From positions 55,165-119,164 of the forward strand of contig JAJKFJ010021707.1 in assembly GCA_027382625.1 (NCBI GenBank): DNA of 64,000 bases, read 5' to 3'. This stretch comes from Tetmemena sp. SeJ-2015. Its lineage: Eukaryota; Ciliophora; Spirotrichea; Sporadotrichida; Oxytrichidae. Shown piece by piece: positions 1-64,000 of this stretch. Position 1 is the first letter of the stretch, and the number at the start of each line of letters is the position of its first letter. The position numbers were made by a program, and so were the translations under genes. A model generated the notes under the pieces. The model searched no databases. It had not been told where the DNA came from and saw only the letters and a program-made list of their open reading frames with translations.

Positions 1-3000
1 ATTTTTATCTCAGAATATTATGCCTCTTTCTTTGTTACAGCGAAGTAGCCTATTTTCTTTTTCATTTATTTCTTATTAGAATCGGTCAATCTCTCGCAAG
101 TCTTTTTTTATTTGTTCAATATAATAGACCAATCTATATATACTTTATTCTATTTGTTCAATGGTCTATGGGACAGTCTTTTTGAGATCAGTCTTATTTA
201 GGAATCCATATTTATATTTAATAGCAGTCTGCAGAACCCTAATTAAACAAAGTGTAAATCTATTTAAAATAAATAAGGATTTCAGGAATAGTTTAAGAGG
301 CTTTGAGTCTCTAGTTTCTTATCTGATCTGTTGTCTTTTATGACTAGCATATCTGAAAATAGAAGCTGCTCATTATCGGAGTCGATACTAGAGTTTCCTT
401 GTAAATCTTTTAAATAAATAAAGCACTTTATATAAAAATAAAAGCTAATTTATGTTGACCCGTTAACTTTCACAGTTGTCATTTTAAACTCAATAAAAAT
501 ATTAAAAGCTCATAGATAAAATGAACTACTAGTTTTAAAAAGAATAACATATTTAATCATTCAATAATTTAAGTGACAAAGTTTCTAATCGAGAAAATTA
601 TAAATACTTTTCTTACTTTATTGATTTTATTCACTAATTGAAATAAGCAAATCAAAAATTTAGTGTAGCTATATAACTTATATAATGTTAATTTTTTGTT
701 GAAAACTTTGATAATTTCTACTTGATATTTAAACCAGTAATAGTTAAAAAGTGGTCATTTTTATAGAAATAATAATTATCTTGGTTTTAATTTTGGTCTA
801 AATATAGAATTTGACCTCTGGTGGAGTGAGAGTATTTGTATAAATTCAAAAGTACAAGGTCGTTTTATGATTCAAAGGTAGAGGGGACCAAATATTTATA
901 ATATTTATTTAATGTTCAATCTAATTAATTCAGGATATTTACAGTAGAGTTGATTTTTTAATAAGCATTCTTATTTAATAGTTGTTTCAAAAAAATGATT
1001 AAATTTTTATAGAAAATATTCACTCATAAATAAAAGGATAAATCCCTTGATCCGATATGCTGATATAATGTAAATAGTGGATATAAATATATTTGGGACC
1101 TTGCTCAGAATATTAGAGACTGTTTTCTCACGACAAACGATATTATTATCTGAAATATACTTTTCAATATTTCTGGATTAGATGGCCTCATCCAGAGGGC
1201 TCAAGTCATAATCTTAACTCTATTCCTAAGAGCTAAGCCCAAGATAACTCCCAATCATAGATGTTGGGTTATAGAATTAATAATAACTGAAAATAAATAG
1301 TTTTCAAATTTAAAATAAAAAATGTTATAAATTAGACAGATAAAAGATGGAGAAGAAAAATTGTTTTTTTAATATTTATGATGGATAATCATCTTAAGAG
1401 ATCTTATAATAGCTACTCATTAAAATTTAAATTTTTATAAGAATTGATAAAAATCAATTTCTATTGCTGAATAAATTTAAATTCAGTTTTAATAGAGATT
1501 TATATTATTACAGATGAGAATATTAAATTCTTCACTATTTTTATTAGTTATAGTATATTATTTAATGGATTATTGAGTAAATTGGTTTGAATAGCTAATA
1601 TGATTGAAAATTTTAGTATCTAAAGTTAAAAAACTTGCACAAAAAATTTGATATTTCAGCATTCTATATATTTAACACCTTTTGTCTCTACTGCTTTTGC
1701 TTAGTTGGTTTATTTTATTAGATTTAGAATTAAAAAAAATTAAATTTTATTATACATCCATTTTGAGAAATTAGTTTCCTTCGAGCAAAGAGAAAACTAT
1801 GTGAAAATTAATAATTTTTATTGTTGCAATATCGTGTTAATTGTTGTCATTTTTTAAATTTTTTGATTTTGATTTAATTATCAGCTATATTTTAGGATTT
1901 TAAATATGATGATGCTATATAGCAAACACTGGTCTCTTTTTGCAGACTTTAATTATATTAAATCCTTAATTTAAATTACTAATAGATCTTATCTAAATAA
2001 ATTAAAATGTAGTTATTATCCTTCTATAAGCAATTAATACTAATTTATAATTAAAATTGCAATATTTAGATTAGATAAAATATGAAATTTAAATTTACAA
2101 TCTATTTTTTATAAAAAGTATAAAAATAGAACTATTTATGATATAGTTTGATTAAAATTAATATAATAATTTGCAGACAATCCTAGACAAAATGCTTGTG
2201 AACATAGAGTAGGGGTTAATAGAACAATTTACTATAAAATACTATGGTATGAATTTTAATTATGCCGATAACAGGTTATAATAAAAATTAAGCATTTGAG
2301 ATATGATGTTAGCTAAAATATTTGTGTTCCCTCCAATTTCATCTTATTTAATCATAATTAATTTGAGTTTTTTCATCTATTCATCGTAAGAGAACTCAGC
2401 TTTTGTTGAAAGATTAATAATCTCAATTTTATATTTCAAACTACTCATCTTCAAAACTTATATCTCTTCACTTTGAGAATGCGTTTTTAAAAAAGGATAA
2501 GCCAAAAATTATTTAGATATATATTTTAATAGATTAACTGTATAATTCTTCTTTAATTTAAATATACTCAAACTATACCTCTCATCAAATTTGAGCTTTT
2601 CCATAATATCCAATTCAAATAAATCGACATATGAACTATCATAGATAATACTGGTAAAAATTGTACTTTTTAATTTGCTGTAAATTTATTTTTTAGAATA
2701 AATTTATCTATAAGTTATATAAGCAGCGTGCCTCTTAATTATGGATCAATTATAATTTGCATTTAGTATGATATATTTCGAAAATTTGCATTTTATAAAT
2801 ATAGAGGTGTATATAAATACTCTCAATAAAAGTAAGATATACCAAAAACTATAGAGATTGTTAAACTTAATAAATTGTATGCATTTTTAAACAGAATCAA
2901 AAAAATTATTTATGAAAAAAGACTAAGTAGCAAATTTATTTGATTAATACTGTTTGCTAAAGTACGTATGAAATAAATGAAATCTTGGCAATCTTGGCAA

Positions 3001-6000
3001 TCTTAAAATTTGTGAATATGCAAGCTTTCCCGGCCTTCAAATGAATCATGATGACGATTAAGACAATAATTTATAATAACTTAGTTAGAAACTGGTGAGT
3101 ATGGAAATTTTATTATAAAAGTATTTATACTCGCAGTGTAATTTCTGATAAATTATAGTTTAGAGTATTTTGCTAATTTCCCCCTCCCCCAAAGTCTAAA
3201 TATTTTATATTTAATTTACTTTTGGTATCCTTTGAAAAAGAATATTTTTTTCTCTTCTTGAGCCCCTAAATTATATCTTACTCTTATTAAATTATTTTTA
3301 TTAGTCCCAATTTAAATTTATTTCAATTTTAAATTCATGCAAGGAATGAATCTTAGCAAACAAACCTAATTAAAACAAAGGATTGAATATGCAAATTTAT
3401 TGACGATTAAGAAGGGAATGCTTCCATTTAAAAAATATCATAAAAATAAAAATTTAATTTAATAAAGTAAGCTTAAATACTAACTGATTTTGACAATAAA
3501 CTTAGCTAAATTATCTAATGATTTGGAAGATAAGTGTTTATATTTGAATTCAACGAAGTTCGAATTTAAAAAGAGCACGAAATCTTATGTGAAACATATT
3601 CATTTAAATCAAATTATCAGATGAATCATAATTTTTCATTTTTATTTCTGAAATAGTTTCTATCTATTGATTATTTTGGTCATCCGGCACAAAACAATAA
3701 ATTTGTTTTTTACAGTTTTTACACTTGTTATAAGTTGAATTGAATCCTCCATTTTTTCTCTAAAGCATAATTAAGTTATTATTAGGGAAGAAGACGATGC
3801 TGATCATAATGAGAGACGCATATCCAAAAAGAAGAAAATTGATTTTCTCTTTTTACAAATTTTCTCAATCTGCTTGATTTTTAAGATGTATTATAACTTC
3901 CTATAAAAAAGGCGAAATACTACTCACTATTTTTAATTTTTGCTTATAAAATATTATTGAATATTAAAACCATATAAAACGTAATCTAATGCGGTATTAG
4001 GAATGTGAACCCAAGGTTGGAAATAAAATAATCCCAAGCTGCCAATTTAGAATAAGAAGTGGGAGGGAATCCAATCATTGAATATTAAATTATCGTGTCC
4101 GATCATTCCCATAAAATAGAAACCAGCCAAATCAATCTCTCTGTGCAACAGCTTATATCCTTAAAAGGTAACATGCAAAGCAAGGTAAGCAAGAGAAAAT
4201 AAATCACAAATTAGTTCAGAGGCAAAGGATTTCGTTCAACAGTAAATCCCAAAAATAATTAGAAAAATTAAGAAATGCAATTTTAAATAGTCAAATTTTG
4301 TCAATTAAATAAAAATAATTTATCTTTTCACTGTTTATTGATTGACTTGATTTTGTCATTTATAATATGGAAAAAGTCTTTTTGGCAAAAATATATTAAA
4401 GACATTTGAAGTAAATTTTGAGTGGAGGACAATTATTTATAGAGGTTTGAGTGGCGTAATGATAAAAAGCATATTTTAATTTGCATAACTGCCATATTCA
4501 GGTAGTAGAGTGGAAAGAGCGCTATACCTCTGTTACTAAACGATGAGAATACCGTAATTTAAACGAAGTGATCTATCCAATCACCGCCTTTCAACAAATA
4601 TATATACAAGAATGTGTTCAGAAATACTCCAGCTGGGTATAAAGCGAAAAATCTTGGAACTCCAAATGAGAAGAAACCTATATAATAGAAGTTCAAAAAT
4701 TAAAGCCATATTTACAACAAAAAAACTTATTTTTATTATAAAGAGACAGCTATTTCAGAGAAAACATTTTATTTAATTTTAAGTGATAAGAGTTATCAAA
4801 GAAAAGTTACAAAGTAATTTCTATCAAGATTTAATTATTTTTATTTGGATTTGTAAAACCAAGTTATTAATAAATTCTAGCTAAGATTCAGAAGTTTATC
4901 TATTTTAAATGATATGGTTATATTATTTATCTATGATAAGATAAGAATTAGGAAAGAGTGGTCTTATCTCAAAATGTCATGAATTGATTAATTTTTGTCT
5001 GCCGCTTTCTTTGTTTTATAATAAATTTTCTAATATAAAACCTTAATTTTTTAATTTGAATCCAATCATGGAAATCGACATATATACCGTGGCTAAACAT
5101 AATATTATATGATAAAATTGGTATCAATACTTAATTGAGCGCCTTAGATATGAGAATTCTAGAATGTGTTTAAGTATATTTGAATTCTTTGCTAATAAAT
5201 GAGAAGAACCTCTTAGTAAAGGAAGGCAGTCCCTTTGATCTGTAGACTGAATATAAAAATAAATTAATGTTGATATGTGTATCATATGCACATATTAACA
5301 TATGAATGAGCAGCTAGGAATCCTGATATCAAACTGAAGATATTATAGGTCAAATACGAATAGTTGATTGCTGGTTATAAAATGTACAAATAAAACAACT
5401 AAAAAGTGCAAGATTCTTAATTACAAGGCTAAATCCTTTGCAATCTATGTATTTTTGAAAAGTTTATTTTTAAAGAAGAGTTCATATATTTAACTGCAGT
5501 AGGAAGGAATTAGTTATTTACGATAGAGGGTTTATCTGATTGCATACCGACATTAGAATTATTAATCCTCTTATCCTATTGGTTGAAATATGCGCATTAG
5601 ATAGTAATACCTCCCCTTCAGCAAATGGTATCTGTTTTAGCTTATCAGATTTCAAGACTCTGATTTTTAGAAAGTGGGAATGCATCTTTGATTGCGATTA
5701 CGATGTTGAGAGTAGTGTTTTTGAGAATGCCATTAACTTTCTAATTTATTTATTCTACTAGATTAATTAAACTCTGACTTGTAATTAAGAGTCGTTTCAT
5801 TTAATATTTCTCATATTCGCGATCAACTATTCGTATTTGACCTATATTGGAAATATATATTCCAATAAGTTAAAGTTAAATGAATTGAATTTGCAAATAT
5901 TTGCCTGTTTGGTGGGTACTATGATAAATTCTAGCCATTTGTAGTTCTCTACTGCCACCTCAAGATGTTCTCTCATTAAATTATAAGACACAAATAATAA

Positions 6001-6215
6001 GCTCTCAGTCTCATATCGAAGTCTCTACCTGTCAGGTACTTCTGATGGTGGCTTATGGAACACATTATCACCAAATAAAACGAAAATACTCGCTCATAAA
6101 ATAAGATATATAGAATAAATACACTTTATATACAATTGTAATACCATGATCGCCATCAAGGCACGAATCATAGTAAAGGGGTCGTTTTTTAATTCAATCA
6201 ATTCAACCTCCAATT
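1..6215 (-). CDS. Locus A: scrambled acyltransferase-3-like membrane protein gene, cut by left edge
   Basis: Read on the minus strand with TAA/TAG as Gln. Blocks in order: N-terminal span IELKNDPFTMIRALMAIMVL (6135-6212); SHHQKYLTGRDFD and ENYKWLEFIIVPTK (5893-6068); FSLISGFLAAHS (5303-5346); FTKRFFSF (about 5197-5250); VPRFFALYPAGVFLNTF and FSSFSNRGIALFPLYYLNM (4490-4675); KLLHREIDLAGFYFMGMIG and FLFQIGSLGLFYFQPW (3990-4190); NGSIPFLIV (about 3410) continuing as IHLKAGKACIF (about 3050); SDNNIVCREKTVSNIL (about 1090-1260); FESQNDLVLLNLYKYSHS (780-895); an acidic block (300-430); VLQTAIKYKYGF (20-250). The His-bearing first span, SGFL motif, RFFxLYP motif and the C-terminal E/N-x-P span seen in paralogues resemble acyltransferase-3 (nrf-6-like) proteins; that assignment is inference. 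AT-rich pointer-bounded segments separate the blocks. No start ATG found near 6215. Confidence 0.6.
3052..3400 (-). other. IES in locus A, third conserved position
   Basis: Direct repeat TGACGATTAAG at 3052-3062 and 3401-3411. Joining gives NGSIPFLIVIMIHLKAGKAC. There is no GT...AG intron boundary at the junction. Confidence 0.7.
4664..5196 (-). other. IES of locus A splitting the FTKRFFSF motif and carrying the displaced MDS
   Basis: Bounded by AAATGAGAAGAA at 4664-4675 and 5197-5208. Joining gives FTKRFFSFGVPRFFALYP. Counterparts: B, CTAAATGAGAA at 15761-15771 and 16684-16694; C, AAATGAGAAGTA at 23239-23250 and 23573-23584. The repeat itself encodes the FFSF or YFSF residues, so the motif appears twice in the germline copy. 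Loci D and I have the motif uninterrupted. Confidence 0.78.
5058..5091 (-). other. Displaced micro-MDS of locus A
   Basis: Encodes GIYVDFHDW, which belongs in the middle of the KLLHRE...DWIPSH block about 1 kb downstream on the minus strand. Pointer GAATCCAATCAT occurs here (5058-5069) and at 4067-4078. Pointer CGTG occurs here (5088-5091) and at 4094-4097. Swapping the 15 bp between the target pointers for this segment gives GMIGHGIYVDFHDWIPSH in one frame. Confidence 0.8.
5971..6008 (-). other. 38-bp IES in locus A
   Basis: Bounded by direct repeats TCTCAT (5971-5976 and 6009-6014). It is 38 bp and so shifts the frame. Excision joins TGRDFD to MREHLEVAVENYKW, whose length and pattern match loci C and D, which have no insert here. 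Confidence 0.75.
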
Positions 6216-8628
6216 TTAAGATTTGAGAAGAAAAAATAAGTTCTAATAAATTATTATTTTATTTTAAGTATAGTTTAGTTTAAATTTTCATAAAATAAGA
6301 GAACGTTTACATTTTTTAATAAAGTCGAATCAAAATTATCTTTTCCAAAATGTAAATAAACTTTTGTTTTAATTATGAAATGGTAAAAATAAATAATCAA
6401 ATATAAGAAAGATCAAATAAACTTAGGACTTTAAAAAATTTATGATAAAATATAAATTAAATATATTTTATGAATTAAAATTTGCATTTAAAATGGCTGC
6501 GCCTACTTTTTCTCCTCAGTGGGTCTGGTCTCTGCTATTTTCATTATATTTAATTAATACCTGGGTGATATCACAGAGGGAAGATATCCACTGGTCTGTT
6601 CTTAATTAATACTCAAGTATATCTCACAAAAATAACCCTATTTTTTCTGATAATCAAAAAACAGATTAAAGAAATTATTTGATAATAATTTATGTTAAAA
6701 TAACTATGGGATTTTCATTTAAGATTTAATATTAAAGATTTAGAGATGTTTTTAAATTGTGAAATGTGAAATTAATTCGTCGTGGTGCGTCAAATACCCT
6801 CGCCTAAAGTAAATAGTTTTTAGTTGGAATTATATCTATTAGATTATAACTGTTCCTTAACCGATTAGTAAATTCACACAAATAGAGTGTAGTTTTAAAA
6901 TTAGCTACGCCTTCATTTTGCAAATGTACTAATCGGTTTTGGCACAGTTATAATCTAATATATAGAATTCAAACTAAAAACTATTTACTTTAGGCGATGG
7001 ATATTTGACGCACCCCAACGAATTAATTTCACATTTCACAATTTAAAAATATATCTATCTATAAATCTATCATATAAATACAATTTATTATCGTATTTTT
7101 GCAATTATAAGCGATAAATTAATAGAAAATAATCATAACAATAAATAATGAATTCTTTCTTGATAATTTAAGGGAAAGTAATTTCATAAATAACTGAGAT
7201 GTGTTAGAATTTAACATGAAATAATGCTCCTTCCATTTTCAGAATTTCTTTTAGAGTATTTACTTTTGAAATCTTCAATTAGTATTTGGAGAGAGTTGAA
7301 ATGAAAACCTAAAAGTTTAATTATGACTAAATAATTATGCAATAGGAATATCAGAAACTATTTCTGGATAAGCTTAATTTATTTTATTTATGAGCTTATC
7401 CATTATTTAAGAAAATTAAAATAATTATATTTTAGAAATTGGGGTTTGTTTAGTTACCTGTTGCATAACTTCTAATCTTATTATAGGTAAGTTCTCTCTA
7501 ATATTTCCAAAAAATGATAATTGCCTACCCTACTCAGAATTAATGGTTCCTCTTTTGCATTTTAAGTTTCTAATCTTTACGAAATAATGATTAGTGATAA
7601 CCAAATGATTTATTAAAAATTTTAATTAATTTTATTGATTTATAATTATCTTTTATTTTATTCAAATTTAGTACTAAACTATCAACTCAATAATTCCTGA
7701 TATTTAAATTAAATATTCGAGGTATTACTTTAAATTATCAATAGGTAATTCTTGTGTTTAGGCTTTCATACTAAATTTGGAGATTTTATTATAAAACCTG
7801 AGAAAATAAGAGTATCCATGGCCGAAATCGCGGAACCTCTTCAATTTTTTAATCTTATAATAAATTATATTGAAGTTTTAATAAAAAAATATGATAGCCA
7901 TATTCTTTGGCAATATTAAAAATAAAGAGATAGGCGGCTTCTTTTTCTCTTTTTTAAAAATGAGGATCTCAAAAAGATTTTGATAAAGAGATATATTTAA
8001 ACATAAATCAAAATTATTTGGCTTGATATACACTTATCTTTAAAGTAAGGATATAAATTTAAAAGAAACAAGGAATAGTCAGAAATGAATCCCACTATTT
8101 TAACTTGTGCAGACTTTACTGCTCAAATTTGATCGACTTAGATTATGAATTATCATGCTAGGAACTTTAGAGATTGGGAAGATTGTTAAAAATATTTAAT
8201 GAGAAAGCCGAAAATAATACGAATTAATTAAAGACGTTTAATATTGGAATTCTATATTTAACATATAATTTAATTAGATTAATAAGGATTTATTTTTCAT
8301 TATTTTTTTAAGCAAGAGAAAAGAGCGTTGAGTATTTTAGCAACTTAGGTATTCTGCAAAGGATTGATAGAATTTATAAGGAAATTATAAATTAAGTTAA
8401 GTGGAATTCCTAATGACTTTTGTTAAGTAGATCAGATGTATTATGATTCTTTAGTGTATATTTAGTTATCAAAGTAGACAAACTTTTAAATAATCATAAT
8501 TTAAAAGTATTTTTATGAAATAATGTCGTAATACACATCTTTAAATAATATTTAGTTTAGAAATTATAAAGTAAACTTATTTTCAATAAAGCTTGCATTT
8601 CATTTTTAAATCCATTATAAAGATTTTT
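6215..8628. other. AT-rich interval between loci B and A
   Basis: I see no protein-like reading of length here. The first MDS of locus A, with its start codon, could lie here but was not found. The interval holds the large palindrome at 6736-7068. Confidence 0.4.
6736..7068. repeat. 330-bp imperfect palindrome (snapback element)
   Basis: The left arm (6736-6870) matches the reverse complement of the right arm (6927-7068) with few mismatches. A spacer of about 56 bp separates them. Shared segments include AAAGTAAATAGTTTTTAGTT with its complement, and TTATAATCT repeated. No open frame is present. It could be a foldback/MITE-type element or a long hairpin. Confidence 0.75.
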
Positions 8629-11600
8629 TTAAAAAAAATTTATTAAATAATAAAACGCGCTCATGGCAAGAAGATAAAGAACGAGTAGAGCAAATATTTT
8701 CTTCCACTTGGGTTCTTCAAACTTCATTCCTCTGACCCAGTTTCTAAGAGGTCGCTGGATTGGTTCATTGATTAGGGAGTCGTATAAGAACGACAAAATC
8801 ATTATTACGATCATGTAGTACACCACGGCAGAGATTAGGAAACATAATATTGTCATCAATACTATTAATGTTAAGACAATAAATTTAAAAGCTTTTTCTT
8901 ATTCAATAATACATATTTTTTAATTATAAAATTTCCAAAGTGAGCTGGAGTTTTCTTAAGCTTTTTATTGTATGTGTGTGAGCTTATGTCTATTTCTTAA
9001 TACGATTATTGATTAACTAATAAATAAATCTATGTGCATTAAGTCTTTAATAGCAACTTAACTTATTTTCTTAAATATATTTGGAGTATATTATTGCTTT
9101 TTTCTTTGCCATAGCTAGGTATCCTATCTTCTTCTTGATAACTTTCTTGTATTCATTATCAGTCTCTATTAAGTCTTTTTTGAACTGCTCAATTCAATAG
9201 AGATATTTTAACACTTCATTTTTTTCATTCAAATTTACCTAAATGGCTTGAGGGAATCTCTGAGTGAGATTAGTCTTCTTAAGATATCCATACTTGTATT
9301 TAACGGCAGTCTGTAGAACTCTTAGTAAACAAAATATATGAAAATATTCAAAATATAATAAGGAATGAATGCATAATTTAACGTGCTCGGCTGTTCATAT
9401 TCCTTATCTTCTCTGTCGTCTTTTAAAACGAGCATATCCTAGAACAGAACTAAGTCGTCTTTAGTGTCTAAACTGTTTCCTTATAAACATTTTAAATGTA
9501 AAATTTAATTAAAAAGGGTTAAAAGTTAAGTTTATGTTGATAGATTGACTCTCACATCCCCCATTCAAGCTCCATATATTTAAGAAACTCTAATTTATTT
9601 TCGAAGAAAAAATGGTTTTTATAATTAAGAAATAAATGAGGCTATATTTTTTAAGATAAATATTATGGGATGAATAGGAATAGACGATCACTGATTGTAA
9701 AAAAAGATATTATTGTTCAAATACGAATCGATGATTTAGGAAATAAAATTCACAAATTCAAATTGATTTAAAATAGTTGTTTAGCTAATATTAATTTCAT
9801 TCTTTAATTTAAAAACAATTTTAATGAAAATGGTTTTTGAAGCAATTGACACAACAGCTGCAGCTCAAGAAAAGATGAAAGCTTTCAACATTTGTGTAAA
9901 TACTAAAAGCAGATATAAATAATGTTTGCAAAATTATCTGTCAAGGTAAGACAAAATATTTATGAGTGTAATAACTATTGATATCGTAGAGTGAATGTAT
10001 GCATGAATACAGCTAAAGAAAAGTTAAATGCAACTACTCAAATTCTCGAAGAAGATTGATAAACTAACTCAAGCACTCAAAATTCAAATCAAAAGCAGAA
10101 GATGACAATTAGCAGTACTCAAATACTTTTCAGGTGTCTTTAAGATGTGACAATAAATGTATTTGGAAAATAAATTGCACGATAACCTAATGCTATCTTC
10201 ACCATATTAAAAACCCTTACTCATTTGGTAATTATTGCTATATCCTAAATCTTGTTAGTTTTTGCTATAAATTATATTTCAATTACGAAATGGTGGTTTT
10301 CAATATATACAGTTGAACCGGTATGCTCAACCTACCGCCACCTCGGCCTACTTATTATCTACTGTTCCATTTAATACTCATAATTTCTACTAATTCTTTG
10401 CATTTCAGATAACGAGAATTGATTGATACATTGAGAATATATTTATATCAGATGTTTTTATCTCTATTAATGGAATTTGGTATTATTGTCAATTCCGTTA
10501 ATAATTTAAATTTTTGAATATGCAATCATATTTTAGCAATTATGGCTAAAGAAAATTTTAAACTAAGATTATAACTTATTTTTTTATTTCTATAACTATG
10601 CTTCTCAAAATATTTGAATTGCTTTTAAGATTTTAAATTTTGTCTAGAATTGATATAAACTTATCTTATAAATCAAAACTTAAAGATTTTAATTAAATTG
10701 CATTAAAAACTAGAACATTATATTATTATATTTTGATAATATAATCTATATTTGGTTTTGATTTTGGTTGAAATAGAGTAGTTGACCTCTAGTAGAGTTA
10801 GTGTATTTGTATATATTCAAAATTGCCAAATCGGTTTCTAATTCAAAAGTTGAGGGGACTCACATTAAGATATATTCATTTTTATTGAAAATTTATTTTA
10901 AAAACCATTCTTTAAATATTTTTTTATTTATGATTTCATTATATGAATTAATATCTTTGTCGAATATACTACATGCATAGTTTATATTCATTAATTATAT
11001 GGATTCGCTCTTTCAGTTAAAAGAATATAAATTCTAACGCTCAACATTATAATAACTTCAGAGCTTTTAAATTATAAAATTTATTGGGACGTGATTGAGA
11101 ATATCAGAAACTGATTTCTCTCTGCAAATAATATTATTATCAGAAATGAACTTGGCCATTTATTTTGATTATAGAGCTTGATCAAGAGGGTTCATTTCAA
11201 ACTTTATTCCTTCCTCAATAGAACCAAGGCCCAAATATTCTCCAATATTGAAAGGGTTATAAGTGGATATTTATCAATATATAATCATTTTTATTCTTAA
11301 AATTAAATTATAAAATCAGAAGATGTTCAAAGAGTAATAAATTTCTGCCAATGATATTCTTCATATCATTTAAGGAAACTAAATTCAATAATTTTGTCTC
11401 TGTTAAAAAATTAATTCATAGTTTTGAGTGCACAAGCATAAAATTTACATTTCTGAAGAAAAAAAAGTTTAAAACAACTTGATAGATTTTATTTATAGTT
11501 TGAGAGTATTTTAATTATTCATATCCGCATCCAATTAGTCTGTGATAAACTGACGTCATGAAGTATAACTTAAACTAATATTTGTTTAATAAATGATTTT

Positions 11601-14600
11601 ACCTTAATTTTCTTATAATACAAAGGCTTCTCTCATTTAGCAGAATAATTAAACAATATATTATAGGATGAATACGAATGCTTAATCAGAGGTAACAAAT
11701 ACCATAAAATAACTGGCAAATATTAGTAATTGGGATTTGATTCTGAAGATTACGAATTTATAAGGACAAGTTTAAATTAGCTTATTAGAAATTAGGGATG
11801 CATAATTATACCCTTTTATCTTTACTTGAGTATTTTCAAACAGTAAATCCTCCCTTCGTTCAGTTGTGTGCATTCATTTTATCAATTGGGTTTCCTCTCG
11901 CCTCACATCATATTCTAGCACTTTGTGCATATTGGTTGATCTAAGTAAGCACTTTACAAAGCTCTCTGAGGTTTTACTTGCAAGCCATTGGTCACATTTC
12001 AGTTGCTTGTGCTTCCCATGCCTTTTCTGCTTTCTCTTCTTGTGTATACACAGCATAAGCTAAGTTTAACGAAAGATATTGGAGATATCTACTCCTAGGG
12101 AGTTTTGCTTTAAGAATTCAAAAGTACGCAAAAGATGCCTCGCCAATTCGCACAAATGATATTTTATGATTTTTTAAGTCTCAATAATTTTTATTACTTA
12201 TATATTCTGAGCATGTTTCGCACTTGTCTCTATTGCACCTCTGAAAGTTGATGCCTTCATTCGATTCTGATGCTTTCTGGTGTTTCAAGACTTGCCTCCC
12301 CGAATGATCCCCTGAGATAGGATTCAGCTTCTAGCATATAAATAAACTTCAATGCTTGTTGAAGTCGCCGCCCTTCCTTTTACTGACTCCCTGAGCTGCC
12401 CACCTGAAACGCCATTGCTCTTTCTCATCGTTTTCAAAATCTTGGCCGAAGGAGAGTTAGGGTTCATCGCCTATCGCTTCACTAAAGACATTTTTTTGTT
12501 ACCCTAAGTTTCTCTATCCTGATTGCTGATTTCTCTAAACATTTCTCTCCTCTAATTGACTAGGGACCTTCTCCTGCTGATGTATAGTCCTTCTCAAGCC
12601 TTGTTTTATCTTGTATTCGAATCTATATCTGCTTATTCTTGAAAGCCAAAGAACTTGTCGAGTCTTCTCACTGCAAAGCGTTTCAGTCTGTACTGTTTTG
12701 GATTGGTGCGAATTGGCGAGGTCTTATCATACTTTAGCGTTCTTTCAAGCATTTGCTGCAAGCTATTCCTAACTTCTTGCATATAATTTTCTTTCCTGAC
12801 CAATGCAAGCAGCTGTACCAAAGCGGGATGTTGTGAGTGAAGCCCATCCTGTAAAAGAACCCAGTGGGTTTAGATTCTTCATTTAGACCTGCCACTAGCG
12901 TCATCCTACTGCGGCTGTACACTACCTGCAGGAGCTCTTTTGCATAACCCTTTCCTTGAAAACCACTCCTGGTTGCCATATGAAATATATAGAAGTTCAA
13001 GTCGTTTATGAGCTCACCAATCAAGAAGGCTGCTGCAAAAACAGGCCCTGTAGTATTGCGCGCTACCACCTCCCTCTTGAAAGCAATATGCAAGTTTGAG
13101 AGTACCTTCGGCTCCAAGTTAGAGTATTCTCCTTGATCCTCGAAAAAACTTATGGATTTGCGTCGCTGTCTTTCCAAATCATCAGAGATTGAATTCGTAT
13201 CCTCTGCTCTTAAAGGAGTTTGAGATGTCCAAGTTGCATTTCGGTAACTTTGACTTTGAGAGCTTGTCACTGAAGGTCAAGTACTACTACTCAATTTCTT
13301 CTATTAGGAACGTTCAATTTTTGAATTTCAGATATCAAAACCCGAATTATAATTATAGATTATTAATTAATCAGTCATTATTTTTAAGAAAAATTAAATA
13401 ATTCACTATAAAGCATTCGTATTCATCCTATATTTATGCTAAAACTCTTTTCAATAACTCTATTATACTAGATATTATTATATTTCTTTGCTTCTATTCG
13501 CAATCTAAATGATATATCATAATTTTTTTAATTTATTAATGCACTAAAAATCATTAAGTTATTTAATTAAAATTTCATTCACTAATCCAATCCAAGAGAG
13601 TAAATAAGATTTCTAAACTATCAAATAGACTAATCCAATTTTATATTCTTAAAAAAAAATAATTCCTATATTTAATGCTTTATAACTTTCAATTTATTTA
13701 ATTATCTTAAATTAGTAATTAAATATAATTTATTTGCAGACAGTCTTTGACAAAATTTTTGTGAAGATAGAGAAGTGGCTAATAGAAATTTATATTTTAA
13801 AAAAATTATACTTCTGTGGAACATAATTAACTTGTATATTTGTGTTAGAAAATATTATTTTGCGAAATACCTTAAAATGAAATATTTAGTCTTTAGGTTA
13901 AATGAGAAACGTGCCTCTTGATTATAGCTTAATTGTTAATATATTTGAAGAAAAATAATTTCTATTGAGGTAGAATTTTAAAAATAATATTAAGAATAAA
14001 TTAAATGTGTAAGTGATTTTAAGAGTTTTAAATTTTACTTAATCTATACTAAAAATTGAAATTTGGAATCCTCTTTATACATCATTAAAAGAAATATAAA
14101 CTTAGATATCAAGTTATAAAATCATGCAAGCTAACTCTGAATTTTTTTAATGAATGTGTAGAATTTTAAATGTAAATTTAGTATAAAAAATAAGATTTCA
14201 AGTAACAAATTGAACATTTCTTACAGGTAAAAGCAATTTTCTTGTGTAAAATCTAAATTATTTTATGAATGTAATGTTTATTGATTTTAAAGTCCTATTT
14301 ATTTTAGTCTTAGTCTCTAATTAATCTTGGATATGAAAAGTGGATTTTTGAAAATAAGGAGCTGATTTTAAATTAATTAGCAAAGATTCAATAAGATTAA
14401 ATTGATGACAATAATTTTTTTATATTTGAGTAAATTAAAAGAGATTAAATAAACTTTTATAAGTATACAAATGCATTTGTTTAATATAGTCTGCTGTACT
14501 ACATATGAAATAAATGAAATTTTGGCAATCTTAGCAATTATTATTTCTGAATATGCAAGTCTTTCCAGCCTTTAAAATAATCATGATGACGATTAAGAAA

Positions 14601-17600
14601 ATAAATTAAAGCAAAATCATTGTGAAAACTGAAAATTGATTATGAATTTAAATAATTTTATATAACAAAATAATTTATAGATAATCAGGAATCTTAGAAA
14701 ACCAACCAATTTTAAACAGAGGGTTGAATATGCAATAATACAAATCATTTTATCATGACGATTAAGAAGGGAACACTACCATTTAATAAAAATAGTTTTA
14801 AATTTATTTTAATTATTTAATTGTATAAATCAATATAAATAAGAATGCTCCTCTGAAATAATTTTGATTGATAATGAATTCTAGTGAAATAAATTTCAAC
14901 AATAGAAAGAAAAGATCATCTTTATGCTAAAAATAACCTTTAAAAGTAAGATCTCTGACTTAATTTTGAGATCTAAACTTATTTTAGAAATATAAAAAAA
15001 ATTAGCTTAAATAAAGGAATTTGAACTCCATTTATATAATTTGTAATCTTATTTAAAAACCATAGACTACATATTCGAGAGCTCCTTCAGGTATTATGAC
15101 CCAAGGTTAGAAGTAGAATAATCCCAAGCTGGCAATTTAGAATAAGAAGTGGGATGGAATCCAATCATCAGATATTTATTGCTCTGGCCAATCATGCCCA
15201 TAAAGTAAAATCCTGCCAAATCAATCTCTCTATGCAAGAGCTTGTAACCTTACACTGTTACATGGAGGGCAAGATAAGCAAGAGAAAAAGTGCTTTTAAT
15301 ATTCAAATTCAAGTGCAAAGGATTTCGTTTAAGAGTAAATCCCAAAATTTTATGAAATAAAATTTAATTTGAGAATTAAATGATGATTAAATTTATTAAG
15401 GATAAAGTTAAAATAAATTTCTACATTAATATCTCATTGTTTTTTAAATAAAAATAAGTGACAAATATAATTTATTTTTATATTTGAATACTGATAGAAA
15501 TATTTAAAGAGAATAAATATTTTTTTATATTTTGAGTTATGAGTGGAGTTATGATAAAAAGCATAACTTTTACAATATTTACTTATTTTAACTGCCATAT
15601 TAACGTAATAGAGTGGGAATAGTACTCTACCGCGATTACTGAATGATGAGAATACCGTAATCTGAACGAAGTGGTCTTGCCATTCACCTACTACTTAATA
15701 ATTATTTAGAATGTGTTCAGAAGCACTCCAGCCGGGTACAATCCGAAAAATCTAGGCACGCTAAATGAGAAATTTATATAGTTATTATCAAAATAACTAA
15801 ATTAGAAATCTTATAAAATAACTATTTAAAAAACTATAAATTTTTGATTTTAAAGAATGAAAGTTATTATAGTTTAGAATGTATTTAAAACACTATTTAA
15901 AATTATAATAGGTCGTATCAAGATAGAATTTGACTTTCTTTTAAGCAGGTGCCTATTAGATAATCGCTTTAAAAATAAATATTACTTCTGATTATAGTCA
16001 TCCTTATACCACTCTTAATTATAGATATATTATTGGTGATGATTCACATTATCATTAAATAAATATATTACATCAGTAATGAGAATTCTAAAAAACGATT
16101 TCAGAGAATTTCTACTCTTCATAGAATTTTTACATTCTCTAATATGGGAAGACATTATTTAAATTGAAGATACTATAACTTTCTCGCGTTTAATAAGTTT
16201 AATTGAATTTGAAATAAATTCTATTATAAGTTAAAACTCTCATTTAAAATACGACAAAAATAATAAAATCTTTTAAAATATAAATTATATCTAAAATATA
16301 TTTTAATAAGTTTTGAATAGCTCTACAGGGACCTTTATAAATTAAAGGGAAGATAATTTAGCTCTAATGATTGTTATTGTAAATCAGATGATAATATGCA
16401 AGAATGAAAAACTTTAGTTTATAGATTGTAATGAATTAGGAAAGAGTGATCATTTTTCATCGTCAAGTGAATTTCGGATTCTGAATTGAAAGTCATTTTC
16501 TTTGCTGCTTTATAATAAATAGATATTTAATTTTCCATTTAAATTTGAATCCAATCATGGAAGTCGACATATATACCATGGCCAAGCAAATAATAATTTG
16601 GAGTTCCAAACTTGATTATTGATAATGAATTCACCGCCTTGAGTATGACAGTTTTAGAAGGTGTTTAAATTTCATTTTTACTACTAAATGAGAAGAACCT
16701 CTTTGTGAATGAAGGCTGAGCCTTTGACCTGTATAACGAATAATTTAATATCTGAAATATATTTTTCCCACTTTAAAATTAATAAAATACTCTTTAAAGA
16801 ATAAAAGTTAAAGTAGTACTATCTTTATTGGAGAACTTTAATTAAGAAAATATCTTTCAAAAGCAATTTATAAACAATATAGTCAAATTTAAATTGCATA
16901 TTATAAGCTTTATTCTTCTAATTAAATGAATGCGCAGCAAGAAATCCTGAGACCAAACTGAAGATATTATTGAATCTATATATTTGTAGATTTAAAAATT
17001 TTGTAATCCAAATTAGCAAATATTGGCTTGTTTGGTGGGTACTATAATGAACTCAAGCCATTTATAATCCTCAACCGCCTATTCCATATAGTCTCTCATT
17101 AAATTACTATAAATAAATAATAAGCTCTCAGTCTCATATCGAAGTCTCTACCAGTCAGGTACTTCTGATGATGACTTATGGAACACATTATTAGCTAATA
17201 AAGCATATTTTATTTCATTAAAATTTCTTTTTCAAACATTTTAAATCTAAGAATATAAAATTCTGATAATATAAGATGAATATGAATGCAGAATAGGAGG
17301 TTCGATATATTTGAAAGAAATTAAAAAGTAGACTTTTATGAAGATCCTGATGTTAAGATAATTAACGCCTAAATGAGTCATTTTTTACTCCAAGGTTCGA
17401 ATCCCAAAGGTAAAACGCTTTTTGTAATTTTTTTTGGGACCATTATATTTAATCGCAATAGTAATAGCAATCGTAAAAGTAAAAATAATTAAAAAAAATA
17501 GTTTAGATGAAGACGATGATGATGAAGAAAATTAATTAGAGGAAGAATAGTTTGAAATGAGGAAAAATTTGAAAATAAATAAGGAATGTTCATAATAATA

Positions 17601-17860
17601 ATAATCAACTCTGATATAGTAAGGCTCAAAAGTACGCAAAAAAAGATCTAGGCAGTTATTTATCTTCAAATGGCTATTTAAATTTAATGATCAGATCATT
17701 TCTACATTTCTTTTTTGCAATCACTAAAATCCATTCATATTCTTCCTATAATAATTGATTATTTTATTTAAAACTGTAATACCATGATTGCCATCAAGGC
17801 GCGAATCATAGTGAATGGATCGTTTTTAAATTCGATCAATTTAACCTCTAAGAATTACAG
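8629..17860 (-). CDS. Locus B: scrambled acyltransferase-3-like membrane protein gene
   Basis: Paralogue of A with the same blocks: LIEFKNDPFTMIRALMAIM (17780-17860), SHHQKYLTGRDFD (about 17165), IFSLVSGFLAAHSF (16925-16975), FTKRFFSF (about 16690), SVPRFFGLYPAGVLLNTF (about 15715-15771), FVQITVFSSFSNRGR (about 15650), KLLHREIDLAGFYFMGMIG (15190-15250), NGSVPFLIVMI plus ILKAGKTCIF (14786 and 14560), ISDNNIICREKSVSDIL (11075-11230), FELETDLAILNIYKYTNS (10740-10870), an acidic block (9400-9490), VLQTAVKYKYGYLKKT (9075-9345) and a C-terminal span FLYDSLINEPIQRPL (8629-8859). Joining at pointers removes the apparent frame breaks at 15160 and 15765. One in-frame TGA remains near 9195, at a Tyr position of A. 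A 1-nt shift near 15670 also remains. The locus is unusually long because a GNAT gene lies inside it (12.6-13.3 kb). Confidence 0.6.
12594..13276 (-). CDS. GNAT-family N-acetyltransferase
   Basis: The reading frame has a Ser/Gln-rich N-terminus followed by a compact GNAT fold signature: VFAAAFLIGELINDLNFYIF (strand), then FHMATRSGFQGKGYAKELL, which carries the acetyl-CoA pyrophosphate loop Q-G-K-G-Y-A, then PTGFFYRMGF, a typical terminal motif. After one 1-nt shift near 12825 the protein continues with a basic tail (QYRLKRFAVRRLDKFFGFQE) to a TGA at 12594-12596. Such enzymes transfer acetyl from acetyl-CoA to an amine; the substrate is unknown. No ATG starts the frame, so the first MDS may lie elsewhere. 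The gene sits inside locus B, between its LKAGK and CREK blocks, on the same strand. The same frame stays open beyond the stop to about 11874 with few TGAs and a Lys/Arg-rich segment at 11874-12056, so the true end is uncertain. Confidence 0.72.
14586..14754 (-). other. IES in locus B, third conserved position
   Basis: Direct repeat ATGACGATTAAGAA at 14586-14599 and 14755-14768. Joining gives NGSVPFLIVMIILKAGKTC. Confidence 0.72.
15761..16683 (-). other. IES of locus B splitting FTKRFFSF
   Basis: Pointer CTAAATGAGAA at both ends (15761-15771, 16684-16694). Excision joins FTKRFFSF to SVPRFFGLYPAG in frame. It contains the displaced micro-MDS at 16547-16585. Confidence 0.76.
16547..16585 (-). 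other. Displaced micro-MDS of locus B
   Basis: Same displaced coding piece as in A. Pointer GAATCCAATCAT at 16547-16558 matches 15157-15168; pointer TGGCCAA at 16579-16585 matches 15185-15191. Insertion gives MGMIGHGIYVDFHDWIPSH and cures what otherwise looks like a 1-nt deletion. Confidence 0.82.
17094..17131 (-). other. 38-bp IES in locus B
   Basis: Orthologous to the locus A insert: same length, same position and same TCTCAT pointer (17094-17099 and 17132-17137). The interiors are similar but diverged. Confidence 0.75.
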
Positions 17861-19274
17861 TATAAAATATAAATTTTTAATTATTTGAAACATTTCAATC
17901 AAGAATATATATTTATTAAATGAAATAAGTAAGTTCCTATATGTTTCTAAAGAAAATGCTCAAATTAAATTATGCTTAAATTTTTACTATTCTTTTTAAT
18001 AATTTTATAAAAATTTATATTTATTTTCAAGTATAAAATATACATATATATACTAAAGGTCGCTTACTAACAATTAGACAATAATAATTTTACATTAAGT
18101 GAATGCACCTCATATATTTTGTTTGCATTTAATTGTTATAAAATATTCTTAAATGCTCAGAATTAATTATCATAATTGTATTAAATTGCCAATAATATTT
18201 ATATGAACTTATTTGAATAAATTTTGGTTTGTAAATGGTTGCACCTGTTTCTTTTCCTAGGTGGGCTCAGCGGGCTTGGAGTCAGTACGAATCATTATTT
18301 GTTATTAAAGTATAAAGTTCCTAACCTTTGCTAAGATATACTATTGTCTGCTATTAATAAATTTGCTATCGCACTAAATACCACTTATTTTTTCTGATAA
18401 AATAATTTTATTTAAAAATATATAATAAATGCAATTTCCATTTTCATGATAAAATAAATCTCCGATACCTAATATTTATATTAAATATCTTTAAAAAGTT
18501 AAAAATTAGATCTTAGAATTCTTCTGATTAAATTAAGAGGCAAGAGAAAAGAGTATGATGTACTTGAGGATTTTTGGAACCCTGCATAGGATTTGATTAA
18601 AAAGATAATTATATTTTAAATCCTCCCTCCTCTTGAGGCTTGAGTAAAATATAGAAGGAAATTATAAGGCAGCTTTCAAAATAATTGAAATTTTATGTAG
18701 CATTTTATTGTTACAGAGAAAGTAGAATCACTTATAAGAAAGTTAATTATCTCTCAGATAACGATCTACCTGCATGCTTTTAAAACGCAAGAAAATTAAA
18801 TAATTACAATCATTTTAATATTTCTAAAGTTAAGAAATACCATAATCGTAATTAAAAATAAATAATTTATATATAATCTAAGCTGTGGAATATCCTCAGA
18901 AATTATAGCGTAAAGCATCTTTAATCCAAAAAAAATTAAAAGTCAATAACTTACCATAAATGGCCTAGTTTTTGTATGTATAAGGAATTATTTTTTATAG
19001 AAAGAATAACAATTCCACCTCAAAAATTATACAAAAATCCATTCAAAAATTTATTGAATATCAAAAATTAGTGAAGATATCAAATTTATTTAGGTTTTAA
19101 ATTTTTATCTTCAATATAATTGGTATAAACCTTATTGTCAAAATAGACAAACACAGTAAACTAAAATATAAATGAATATAACCATATAAATTTTTACATT
19201 AAAGAAACTATAACTAAAGAAAGTTTTTTATTATAAATTTAGAATAACCTTTGGAAAGTTAAAATTCTTTCGTT
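17860..19274. other. AT-rich interval between loci C and B
   Basis: No conserved block or convincing reading frame recognised. The 5' end (start codon) of locus B is expected near or in this interval. Confidence 0.35.
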
Positions 19275-22200
19275 TTATTTTAAAGATAAACTTTTTAATT
19301 TGAACACACTCATTGCGATTATATATAAAACTATTAAGATGAATATTTTCTGCCATTTTTTGTGTTCAAATTTCATTCCTCTTATCCAAGTTCTGAGCGG
19401 TGCCTGAATTGGATCGTTGATGAACCGATCGCAAGAATATGCAAGGATCATAATTATCACAAAGTAGTAACATACTGCAGTCTTAAGGAATGAGAAATTT
19501 ATTTTGAGATTGTAATCTTTCTTGGCCATGTCTAGGAACCCAACTCTTCTTCCAATCCCATTCTTTGCCTCTTCATTACCGAAATAAAAAATATAAAAAA
19601 TTTATTCACAAATTCTTCCATAAATATTCAAGAAAAAATTATTAAATATCATAGTTGTAAATAATTTTAGAAACTATAATGTTTAACATTTGCAAATGAG
19701 TAATAATTGCTTATAAAATTCAATTTAATAAACTTAATAAGTCCATAAAGATTTAATAAAATAAATTATAATTTCTATACACACCAAATCATTTTTTTAA
19801 TTGCCTAATTTTAATCTAAAAATGAAACAAAATAAAAAAAATTTGCTTCATTTTTATAATTTTAGGAATATCAATAAAGACTATATTTTTCTTGATCCTC
19901 TTTAGGATTTTAGGAACTTTTTTCTCCAGTTTGTTCTATTTTTAGAGACAGTACTTTTGCCTAACTACTGATTAAAGCAGCCTCACTAATCCATGTAAAT
20001 TCCTTAATTTTTTAAATAACAATTTTATGAGTTTAAGAATGAAGGGGTCTCTAATTAAGAATTCTATCTATCATCTTTAATTATTAATTTAATTTTAGGG
20101 AGTTCTAATAAACCATATATTAAAATTGCAATTTGCTACTAATGTGACTTCAAGTTCAGTTAGCAAATTGCATTTTATTGACAACCTATCAAAATAATAA
20201 TTTCCAGCTATTTTGATGATTCTTAAAACATTTAGATCTAAAATGTTGAAATTGTCCCACTTTTAGCTTTTTTTATTCCACGGTATTAAGATATTCGCTT
20301 GATGTTATTGCTGATATGAATAGCCATACTATTTCGGAAGCAAGCAAAAAAGAGTTAGTGGGAGGCTTCTAACTTCAATATATTGGTCGGTAAAACCACC
20401 TTCATAAGGGCTGAGTGATAAACATTATAGTTTCTACCCATCTTATAATATCACAACTCCAAATAAAAGAGATTCTATTTTAAATTGTCTCTCAGAGAGA
20501 ATCGCTCCAACTTGGGAACAATTATAAAATGACCGGGCACATTTTTTCGTTTTTTGGCAATCTTCGGTGCCACTTCTTGGTTCCTATATTCTTATTTCTA
20601 ATTTTCTAAAATCTTTAATTATTAATGTATCGGAATACATTATCTTTTGATTTGTTGTTTTGTTTTTAGCCTATTCTTTTCTTTTACAGGCTAAATCAAA
20701 TTCAATTATTTAAAGTCTATACGAAGTTTAAATCGATTTACTGAGTCAATATTAACCTTTTAACTCTCGCAATTAAGATTAATCCCCTATTCTTCACAAT
20801 AATTAAACTTAGAATCATATTTTAGTTGTTGATTATGATAATTATTATTCTGTTCGGATTATGAGCTGAAAAATCTTGTCTGACCTCTTTTAATTGAGAT
20901 TAGAATCTGATTTTTTTTATTTTATGCTCAAAAGTTTATACATATTCTTATTCATATTTTTCTGGTCGAATTTGAATTCTTTGTCTTTTAATTTAGAATT
21001 TCTATTTCTAAAATAAGGGGAGCAGTATTTATTTCGTTTAATTTAAATTTCACTTTATTCATTACTAATTTGAATTAAGAACATTTTTGAAGGTTTTGAT
21101 TATTGTCAAAGTAAAGAATCTAAGCCTTCTCTGACTCTGGATAGCATTGCATATCCAAAAGAATGAGATCATTCTGCATTTCAAATGCTGAAGGGACAAT
21201 AACTTTTTATAAATATAATATTTGGTAAGCTATAATACCTCCTAAAATAGATAGAGTTATAATGAATAAAAGATTAATCTATTCGCAATAATAGGGGCAC
21301 AATATATCAAGCCTTTTTATTTATTTAAGATAATTTAATTTGTAGGGACTTGACTCAAGATGTCAAATTTGGTTTTCTCTCTGCAAGAAATATGATTATC
21401 TGTTATATATTTAGAAATATTCTTGCTCATAATCGCCTAGTCTATATATTTAATTATTTATGCCTATTTATATGAAAGTCAAAAGGGCTATACGACACTT
21501 GAGAGTTCTAAAGTTGATCTCCTAAATACCGGTGATAGAATAATTCGCTCACAAAATTTCCCCTCACAATATTTTTGTGAATATAAAGCAGGGGTTAAAA
21601 GAAAGTTTTTACTCAGAACATTAAATTAAAATTCATTATAATTAATCACGCTTATTTTAATTAATCATGCTTAATTTAATCAAAAGGATTTTCAATACAC
21701 TTATGGTGATAAAAAAATAGATAATTTTCTTATCCTTTGTTGTTAATTTATACTATAAGTGATGGTATTAGCATGCCTTTTGATAATAGTTTATTAGACC
21801 ACGTATGAAACAAATGAAAACTTATTAACTTTTTTAGGAATTAATTTCCAAAGGAATTTAAAATCAAATTGAAATTGGACAATTTAACTACACTAAGAGA
21901 ATTAATTTTATGAAGGGCTCCCTGTTTTAGTTCTATATTTCTACCTCTTCAACTTGCCTTTTCTCTTAGTAGAATTACAGACTCAGAAACTATCTAGAGT
22001 TATGAAATCTAAAAGATCTCATGAATAAATCACATATAGATGAGAAGTGTCAATTTTGCTATAATCTATAAAATTAATGGTGAATGATATAATTTGAATT
22101 ATTCTGTCTGAATTATATTATTTAGATATCAAAATTGAGAATATACACCACTTATCTATAAATTTACAGTCTAGCCAATTTTATAACGAAGGAGGGTATT

Positions 22201-24258
22201 CTAATAATAGTTAGGAATTAAGCATCCCTAACGGGCATATAATACTTAATCGATTTAAAGAAATTCACAGGCGTAACTCCTTGATCAGTTGTGCCACGTC
22301 ACCGCGAAAGCCCATCGTGAGGGTATTCTAAATTATAAAGCTTTTTAGTTTAAAACTAAATAAAACTTAGCAATCTAAAATATTTTTTAATATTTCCATG
22401 CCACAGATATATGCAATTCTTTCCTGCCTTAAGTTGAATGAGGAAGAAGTGTAATTAATTCAATTTAGTTACTTTAATAAAATATGGAAGATAGATATTA
22501 AAATAATTGTTGCAAAACACTCACTATACTCTTTTAGAATAATTCTAGTATTTATATCGATAATTTTAATAAAGACCACGGCCTTTTCATAAACTGAGTT
22601 TAATAAAAAAAGAAATGATACAAATTGGATATAGCAATCTTGGCAAAAACACCAACCCTAAATAACGGGTTGTAAATGCAATCTTAAACTTTCAATTTTC
22701 AAGGAGGAAGAAGACTATAATAGGGAAACTGCCTTAAATTATAACTTATTATCATTATTTAAGCCAGTGATAACATACTCGAGAGGGTCATCGATGATTT
22801 TGATCCAAGGTTGGAAGTAAAATACTCCTAAACTTCCAACTTAAAAAATAAAGTGTGATGGGATCCAATCATATGAATATAAGATGAAATCATTATCATT
22901 GGCCTAGCAGCCCCATGCAATAAAATCCAGTTAGGTCGATTTCTCTGTGGAGTAACTTGTATCCTATCGCAGTAACATACAAACAGTAGTAGGCAAGAGA
23001 AATGATGATTCATTTCGAGGTTGGCAAAGGATTTCGTAAAGAAGAGGAGTGAGTAAAGTTTGAATAAATGCCATGTTTAGGTAATAAATAGGGAATAATA
23101 CTCTTCCTCTGTTGCTGTAGGAAGAAAACATAGTTATCTAAACTAAGTAATCCCTCCAATTGCCTCAGTATTTATTCTATTTTAGAACATATTCAGCAAC
23201 ATACCAATTGGGTATATCGCAAAGAAGCGTGGGACAAAAAATGAGAAGTACTTATATGTGAATAATTTTATAATTAAATTTTTGGGAATTAAATTTCATA
23301 TTCTTAAGGAATTCGGGATCATTTCTTAGAAGTCTGTGGATTTAAGGTTCTCTGAAATCTTTCTTTTCTCATATATTATAAAGACAGTTCTGAAATTAAT
23401 TCTGAGTTAAAATATTTCTAAACAAAATTTGGATCCAATCATAGAAGTCGACAAAGAGGCAGTGGCCTTTAATAATTATGCAATAATAAAAGTTATAAGA
23501 AACCGTAAATTCTACTCGCCTCCTTCTACGTGCGAATTTTAGAATTTTAAATTGAAATTATGCAGCTTATAGAAATGAGAAGTATCTCTTTGTGAAAATT
23601 GGTTGCATTCTATTTCTATAGAGCGAATGACTTAAGTTGATTTGAAGAAAAAAAAATTATTTTAAAATTTTATTTAAAAAAAATAAGATTGAACTCTGAA
23701 GATTTCTTGTAAATGTTTTTCTTTTTGTTTTATTTAAATTCCATATCTGTATACATATAAAATGAATGAGCAGCTAAGAACCCAGAGATCACACTAAAGA
23801 TATTATTGCAAAATTAATTACTGATTGATCTAATTTAAATTCAGACAAATGAAGGATATTAGCTTTCTTGGTAGGCCGACATTATGCAGTCTAGTACAGG
23901 AAAATCAAGAACCACGGTATTCAACAACATTTTTAGATTTTGATCCTTGTCAAGGCCGGTAAAGTATTTGATGTGATGACTCAATGAACACATTATTTTA
24001 AGAAAAAGTTTAAATTTCATATTGTTTATAATTATCTTTAAGTAATATGCATTTCAAAAATAATGGAGAAATACGAGAGCCTATTTTACATAGCAAAATA
24101 AGTAACTGTCAATGAGATATATTTTTCTCTATTAAAATTTGATTAAATAATACAAGTATTGCCATAAAGGCACGTATCATTGAAAAAGGGTCGTTTTGTA
24201 ACTCAATGAGAGGAGTCTTTTTCTTTTCCTCGGTCGGTTTCATGTTAACCTCTGTCAT
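19275..24258 (-). CDS. Locus C: scrambled acyltransferase-3-like membrane protein gene
   Basis: Third tandem paralogue, with a visible start ATG at 24258 followed by a Lys/Glu-rich N-terminus and LIELQNDPFSMIRAFMAI. Other blocks: SLSHHIKYFTGLDKDQ (about 23960), FTKRYFSF (about 23580), VPRFFAIYPIGMLLNMF (about 23200), GYKLLHREIDLTGFYCMGLL (22905-22970), DWIPSHFIFQVGSLGVFY (about 22810-22870), LIQLKAGKNCIY (about 22420), ITDNHISCREKTKFDIL (21345-21430), FEMQNDLILLDMQCY (21130-21190) and the C-terminal segment RRVGFLDMAKK leading into a span with CDRFINDPIQAPLRTW (19275-19570). In C the MAKK motif is contiguous with the last span, which fixes that span as the C-terminus of the family. It lacks the 38-bp IES seen in A and B. 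Confidence 0.6.
22205..22318 (-). mobile_element. tRNA-like SINE, copy 1
   Basis: A 114-bp block, about 93% identical to copy 2 by eye. It is flanked by a 13-bp direct repeat GAGGGTATTCTAA (22192-22204 and 22319-22331). On the minus strand it begins CACGATGGGCTTTCGCGG and contains TGGCACAACTGATCAAGG, which fits a tRNA A box. A weak B-box-like AAATCGATT lies about 22 nt downstream, and the 3' end is AT-rich. It is noticeably richer in G+C than its surroundings. Confidence 0.65.
22440..22703 (-). other. IES in locus C, third conserved position
   Basis: Direct repeat GAGGAAGAAG at 22440-22449 and 22704-22713. Joining gives GSFPIIVFFLIQLKAGKNC. The codon position is the same as in A and B, but the pointer sequence and IES length differ. 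Confidence 0.7.
23239..23572 (-). other. IES of locus C splitting FTKRYFSF
   Basis: Pointer AAATGAGAAGTA at 23239-23250 and 23573-23584. Excision gives FTKRYFSFFVPRFFAIYP. It contains the displaced micro-MDS at 23431-23468. Confidence 0.76.
23431..23468 (-). other. Displaced micro-MDS of locus C
   Basis: Same architecture as A and B with its own pointers: GGATCCAATCATA at 23431-23443 and 22861-22873, and TGGCCT at 23463-23468 and 22900-22905. The joined product reads GLLGHCLFVDFYDWIPSHF without a break. Confidence 0.82.
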
Positions 24259-24259
24259 A

Positions 24260-27200
24260 ATCAGTGAAAAAATTTTATATATACACTATAAGAATGCGAT
24301 AGCAATCGTTATATCTAGATTATTTAAGTTTTATTGAATTTCTGCAAATCAAGATGCTCTTAGATAAAAACTCTATCAAATCTGTAAAGCATAATATTTT
24401 TATTAAGAATTTTTCACTTGTCATGCTATGGATTATTAGTTTATGCTTTAAATCATAGATGATTTGCAAAAAGAATAAATAGAGAATTAAATTAAATTAG
24501 ATACTTTATTTATAGTTAATAAATGCAATAACACTTAAAATGTAATTAGTAGTAATTATTGGTGAGGACAAAAACATTGGGTCTAAATTTAGTGGAAATT
24601 TAGATAGCTCAAACACCAAGTCATCTGTAGCTATTATGTTGCAAAGCTACAATTAATATGAGTCTATGTTTAGCTATCACCAATGGGGGGCCTTAGTCAC
24701 TAAGGATTATTCATTTTACTCTATAAAATAAAATTTTACATTACGTTTTATCGCTATAACTCAAGAATAAGTGCTCCAAAATAAAGACAATTTAATGATT
24801 TATTGAATAGCAATATGATTATCGATGGTAATTCGATAAAAATATTATTTTAATAGCCAGTTTAATAATACCTATTTTCGATAATTTTTACACAAATTAA
24901 ATAATTAAAAAATTATAAGGACCTTATATCCTTACAACTTTTGTGAGGGAGTTCTCGATACAGAGTAAATTAATTTAATCCTTTTATCTAATAAATTCTC
25001 ATCAAGAATTTTCTTAAATATTTAATATTCCCTAGATTTGTCTTTTCAGCTATTTCTTTGAACCTACTCCTTTGTTTAAAGATAAATTTTAATTTATCAT
25101 AGAATTTTAAGTAATATCAATATTTAAAAGAAGTTAATTTTAAATTTGAAGCTTTTAATCTCAAATAAATTATTTAATTTTGACTCAACTTAGAAACAAC
25201 TTATATTTATAAAAAACATAAACTACTAAAGTTGGAAATACTAATTATGAGCATGCTTTATCTGCAACTATTTATCGTAAATAAGTCTCAATAATTTTAT
25301 TTATCTTCAATTATAATTATTAAGTGATTGTGAGCTATGGCATAATTTTATTATTTTTATCACAGGGTTAAAGATGCAACTTTTGCCTGAATTATTTTTT
25401 CTGAAGAAGAATATTATCACTGGAACAGTGCCAAATTAATTAATACTGCCATTCATAATTTAAATATATAGAATATATACCACATTTTATATTAAAAATG
25501 AATCTGAAATTTAAATATATCATATTCAAAATTATAGATTTTTTTATCATAATTTTTGGTGCCATAACCAATATAAGGAAGGGCGTCAAATGGTAGCTAA
25601 GTCCAGGGCATTATGAACAGTAAGGGTACACATCCAATTTGAACAATAGGATGAGAAGGGATCAATTCTAATTTTATAATTATAGCTAAATTCTTTTTTA
25701 ATTTTAGCGTATTATTATTTATTAGTTTAAAAAAAAGCCTTTTAAAACCAAGAGAAGTTTCTAAAATTAATTACTTAACCAAGAAAGAAGAAGTGAAAAA
25801 TTATAGGAATTTATAATTTACTTTGTAAATCTATTTTATAAATCTAGACTATAAATTAACTTTGAAAATTAATTAAAGTTTGTTATTATCTCTTATAAAT
25901 TTATAGTATGTGCCCAATAGTTTTTGTACTTTTTTCTTTAATTAATTGAAATTGATTTTCTTATTAATGATGGCTATTCATTTATAAACTTAATGCAAAT
26001 GGTCTAAATTGACAAGAATATTAAAGATATGCTCAACTTTAATCCATCCTCTAATATGAAATATTATTCATTCATAAAGCAATTCTTTAATTGCTTTAAT
26101 TAAATATTCCTACAATTTACTTTGATTTTACTTTCTATTTTATTTTCTTCTCTCTTCTTCCATATATTATTTTTTAATGGAGTATTTTCATTAACAAAAT
26201 CGATTCTTTAATTTTTAAATAAAACTGCACTGTTTTTAATAACAATTTAAATAAATTATCATCTATTTATTGTTCGAATATTTTTTTTTTAATTTTAAAC
26301 ATAATTAGATTATGTTTATATAAGTAACATAAATTTGAAAAAATTTAACATAATAGAAATAAAGTATTGCCTAATCTAAACTATTAGCAGTAAAGTATTG
26401 TTATTGCTAAAAGTTGAAGAAATAATAGAGTTAATTTTATCGAACAGAATAGATAAGAGCTCACTTTCTGCGTCTTAAATATTTATTATCCATGTGTATA
26501 AACCATTATGAATTTGCTGAATATATATTTTATTTACTTAAAGTTAAATTATTATTTTAACTTCAATTAGTTATTTTCATTTTTGTTAAATATAAGAATT
26601 TTTAGATTCTAACTATCCTCTTAATTAGAATTATGTGAGAATCGATCCACAATAATTAACTTCTTTTCACTTTTAATGCAAAAATAAATTATTGAGAAAA
26701 ATTAAAAAATATAAGATGAAAGGGTTTTTTACTGCGGGTGTCTGTTAAAGAAGATTTTATTGAAGATAGCACAAATAATAAAATAATAAAATATACTTAT
26801 ATCCTTTAAAGAATAAATTTATGCAAATTAAATCGAATTTTAGTTGATATCTTTTTTTTATATAAATATTTGTTGTTTTTTCAATTCTCTGTAATGTATT
26901 TAAATATAAACCAGCTCATCGCTGCGATATACAAAACCTGAACAACAAGGAAGTTCATACAAATTCCTAGAATAGAATTAAAGATTGTATTGTTTTCTGA
27001 GCCAGTTTCTAAAAATCTTTTGCAGAGGCTCTATTTAGAATTAATAATAGCTACAAAGCTTGTTGTTGCTATTCTTAGACTTTTTTTTTATATAATCTTT
27101 AAATCAGGGATTAGGTGGTTTGCATATGAAATAGCAAATCTTGAAAGTCATAACAATTAATATAAATTAATAAATCTATATCAATTTTAAAGCTTTCCAC

Positions 27201-28950
27201 TTATATTTCATATAAAATGAAATATGTTTTTGAAAAAGTTTGAGTGCAAAAAAAGTCTTTTAATAATATCACTTGAGTTTTAATATCTTAGGCAATTAAA
27301 GTAAATGCTGAGAACATTCGAGCTTCATGCAGTAATTAAAAGAAATATATTTAGATACATAACCAGAATTCTAAATTATAACTGAATGTTTCTTCACTTT
27401 ATTTTTTAATAATGTAATAATAATAACAATTGTTTAATTTTAAGTCTTATAATGAGTAATCGTTTCTTTCTGTTGGTCTCATCGAAGCGCTGGTCCTAAA
27501 TAATAGCAAGACCCTTAAAAGGCTGTCTCGAGGTGTGCACCTAAGATACTCCATTTTATAATGTTGAATTTTCAATTTCCCCAAAATTCTATTAACTTGT
27601 TTTTCCAACTTGAATATTTTTTCTGGAACACTCAATAATGAAGTCATTCAATAAACACTTTAACATGTTTATTCATTTTATGAGAAAAGGGAAATAATAT
27701 TTATAAGGGTATTCCAAAATTATTTTTCTTCTGACATATTGATTGTAGTAGATATCTAAATATTAGTGTGTGGAATCATTATTTGAGGTGTCTACAGTCA
27801 ATAATGATAAGTGATTTAAAGTTTCAATTTAACCTTCAACTTAATTTAAATTCAAATATAAAATGTTAAAGTAAAAATTATTAAATTTTTTATTAAAATT
27901 TTAATTATTGATCTTTGTAATTTAAGTTTAGTGAGACACTGTTAACTCGGCAGGCAAAAATACTCTTATCATTCGCTGTTCCTCTAAATTAAATTCGAGA
28001 TAATCAGATAGGAATAATTCTAGATAATGTAGCTGTTTTGTTTCATCTGAGAAGTGGATTTCAAATAGATGATTGAAATTATTTGCCAGGTTCAATCTTC
28101 ATAAGAGTCTTTAGATACTAATTTATGTCATTTAAGATAAATATAAGATATAGAAATTTATTTTTTTTCCACTAGCAATTCTGAAGAACACCACTATATA
28201 TCATACTCTCCATAAACAAAGTGAATACTGCTTAAATTAAAATTACAATTATACTTCTTAAGATTTAATGATGAAAATTCCAAAATTTAAACCAATATTA
28301 AACAAAATTTTTATAATTTTAAACATATTTGAACCTTTTTAATATTATTATATAATTTGAATGTTTTTAAGATATATTTGAGTATTGGATAGATAAATTT
28401 GTTAACTTCTTGAGAGAATTAGCCATCTTAGCAAACGACACCTCTTTCTAATAAAAATTAGGTGATATCACCCTTTAGCAATGCTTCATCTAATGGATAA
28501 CGTTTTTAAACTGTGCCCACACTACCGAACAGAAGACCGTAGGCGTTTGTCAAATCAATATCCTAAAATATTCTTCCCGATATCATACAAAACATAAAAT
28601 AATACTAAATCACCTACTCAGCCAATTTATGTTTGTGCATGTAAATTAAGGGCTAAACCCTTAATATGTATAATGGTATATTTAATAACTAATCCAAAAT
28701 CTGTAAACTTAAATTAAGGCTAATGAATTTATTTTCATTTGAAGATATCTATAAGTGAGTAATTAGTGGTGTCTCTTAATGAAAGTATGCTGAAGGCAAT
28801 AAGATATGAAAGAAAGCTTTGCAATTTTGGGGAATATACTTATATTAAACACAGGATTATCATTTAGAGAAGTTTTTTTAGAAATTTAATTTAGATTAAG
28901 AGGTAAATCTAATCTCATTACACTCTTGTTTCGAGCTTGTGATTTAATAT
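24260..28950. other. AT-rich stretch with no recognised gene
   Basis: Mostly very AT-rich DNA without conserved blocks. One short minus-strand frame at 27447-27647 reads SVPEKIFKLEKQVNRILGKL and looks coil-like, but it is too short to call. Nothing else is supported. Confidence 0.4.
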
Positions 28951-28961
28951 TTCAAGTATGT

Positions 28962-29880
28962 TCAGATGAGACTCCTCATTAGATTATTGTGTTCATTCTC
29001 TTCTAAATGATCACTCAAGTCTTTTAAAGATCCGATCTGGTCTCTTTCTTGAATAGCTTAAGATAAAGCAACGATTAATAACTTCGTATTTCTCTTTCTG
29101 TAAATAAACTTCATGATCTGCTTCAAGTTAAGCATTTGTTCGATAGCCAGCTTCTGAATTCCTTGAATTATTTACATCTAAGTAAATTTTTAGATCTGCA
29201 GATAAGCAGATTAGAGCAAGGCTCTTGAGCGGCTAGTCTTCCATCTCAACTGCAAGTGCCAGCCCTCTCTCTTCTCTGCATACTATGAAGATCTTGGCAT
29301 CATTGCTGGTTTTTGTTTTAAGTTAAAGCTCTCATCGGAGTGCGAATTAGGAACCCTTCTATCCTTCAATAATTGTCAAATAGAATAATCATAGTTATGC
29401 CTACTCTGATATTCTTTATTCTTTGCTTCTGAACTTCTCCTTATATCTTCTCTATTGTGCTCTTGCCAGAGAATATTACAAGAAAAATCAAGTTTACAAT
29501 CTTTTTTAGCTGATTGGTTAACAAGTCTTGCCTCTCTATGCACTAGAGAAGGAAGTCACCTCGCCAGAAAGATCTAACTCCTGAGAGTATTTCTCTCTCA
29601 CTTTAGAAGGTCATCTCTTCAAGAGTACATGTTATACCCTTGAAAATACTCTTTGAAAATCTGGATTGCAAGCAGCTCTGAACAAATAAGCCTGTGTTAT
29701 GCTGAAGTCACAGATGCCCTGATCTTTTTGTTAATTTTCATGAAAGTGATTTTCTTGATTACCCGAGACTAGTCTACCATCACAATTTCAAAGCTAGGCT
29801 TCATCTCAAAGTTCTATTTCAATTTTACTATAACTTCATCACAGAGCTCTCCTAAAGTATTTCATTCCAAAAAAAGCAGT
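28962..29880 (-). CDS. Coiled-coil-like protein, unknown function
   Basis: The base composition is less AT-rich than the flanks. The minus strand reads IQKLAIEQMLNLKQIMKFIY, then SQAIQERDQIGSLKDLSD and HLEENEHNNLMRSLI, ending at TGA 28962-28964. Upstream segments include HFHENQQKDQGICDFSITQA and YLFRAACNPDFQRVFSRVQ. Glutamines are partly encoded by TAA/TAG. Heptad-like Leu/Ile spacing suggests a coiled coil. Several frame changes occur between 29150 and 29600 and were not resolved into introns or IES. The start is unknown, and I do not recognise the family. Confidence 0.4.
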
Positions 29881-30115
29881 ATGATTCACTCAAAAGGTGA
29901 TCAGAAATCACATAAGAAGAATAACATTTTAACAAAAAAAAATCACAAAAATAACTTGAAGGAGAGCGAACCAGCGGTAGATCAGAAAAATCACAAGTGT
30001 TTTTTTGTGAAAGCAATCTAAATTTTGATTGTCTTAGTTTAAGTTTTAATAGTTCAGATGTTATTTATTCCCACTCATTCACTCTCATTAACTATATAAT
30101 TTACCAGTCAATAGT

Positions 30116-30240
30116 TAAATATATAATAGTTAAGGAATTAATTATCCCCTAACGGGCATATAATACTTAATCGATTTAAAGTAATTCACAGGCGTAACCC
30201 CTTGATCAGTTGTGCCACGTCACCGCGAAAGCCCATCGTC
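30116..30240 (-). mobile_element. tRNA-like SINE, copy 2
   Basis: Same element as at 22205-22318, but flanked by a different 13-bp direct repeat ACCAGTCAATAGT (30103-30115 and 30241-30253). Different flanking duplications at the two sites show independent insertion. The 3' tail (plus-strand left end) is longer and AT-only here. Confidence 0.68.
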
Positions 30241-30254
30241 ACCAGTCAATAGTA

Positions 30255-31400
30255 ATCTACATTTTATCGGGTTACCGACGTTCTTATCGAGAGATGAACT
30301 TTCAGAAAAAGGATATTGACACGTTTTAAACCAGCAAAATATGGAGAACTTGGTAACTATTTAAGCAGTCATCTCTATTAAAAATTTTAACTTTCATATA
30401 TAAGGTTGTAGATTCTGTTGATTATTAGTTCTTCTGTATCAGTGGACTTTAGATTTAAAAATTTATCTTAAAACTTGCAAAAAGTTTATTTGTTGTTAAT
30501 TGATGATGAAATATTCATAATCCATTTTTTGAAAGATGATAGATTCAAATGAGCCAGTTAAAGAAATTGAGTCACTTGAGTTGTCTAAGTTTTTTTATGC
30601 TATATTTTGATTGAAGGACTCAATCTATTAGTGAGTCCTGGGTAATTTAGAATTTAGTGATTTGATCATTTTATGGTGTGGGATAATTTTTTCTCAATAA
30701 TTAAGAAGTTGAGACTTCCTTTCGAATGAAAATTCCTAGACTCTTGATTTCCAGCTAATTCAAATTTTGCTGAAAAGGAGAGATAAATTTAATTATCATA
30801 ATGCCTCTAGTATGCTAGGCTATTCTCTCATCCTTGGAGTTGATTAACATTAAAATGAAGGAGCTCCCTTATGGAGCTGCCTTGAAGTAATTATTTGTAA
30901 GAAAGTTGATTAGCTGATTTCGATTAAAATATTAATCGTGGCTCATAGACCACACATATATTACAAGGCAAAGCGATTAAAAATTAAACCACGGCTTTCG
31001 GTAATGATGAAAGAGGACAAAAACCGTCATAATTTGTAAAGAATTATTAGGGATAGAAATCAACCTTCTTGAAACACTTGCCCCTACTAATTTAGAGCTA
31101 AATATTTTAGGGCTTTGTAATAGTTCACTTACCTTGAAATTGCATTGAAATCTATATAAGTTAGTATGCTAGTAGTCCACAGCTCCCTAGTAGTTTGAAG
31201 TTTTCAATCTCACTTTGTGATCCAGGACAAGGCATTAAGTGTTGTAGAGGATGAACTTTCATAATTAAATTGAAAGGATTATTATCTGAAGTTAGAATTC
31301 TCTTCACATTCAAGCCTCCTCTCAGAAATTAAATATTCGATACCTGTGTGAAAAATTGAAATAAGATTAAATTTTAAATTTTCCAAAAAATTTTACTATT
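30255..31400. other. AT-rich stretch, no supported gene
   Basis: No conserved block seen. Short minus-strand readings near 31190 could belong to locus H but are not convincing. Confidence 0.3.
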
Positions 31401-31429
31401 ATTAATAATTTTGCCTGCCTTCAATTATA

Positions 31430-32860
31430 CTAAGAAGAATATTTGTTAAAGTCATGTCTATAAATGGGCTAAAAGTCCGGCACAATATAAGTTTATTATA
31501 TCGTACTCCCTGTGCAATAACTTATAACCTCTATTTTAGGCGAGCACTCTGTGTATTAAGTAACAATCTTCGGCAATTTTGAAACAACTGCCATGAAGAT
31601 AGGAGTCACAAAGAATAGAAAAGCAGCCATATTTATGTAGTACAAGGGGTACAATACTAATAATAATGAGTTGAGAAAAGCGTTATATGCACAAAATAAT
31701 CTTCCCAGGTCCCACCTTGAGTATGACTGTTTTGGAAAATGCACAGAATGAAATATATAATACTCATCATTTTAGGTAGCGCTTTCAATAATTATCTAAA
31801 GGTCTTTATTAAAATTAAATTAAAAATTTAAACAACAAGGAAGAGTTGCCATTTTCTTTGGTCAAATTATTGTTTTTTGGAACTTCAATTACTCTTTTAA
31901 ATTTGGTTATTTTATGAATTAAATTAATATTTATAATTCATAAGTATATAATATAGTAGGAATTTTAATTAAAATCAGTGATTGGTTAAAATAATAAATG
32001 GAGAGTTGCAAAATGGTGACAGTTGAAATCGCAGATTCACCCCCTGATCTGCAGCTTGTTCGATAGAGAATCAAAAATTAATATGAGTTTCTTCTTTAAT
32101 CATCTTCGTAGCACCTCTCAGTAGTGAGATATGACTCACGCATTCTTCGTCTTCCTCATCATCATCTTCATCTGAACTTGCGTCGCTTATAACTCTTGAT
32201 TGAGCGTTCCCACAAAAAGGTTACAAGGATAAAAAGTTCTTAGATTATTCCATTTTAATTTAATATTTAATTTAATTCTCTTTTTTATTAAATTCTCAGC
32301 TATATTATAGAAAAAATTCTTTTTGAGAACAAAAATATATGTCTTTAGTAAATGCAGTCGAAAAAGTTGCATACTTTATATTTTTCAATTTATAAATTAT
32401 ATTTAATTTCACGCTAATCTGATCCGAGGGGATTTAAAACATACAGAGTAATTCTTCTTTTTAAAGTTTTAATGTTAGAAATAAATTATGTACTGAGTGA
32501 TTGTTCAATTTATTAAAAATGAGGTCTTATCTATTTTTGCGGCTTATTATGTGTGTGTATGTGTATGTGTGTGTGTGTTTTTTTTTAATAAAGTAAACTT
32601 GGAGCTTTGTACTTTCATTTATTATAATTGATACAAATATATCTCGGAAAATTTATTTTTTTCTTTGTTGAAAATTTATTTCTAAAAAGAAAAGAAGTAA
32701 CTTATTTTTAAGCTCTTTAATGAGAGGCTCGTTGATTATTTTCTCAAAGAGTGCTGCTATAGTTATGATGAGAATAGTATAGTAAGGGAGCTCGTAAAGT
32801 ATAAATGATCTATCTTTTGACACTATCTTCATAATCTTAGACTCATTTGAGCTCACCTAC
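31430..32860 (-). CDS. Locus H: acyltransferase-3-like family fragments, C-terminal block first
   Basis: Three family blocks are recognisable on the minus strand. The C-terminal span ILYELPYYTILIITIAALFE, followed by KIINEPLIKEL, is at 32653-32856. The middle block LYPLYYINMAAFLFFVTPIF, followed by VSKLPKIV, is at 31556-31744. KLLHREYDIINLYCAGLLAH is at 31440-31530. The C-terminal block lies upstream of the middle blocks, the reverse of protein order, as in loci D and G. The remaining blocks were not found nearby, so this is either scrambled with pieces elsewhere or a decayed copy. Confidence 0.5.
32080..32200 (-). CDS. Acidic segment related to 51.07-51.16 kb
   Basis: Minus-strand frame with an Asp/Glu-rich run followed by CVSHISLLRGATKMIKEE, ending in TGA. 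A close relative on the plus strand at about 51075-51165 reads CASHISLLRGSTKMI after a similar acidic run. It is a short duplicated coding piece, possibly an MDS or exon of paralogous genes. Function unknown. Confidence 0.4.
32550..32578. repeat. TG-rich microsatellite
   Basis: Imperfect (TG)n with TATG interruptions, followed by a T run. Confidence 0.9.
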
Positions 32861-32936
32861 TTTTATTAATTTTTATCTTTATCTTTATATTTCTTATAAA
32901 TTGGTCTTAATTTGTTAACTGACTCATTTTTGGAAT

Positions 32937-33158
32937 TTATTTTATATAATACCTAGGTGGTAAGCTTCCAAAGCTTTTGTAAGACTTTTCAGCCCCTCCT
33001 TTGGCTTGAGAAATTTCTTGTCTATTATTAGCCACCATCTTCTGCAGCTTAGAGGTGATGTTGTTTTCAGACATTATAAACCCCAAAACCCCATAATATG
33101 ATAAGAAAGTGAAAATAAGTTGTGTATAATTAATTTCTTTATTAATACTTATAATCAT
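32937..33158 (-). CDS. Small unrecognised frame
   Basis: Minus-strand frame of 73 codons with a plausible internal start (MSENNITSKLQKMVANN) and a Gly/Ser/Lys-rich end (QAKGGAEKSYKSFGSLPPRY). It could be a small protein or an exon between the kinase-like gene and locus H. The telomere-like CCCCAAAACCCC at 33081-33092 lies inside it and encodes Gly-Val-Leu-Gly. Confidence 0.3.
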   Translation of the reverse strand: MIISINKEINYTQLIFTFLSYYGVLGFIMSENNITSKLQKMVANNRQEISQAKGGAEKSYKSFGSLPPRYYIK

Positions 33159-33399
33159 GCTAAATTTTAACCCTAAACAGGCAATCTAAAGTCTTCTGGG
33201 AAGGTGACCTTGTGCTCTTCCGATCTTCATATTCTCTGAATTTTATACCTTTCTGTGCTGCTTCTTCTATCTCAGATAACTGAGTGTTAAGGTTTCATAG
33301 GTGCATTGATTAAATACTTTGTTTCACTACAACTTTTTCAAAGGTTCTGGATAACTATGTCTATCTTACAATGTCTTTGTGCGCAATTATAATTGCAAA

Positions 33400-34115
33400 T
33401 CATTCTTCACTTTACATACTTAGTAGTAATTCCTCTGTTTCATTATCGCATTCAAGTATTGATTGCCAACTATACGACCAAATGTCCCACTGCACTAACC
33501 GTTGAGCCAAGTCATCTATAATGGGAAGTAGACCTGCAGTTCCTATGCACCGATGACTTCCTCAATGATTTCCTTCTTACAACTCTGTTGAAGACCTATG
33601 ACAGCTGCTCTGACTGGTTCAAAGTTTATCATGATGGTCTCTGGCTTGAGATCTCTGCGCACGAATCCCAACTCATGCAACTCCATCCCTCCTCTAACGA
33701 GGTCAGTGAGCAATATCAGTAAGCTAGTACTTGTTTCGCCTCGTGCTGAGAAATTCTCTTAGTGTGATCTCCCATTAGGAAGGCGAATGGCCGATGTAAT
33801 CATGATCGATAAGAACACAGCAAAGATGAGAACGTACTTCAAGTTTTTTGTCCTCGCTTCTCTCAACACTGTCAGTGTTCGCGAACTCAAGCACCTCTCT
33901 CCTTCCTTCTTTACCAAGGTTATATCGTAAGGAAGTCTTCTGTAAGCATACTCCTTCTTATATGATGGTTTGTTTTTTCCTCTTCCGCTTACGCAATCAG
34001 CAAGGTGAGGTAATTTTGAACACACTCCTCCAAAAGTTACAACTCTCAAGATGGAGTCTTGCTTTGAGCTAGGCTGAAACTTTACTGACACCATACACTA
34101 AGGCTACTGATTCAT
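33400..34115 (-). CDS. Protein-kinase-like protein, possibly a pseudokinase
   Basis: From ATG 34115 the frame reads an N-lobe-like stretch (RTLTVLREARTKNLKYVLIF), then MELHELGFVRRDLKPETIMI, which matches the kinase catalytic loop (HRDLKPEN), then VRAAVIGLQQS where DFG is expected. After a frame change near 33555 it reads RCIGTAGLLPIIDD and AQRLVQWDIWSYSWQSI, matching the GT-x-GY...APE and DIWS motifs. The catalytic Asp is present, the loop Asn is Thr, and the Asp-Phe of DFG appear to be missing. TGA at 33400-33402 is a possible stop, yet the same frame continues sensibly beyond it through one further TGA. It starts 4 nt after the stop of the zinc-finger gene. A kinase relative is likely; catalytic activity is doubtful. 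Confidence 0.5.
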
Positions 34116-34119
34116 GAAC

Positions 34120-34720
34120 TCAATCTTCCTCTTCTTCTCCTCTTGGCTTCCTCTTTAGTTGAACCTTGTCAACGTATCGTGCTTGCCTCTTAGCTGGCAC
34201 CATCTTTTAAAGTTTCTTTATCCTCAATTACGAACTCAGCCATGTGATTCTTCTCCATGTGTTTCTTGAGGAAAGCAGAGTGAGAGAAAGTCTGCTCACA
34301 AGTGGAGCAAGATACGACCCGCTCCAACTTTCATAAATGCGTTCATATAGATCTTAGGGATTTGTCTGAAGTGGAACTCCTGTGTGCCGCTTGACGCTCT
34401 GAGGCATATTCGCCCCCCAACACTTGTCGTTGTCAGATTTACTCGCATTCAAAACAGTTTCTTCTCCTCATGATCTCTGGTTGGAGGCAGCAACAAGAGG
34501 AAGCATCAGGTGTGAAAGTTCAAACGCCCACCACTTCTCAACTCTTGGCTTGAACAATTTAACAGCACAGAGATCTATAATCTTGCTCGAGTTCAAGCTT
34601 CAGAGAGCTCTCCCTTTGCACTTAGTGCACACAGCATCTTGTTTGTTGCTGTTTGTACCGAACATTAGTTTAGCTTGTGTTTTGCTAAAGTTGTACTCTG
34701 AATCTTCTTAGCATAGCGTT
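34120..34720 (-). CDS. C2H2 zinc-finger protein
   Basis: The minus strand encodes CSTCEQTFSHSAFLKKHMEK ending NH, a classic C-x2-C-x12-H-x4-H finger, followed by an acidic and then basic tail (VPAKRQARYVDKVQLKRKPR) and a TGA at 34120-34122. Upstream the frames change several times. Cys pairs CFEC and CTKC suggest one or two further fingers, but I could not join them. It probably binds nucleic acid. The upstream limit is a guess. Confidence 0.5.
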
Positions 34721-35229
34721 GGTTGCCATTTAAATTCAAATTGTCTTATATTATAGAAGAGCACGCCACTTATTATATGTTATACCTGCTTGCACTAGGT
34801 GCAGAGCACTCACCGAGAACACAGAGTGCAAACAGATGTCAAGTATTGATGTTTCTTACATACTTTCTTATTTATTGATTAGATAGCTCCATATTTATCT
34901 CTTATTCTGCTTCAATTTTGCTAAGAATTAAGTTCAAAACCAAGTTAGTATGCTCTTAATTCCAGTTGGCAAACCCATGTTAGTAATGTCGACCGTCACG
35001 GAAAGGCTTAAAATAGCTGACCTACTAATTTCATTGCAACCGGATTGAACTGCTACATAATTAAAGTTGCCAGCAACTTTTAGTATTGCTACTAATTAAG
35101 GTGTAATATAATTTAGTTTAAATTTAATGGAGCCACCAACATATAAAAAGCGAGCTCCATCTTCAAACTTTTACCTAAATCTGTTACCATTTTCTATCAA
35201 TATTCATTTAAGACTTTAGCTTCGTTCGG

Positions 35230-37340
35230 ATCTAGATCAATAATAATAACTTTGATTTTCAAACATAGAACAACGAGTACTCGAGCAAGATGGTGGAAAA
35301 CTTGAATGTTAAGCATAAGAGTTGAAGCGCAAAAGGAGTGAGCAACAGGATTCCGAAGCAAAGGAAAGACCTCTACAGTAACCTCAACTAGCAAGTAAAA
35401 GGCTCTCATCATGCTGGCCCGACTTACATATATACGAACTATATTGAGACATGCGTGGAGTGTGGTTTGTCCCTTCACGACAATTGCATGGAACAAGATC
35501 TTGTTCCTCAAAGCAATTCTGGCTGATGAGAGAAAGCTCTCAAAACAATCATGTCAACATGATGGAGATCCCCAAAACTATCCTGAGATCTCAGTCACTT
35601 ATATGTATTGACGACGCGATGGGAGATCCGGAGGTTGCTCTTATCCTTCCTAACAAGGAACAACCTCAAACAAGTTGCCAGAACAAAGGTTTTCTTTTTG
35701 GCGCTCCTTGCTACTGTACGTGCACGCAGTACCTCAACAAGATCATCTGAAGACTGCCAACACAGGAACGAGATTCTAAGAGGGAGGAACGACCCAAAGA
35801 AGCAAGGAATATTTATTATCAGGACGAATGGTTTGAGCAGCTATCAAGAAAGTATGCCCACCTTCTCTAGTAAGTTTTGAGTTTAACTGTGTTAGAGGAA
35901 ACCTGGCGACTGGCATCTACTTAATGAAGGAGAGAGCATAGGTGTATCCAGAGCACGGAAGCAAAATAACAAGCATCGAGGTGAAGCCAAGCGTCCTATC
36001 CACTATACAAACCTTCCAGGGAACGACGAGCATAGCACTAAGATGGCGGACGCAGGTTCCGAGACGAGGAAGCCATAGGCTCTCTGGTCCCAACCGAAAG
36101 AGAGCAAAGGAACCCTCTTAAGAATCCCTTCTTCCCAGATAAGCAAAAGTGACTTAAGTCAGCATTAATTAAGCTTAAATACTTTTCCTAAATATTTACT
36201 CTACCTTATCTCGCACATAACTTTGTCTTCTCTTCTTCCCACTCTCTTACAACTATATATTTAATAACTCTCCTCTGTATCGATAGCTTACTCATGCATC
36301 AAGTGATAGAGACCAGCAGCCTTCTTATACGTGCAAGCCCGACGCTACCCTTAAAACCTAAGGTTACCAGATAAACACTCAAATGCCGCTTAGAAACACC
36401 TGCTGAGCGCGCGAGAGTATGGAACAGAACACTTTAAACATCACAAAGGGCGAGATACACGTATATGCGTATCACACATTCTTCGCTTCCTTGTCCTTGG
36501 TCACGCTGAGGATTGTCAGACGAGAATGGACACGGATCCTTCACCGATCTCGCTGATCTTTCTACTCCTGAGCCTTCTAAAGGAATCGCAAACATACTGC
36601 TCTCGCTTGATAGAGCGACGATGAAGGACATAAGCTTCTAAGCTTCTGAGTCTTCGCTGATTCCTGCAAAGTAACGCACTTGTAGATTATATTTACTATT
36701 CCTTACTCGTAACTTCATAAATTTCGTGCTTCTATGTACCAACTTACTCTCTTAATGAGGTGTTGTGTGTGAACACCAAGCTTCGTCACACATTCAAAAC
36801 TTCGCACGCATATCCTCTACACCTGAGCAGTTGTCAACATATATTCTCAGATTATTATAATAAAATGGCTTAGTGCAGTCTATAACGCGCTTCACACCCG
36901 ATTCACAGTTTTGTACGTCATGCCATTTCAACGATAGATGCTTGCTACAGTCTACGAGAGATCTTGAGAATAAAAATGGAAACACATATCTATGGAAGAT
37001 CTGATCTACTCCAAACTGAAGGCGCTTAGTGGCGAAGAAGTTATGAGGATCAATCAAAATAATTGATGTGCACATCTTAAAACTTAGAAGTGCGATGAGG
37101 AACAGCTGCAACTCCTAACTTCTCATCTTGCAAAGCAAGCTTTCAAAAATGCGAGAGTAATTAGTGCGCGCTGGGCCACTCCTCAACCATTTTTGCGATG
37201 GAGTTGATGATAAGAAAATGGCGTATGTACTACTGAATAAGAGTGACTACATCCATCCCTTAGAGTCAAAATGAAACTGCACACGATAGGATGGTCATCG
37301 TATACCTGTAGATATTTTTTAGTCAATTCCGCGCGTTTAG
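35230..37340 (+). pseudogene. Possible transposase-like remnants with zinc-ligand motifs
   Basis: GC-richer than the surroundings and open in many frames on both strands. Plus-strand readings with protein character are: YIETCVECGLSLHDNCMEQD (about 35430-35495), a C-x2-C...C cluster; LADLSTPEPSKGIANILLSL (about 36550); FCTSCHFNDRCLLQ followed by GNTYLW (about 36900-36990), then RRLVAKK, a zinc-ribbon-like layout; and DDKKMAYVLLNKSDYIHPLE (about 37205). These recall zinc ribbons of DDE-type transposases, but no DDE triad is established and several TGAs interrupt the frames. It may be a decayed or scrambled transposon gene, or an unknown gene. Confidence 0.25.
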
Positions 37341-37549
37341 GACTCGCATAGATTAAATATTAATAAAGAAAATTAATATTACACAACTTATTTTCACTTT
37401 CTTATCATAATTATATATCCCGATTAGGTGATTATCTATAATCTAAGTCTGAGTAAAATTAAAAGTTTAAAATTTAATTTGCTTTTAAATAGCACGTGTT
37501 AGTTTGCTAAGCTTTATTACGGATACTTTCTGTTGCTAATAATAATGGT

Positions 37550-38240
37550 TAGTTATATTCAAAATCTTCAAATAGAGAGTTGAGAAGGGATCCATTTGTT
37601 GAAATCAACATAGATACAATGGAATCAATTAATTCACAATAGAAACCGACTAGATCGTACTCAAGTAATTAAAAATTATTGTGAAAGAAATAATTTAAAG
37701 TTAAACTAATTATACTACTATTAATTTGTAAGATTGAAAAAAATGATTTCAATAAATTGATTTTAAAATACCTCTTCAGATTATTTAAATTTATATTATT
37801 TATTTAATAGTATTGGTTATAAGATTAAGCAAAATAAGTAAAACCAAAATTTAAAAAATTAAAAAAATCCTTTAAAATTAAATTCTCCATACATTTCACT
37901 TTTTTTACAATAGTTGCAACTAATTATTCACAACTAGAATTTTACAATATTTTTAGCTCATAATAATTATAAATAATTTTAAATAATTTTTTAAAAATTG
38001 TTTTAAATTTTTTTTTTTTTTTTTTTTTTTTGAGGATTATATTCGCAGGTTTATGTTTAAATTAGGAATAGGGTACAAAACATCGTGACGGTCACTGAAG
38101 GCTGAGAAATTCTAGAATGTCAGCTTCATAACCTAAGTAGTAAGAATAAATGAAAAATATTGGGTAAAGCGAGAGTAATCCAGGCAGAGCAAATGAAAGG
38201 TAGCGTTTCACAAATGACGGTTGCTAGATTGATCTGTAGA
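37550..38240 (-). CDS. Locus I: acyltransferase-3-like family fragment in linear order
   Basis: The minus strand reads PSFVKRYLSFALPGLLSLYP with IFFIYSYY following (about 38070-38230), then LLEYDLVGFYCELI and CIYVDFNKWIPSQ (about 37570-37680). The blocks split and scrambled in A-C are contiguous or in natural order here, so this locus served as a template for the reconstructions. The N-terminal and C-terminal blocks were not found nearby. The interval between the two blocks is AT-rich with a poly-T run at about 38008-38031. Confidence 0.45.
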
Positions 38241-40330
38241 GGGGAAAGAATTTATTTTTAAATTTTAAAAAAAACTTTGGAATAAAACAACATTTTAAAA
38301 TTAAAATTTTTCTTCTTAAAAAAAATTTTTAAAAAAATTTTTAAAAAAATTTAAAAAATTTAAATTTTTAAAAAGAAATTAAATATTTAAAATTTAAATA
38401 AATTACTTTAAAAAATAAAATTTTTAAAATTTAAAAAATCAAAAATTGAAAGCAAAAATAATTAATAAATTAATAAAAAAAGAAATTAAAAATTTAATTT
38501 TAAATGGATTAAATCGTAATTTAATTTTCCAATTTAAAAAAATATTAAATTAAAAAAAATTAAATTAAAGAAAAAATTTTAAGGGGGGAGACAAGTAAAA
38601 TTTAAAAAAAATTTTTTAATTAGAGGTATAAAATGGTTCATTCTCGCTGCTGAGAGGGCTGTTTTTGATCTTTTAAAAAAGAAACTATCCAATTTTTTAT
38701 TTCTTTTCAATTAGCTACAGTTCAGGAGTAGAATTATGATTTAATGGACGAAGTTGCAATCTCCATTTTTTATTTTAAACCCAAACACCAATTTTAATTT
38801 TAAAATTCCCACTATAATTTTAACTTTAATTTCAAATTTGTAAAAAAATTTTTTGATTTTAATAACTTAAATTTTTTAATTATCTTTTAACCCAAATTTA
38901 GATAAATTAATTATAAAATAGATATGTGAAATATAAATAATTTTTGCTTCCCTCTAAGTCTTTTTAAAGCTCTCGGTAGAAATAAACCAAGAGCTTTGGG
39001 TTAAATACAAAACTAATTCTATGGTTTTTATAGTTAAAATGTCAAAACACCTCAAAATCGGTCTTAGTATAATAGTAAAAGAGGAAAATCATATTTAAAA
39101 TTTAATCAGTAATTATATGAGCCTCAAAGAAGTCTCTAGCTTTCATTTTTAAGGATTAATTTCTCTCCATTTATTCAATTTTTAATCAATTTCATTTATC
39201 TTTTGAGGTTTAAAGTATTTTAAAAAATTTAAAAAAAATAAAAAAAAAAAAAATTTATTTTTTAAAAAAAAATTTAAAATTTAAATCTTAAAAATTTAAA
39301 ATTTTTATTTTTTTTTAAAAAAAAAATCCTCAAAAATTTTGAGCTAAAATCTCATAAAAAGAAGATACTATTATTTATTTTCGAAATGATAAAAAATGAT
39401 AAAAAAGATAAGTATTTATAAAGTATGCAAAGTCTAAATATGTTATTGCATTATAAAGTCGCGTGCGTCAAGTATCTAGGCCATCCATAGTAGTCTATTG
39501 AGGTCTCAAGTTCTCTAGTCATATCCCAGTCAAAACTTTGTTTTTTAAAAAAATTTTTAATATACAAATTTTTTTTCAAAAAAATTTTTTTTTTTCAGGG
39601 GAAATTAAAAATTTTAAAATGGTTAATTAAATTTTGCAGGAAGGGATATTTTTAAGGATTTATTTTGAAAATTTTTTTTAAAAAATTTTTTAAAATTTTT
39701 AAATTGCTAAAAAAAAAAAACATTATTTGAATAAATTTTTAAGAAAAAATTTTTAAAAATTTAAAATTTAAAAATAGTCATGAAATTTAAAAAATTTTGT
39801 GTTTAAGATAACCTCCATAGCTTGTTTCAGCAATTCTAAATTTATGTTATGATGATTGGTTTCCTCTTATTCTATTATTTTTGTTTAGTTTCTTCGGTTC
39901 AAAATAATAAATCTCTGAATAAATTTGTAGTTTTATTTAATTATATTTTATAATGAGTAAACTAATTTATTTTAATTAATTACCTTTTTTATTGTCCAAT
40001 TTTATATAAACAATACTAATTCTTTGGCTCAGTCATAATCGCAATTCCAAAAGTATTAATAATCTAATCTCTACCTAATCAGGAATTTGAATTTAATTCT
40101 CATATATTTTTTAGACCAGATTTATTGAGTTACATGCCAATATTAATGTAAAATAGATATTGCTACTATTTCAATAATTTTGTAAAAAAAATAGTAATTT
40201 ATATTTAAAAATCCTTAAAGTTCAGCTCATTTTATATTTTTGCATTTAAATTCTTATAATAAGAGTACTTAAAATATGTATAGCTTTTTTTAAAGAATTT
40301 TATGTTATTTAAAACAAATAAGAGTATTAA
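38240..40330. repeat. Low-complexity AAATTT-type DNA
   Basis: Long stretches (38260-38640, 38820-38900, 39210-39340, 39540-39790) are built almost only from short A and T runs such as AAAATTTTTAAAA. Similar DNA occurs at 46150-46290, 46780-47080 and 48200-48570. No gene seen. It may be IES material, or sequence poorly resolved by the assembly. Confidence 0.6.
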
Positions 40331-40344
40331 ATTAGAAAGTTAAA

Positions 40345-40790
40345 ATTCAGGACGCACACGACCGGCACTAGGCACCGGTCGCCCTTTCCCTGAAGGCTTT
40401 CTGGTTTGGTACTCCGTTGGCTGGTGGTGAGTGCTTAAAAGAAGCGAGGGATAATGGCAGCCGAAGCCCTGGGGAAGGTGGTTGAGCTGCTCACTGGAGA
40501 GATAATCAAAGTTGAGTGGTCTCCCACTCAACCTCCTAATCCTGTTAGGCGTGGAGGGACGAGATCTATGGGCAAACACTCAGTCATGCTCCCACGGATG
40601 CTATCTGATTTTTTTCTCCTCCTTTATAGGTCAGGTTTTTTGGATAGTATGCAGAAGCCGGGGGCTTCTGCTAAGAGTGTGAGGTGGCGGGGGTGCCACG
40701 TGTTTAATATCCCTATTTCGGCTGATAAGCTAATATGTCACGGCTTTGGCTGTGACATATTAGCTTATATTATTCATGCCGGGGCCCCTT
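40345..40790 (+). other. GC-rich island with serial perfect hairpins
   Basis: A sharp compositional change into near-balanced DNA. Inverted repeats in order: CGACCGG (40359-40365) with CCGGTCG (40375-40381); GTTGAGTGG (40511-40519) with CCACTCAAC (40524-40532); GCAGAAGCC (40651-40659) with GGCTTCTGC (40663-40671); GTGGC (40684-40688) with GCCAC (40695-40699); and a 17-bp arm ATAAGCTAATATGTCAC (40725-40741) with its complement (40752-40768) around a 10-nt loop. A 124-codon plus-strand frame (40454-40828) spans it but resembles nothing I know. The island suggests a structured RNA or transferred DNA. It ends beside an inverted-repeat element. Confidence 0.6.
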
Positions 40791-40843
40791 TAATTCCCTT
40801 AATTATTATTAAAACAAATAAGCAGTGACTAAAATTATATTTT

Positions 40844-41650
40844 GGGGGGGGGGGGACGGAAGTGCACACCCCCCACTTTTTATGATCAAAATTTATGAAA
40901 AAACATCCATTTAGGCCAAAATCGTATAAAAATGCCAAAAAATTAAGAATTTTTAGCTTTAAAAATTTCCATGGGGGTCAAAATTTATGATTTCAAATTT
41001 TATGAAATGACCTTAAAAATATTTCCGAGCTCTGTTTTGCTCAAGAATATAAAGTCTTATGAAGATATTAGAGTTAATATCCATATTAATTATGATTAGC
41101 CCTTCAGTCTTTAAATGTGATTTGGCTGTGATATCAAAATTTTTGCAATCTTAACTTAAATATTAGGCAAGTTTAAATATAATAACCAAGATCAATTTAT
41201 CTCCAGTTAAATAAAATTACTGCTGCAAACTCATTGATAAACTCTAAAACATACTTTAAAGATCTTACAATTATATGCACAATTTTAAAAAAATAATCAT
41301 ACCAATTCATGGTTTAAATAAGTTCTCAAAATAATCCAGCTATCAGGGAGTACTATATAGCAGATAAGCTCTTTAAAAACAGTTTAATATAAAGTAATGA
41401 AATGATACTTAGTTATTTTTGGAGAATAAAAATTAATAATAACATCAATCAGTCATCAATATTAAATTAAATAAATTATATTAATAGATCATACCATAAA
41501 TAAGTGATATTCGTAAAATGACCCTCTTAGAAATTTTAAAAGCAAGAATTACTTAATTTTTTGGAATTTTTAGCTGATTTTGACACTATATGGGCATTTT
41601 TATTGGTATTTTGTTCATATTATGGGGTGTGCACTTCCGTCCCCCCCCCC
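40844..41650. mobile_element. 807-bp non-coding inverted-repeat element, copy 1
   Basis: The termini are a G run followed by ACGGAAGTGCACACCCC on the left and the complementary GGGGTGTGCACTTCCGT followed by a C run on the right. An 8-bp direct repeat TATATTTT lies immediately outside both ends (40836-40843 and 41651-41658), consistent with a target-site duplication. No long open frame is present. A diverged second copy lies at 58155-58959. It looks like a non-autonomous DNA transposon (MITE). Confidence 0.8.
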
Positions 41651-41659
41651 TATATTTTA

Positions 41660-42050
41660 ATATAATTGATGATGATGTCTTCTGAGGACAGTTTGCTGAA
41701 GTCCTATTCAAATAATTCTTGGGAATAAACTAAATCTGAAAATAGGATTTAAATTTTATCATAAGCTTTAAGAGAAACTATTATAAATGCTAGGAAAGGA
41801 ACAGAGCATAAAACTAAAATATGGATTAAAATTATTAGAAAATAAAATGTAAATATCGAGAGACTCTCATTGGTAAAATTATTTTAAATTATATAATCAT
41901 AAATTAATAATAATTAAGCAATTTTAAGTTTTTTATGTAATTTAATAAAATTTTAAGAGCAAAAGATCAAGTTTTTGAGAGAGTCTTGAGGAAGATTTAT
42001 GAAAGAAAAAAAATATATATTTTTTATTTGAAAGGAATAAAATACATAGC
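41660..42050. other. AT-rich interval, no gene recognised
   Basis: Lies between the inverted-repeat element and the last recognised block of locus D. No protein-like reading seen. Confidence 0.35.
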
Positions 42051-42059
42051 TACAACGCT

Positions 42060-45000
42060 TGCGAGCTGGAAAGTATAATGAGAGGGAATAAATCTATGCT
42101 TATGAATAATTCTGGCCGATCATGCCTGCTAAATAAAAACTGATGAGATCAAACTCTCTCTACAAAAGTTTGATTCCATTTTGATGTGCAACCATAGGCT
42201 TATTATGAATTGAGTTAATTCTCTAAGAGCTTTGGTAATTTTTCGAGAATAGAGACAACAAAGGGCATAGCTATAACCAGCCAGACATGCATGTTTGCGT
42301 AATATAGGGAGTAGAGTTAATTAGGTTTAAATTATAGCATATATAAAAATCCCATTTGGAGCAAGTAATCTCTTAGTTCACCACCCTCATATCAAGTCAT
42401 TTATAACCTTGACACTGATAATAATCGACCATTCTTGCAAAATATTAAAACCATTGTGTCATATTTGCTTAAACTTCTCTAACCTCATAAAATTACAAAC
42501 AAATTTTGTAGTGAATTTAATTTCGTCATTTTAATAGATAAATTTATTTAATGATTATTTCCAAAATGAATGCTTTTAGAATAAAATTGGAGCTGCCTTC
42601 AATATACGAACCGCAAATATAATCACTTCTAAGAATGATAGAATGCTTAGTTATCGTAATTTACAAACCATACAATTTTATTTCAAAGACTTCTTCTTTA
42701 AAGTTTATATAAATAAAAAAATTATGAAGTTAAACACTATTTACTATAAATAAATTTTAATTAAAAAGCTTTTTTAGCTTTTATAAATTTTCAAACCAGA
42801 CTATGCCAAAAATACACAAAATAAAGGCAGCAAAAGCAACAGTCCAACTTTTTCCTTCGTATTTAAGTTTTCTTGTGAGTTTATGAAGTATCCATTGAAT
42901 TGGAGAGTTGATGAAAGTGTCAAAGATGAAAGATCCTATCAATACTACGACTAGATAGTAAGGAATACAGTACAAATAGAAGCTTTTGTCTTTTATTAGT
43001 ATCTTAGTGGCTTCAAGAGTTCCATTAAACGCTATCTGATAATTATATTATTTTATAAAAAGTTATACTAATTAATCATAATTAAATGGGAATTTAAATT
43101 AATATAATTTTAATGATGCTTAGGCTCTTAAGGCTTAAAAATAGAGTTATAATTTTTTTTAAATCTTTGTCTATTTATATTTCGATGTTTAAGTGGTTTG
43201 TTTTGACTTGGAATTATTTTTCATATTAGCATTGATGGGGCTATAATTATATTACTACTAACTTTGTTTCTTATTATTTTAAGAAGACTAGCTTTTTTCA
43301 TTTGGCTTTAAGGGTCTCTGATTCTTTTGGCTTGCGTCTTCTTAATAATAAATGCACAATAAAAATTGAAAATATTAGCTTAAAAATTGAAAGCATTAAA
43401 TCTTACCTCTACAAATAATTTAATGGACAAAATTTGCTTTTAAACAGTAAATAAATGATTGCTAAATTGTATGATGATATTTTAAAGCAAATATTAATCG
43501 ACATTATACTTAAGTAAATTATATTAAGATAATAAACTCGAATATATTTCAAACTATATAATAGATGTGACATGAAAATTGCTGCAAATACAATCTCAGG
43601 CTATATTTATTTATTAAAGGAAGTAATGAAAAATTCATTCACAAAAAGTTTAATAATCCTATTAAAGTGCAACTTTTATAATATTCTTTGTATCTATTAT
43701 TTCCTTTTTGCTTATCGCTTTAAGATTCTAGTAATTCAATGGAGTTGCCAAAATAATTTCCTGTGAGAGCCTAAGTGAGAAATTCAGTCCTTAAAATAGA
43801 TCCATCTAGCATTTTAAATATATACAAATGCAACTTATAGATTTAAATATAAGCAAAATAATTATTTTTAATAAATTAAATATTAGCACAGGGTCTAATA
43901 ATTTATTCTCATACATCTGAATCAAAGGGTAAAGTAAAAAAATCATGATATATTATTTCAGAGGCTCATTCTTTATCAAGTTTATTCAAATAAATTTAAA
44001 AGGATACCTAAGAGAAATAGATACTTTAATTGTTTGTAAATCTATTATAGTTTTGTTTAAAAAGAAAAATGTGCTATAAGTAAAAGAATGGTGATGTCTT
44101 CTTCTTAAAGATTTCATTGATATGAAGTACGCAAGAAATAAAAGACAGTTTAGCAAAAAAAGGTTGTTTTTAAAAAAAATTAAAAGCATTTTGCCCTTTT
44201 GACAATTAAAAAATTGGCAAATTTAAAATTTTAATAAAAAAATCTATTGAAGTCAACGAGAATATTCTGGCAAAAGAATTAATGGTTACAATATTGCAAT
44301 TATATATTTTTATCATAAAGATATTAAAACCTTAGAGATATTTATTTATAGCTTCAATATACTCGAGTGATTAAAAATTTTCCTGAAAGTAATTCTTAAA
44401 ATGATTATGATGATGATTTTATATTTTATGATTATAATTAATTTATGTTAAAGTAAGATTATAATGTTGCAAGCATAGAACTATAAGTCAACCCAAAAAG
44501 AACACAATATCTTAAGAGCTTAAGTTATTTAAATAATTGGGTTTGGCAATGAAGCTGCTTAAAAATCTATAAACTTTTAATTTCATAAATCCACCCTCAA
44601 TCTTACAGTTCTAAAAGATATTTAGAATGAAGTAGGTCGGGTAGATAGCCAAAATTCGAGGAACTACAAATGAAAAATATCTTTTTACAAAATTTCTTGT
44701 TTGGCTTGTTTTGTACAATAAAATTTAAAAAATAAATTTATATTATTGACTTAATGAAAATTAGAATAGGAAATTTAATTTGTTTATAGATTGATTGGAT
44801 TTATTCGAAACGAAACAAATCTTTATTTTTTAAGATTTATTTATATTTTGCTGATCTCTTAATTTTAGGAAAGATAGATTAAATATAAATACAATGAGTG
44901 TGATGAAAGAAATCCTGAAATAATTAAGAAGAAATTATTATTAAAATCATATTTATATTTATCTAATTATATTCTTCATAAATCTATTAAAGTATTAAGG

Positions 45001-45412
45001 TTTAATGTAAAGGTAATTTAATAAATATAGATTTATTTGATAATCTAAAATATGTGAATTATAATTCAATTGACAATATAGTTTTAAACTTATCACAACT
45101 TAATAATAATTTAAATTTATAACAAAGTAATTTCACCAAATATTAATGAAGAATTATATAAATTATTGCAATATTGCACTATGGGGTGGGTCTGACTATG
45201 TACTCAAGCCATTTGTATTTTTCAACAGCAGCTTTGAGGTGATGGTATATCTGCTAATTCCATCCAATTCCATTTAGATATTTGGTATGATGAGTGAGTC
45301 CATTTATAATCATTATTGTGCAAATAGCTCTCACTATACTGAAAGGATCATTTTTAATCTCTATAAGCTTATTCTCTTCTTTTTCCTTTTATGATTTCTG
45401 CTACTCCACCAT
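42060..45412 (-). CDS. Locus D: scrambled acyltransferase-3-like membrane protein gene
   Basis: Starts at ATG 45412 with a Gln/Lys/Glu-rich N-terminus, then NKLIEIKNDPFSIVRAICTI and NGLTHHTKYLNG without the interruption seen in A-C, then AAVEKYKWLEYIVRPT (to about 45180). IISGFLSSHSLY is at about 44880-44930. NFVKRYFSFVVPRILAIYPT and FLSSFIAKPN are at 44530-44725. LYSLYYANMHVWLVIAMPF is at 42235-42330 and KLLQREFDLISFYLAGMIG at 42090-42190. The pointer GGTTT at 44540-44544 and 42324-42328 joins SSFIAKPN to QLYSLYYANM in frame. The C-terminal span (DTFINSPIQWIL, 42781-43000) lies inside that 2.2-kb gap, so the germline order is permuted. The later middle blocks (LKAGK, CREK) were not located. 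Confidence 0.6.
42781..42975 (-). other. C-terminal MDS of locus D, misplaced between two middle MDSs
   Basis: Reads YYLVVVLIGSFIFDTFINSP then KLTRKLKYEGKSW and a further span. It is clearly homologous to the C-terminal spans at 8629-8859 and 19275-19529, yet it precedes the LYSLYY and KLLQRE blocks on the coding strand. Confidence 0.65.
43030..44480. other. AT-rich filler within locus D
   Basis: No conserved block recognised. Short frames on both strands (43572-43766 plus, 43986-44189 minus) are Lys/Asn/Ile/Phe-rich and look like translated AT-rich DNA. Confidence 0.4.
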
Positions 45413-46545
45413 TTTAATTGCTACTTATTAAATATGAATCAGCTTTTATTCAATATAAGGCTTTTTCTCTCAGCTTTTATTCACAAACAAGTATTTAAAA
45501 GCTAATATTTAGAAACAAGCCTTAAAATTAATTAGATGTTTACTTATTTTATAGTGAAAAATTAAATCTTGATGTAAAATAAATAAATTTAGTAAGTGAT
45601 ATATTTTTAAGAAAGGGTATTTAGTTAGGGCAAGTAATATACAATCAATAAAGGTATTTTTCATCTAATAGAGTCAAAGAATTTAGAAATATGAGCTAAA
45701 GTTATTTTTTAAGCTATAATCAATTTCATAATTAAGATATAAGAATTTATGCTTACTGCTGCTTGAATATTTAAGAAAAATCTTTAAATTTTTATTCATA
45801 CACTTAGAATTTAACTATAAAACTCGATAAAATAAAAAGTATGAAATTTATTATTAAGGGGTGATGGGATTCTCCAACCAAGGCAGTAAAATTTATAAAG
45901 ATTATTAAATGAAAAATCAATTCAGGTCTAAACTGTCATTTTTTAAAAAAAAATGAAATAATTAGAGTAAAAATGGGCAATAAGACATTTATGGCCTCCA
46001 ATTTTGTCCTATACTTGTTTGTATTAGGCTAGATATCCCACTCATCATTTAAGCTATCTTCTTCACATAGGAAAATAAAATTCAACTCATTTTTTTAAAT
46101 AAACCTCCTTATTATATGACCTAGTTTTAATCCATAATTTAGAGACTAATGCTGCAATTTTTAAACTATTTTTTTAAAAGGGTTTAAAATTTTTAAATAA
46201 CAAAAAAAAATAAAGAATGACTTTAATTTTTTTTTAATATTTAAAAAAATTTTTAAAACTTTTTTAAAAAATTTTGGCCTTTTAAAAAAAAGGAAAATGA
46301 GGCTTTTGATGTTTGAATTGTCCATTTTTACAAGAATTTGTTACATAAAAAACTTGGGTTTTTCATTATATAATTCTTAATAAAATTTTACTGTCAAGGA
46401 AAGGCACCTCCCCAAATTTTGATTCATCCAAAGAAGTTTAAGCACTATAGTATATTAATTAATTTAATTTAAATCTTTGGCTGCACTGGGATAAATCTGA
46501 GATTAATTTTTGTAAAGTGATTAAGTAATTTAATCGAAAATATCA

Positions 46546-48200
46546 ATGAAAAGTTTTAAAGAGTTGACAATTGATATTTATGACAAGAAAGAAAATACAA
46601 AATGCTGTGGGTGTATATCACTGGCAACTGCAGCTAATTTGATATTCCTAATAGATTTCTTGTCCGCAAGTGCTTATATAGCAAATGCTGTCATTCATTT
46701 AAATTAAATGTATATTTTCATGGACTCTACCTGTCATCAGATTCGGACTTAACTTCACTCTACAAAAAGAGAATAATTTTTTTCCTTTAAAATTTGTAAA
46801 TGTCTTAAAAATTTAAATTTGGTTTTTTATTTTTATAAAAAAATTGCGAAACTTAATAAAATTTTTAAAATTTTCTATGGTTTTTTTAAAATAAATGTTT
46901 AAAAGGGGTTTTTAATTTTTAAAAAAAAAAGTTTCCCATTTTTTAAAAATTAAAACTTTTACTCCTTTTAAATTTAAAATCCCTAAAATTTAAAAAGCAG
47001 ATTATTAAAAAATTTTTATAATTTAATTAAAAACCAACTTTTTAAAAAGGGTTAATTTTAAACTTAGTTTTTTTTAAAATTTCGAAAAGCGCCTCAAGTA
47101 ATCTGACAGAGCAACTAAGACTAACTGTAATCTTCAATGTTGCCTTTTCATCTGCCATCGTGTTGATTGTTTACTTCCCTCGAATAATTTAAGTCGAATT
47201 TTTAATAAAGTTTGAATGATCTTGTTCGCTTAAACTATTAATTAAAAAATAAGTTATTTATGATATTAATTTTCCCAAAACTTAAACCAATTTGTCATTT
47301 AAATTATTTGATAAGTTTAGATGAAGCTTAGCAAAGGGATAGTTTTGGGGAGAAGAAAAGCTTATCTAGGGCGAGTAGTTACATCCCTCATCTTATTGAC
47401 TCTTTTGATAGCTGTAGAAACCCTTATGATTATTTATTTTCTCAACTCTAACTATTGGCTCTTTGGAGTAGTTATGCCTCTCATTATCGGATATGGAGGA
47501 TTTAATCAATTAAATAATTCAACAAATAAATAAACATAGGAATATATTATAATACATATTTTAAAAGCCATAAATCCCAGTTCTCATTTTTTAAAAGTTA
47601 TATGTTAAATAAATATGAGGAGCTCTAGTGTTTGCACTTGCTTTTGATATATACTTCAGTTGCGTAATAGGAAACTACCACCTAGAGGGAGTAGTTTAAG
47701 TATACCCCAACAGTAATTTATAGCAATAATTATTTTTATTTTGAGAGTAGCTTGATAATGACAAGGGGTGGGATGGTTCTCTCAAACACTGGTAGTAAAT
47801 TTCTGGCCTCTCCTAATAAAGCATACCTCGATTATAAGAATGGATAAGACGCCTCAAATATATAAATATAGCTGTAATTATTACGCCATATCCCTCAACA
47901 CATACAACTCTTCGTAATCACAGAGGGCTCTGTCCCAATTAAGTTATGCGCACAATATAACTGACGCATCAGGTGCAGATAGCCATTACACAAATAATCA
48001 GCTTAGTCCAAACACAGCATCCCTAAGAAGTTCAGCACCAGGCAAAAGAGCGTTCTCATTTAAAAATAATTCAGCAATTAATTAGGAAGCTTATGGACCT
48101 TAAGAAACTGACATCAACTACTATCCTCAAGGGATTCAGATTTATAATCAATTATAGATGGAGAAAAAGAGATATAAGCAACTTATTAAAACAATTTATT
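46546..48200 (+). CDS. Four-span membrane protein with Cys-rich N-terminus and Ser/Asn-rich tail
   Basis: Plus-strand start ATG at 46546: MKSFKELTIDIYDKKENTKC, then CGCISLATAANLIFLIDFLS (span 1). After a low-complexity gap (46780-47080) comes NLTEQLRLTVIFNVAFSSAI and VLIVYFPRIIQV (span 2, about 47095-47200). At 47321-47533, RVVTSLILLTLLIAVETLMI and SNYWLFGVVMPLIIGYGGF give spans 3 and 4. From about 47840 a Ser/Asn/Gln-rich cytosolic-type tail follows (NTYNSSQSQRALSQLSYAH, LSPNTASLRSSAPGKRAFSF, INYYPQGIQIYNQLQMEK) with many TAA/TAG read as Gln. The order and topology match a four-transmembrane CCGC-type protein common in ciliates; no function is known to me. The gaps are likely IES, although no clean pointer was identified. 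The 3' end runs into low-complexity DNA and is unresolved. Confidence 0.55.
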
Positions 48201-48209
48201 TTTAATTTA

Positions 48210-49270
48210 TTCAATTAACTTCAAATTTTTAATTCAAAAAACAAAAAATAAAAGGTTTTTTTTAATTTTTTAAAACAAAAAATTTTTATTTTTTTAAAAA
48301 ATTTTTAAAATAAGGGTGAAAGGGAATTTAAATTCTAATTCGAAAAATTTTATAATTTTTGTTTTTGGGAAAAAGAATTTAAGGGAAAACAAAAAGGGGT
48401 TTTGGGGTTAAACCCAGAAAATGAAAAAAGAAAAAAGAATTCGAAACAAAAATTAAAGAATTTTAAAATTTAATTTATTTTTAACTAAATTTATAATCAA
48501 ACATTTTTTTTATTTTTAAGATTATTTTTAAAAATAAAAAATTTTAAAAAAATTATTAAAAATCCCCTTTTGGTTTTTTAAAAAGAAGTGAGAATTATTT
48601 CGCTTTCAATAATTTCTTTGATTTTAAATGAATTATGAATAAAATAAAAGAGATACACTTTAGCAAATAAAATTATTTTTAATCAATAAATAAGACATTG
48701 AAGAGAAATCCCTAAAGGTATTCTTTATTTCATAATACAAGTTAAAACTAAAGAATAAATTTTTTTTAATAAAAAATATTGACAGATAGCTAGTTCCTTT
48801 CAAATATTTCCTGCTGATAAAATGGAATTTAACTCTCTAGAAACTATAATTAAATTTTATACTTTCTCTGAAGCAATTTATAATTATCATTTCTACACGT
48901 ATTGATTCATTAACTTCTATTATCTTTTTAGAAAAAGAGTTAGCATATTTATTTAAGAATTCGAAAGTTATTTATGAACCTCTGCTTTAGACATTTAAAT
49001 TAGGGTTAGAGAGTATTCAACGACTAGCCACTTAACCTAAAACATATTGAGATTACTCAGATTCAGAAAAATTATATTCATATTTAATTTTTTTAAAAGA
49101 TAATGATTTTTTTATTATAGAAAGGTTTAATCATAAAAAACTAATATAAAAATAAATTAAGCTATTTTCTTTATTTAAATTGAATACATAAATATTTTAA
49201 ATTTTCAGAAAACTTGACACCAGAAGACTTTTTAAGAAGCATTAATTACTTTTAAAAATTGATAGTATAC
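48210..49270. other. Low-complexity and AT-rich interval
   Basis: 48240-48570 is A/T-run DNA. The rest shows no protein-like reading. Confidence 0.4.
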
Positions 49271-49288
49271 GGTATTGGTGACAAGTTA

Positions 49289-50890
49289 TCATACTACTAC
49301 TTATCGTTGTCGTTAAGTCTTCTAGGAGGTGAGTTGCTTCTGCTTTTATCTCTGAATTTTTTACCTATTATATTTAATCTTTCTCACCGTAGGTCTGATT
49401 GTATCTTCTATCTTCAAGGTCATTTAATTTCTTGTGATTTGGTGTTCTTAGTGCTTTGTCAAGAATAATTTTTAGTATAATTATATTCATTTTAAACACC
49501 ATTAAAATATAAGCATCTTCTTTCATAACAATTAAAGTAAAAAATCTAAATCTGGACCTGGATAGTGATCTTGCATTATCGACTAGTTTATGCTACAAAT
49601 ACAATTTAAAGTGCTCTCTCTCTCTCTTTAATTAAAATTAATTTTATATGTCCTCAGCTAACTGTTTATTCTCCGCCTCTCTTTAGTAGTCGGTAAAATG
49701 CTTAGCATTAAATTGATTATTTATTGTCTGATGAAACACCAGTTTGAGTGCGTCTGTTAGTCTCCTGTAGGATAAGTTTCTGGCCTTGCATCTAGTGAGC
49801 CTCTTAGTTGTTAGAGCGAATCGCATTATAAACAATAAAAGAGGATGAATTATCCAGGTGGATTTTATCCGACTGCAGCTGGTTAATCTGATCCTGGCTC
49901 TAAGACAACTTAATCTGCACTCTTCTCAAGTGCTCCTCTGTCTCTCAAAATATTCACTATAGCATAAAGTTACTGGAGTCTCTCCTCCTTTTAAAACTGC
50001 TGTTGCTTCATTCTTCGCACCTTTCAATTAGATTAATTCGAAATAGAGAATTTTTATGAAATTATAAAAGCTAAATAAAGGCAGATGATATCCTTGATAT
50101 TGCGAAGTTGAGAGAATATTGGTATAAATTTAAGGAGTAAACTTAGAAATATTAATGATAAAATATAGCAAAGATGCTCTCTGAGTGATCTTATCTTTAA
50201 CAAATCCAAAAGTAGATCGTATCTAAATTAATTGATAGTGACTATTAAAGTAAAAGATTAAAATAATACTTAAATTTATAGTTTATTCACAGGCTACTTC
50301 ATTATTTGTTATTAAGAAATCACTCCTACTATTTCACTCAAGGGTTGATATTCCTTTGCTCGTTCATCTTTTGGAATAGGAGACCTCTTAGAGGTGACCA
50401 CTTTCTTTGATTCTAGTTGTGCTCTTAGTATTAACTTTGCTGGAATTGAGAAGCTGTCTAATTTTGGTTGTTATTATATCTTGGAGAGGGAGAGGGTTGA
50501 TATTTGGCTGAGTTCATAATTGATGACTAATAGGAGGGAACTTATAGCTGCTCCTATCTAGCAGGTGCTTCGTTATTACTGGATTACTTTTGGCCTTGAA
50601 CAGAGGAGGAGTTCTCAGAGGATTGGGAGTTGAGTTGCTTTCCCACATAACCTCTGCTATATTATGAGTCCTTAAATTATGATAGAGTAAATCTAAAAAT
50701 AAGCCACTTTTTTGTGCTTCTGCTACTCTCAACTCTTGAGATTAAAATTCGCGAAATTTAATCTAGGAAATGGTTTTGAGCTTAAATTTAAAGTAGAAGC
50801 GATATATCAAAGACTTTTTGAACTAGTTGGAGGATGATGGCTATTGCTGATCTCTGAAGTTTGAAGGAATCTGTGAGGCTGACAAGTATA
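49289..50890 (-). CDS. Coiled-coil protein with Ser/Gln/Asn-rich N-terminal region
   Basis: With UAR as Gln the minus strand gives a long low-complexity region (GKQLNSQSSENSSSVQGQKQ, AKYQPSPSPRYNNNQNQ, 50410-50660), in one frame with more than ten TAA/TAG codons and no TGA. It is followed by coiled-coil pieces: MKQQQFQKEERLQQLYAIV and LRDRGALEK (about 49920-50015), then IKLSQSQDQINQLQSDKIHL and EAHQMQGQKLILQETNRRTQ (49735-49915), then HFTDYQREAENKQLAEDIQ (about 49645). A Lys/Gln/Arg-rich end follows with TGA at 49289-49291. Joins between pieces need short introns or indels. Probably structural; not identified. The 5' end is uncertain. Confidence 0.45.
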
Positions 50891-51280
50891 GCTGGAAATT
50901 TAATAAAAAAAAGAATTAAATTAGATATTAAATTTAAATGGAATAAATCAGTGACAGTTGAAGTGTGTCCAATTTAAATAATTATTACACCATTCGATAG
51001 AGCAAGAAATTCTAAGAAATTTTTATCCTTGCAACTATGGTGTGGGAGTGCTCTGTAAAGAGTTATACACTACACAAGTTTTAATGAAGATGAGGATGAG
51101 AATGATGACGAATGCGCGAGTCATATCTCACTGCTGAGAGGTTCAACGAAGATGATTAAAAAAAGCAACTTTTTTTGCTTTTATCTAATCTGAGATTAAA
51201 ATTGCGAAATTTATCTAGGGGTGAACTTATTTAAGTGCAACGAATTCAAACTTTTTGACTAGTTGGAGATGATCATTCTG
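50738..51280. repeat. Diverged direct duplication
   Basis: A segment at about 50738-50845 (gagattaaaattcgcgaaat ... ctttttgaactagttggagg) recurs at about 51190-51275 (gagattaaaattgcgaaatt ... ctttttgactagttggaga). The acidic CASHISLLRG frame lies just before the second copy on the plus strand. The origin is unclear. Confidence 0.45.
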
Positions 51281-51467
51281 ATTTAATTGAAAATTTCCTA
51301 CTATATTTATGAGCAATATTGGCTCGATAATTTTATCTCTGAGAGCAACATATCTGGAAACGTTCATATGATCTTTCAAGTACCTTACATTTTATGTTCT
51401 GAGGTCATTTTCCTTATTGACTTAATTCTGTTTGTGATTATTTCATTTTAATGCTTGGTAAGAGCCT

Positions 51468-53144
51468 TCATATAATTACAAAAAGATAAACATCCTGTGG
51501 TTTCATGCTAGAAGCTTCATTCCTCTGGTAGGGAGTTAGCCAATTGTTCTAGGTGTCAAGAAGAGTGGATGTCTTCCCATCGAATGGAGAAGCGTAACTC
51601 ATTCCAAACTTGCTAATCTATTAAAATTATAAGATTTACAAAATGCTGTTTGACTTATCAAAGCCCTTGTAGTTTGTGCCATCCTTAGTGGATCCAATTG
51701 AGTTCATTTGGAAGCCAGAGCTGCCTCTCATGAAAGAATCTCCACCAGAACTCTTCATTGGCTTGTGATAGCTCTACATAACTTACTCTTTTTGTGCAGA
51801 GGGCTGAATGTACATAGACTGGTTAGTTCCCAGCAATTTATAAAATGCAAGAGAGTAGACTTTTGGGGAGATCTAGATCTGGACCAATTACTTTTAAGAA
51901 GTAGTAGTTTATGCTTAATGACTTCATCAGTGCTCACGAAATTCTCGAGTTCTTACTCAAGTTATCTGTTTTGATCTTCAAGCAAATGTAGGTGACTATC
52001 TAGAGTCATCATGTCCTCATCTTTAAATTTGCCTCCTCTCTTTGGAAGTTTGTCTGAGTAATAAATCCAAGGTCAGTAAAGAGTAAATTCAACTTCAAAG
52101 GCTTTAATTTAATTTTTTATCAGTATTCAACTTTGAGATTTCACTCTCAATGTCAGCAACCTTCTTTTTGCCATCTGAAACACTTCCTTTAATCTTATTG
52201 CAGATTTTATTATTTATTAAAATTTAATAACTAATGCTTTAATGATAGCCAATAAATCCTATTTGATTCATAAATGAGTTTTCAATTATTTTAAACTTAA
52301 TTTAAAAATAAATTCTGCATAATAAATTTGCTTATATTGGACGTTCTTCTGTCTCTCTAACTTCGGCATCCTTGGACTAGAAGGTCTTTTCAAGTTACTT
52401 TTCTAGTTTTTCTTATAGGCACCTTTTCTCCAAACTTATCAAAATTTACAAATTGTATTCCTAAACTCATAAACTTTAAATTTGAATTAAATTTTAAACT
52501 CATCATACTCTCGCTTTCTGATATCCTTGTTTTTAAGATAGAAGATGAGAGACCTCTTCATCTCCAATTTGTTTTTCGTGTAAGAGCAAGCTTTGCTGAT
52601 GAGATACTTGCTCCAACTCCCTTCTCAAGTCATTAGACTAAGATGCTAAAATGTTATCTTATCTTTAAGTTGAGCTATTTCATTCAAAATTAAACCCATA
52701 GTTCATAAGATACACATGAATGCACTAAATTGTCTCTGGCAGTGAGATTGTCTCTCTAAGTCTTGAGTTTATCATTAATGTCCTCGTTTTAGCCATTCAT
52801 AAGTTCGAGAGTCCTCTAGTTTTCATCAATCTGTTCCAATAAGTTGGCGATTATATCATCGTTGGTTCTGAATTTCTCCTTGTACTTGCAATATAAGAGA
52901 GATATAAAGAATAATATTTGCCAGCCACTCCAAGCATGGAATCCTGTTTCTTCCTGTAGGCTAGCTCTAAGTCTTGGAGTTGCTTTCTCTTCTCCACATA
53001 GAGCTGCTCTGAGTTTCTGAAGTGAGCAAGTTCTCCTTGTAGTTTTATGCCCTGAGCTCTTTTCTCGTCCACAGTCACGTACAGTATATCTCTTATTGGC
53101 TGGCCCTTCCCAGCTAACTCTCTCTGTTGTGCTCCTCCGCTCAT
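51468..53144 (-). CDS. Coiled-coil protein, unknown function
   Basis: Start ATG at 53144: MSGGAQQRELAGKGQPIRDI, then a Glu/Lys/Gln-rich coil (GELAHFRNSEQLYVEKRKQL). A GT...AG intron of about 45 nt joins LAYRKKQDSMLG in frame to YKEKFRTNDDIIANLLEQID. The coil continues (QRTLELMNGQNEDINDKLKT; DLRRELEQVSHQQSLLLHEK; LQEKLEKQLEKTFQSKDAEV; VADIESEISKLNTDKK; HLLEDQNRQLEQELENFVS). The C-terminus is Ser/Gly-rich (SSGGDSFMRGSSGFQMNSIG). A 27-nt GT...AG intron near 51590 gives SNSIFKFGMSYASPFDG, and the gene ends at TGA 51468-51470. The segmented coil resembles cytoskeletal or ciliary proteins, but the family is not recognised. Confidence 0.6.
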
Positions 53145-53745
53145 TCTCAATCTCAATTATAATTAACACAATACATCTAATTTTAATAGCAATTAAATGA
53201 TTTTAAATTAATCATCATATAACCTTAATAAGAAAAAAGTATTATTTTGTAAATATAATTTACCAAAAATGATTCATGAAACTTATTTTTTGATTGACCA
53301 TGTGATAAAAATCTATGAATTCAGATCTCTTCATTTTTCGATAAGATTATGATTTTGTGCATTTAAAAAATAAAAATATTTTTTTGTAATCTCTAAATCA
53401 ATGTGAGATTAATAATTTTAAGATGTTTGGTAAAAAAAAGTTTCTTTTTTGGGTTTTGTAATGGAACCTTCACTTACCTTGATGCAACTGAATTATTTTA
53501 ATTTATTCTCCAAATAAAATTTAAAGTATATTTCTCCCAAAAAGAAATTATACTCATAAAAGATAATTGGAAAAAAAAAGAATTCATTATTTTGCAAGCT
53601 TGATATTTATTTTGAATATGGAGTTTAAAGTTAGCAAATAAAGAGTAAAGAATAATTTATGATTGAAATGATAAAATTATGACTAAGAAAATAAAATTGG
53701 ATTGTTGATCCCCTTTTTAAAATTGCTATAATACATGAAATGCAT

Positions 53746-55700
53746 TCATTGTCTATTCATGGGGATGTGAATTTTATAGGCAAGTTTGACGCACTTCTCC
53801 ACGTCCTCCCATGTGGTTTTCTACTAAAAATAATAATCACACTCCTCCTCTTCCTCATTATCCAGCATATAGATAACCTAAATGACGTCGCCGTCTTTGA
53901 GCTTGTAGGGCTCATTTTTGGGCAGTTTGTTTCCATCATTTAAAACAATAATCAATGTAGACACCGTTTCTTGAGGTGTCTATAATCTCTAATTCCACTC
54001 TAGGCTTTTGAACAATGAACTCCTCGATATAACTCTCTTGCGAAATATCAGAATCACCTTCAGAATTATCTGGAGAAGACACGTTCATCCCCGGAGGTAA
54101 GTCCCCAGAATCCTCAATTTCATTTCTATTTCCTTCTTTCTCATTCAATAAGTCAAATTATAGGAGAATAAGCTAATATAGATATCAATAATTATATTTA
54201 AGCAAGGCTCTTAAAATATTAAATAAACTATTCAAATGAGAACAAAATCATCCCTCATATCAAATTAGATTGGAAAATTGAAAAAAGAAATCTCAGTTAA
54301 TATAAGTTAATCTAAAATATATGCTTTAATTGATAATGGATATCTTTGAATTAATTTATAAATACGTGTCTTTTGAATATTTTTTCTTTGATTTGAACAA
54401 GGAAATGAATAGTAAATAGTTCCATCTTCATTTTAATTTGCTTGCTTCTTTTCCTCCTCATTTGGATTTTCCTTCAAGAGTATGTGGCATAGTGCTTTTG
54501 TTACTGCTCTGTGAAGATTACGAGGATGATGCAGATAAGCTCGCCCTTTTCAAAAGTTCGCTACTCTGACCTCTGAATTTCTTTTTGTAAGCACCATAAG
54601 AATTGTCAATTGCCCCTCCCTAAACTTTCTTCTCCTCCTTTGATTTCTTAGCAGGCTTAGGCTTAACTTGAAGATACTGCCCATACTAAGCAGATTCCTT
54701 CTTTTCTTCCTCCTTGAGCCTCTTCAATTCTTTGTGAGGAAGTATTATAAAAGTTGGAAAATATATATTTTATAGATATCAGACTAATGAACTTATAATA
54801 TGGGTAATTAGTTTTTCCGAATAGAGACTAGCACCTTCTTTCGAGACTTGATCTAATCATCATCTATATCAGAATAGACCTTGTTGCCATTCACCTTGAT
54901 GCTAGGTTTATATTTTGAAATGTCAAAAATGCATATTTATAATGAAGTTTTTTGGAATTAGACTTTCCTTTTTCCTCCTCCTCTTCATCTTCGTCTTCAA
55001 AACCTTGCTTCATGACTTAATCTTGAGTAGATCGACGAGCTTGTTGCATCTTAAGTTCTTCAATTGCCTTCTCCTTCTCCTCGTCGGTATCTACTTGCCT
55101 TGACCTCTTTTGTTTGCTAGTGAGATTATTCAAAGAAGGTGTTGGCACTATCTGTGTACTATTTTCAGCCTCCTCTCCTTGGGGCCTCTTTGGTCTTCGC
55201 TTTCTCTATTATTTTTTAACCTCCTCAAATACCTTTTTTCCTCTCAGAATGCAATGATTCTGACTTACCTATTTAGAAATGGTTATAATATTATTTGATA
55301 AAACCTGCAAGAAAATATCAATTTAGAAGGAATAAAATAATTTGACTTAGATAGTTAAGGTATGCAAGCTTCTCAGCTGCTTTTTAAAACATTTTCCTGC
55401 CTATTTTAAGTTCTGGTCTGCCGAAAACGACTTTCAACTATTCTAGTTCATGCTGTTTCAATATTTTTCTGAGCTCCTTATTTTTAGTGTAGAGCTTGAG
55501 TGTGTACATCTCCTTACTTCTTTCTGAGGTGTCCCCAAAATTTAAGTTAAATATTTGTTTAAATTTGCTTCTAGGGTTTAATCTGGAGGTTGAGATCTTG
55601 GATTGGACACTTAAATATCCACTGAGAGATTTTGAACAGTCGCCTAAATCTTCTACCCCAGCTCTTTCAGCTATTCGAGTTCATTACCTGAGATGAAAAC
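53746..55700 (-). CDS. Lys/Glu-rich protein with C-terminal FHA-like segment
   Basis: The 5' part reads LEQLKELGQKIQATVQNLSV (about 55640) and, in another frame from ATG 55509, MYTLKLYTKNKELRKILKQH then KIGRKMFQKAAEKLAYL. A strongly charged region follows (VFEEVKKQQRKRRPKRPQGE; EEKEKAIEELKMQQARR; DEDEEEEEKGKS; LKRLKEEEKKESAQYGQYLQ). The C-terminal exon begins MNEKEGNRNEIEDSGDLP and contains VELEIIDTSRNGVYI, LNDGNKLPKNEPYKL and KDGDVIQVIY, matching the second half of an FHA domain (S-x-NG...LxxGDxI). It ends at TGA 53746-53748. FHA domains bind phosphothreonine; here only the C-terminal half is obvious. One 1-nt or 7-nt discrepancy (repeat ATTG) lies near 53960. It could be two adjacent genes. 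Confidence 0.5.
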
Positions 55701-55760
55701 CTTAATTCAACTCACAATCCAACTCTGCCTATAACGATTTACAAAATATAAATTAGGGAT

Positions 55761-58125
55761 TCAATAATATATAGAAATCTTTTCAATCAGCTGAGTGCCT
55801 TCTAGAATGAGGGCTCTGATTGCTTTTTTAATGTCAACACTGATAATTTGCTTATTCTTTTCTGCTATATTAAGAGTGTTCGACAAGAAAGTCAGCTGAT
55901 CTTTAAGAAACTTTGTTCCATCGCCAAGGGTTTCATTCAAGTTTTTTAAGTCTACTATTTTATTCACGATATCCATAATCTCCATTTCTGAATTCAAATG
56001 ATAGCGGAAAATACACAATTTAAATTTAATAAAATTATAGCTTCTAGTAATCCTAATTATCCTTCAAAGTAGGTTTGTTTAGAAATCAAAATAAATAATC
56101 AAACCTACATCATCAACAAATTTAATTAGCACTTCAAATTTTAAAACATCCTTTATTTCTACTTCTGTTAACTTTCTCAAATAATAGTTTATCATATTAT
56201 GATCTAGAACTCTCCGATCTGTTGCTGTTATCTCATTTTGAGTTCTCTTGGTTAGGTGGAAATCTTGCCAAACTAGTTCTATTGAAGCTCCCCCACAGAA
56301 TCAGTTTCGTTGTATCTTATTCCTGCTTTCATTGTGCCACTATCCCTCCCTCCTGAAGTTCTTTCGCTGAATCTCTCTCCTTAGTCTATTTTATATGAAA
56401 ACTGAAGCTTAATCTTACTTTAAGCGCCAGAGGATGTACTCCCATTTAAGTTTTACTAAAGCTGCTAAACGCTTCCAAGTCCTTAAAATGCGTTAAAGAT
56501 TTCTTATCTTACCTTAAATTACTGCTGCTTGATAGTTTAGCTGAGTTTAGCTAGGGTTGTAAATTCCACTTAGATTACTTGATAAGTGGCCTACTTGATT
56601 AGGATTGAACTGGTGCTGCTAATGATTATTTTGTAGATAGGATGAAGTGTGGGGGTAAAGATTAGTTGGTTGGAGATGTTGATTCTCGGGCGGCAACTAT
56701 TGATCATTATCTAGTTCCTGCATTTCCTGATGTTCCAAGTGCCACTCTGGCTATCTGTAACTTAAAAATTTTTATACTCTGGGAAGACTCTCTTTGCTTC
56801 ATATCTTCCTAGTTTTGAACTTCCCGAGGAGGCTAACTCTGGGGCTCATTATTCTAATTAGAGCTCTGATTATCGTAAAATCCTCCTTGGAGAAATCTGT
56901 CTCGCTCCTCATTAAAGTGAAGGTCAAGAGCTTCCAAACGCAGCATTAAAATAAACATATACTTATACAGCATGTTAAACTCCTTCACAACTTCAGGGTA
57001 CTTAGGAATTTCGAAGAATTTAAAAAATAATTGATGAACTGCTGAACGTTATCTGCTAACCTATCAGAATGTTAGCTTGAAGTAATTATACCTGTAAGCT
57101 TCTCTTGAAGTGAGGGGGTTGTCGTGAGCTCTTTTGTTCCTCATATCTTTTATGAAGAAAATAAGCTACCTAGCTCTCATTAAGCAAGGGAAATCAGCCT
57201 CTACAAGATTTCGTAAGTATTGTTGCAATCAGTGTTTAAGTAGACTAAAAGATTAACCACTTACCAAGTCCCGCAAACTTGTAATGATTCTTTATCAATA
57301 TTTCAAAGCTGAAATTTATGATCAAGAAAAATGGTAATTAGAGCTGAGAGATCCCACTACTCAGGTTTATCCTTGAAAGGGTACAATTTCTGAGAAATAA
57401 ATATTATGATTAAAAGGGTACTTGCTTTTATAAGTTGAGGATTCGTTGCTTCTTTCTATTCCAGACATTTGTTCTGGAGGTCCTCCATTTCTTGCCGCCA
57501 CTATGTAGTTCTCCTGGTATCCTATATTTCGAAAAGTTAGATGATTCTTTTGACTTTTATTTTTTTGTTTCAAACTCTCAAATCCATATTTCGTTTATCT
57601 AATTTTATCAGGTACGTACGAGCTTGCAATTTATAGACAAGGTAGAATCTGAATTTCTCAACAAACATGTCCAAAATAAAAATGCAAATAGATTCTACAA
57701 AATTCTTGAGATCATCACTTTAGTTTTCTCGTTGTAAAATTGCACATTAAAAGAAATTTAAAAAAGGTTTTTAATGCAATAAAGAGAATTTTATTAAATT
57801 TCAAATATGATTATTCTAAAAAAAAACATTTATGAACTATTTTCTATCGCTTTAGATATTTTACATAGTAAATAATTATGAGATTAAAAGAAGTTTGAGG
57901 TGGAATTTGTTTGATTGTCTAGCTTTCAAGATGAATTTGGGTAGTCTGTTGATTAATTTGTAGCTACTGCTCAAAGGATTAAGTATTTGTAGACTGATTT
58001 GAAGGTGCAGGATATGCAGCTTGCGAGTAAGGTGGCTATTATTTTAAAAAGTAAGTAAACTAGTTTTGAGGAGTAAAAGCTTGTGGGTGATTGAAGGCTG
58101 ACTGAGCGTAGAAACTCTATTGCAT
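55761..58125 (-). CDS. Swt1-like HEPN domain protein with Gln/Asn-rich middle
   Basis: ATG at 58125 (MQQSFYAQSAFNHPQAF) opens a Gln/Pro-rich N-terminus. Residues encoded at 57150-57380 read PEQWDLSALITIFLDHKF, then FIKDMRNKRAHDNPLTSREA followed by YRLADNVQQF. The RNxxAH motif and surrounding pattern match Swt1-like HEPN domains, where R-x4-H forms the RNase or RNA-binding site. A 31-nt GT...AG intron follows AYR. Next come EIPKYPEVVKEFNMLYKYMF, a long Gln/Asn/Ser-rich region (NNHQQHQFNPNQVGHLSSNL) and a C-terminal helical part (INYYLRKLTEVEIKDVLKFE; FLKDQLTFLSNTLNIAEKNK), ending at TGA 55761-55763. About four 1-nt homopolymer discrepancies need confirming. An inverted-repeat element ends about 30 bp upstream of the start. 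Confidence 0.62.
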
Positions 58126-58154
58126 TTTTATCAAAATATATCACACATTGGTAC

Positions 58155-58959
58155 GGGGGAACGGAAAGTGCACCCCACCATCTTTTTATAATAATTAGAT
58201 GAAAAAAATCCATTTAAGCCAAATCGTTAATAAACAGCAAAATAAAAGAATTTTAGTTAATAAAAATTTGATGAGGGTCAAAAATTTATGATTTCAAATT
58301 TTATGAATAACTAAAATTTCCTAGCTCTTTTTATTATGAATATAAGTATTACGAAAACTATTGGTTAATATGCATATTAATTATAATTCGCCGTTAAGTT
58401 TTTTTAAATGTGATTTGGCTGTTTTATCAAAAATTTTGCAATCTTAACTTGAATATTATTTAAAGAATAATCTGACAAGTTTAAATATAATAGACAAGAT
58501 CACTTTATCTGAAATTACATAAAATCACTACTACAAACTCATTGATAAGCTCTATAACATACTTTAGAGGATCTTAAAATTATTTGTACAACTTTTAAGA
58601 ATAATCATAACAGTTCATAGCCTGAATAAGTTCTCAAATAATCTAGCTATTAGGGGAGTTACTATACAGCAGATAACCTCTTTAAAAATAACTTAATATA
58701 AAGTAATGAAATGATACTTAGTTATTTTTTAGGAATAAAGCATAATCATAACATCAATTAGTCATCAATATTAAATTAAATAAATAATATTAATGTATCA
58801 TACCATAGAAAAGTTAAATTCGCAAAAATGACCCTCTTGGAATATTTAAAACCCAGAATTACTTAATTTTTTGGCATTTTTAGCTGATTTTGATAACATA
58901 TGGGCACTTTTATTGGTATTTTGTTCATATTTAGGGGGGTGTGCACTTCCGTCCCCCCC
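58155..58959. mobile_element. Inverted-repeat element, copy 2 (about 805 bp)
   Basis: Homologous along its length to 40844-41650, including the interior ATGATTTCAAATTTTATGAA and the right end GGTGTGCACTTCCGTCCCCC. The left terminus is eroded (GGGGGAACGGAAAGTGCACC). No clear 8-bp target duplication; TCACA occurs at both flanks (58141, 58960). It lies just upstream of the HEPN gene start. Confidence 0.78.
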
Positions 58960-58969
58960 TCACAACTTA

Positions 58970-60250
58970 AATTTAACTGTGTCTACAAATTCAATATGCT
59001 TCCACTCATTGAAATTAAATGTTACGATTAAGTAGACTCACCAAATAAATAGCTATTTTGCTATTAGGACAATTAATAAACAGCAAGAATAGCTAAAATG
59101 GAGATTTCAAATGCTACCCAGTAGGACCAAAATAATTAGAATAAAGCTGGTCAGAGACCTGAATTCTAGAACGATCCTTTCACAGCTTTGAAAGCAATTT
59201 TTTCTGTGTTTACGATTTGCTCACTAGTTCATTTTTAATAAATTGAATTTTATGATTCATTTCAACTGTTTCTTCTCTGGAAAAGTTTGGGATTAGTAAA
59301 TTCATCAGCAAATCGATGCAATAGTTCATCAATACAGCTGGCTCAATTATATTGTTCGACCCGCTTTGGCTTGCAATAATTTAAATTTATTTATTTTCGT
59401 TTGAAATTTATTCAAAATTTAAAAATATTAGCCAATTAAATTGGCTTCCCTTAATTATGAAATTCTTAATGTATGGGGAACAAAAGATAAAAAGCTCCAC
59501 TAAAATTAGTTAAACTTTATATCTTTACCAATTTTTTTGTAAAAAAGTTCATATGCCCATTTTTAAAATAAAATTAAAGAAGATAACTCATAATTTTACA
59601 AAACTTAAGACGAAAAATTTAATCAAATTTATCCAGATTTATAAATGGATCCTGAATTTTGCAATAAATATTTTGTGATTTTTTATTTAATTAATCTCTA
59701 ATCGATAGCAAAAAGATATTTTTATTCTAAAAATGGCAATTAAATTCCTTTAAGATATTTAAATACTTCAATAATAACTTTAGCATTATTTCAGGATTCC
59801 TCTCAGCTTATTCGTACTAAAAGTACAAAAATATTAACCATTAATATTTACATAGAGAAGTAAATTATTGTAATTTATTAGTTTGAATTAATTGTATATT
59901 ATAAAACAAATAAGCAAATCAATTTAATTTACTTAAGAGTTTGAATTGATAAAAATTAGATTTTTTTTTAAAAAATAGAAGACTTATTAGAATGAAAAGA
60001 TAAAATTAATAAGAATTTCTGATAGTAATATGTTATTAGCAAACACTTTTAAACTAATTTCTTAGACTTTGGTATACAATAAAAAAGTTCAAGGATTCTA
60101 AATACTTAAATTTTTTAAATTGGTGTGATATCATAAATCTTGTAGTTACTTAATCCGTTTTAGGGCAGTTATAAAATTAGTTTTCTTGTGATATAAATAA
60201 TTATTTTATTTCCTCAAAATTAATTAAAAATTCCGTTGGTAAAATTGTTA
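58970..60250. other. AT-rich interval, no gene recognised
   Basis: No conserved block or reading frame with protein character on either strand. Confidence 0.35.
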
Positions 60251-60258
60251 AGATTTAA

Positions 60259-60653
60259 AAGTAAAATCAAATAAGTGAATTGGATCGTGGGTTGTAGAAA
60301 TAAGATCAAACCCCAATTCTTAATTAGAGATGTAATTGAGGCTTTAATGATGAGATCAATGATTGGATAATAGAAATTAAAACTAATATTGATTGGTGTT
60401 TAATATAATGCTTAGAGATAAAATTAAAAACCTAATGTTTAATTGGATTACTCTATAGAGATCTGTGATAAACCAATGGGGTGTCATTATTTAATTAAAA
60501 CCTAATCTTTTCCTATTTAATAGTATTATAATCTCACCCCCACATTTTCTTTAAAGTCTGACAATATTCTTCTAGATGATGTTTCTAGCCTTTGAATTAA
60601 GATAAATCTAATTTCTACAACCCACGATCCAATTCACTTATTTGATTTTACTT
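60259..60653. mobile_element. 395-bp element with perfect 43-bp terminal inverted repeats
   Basis: The left repeat 60259-60301 (starts AAGTAAAATCAAATAAGTGA) is the exact reverse complement of 60611-60653. The interior is non-coding. No convincing target duplication seen. A non-autonomous DNA transposon is likely. It is unrelated to the 807-bp element. Confidence 0.78.
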
Positions 60654-61299
60654 GGGCACAGGAAGATTAAACAGCAGATATTGGAAGTTTTTATTACCTA
60701 GAGTTCTCAGCATTTATCCTGCTTACTTTATTCTGAACAAATAATTCTCAATTTTAAATTGTATTATAGTTGAAATAGGATAATTAAACAAAAGTCTAAA
60801 CTGAATTTTATTTTGATTGTAGAGAGTTCTAGTTTTCAGGCTATTACTTATCAGGTATTTTAGGCTATGATATGTTTCTAGATTTCAAAAGTTTAATTCC
60901 TTCTCATTAAAATATATAAATCCATTTTTCAAACTGAGACTATTTAGAGGCATGGCGAAGTTGACTTTTATTTCGTATTTGGTTTAGCATACGATAATTA
61001 GGCGCCAATCTTCAATAATCAACTATAGATAAAATAAACCACATCATACAAAATTACAAAATTCAAAAATCTATATACTAAACAGAATTGTTTTAAAGCT
61101 AAGAATGTAAAGATATCAGTTTTATTTAAGTTTCATAATCTCACCATTTTTAAAATAAATCTTTACCCTCTGATTTAACTTCATCAGTCTGGCATTCTTC
61201 AAAACCTATTTAAATAAATTAAAATTTACTCTTTATCATTAAGTTAAAGTATAAGTGAAAAATTAAATATAAATTGAAAATTATTTTAATAATTTACTT

Positions 61300-63060
61300 T
61301 TGAGAAAAAATAATCGACCTAGAAGTGAACTATAAACAATTTTCGCTATACTCATATGACCTAGATTTAAAGAATCTACAGTTATCATGGAAAGAAACTT
61401 CTTAATAGAATTTACTTAAGAAGTTCGAAGAAGTTTTCATTAATTATAAACAAGCAGATGAAGGAGGAGTCTCTTAAAAAAATTCTATCTTTTTGATTTA
61501 CTTAATTAAGAATGTATATTTTTAACTTAATATAGAAAATAAAATTTATATTATCTCTGATAGGCTAGAAAAAGATTCCCTCGCAAAATTCAATATGAGC
61601 TTACATGAATTTGATAAAGATATAATTTAATCATTGAATGAAAATTTATTTTTAAAGATAGAATAGAAATGTCGGCGAGGAAAAGTTTTAAAAATGAGAG
61701 AAGAAAAAAGTTAACAGACGCTCAACATAACAACCAAGAGATATTTTATTCTTAAAGTTTTTTAAATTTATTTAAGATAAAGATTCATAAGATATTGGGG
61801 GAGAACAATTTGCTTTTTTTGGTCTCCATTCCTTACTTTATTGCAGTGATTTTAGCAATAAGTTATGCTTTTGACAAGTTAGTTAACGCACCTTTATAAG
61901 GACACTTAAAGTAATGGTGTTCAAGGCAAAATTTTGATTCTAAGGCTTGGAAGGTAGCTTCAATAGCATTTTTAGTCCTTCTTTTAGCCTTATCTTGGTT
62001 AAATTATATTTAAAATCGTTTTAAAAATAAATTTATGGTTTGTCGCGATAGAAAACAGTTCTAAAAAGAGAGGCAAATGACAACAAGATCTTTTATTAGA
62101 GCTATATTTTAAATTATCGCAATTATTAATTTACTTTCTATTTGAAATCATGATGATAGAGATCTCAGATTTATTTTAATAAAAATAGTAGTTGTTATTC
62201 TGAACATATTTCAAAACTGTAAAGTGAATGATCCCACGTGGAAAGACTATCTAATTTAGGGGACCTTCTTTTCATCTTTCAGCAATAAATAAAGAAACTT
62301 GCATTCTCTTTACTACCCTAATATGTATTTTTGGCTAAGTGTGGTGACACCCTTTTACTTAGAGATAGTTTCCAAACTACCAAAACCCTTAAAATATGTA
62401 ACTAACTTGGGGGTATCTTATTTGGGCATTTTGGCGAATGAATATAAATACAATCTTCTTAGTAGAGAGTTCATTTAATAATTTTAAAACAGGTTTAAAA
62501 CATTGAGCTCCTTTAAGGTGTTGCTTTATTTTTGTCTAAATAAAATAGTGATTGATTCTTCTCATTTTGTGGTTCAAATTTTAAGCATAGCAGTCCTTTA
62601 CTTTCAACCTTTTCTCGGACTCCCAAAAAACTCACTAGACCTCTTGATTTATGGCTTTTTTAATTCATAAAATTTAAATGCTAATATTCCAAAATATATG
62701 GAGGAGGTATCTCTTCCAAATTTATTAAACATTATAGCTGGGTATTTTTACTTTTTTTATTTACAAAAGCATATGCTTTAAAATTACTGATATTACTTAC
62801 TTAAATATGAAGTATAAAATTGAATGAAATTATTATAAATTAAATTTAATGAGCTTAAATTATAAAAGTATTTAAGAGTTAAATTTAAAGTAAATGGCTC
62901 GCTTCCTTTGATTACATTTTTAATAATTCAACTCAGTGCAGGAAACAAATCTATTCTCATTCCTTTTTTCAAACTTATACCTCCTGTAAATTCATTCCAA
63001 TTTTTATTAGCTTACTCACCAACTATAAATTGTACATATTTTATTAATTATAAGTTCATA
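61300..63060 (+). CDS. Locus G: acyltransferase-3-like family member on plus strand, C-terminal block first
   Basis: A charged segment (LEKDSLAKFNMSLHEFDKDI, about 61570) and the family C-terminal span (YAFDKLVNAPLQGHLKQW, 61800-62030) come first. They are followed by an N-terminal-like block MTTRSFIRAIFQIIAIINLL (62078), VVVILNIFQNCK, FFSSFSNKQRNLHSLYYPNM, KLPKPLKYVTNLGVSYLG, YNLLSREFIQQFQ, LYFQPFLGLPKN and NGSLPLITFLIIQLSAGNKS (62890-62950). Many TAA/TAG are read as Gln. Three TGAs (near 62148, 62790 and 62820) fall in poorly conserved gaps and probably lie in IES. The SGFL and KRYFSF blocks were not found. Either a scrambled gene, or the end of one copy followed by a shortened second copy. 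Confidence 0.5.
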
Positions 63061-63679
63061 ATATATAATTATAATTAGATTTAGAAATCCAAGCTGATTA
63101 TTAGAAGTATGTATAAAAATAAAATTAGGGTTTGGAAGTCATCAATGAAGTTTACTGAGAGAATTTCTATTCAATATGATTCATTGATTATGAAAAAATT
63201 AAAAAGAAATCTTGGAAAGAAGAATTTTACTCCCATTCAAGGCAACCACGAATTCCTTTTAGCTCAGTTCCCTTGTAGAATCAAATAAACCCATTCTTAG
63301 TGTAGAATACTATTTTTAGAATAGCTAAAATTTACATTGAAGCACTCTTTGGCAAAATTCCAGACTCAGCTGGTGAGATGATAAGCTTTGAACACGATAA
63401 ATATCTTTCTCTTCTTTCACACTATCTTCCAGAACCACTTCACATTTACTATTTTAAAATAGGAATTAATATGCAGAGTTCTAAAAGTTCTTAAGAGAGC
63501 CACTCCTTTTAGATCAATTTGCTTTCAAAACTTTTCTCATAATCCAAGAAATTCTTATCCCTATGAGAGCCCTAATATCAATATTATAAGAGGAAGAGTC
63601 GCACTTTAAATTTTTGATAATTCAAATCGAGGAAGGTCTAGGATTTTATCCAATCTAAGTGAGCTCTGATTTAGAAAAT

Positions 63680-64000
63680 TAAAGTCATTGCCTTGCTTGC
63701 AAGTATTTGCATACGTTATTAGAAATAACCTTCAACTCGATGTTTCTCCATTCAATTAGTTTACAAGCTCTTTTTATCGGTATTGTCATTCCAACATTCA
63801 GTTCTATACTACCTATAAGAGTTGCTCTCAAGCAAAATCTTAATGATGCTATCTTGTTGCAAATAATTGTTTTATCAGAGAAGTAAGGTACAAGGTGTAT
63901 TTGTCAACATCTTGCAAAAGGGTTAGAAGAAGATAATTTAAAGAAAAGCTATATAACAGGACTAATTTCATTTGGTACTATTGCCAGCGTATATGGAATT
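63680..64000 (+). CDS. FtsX-like permease (ABC3 family), cut by right edge
   Basis: The plus-strand frame reads KYLHTLLEITFNSMFLHSIS, then LQALFIGIVIPTFSSILPIR and VALKQNLNDAILL, which fits the conserved FtsX/MacB-type segment (membrane helix, then P-I-x-x-AL-x-x-NL-x-D). It continues with HLAKGLEEDNLKKSYITGLI to the window end. Related protist proteins are membrane transport or lipoprotein-release-like permeases; function here unknown. Upstream DNA (63370-63670) is coding-like on the plus strand, but the frame was not settled. The gene follows locus G on the same strand. Confidence 0.5.

Follow-up and report, generated by a model that had tools for sequence, protein, structure and literature searches.

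The window, a stretch of DNA of 64 kb, contains a tandem family of acyltransferase-3-like membrane-protein genes. A related protein, P0001, scored 38.8 bits against PF01757 (Acyltransferase 3; cut-off, 31), and this domain was matched in five of the eight rows of alignment A1 with E values up to 0.01; no match to PF01757 was obtained with the first rough copy-A query by itself. P0001 showed 46% identity over 98% of that query, and was again the sole match in further protein searches with P0001 and alignment A1. In-frame TAA and TAG were found at the FLFQ and FQPW columns when copies A, B, and C were compared with P0001, indicating a code in which both specify Gln. The initial annotation had recognized three scrambled paralogues. 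Copies A, B, and C were indeed scrambled, but the actual number of copies mapped on the contig was seven (A, B, C, F, Zero, DE, and G), all of which were scrambled in the region of the VDF piece (MDS7). The features are listed in Table 1.

The germline order of the core was 1-3-7-2-4-6-8 in A, B, and C, with MDS5 outside the core. When the pieces were numbered per copy, the order was 1-3-5-2-4-6 in F, 1-3-5-7-2-4-6-8 in Zero, and 1-3-2-4 in G. DE2 had the core order 1-3-5-7-2-4-6-8 plus one extra displaced 3′ piece. In all of these copies the odd pieces lie in one cluster and the even pieces in another, as defines an odd-even spirotrich gene.

Table 1. Pieces, junctions, and eliminated segments of the scrambled copies in the window
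Feature	Position	Strand	Remarks
A MDS1, last part (YRSKGLPSFTKRFFSF)	5197..5253	-	out-pointer TTCTTCTCATTT at 5208-5197
A micro-MDS3 (FQNSHIQG), 31 bp	5140..5170	-	pointers AACACATTCT, AAGGCG; absent from the initial annotation
A micro-MDS7 (GIYVDFHDW), 34 bp	5058..5091	-	pointers CACG, ATGATTGGATTC
A MDS2 (FGVPRFFALYPAGVFLN)	4609..4675	-	jump alignment
A MDS4 (GGDWIDHF...ITPLLNEILC)	4222..4590	-	two ordinary IESs inside
Ordinary IESs in A MDS4	4482-4469; about 4449-4245	-	second placed by eye
A MDS6 (FSLAYLALHV...KLLHREIDLAGFYFMGMIGH)	4094..4199	-	
A 15-bp IES, MDS6/MDS8 gap	4079..4093	-	
A MDS8, start (DWIPSHFLFQ...)	3969..4078	-	
A MDS6/MDS7 junction	4097-4094/5091-5088		CACG
A MDS7/MDS8 junction	5069-5058/4078-4067		ATGATTGGATTC
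MDS5 (LCRIPKLLKYSTLFSLAY)	8309..8365	-	3′ of B's last coding piece; candidate for B (rejoined frame), fits A too
B MDS1, last part	16684..16741	-	out-pointer TTCTCATTTAG at 16694-16684
B micro-MDS3 (QNCHTQGG), 31 bp	16629..16659	-	
B micro-MDS7 (GIYVDFHDW), 39 bp	16547..16585	-	
B MDS2	15705..15771	-	
B MDS4	15314..15688	-	ordinary IESs inside; low end approximate
B MDS6	15185..15288	-	
B 16-bp IES, MDS6/MDS8 gap	15169..15184	-	
B MDS8, start	15059..15168	-	
B MDS6/MDS7 junction	15191-15185/16585-16579		TTGGCCA
B MDS7/MDS8 junction	16558-16547/15168-15157		ATGATTGGATTC
MDS5 (CRVPKILKYIILFSLA)	18538..18594	-	put in C's rejoined frame; candidate assignment
C MDS1, last part	23573..23630	-	out-pointer TACTTCTCATTT at 23584-23573
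C micro-MDS3 (QNSHVEGG), 27 bp	23518..23544	-	
C micro-MDS7 (CLFVDFYDW), 38 bp	23431..23468	-	
C MDS2	23179..23250	-	
C MDS4	23028..23166	-	
C MDS6	22900..23002	-	
C 26-bp IES, MDS6/MDS8 gap	22874..22899	-	
C MDS8, start	22763..22873	-	
C MDS6/MDS7 junction	22905-22900/23468-23463		AGGCCA
C MDS7/MDS8 junction	23443-23431/22873-22861		TATGATTGGATCC
DE even block (aa 127-152, 162-192, 212-232)	31464..31779	-	
DE odd block: LYRSIQQPSFVKRYLSF.., FSAFSDR.., HCIYVDFNKWIPS	37581..38253	-	last at 37622-37581; clearer on contig C4398 (L045)
DE odd-block relic of MDS6, decayed (NYFFHNNFQLLEYDLVGFYC)	37636..37695	-	
F even block (aa 138-190, 205-233, then from 241)	42090..42389	-	
F micro-MDS (NILVDFNRF), counterpart of MDS7	44240..44271	-	pointers GCCAGAAT, ATAGATTT
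F displaced micro-MDS, aa 190-205	44474..44521	-	
G displaced 90-bp MDS (REFQFSGYYLSGILGYDMFLDFKSLIPSH)	60819..60908	+	pointers 11 and 9 bp
G MDS preceding this piece in protein	62195..62472	+	in-pointer TTATTCTGAACA
G MDS following this piece	62558..62656	+	

The sole inputs to a protein-to-DNA alignment allowing jumps between identical short repeats were P0001 and the regions of copies A, B, and C. In agreement with the initial annotation, the piece encoding GIYVDFHDW or CLFVDFYDW (34-39 bp) was absent from its own place in each copy and was located farther 5′ in the gene, at a distance of about 0.5-1.4 kb. The direct repeats described at its ends (4 and 12 bp in A, 7 and 12 bp in B, and 6 and 13 bp in C) were recovered to the base, and the gap lengths were as claimed. 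The interpretation as a scrambled micro-MDS with pointers was supported by the junctions and by displacement of the same piece in further copies. MDS7 had been regarded as a single displaced piece; it was displaced, but so were MDS2, MDS3, and MDS5, MDS3 being a second displaced micro-MDS of 27-31 bp in A, B, and C. A C-terminal piece at 8841-8653 was rejected as a displaced piece of A, since its translation places it after B's last pieces in normal order. A further locus (I) had been described as linear. If this locus is copy G at 59161-62943 (+), which is our guess, the VDF piece is contiguous with its neighbors there as described, but it forms part of a displaced 90-bp MDS, and the block that comes before this MDS in the protein lies downstream of it.

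Reinsertion of the piece was in frame, as proposed: rejoined A, B, and C each comprised 179 codons (537 nt) with no stops and aligned with one another without indels. The pS and pN values of the A-B rejoined frame were 0.57 and 0.08, respectively, and within MDS7 A and B differed by one synonymous change and nothing else. The rejoined frame is under selection. Furthermore, P0001 has both micro-MDSs in the predicted order, with MDS7 exactly where predicted. In copy A the scrambled reading scored 83.8 bits versus 81.0 bits for the linear reading, a small gain, as the linear reading of A is by chance in frame too; the linear reading of B was frameshifted, and that of C ran into TGA. In the organism's own assembly germline forms only were found, with no somatic (macronuclear or cDNA) forms, and telomere repeats were no commoner than the control (21 vs 24). 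The pieces would be joined, and the gap DNA eliminated, during formation of the expressed gene. In Oxytricha, rearrangement is guided by RNA templates that the old somatic nucleus supplies, and joining may be guided likewise here.

In comparisons of A with B, the alignment of MDS3 alone did not exceed shuffled sequence because the pointers have shifted register, and the identity of A's 15-bp gap IES to its B counterpart was not above shuffled sequence either. The long IES after MDS7 gave 0.632 (shuffled maximum, 0.588); therefore, the similarity of A and B extends beyond the coding pieces.

MDS5 was first located 5′ of A and B. The pointers of the piece at 8309-8365 measured 11 and 14 bp with B and 10 and 14 bp with A, and those of the piece at 18538-18594 measured 7 and 12 bp with C and 7 and 11 bp with B. 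The right-hand pointer alone points to the 3′ owner (15 vs 14 bp in A, 14 vs 11 bp in B, and 12 vs 10 bp in C). By summed pointer length, 8309-8365 was the best for all three hosts: A had 24 bp with it versus 21 bp with L044:9355-9302, whose left pointer CTTTGC was read by eye and was not returned by the anchor search, and C had 20 versus 19 bp. An MDS5 lying between neighboring genes may have more than one host.

A repeat of 4-13 bp was present at 37 of the 37 junctions tabulated; since the jump program demands a repeat at each junction, these repeats weigh less than the shuffle test, in which the upstream DNA was replaced by dinucleotide-shuffled DNA 100 times. In seven tests (MDS7 of A, B, C, and F; MDS3 of A, B, and C) no shuffle of the 100 reached the real score, and in the eighth (Zero) one of 100 did. 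Jumps with low scores where conservation is weak (aa 1-60 and 172-205, the tail of L055, and all of L048) were discounted as filler, as were those in much of the window's DE outside the listed junctions.

The VDF piece was also displaced in Zero, F, and DE, and was enlarged in G; it was the sole segment upstream in all seven copies. For residues ~130-139, the source was the upstream block in five copies (A, B, C, F, and Zero) and the downstream block in the other two (DE and G). Residues ~112-130 were in the downstream block in A, B, and C only, and residues ~152-160 in the upstream block in Zero and DE only. Four linear paralogues (C1300a, C1300b, C1300c, and C3886) fell outside the scrambled clade with 99/97 support in a tree that omitted the partial row C2147d as well as the C2147 copies on L052, which are near-identical; P0001 was placed within the scrambled clade, at a fork drawn open. 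On the 10-kb contig C1588 (L055), an A/B-like copy was similar through MDS1, its similarity ending at a run of G, and neither MDS3 nor MDS7 was found there.

We consider, with a probability of about 0.93, that the stretch is germline (micronuclear) ciliate DNA carrying a tandem acyltransferase-3-like family whose core is odd-even scrambled, most likely through local duplication and decay. The family is consistent with the duplication-and-decay model published for odd-even genes, given together with odd-even patterns in the relevant part of PMC9797194. In the order of events that we infer, the core of a linear ancestor would most likely have been duplicated locally, its two copies giving rise to the odd block (upstream) and the even block (downstream), and every segment would later have decayed in one or the other. 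It is very improbable that the displaced pieces are instead unused leftovers of partial gene duplications in genes that are linear or pseudogenes. Copy A can be read linearly across its gap and DE holds a genuine decayed relic, as such leftovers would predict; B and C are not readable linearly, however, and the pieces complement the gaps, carry matching repeats at both ends, recur in seven copies, and show a synonymous excess once rejoined. The DE relic itself, of MDS6, aligned only with a two-residue gap, and the even block contains a complete MDS6.

That relic also bears on whether the odd-even layout came about with no duplication, through stepwise recombination of MDSs and IESs at short repeats rich in AT or through invasion by IESs, which we regard as unlikely. 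Both models are described in the part of PMC9797194 that concerns origins, and most IESs had no residual similarity to the MDS that they replaced: the 17 relic tests yielded 15 negatives and two positives, the latter being one IES seen in two contigs. The relic in the DE odd block nevertheless scored 56 against a shuffled mean of 24.6, and in neither of the two contigs did any of 1000 shuffles come as high. The length of the MDS was correlated with that of the replaced IES over all 27 pairs (Spearman 0.65), although paralogous pairs are not independent and the odd MDSs alone gave no significant correlation (rho 0.29, p 0.29, 15 pairs). In addition, paralogues draw segments from opposite blocks at shared cut points. 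Among A, F, Zero, DE, and G, 27 cuts agreed within 3 residues versus 13.6 expected, and 7 of 10,000 simulations were as high; in this simulation A represented all three of A, B, and C, cuts were spread evenly across aa 98-250, and the two MDS5 cuts set by hand in A were counted. Acquisition of the same scrambling by A, B, and C independently after duplication can almost be dismissed. As annotated initially, their pointers have drifted in sequence and length, which independent events would explain; however, A, B, and C share one germline order, their five block-switch positions coincide to within 0-2 residues, and cut positions are common to more distant copies. Pointers of Oxytricha and Tetmemena likewise keep their positions with mostly changed sequences, according to the comparison in PMC9797194. 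The proposal that the layout predates the duplications of A, B, and C was supported.

Under the duplication-and-decay origin, it is possible, at somewhat less than even odds, that the array reflects reciprocal resolution of an ancestral core duplication and that MDS5 may serve more than one host. Redundant copies would have stayed usable through several gene duplications, with each paralogue losing a different half and the VDF piece being fixed first. Such a process would resemble reciprocal gene loss after whole-genome duplication.

The genes resemble the odd-even genes of Oxytricha, Tetmemena, and Euplotes woodruffi in the account of them in PMC9797194, with odd and even blocks, short pointers, a link to local duplication, and pointer positions conserved while the sequence changed. 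The evidence presented there is genome-wide and between species, whereas here seven paralogues lie on one contig and some segments come from opposite blocks. A direct precedent for A, B, and C is the pair of tandem paralogous scrambled loci of Oxytricha in PMC5940158, with 75% nucleotide likeness and one rearrangement diagram; that pair has seven scrambled MDSs and is not reducible to odd-even, whereas the present maps follow the odd-even pattern and vary from one subfamily to another. Alternatively processed Oxytricha paralogues, as far as PMC4684698 details them, similarly involve segmental duplication and conserved piece borders (there within 0-3 bp). Pieces are common to two products in that case, whereas the MDS5 at 8309-8365 is a candidate piece for more than one host.

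The origin of scrambled genes is debated among duplication with decay, stepwise recombination, and IES invasion. This family allows the models to be compared in one genome, with linear relatives outside and nested maps of 3, 5, and 7 junctions, aided by paralogue-specific block choices and a recognizable decayed piece, and it is relevant to the published ratchet in which scrambling only increases. The genes belong to the known odd-even type, and their value lies in an informative comparative series: with similar cut points but different spare copies of some pieces, the family looks like a fossil record of the origin of scrambling.

The window (C2783:55165-119164, in an assembly of 146 Mb and 5213 contigs) carries recurring related coding pieces along its length, which belong to paralogous copies of an acyltransferase-3-like gene family. 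TAA or TAG is found at conserved glutamine positions of these pieces, and both codons are reported to encode glutamine in hypotrich and oligotrich ciliates (PMC10901763). Contig C4398 (L045 and L046) holds another version of the stretch with C, DE and part of F. It shows 83-91% identity to the window in the 1.4 kb compared, and represents either a segmental duplicate or a haplotype that has diverged.

Positions of gene copies and of individual pieces (window coordinates unless a locus or contig is named)
Feature	Position	Strand	Remark
Copy A	~6268 down past position 1	minus	
Copy B	~17929 to 8653	minus	
Copy C	~24258 to 19302	minus	
Copy DE	pieces 38253 down to 25382		
Copy F	45388-41764	minus	
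Copy G	59161-62943	plus	
Copy Zero	L044		just outside window
VDF piece, F	44271-44240		
VDF piece, Zero	L044 8159-8131		
VDF piece, DE	37622-37581		clearer on C4398, L045 4274-4315
VDF piece, G	60819-60908		within this 90-bp piece
MDS5 candidate	18538-18594		3' pairing with C
MDS5 candidate	8309-8365		3' pairing with B
MDS5 candidate	L044:9355-9302 (C2783:54466-54519)		3' pairing with A
Decayed MDS6 copy, DE	37636-37695		L045 4238-4267

A protein search with the rough copy-A product yielded a sole relative, P0001 (291 aa, Acyl_transf_3, 46% identity over 98% of the query). Its order is LLHREYDLISFYCLGMAGH-SFYVDFYD-YIPSHF and LILNML-QNCHVEGG-DWQDYF; therefore, VDF has its place after GH and before IPSH, and QNCHVEGG after LN and before DW. 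P0001 and the A, B and C regions were subjected to a custom protein-to-DNA alignment, in which jumps were allowed between any two positions with a common short repeat. The junctions that the initial annotation had proposed in A, B and C for MDS7, the displaced micro-MDS encoding VDF, were recovered to the base, together with three more scrambled junctions per copy. When the upstream DNA was replaced by dinucleotide-shuffled DNA (100 shuffles each), the real MDS7 score was reached by none in A, B, C and F and by one in Zero; the score of MDS3, the second displaced micro-MDS, was reached by 0 of 100 in each of A, B and C. The 37 tabulated junctions carry repeats of 4-13 bp, which the method demands. 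Thus, the shuffle test, not the presence of a repeat, bears the weight. The paralogous loci are not independent samples. A search for somatic sequence in the organism's own assembly found none. Oxytricha pieces are described as joined at pointers of 2-20 bases under the guidance of long and small RNAs (PMC5940158, PMC5513065); by analogy, the pieces here would be joined at pointers with RNA guidance.

The germline order of A, B and C is 1-3-7-2-4-6-8, with pieces numbered by protein order; MDS3 and MDS7 measure 27-31 and 34-39 bp including pointers, and MDS5 (CRxPKxLKYxxLFSLA) is situated away from the core. The right-hand MDS5 pointer fitted best when each gene was paired with the candidate 3' of its own last coding piece, whereas summed pointer lengths preferred 8309-8365 for all three hosts. 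Because these fits disagree, any assignment of MDS5 is tentative, and one MDS5 may serve more than one host. Under the 3' assignment, rejoined A, B and C each comprise 537 nt (179 codons) with no stop and no indel among them; under the other, A and B are likewise in frame. Over the rejoined codons, A and B differ with pS 0.57 and pN 0.08, and within MDS7 by one synonymous change only. A-B identity was 0.82 in MDS7 (shuffled, 0.50) and did not exceed shuffled sequence in the 15/16-bp gap (0.50 versus 0.51). MDS3 aligned alone (0.553; shuffled maximum, 0.629) did not exceed shuffled sequence because its pointers moved. The long IES that follows MDS7 did exceed it (0.632; shuffled maximum, 0.588). 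These two results count against a simple coding/non-coding contrast.

The jump alignment showed that the VDF piece is displaced also in F, Zero and DE, and inside a larger piece in G. Numbered per copy, the maps are 1-3-5-2-4-6 in F, 1-3-5-7-2-4-6-8 in Zero and the DE2 core, and 1-3-2-4 in G. Locus I, previously regarded as linear, is probably G: the piece is indeed contiguous with its neighbours, but its MDS is itself displaced. All scrambled pointers of the partner are kept in the counterparts of G on C353 (L047, 3 of 3) and of C on C4398 (L046, 5 of 5). The distant paralogues C1300a and C1300c are linear through the core region without a jump, and C1300b and C3886 are linear with one ordinary IES. 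In a 12-row tree, these four split from the scrambled copies and P0001 with support of 99/97; branching within the scrambled clade had moderate support only.

An A/B-like copy on C1588 (L055) is 94.6% identical to A up to the end of MDS1 and stops matching just after it, at a run of G (L055 5796, GGGGGGGGGGG); no further part of that core was found on C1588, MDS3 and MDS7 included. A MITE-like 0.35-kb inverted repeat (6720-7080) has at least 82 assembly matches at 75% identity or more, with arms and strands both counted and 40 of 103 candidates scored; one lies on C1588 near an A/B-like copy. Copies of a dispersed ~115-bp repeat (22205-22330 and ~30130-30242) are 95-100% alike among 40 scored of 604 assembly candidates, and no tRNA or Rfam match was obtained in the window. 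The odd (upstream) and even (downstream) blocks of DE are separated by a 4.36-kb insertion (33077-37432). Close to either end it bears 40-bp inverted repeats (95%; 33097-33136/37370-37409), and it has CCCCAAAACCCC at 33081-33092; C4398 lacks it and has 14 unaligned bases in its place. The insertion is reminiscent of the TBE transposons of hypotrichs, but four ORFs gave no transposase against Pfam. In DE, an IFFLVQLKAGK piece directly follows MDS6 (31443-31410; L045 from 5771), and a 12-bp repeat (AATATTCTTCTT) pairs it with the end of a piece ~6 kb further 3' (25415-25404). It is a further displaced piece.

Odd-even genes and their link to paralogy have already been published, as has the conservation of pointer positions while the sequences of most pointers have altered (PMC9797194). 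Likewise, an Oxytricha tandem paralogue pair, 75% alike, has one common scrambled map (PMC5940158), and paralogues with piece borders conserved to 0-3 bp are a known case (PMC4684698). Duplication followed by alternate-segment decay is a model that PMC9797194 credits to Gao et al. 2015. Three results speak for such local duplication and decay here. MDS length correlated with that of the IES it replaces (Spearman 0.65, 27 pairs from non-independent paralogous loci; odd MDSs alone, 0.29, 15 pairs, not significant). Cut positions in A, F, Zero, DE and G, again non-independent paralogues, agreed within 3 residues in 27 pairs versus 13.6 expected, a count equalled or exceeded in 7 of 10,000 simulations. 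Finally, a decayed MDS6 copy (NYFFHNNFQLLEYDLVGFYC) stands in the DE odd block immediately before the VDF piece, the intact MDS6 coming from the even block. In neither of two contigs did any of 1000 shuffles match the relic, and the remaining 15 relic tests were negative. The relic appears to be left over from the duplication of the block in an ancestor.

Block choices derived from the mapped junctions differ between the tandem paralogues. For residues ~130-139, copies A, B, C, F and Zero draw on the upstream block, and DE and G on the downstream one. Residues ~152-160 have an upstream source in Zero and DE only, and residues ~112-130 a downstream source in A, B and C only. We consider this the feature most worth pursuing; it was not met in the literature consulted, which is no claim to priority. 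Under duplication and decay, if lost segments never return, redundant copies would have outlasted several gene duplications before reciprocal loss. A similar picture could also arise through gene conversion between the blocks or through small duplications that occurred repeatedly.
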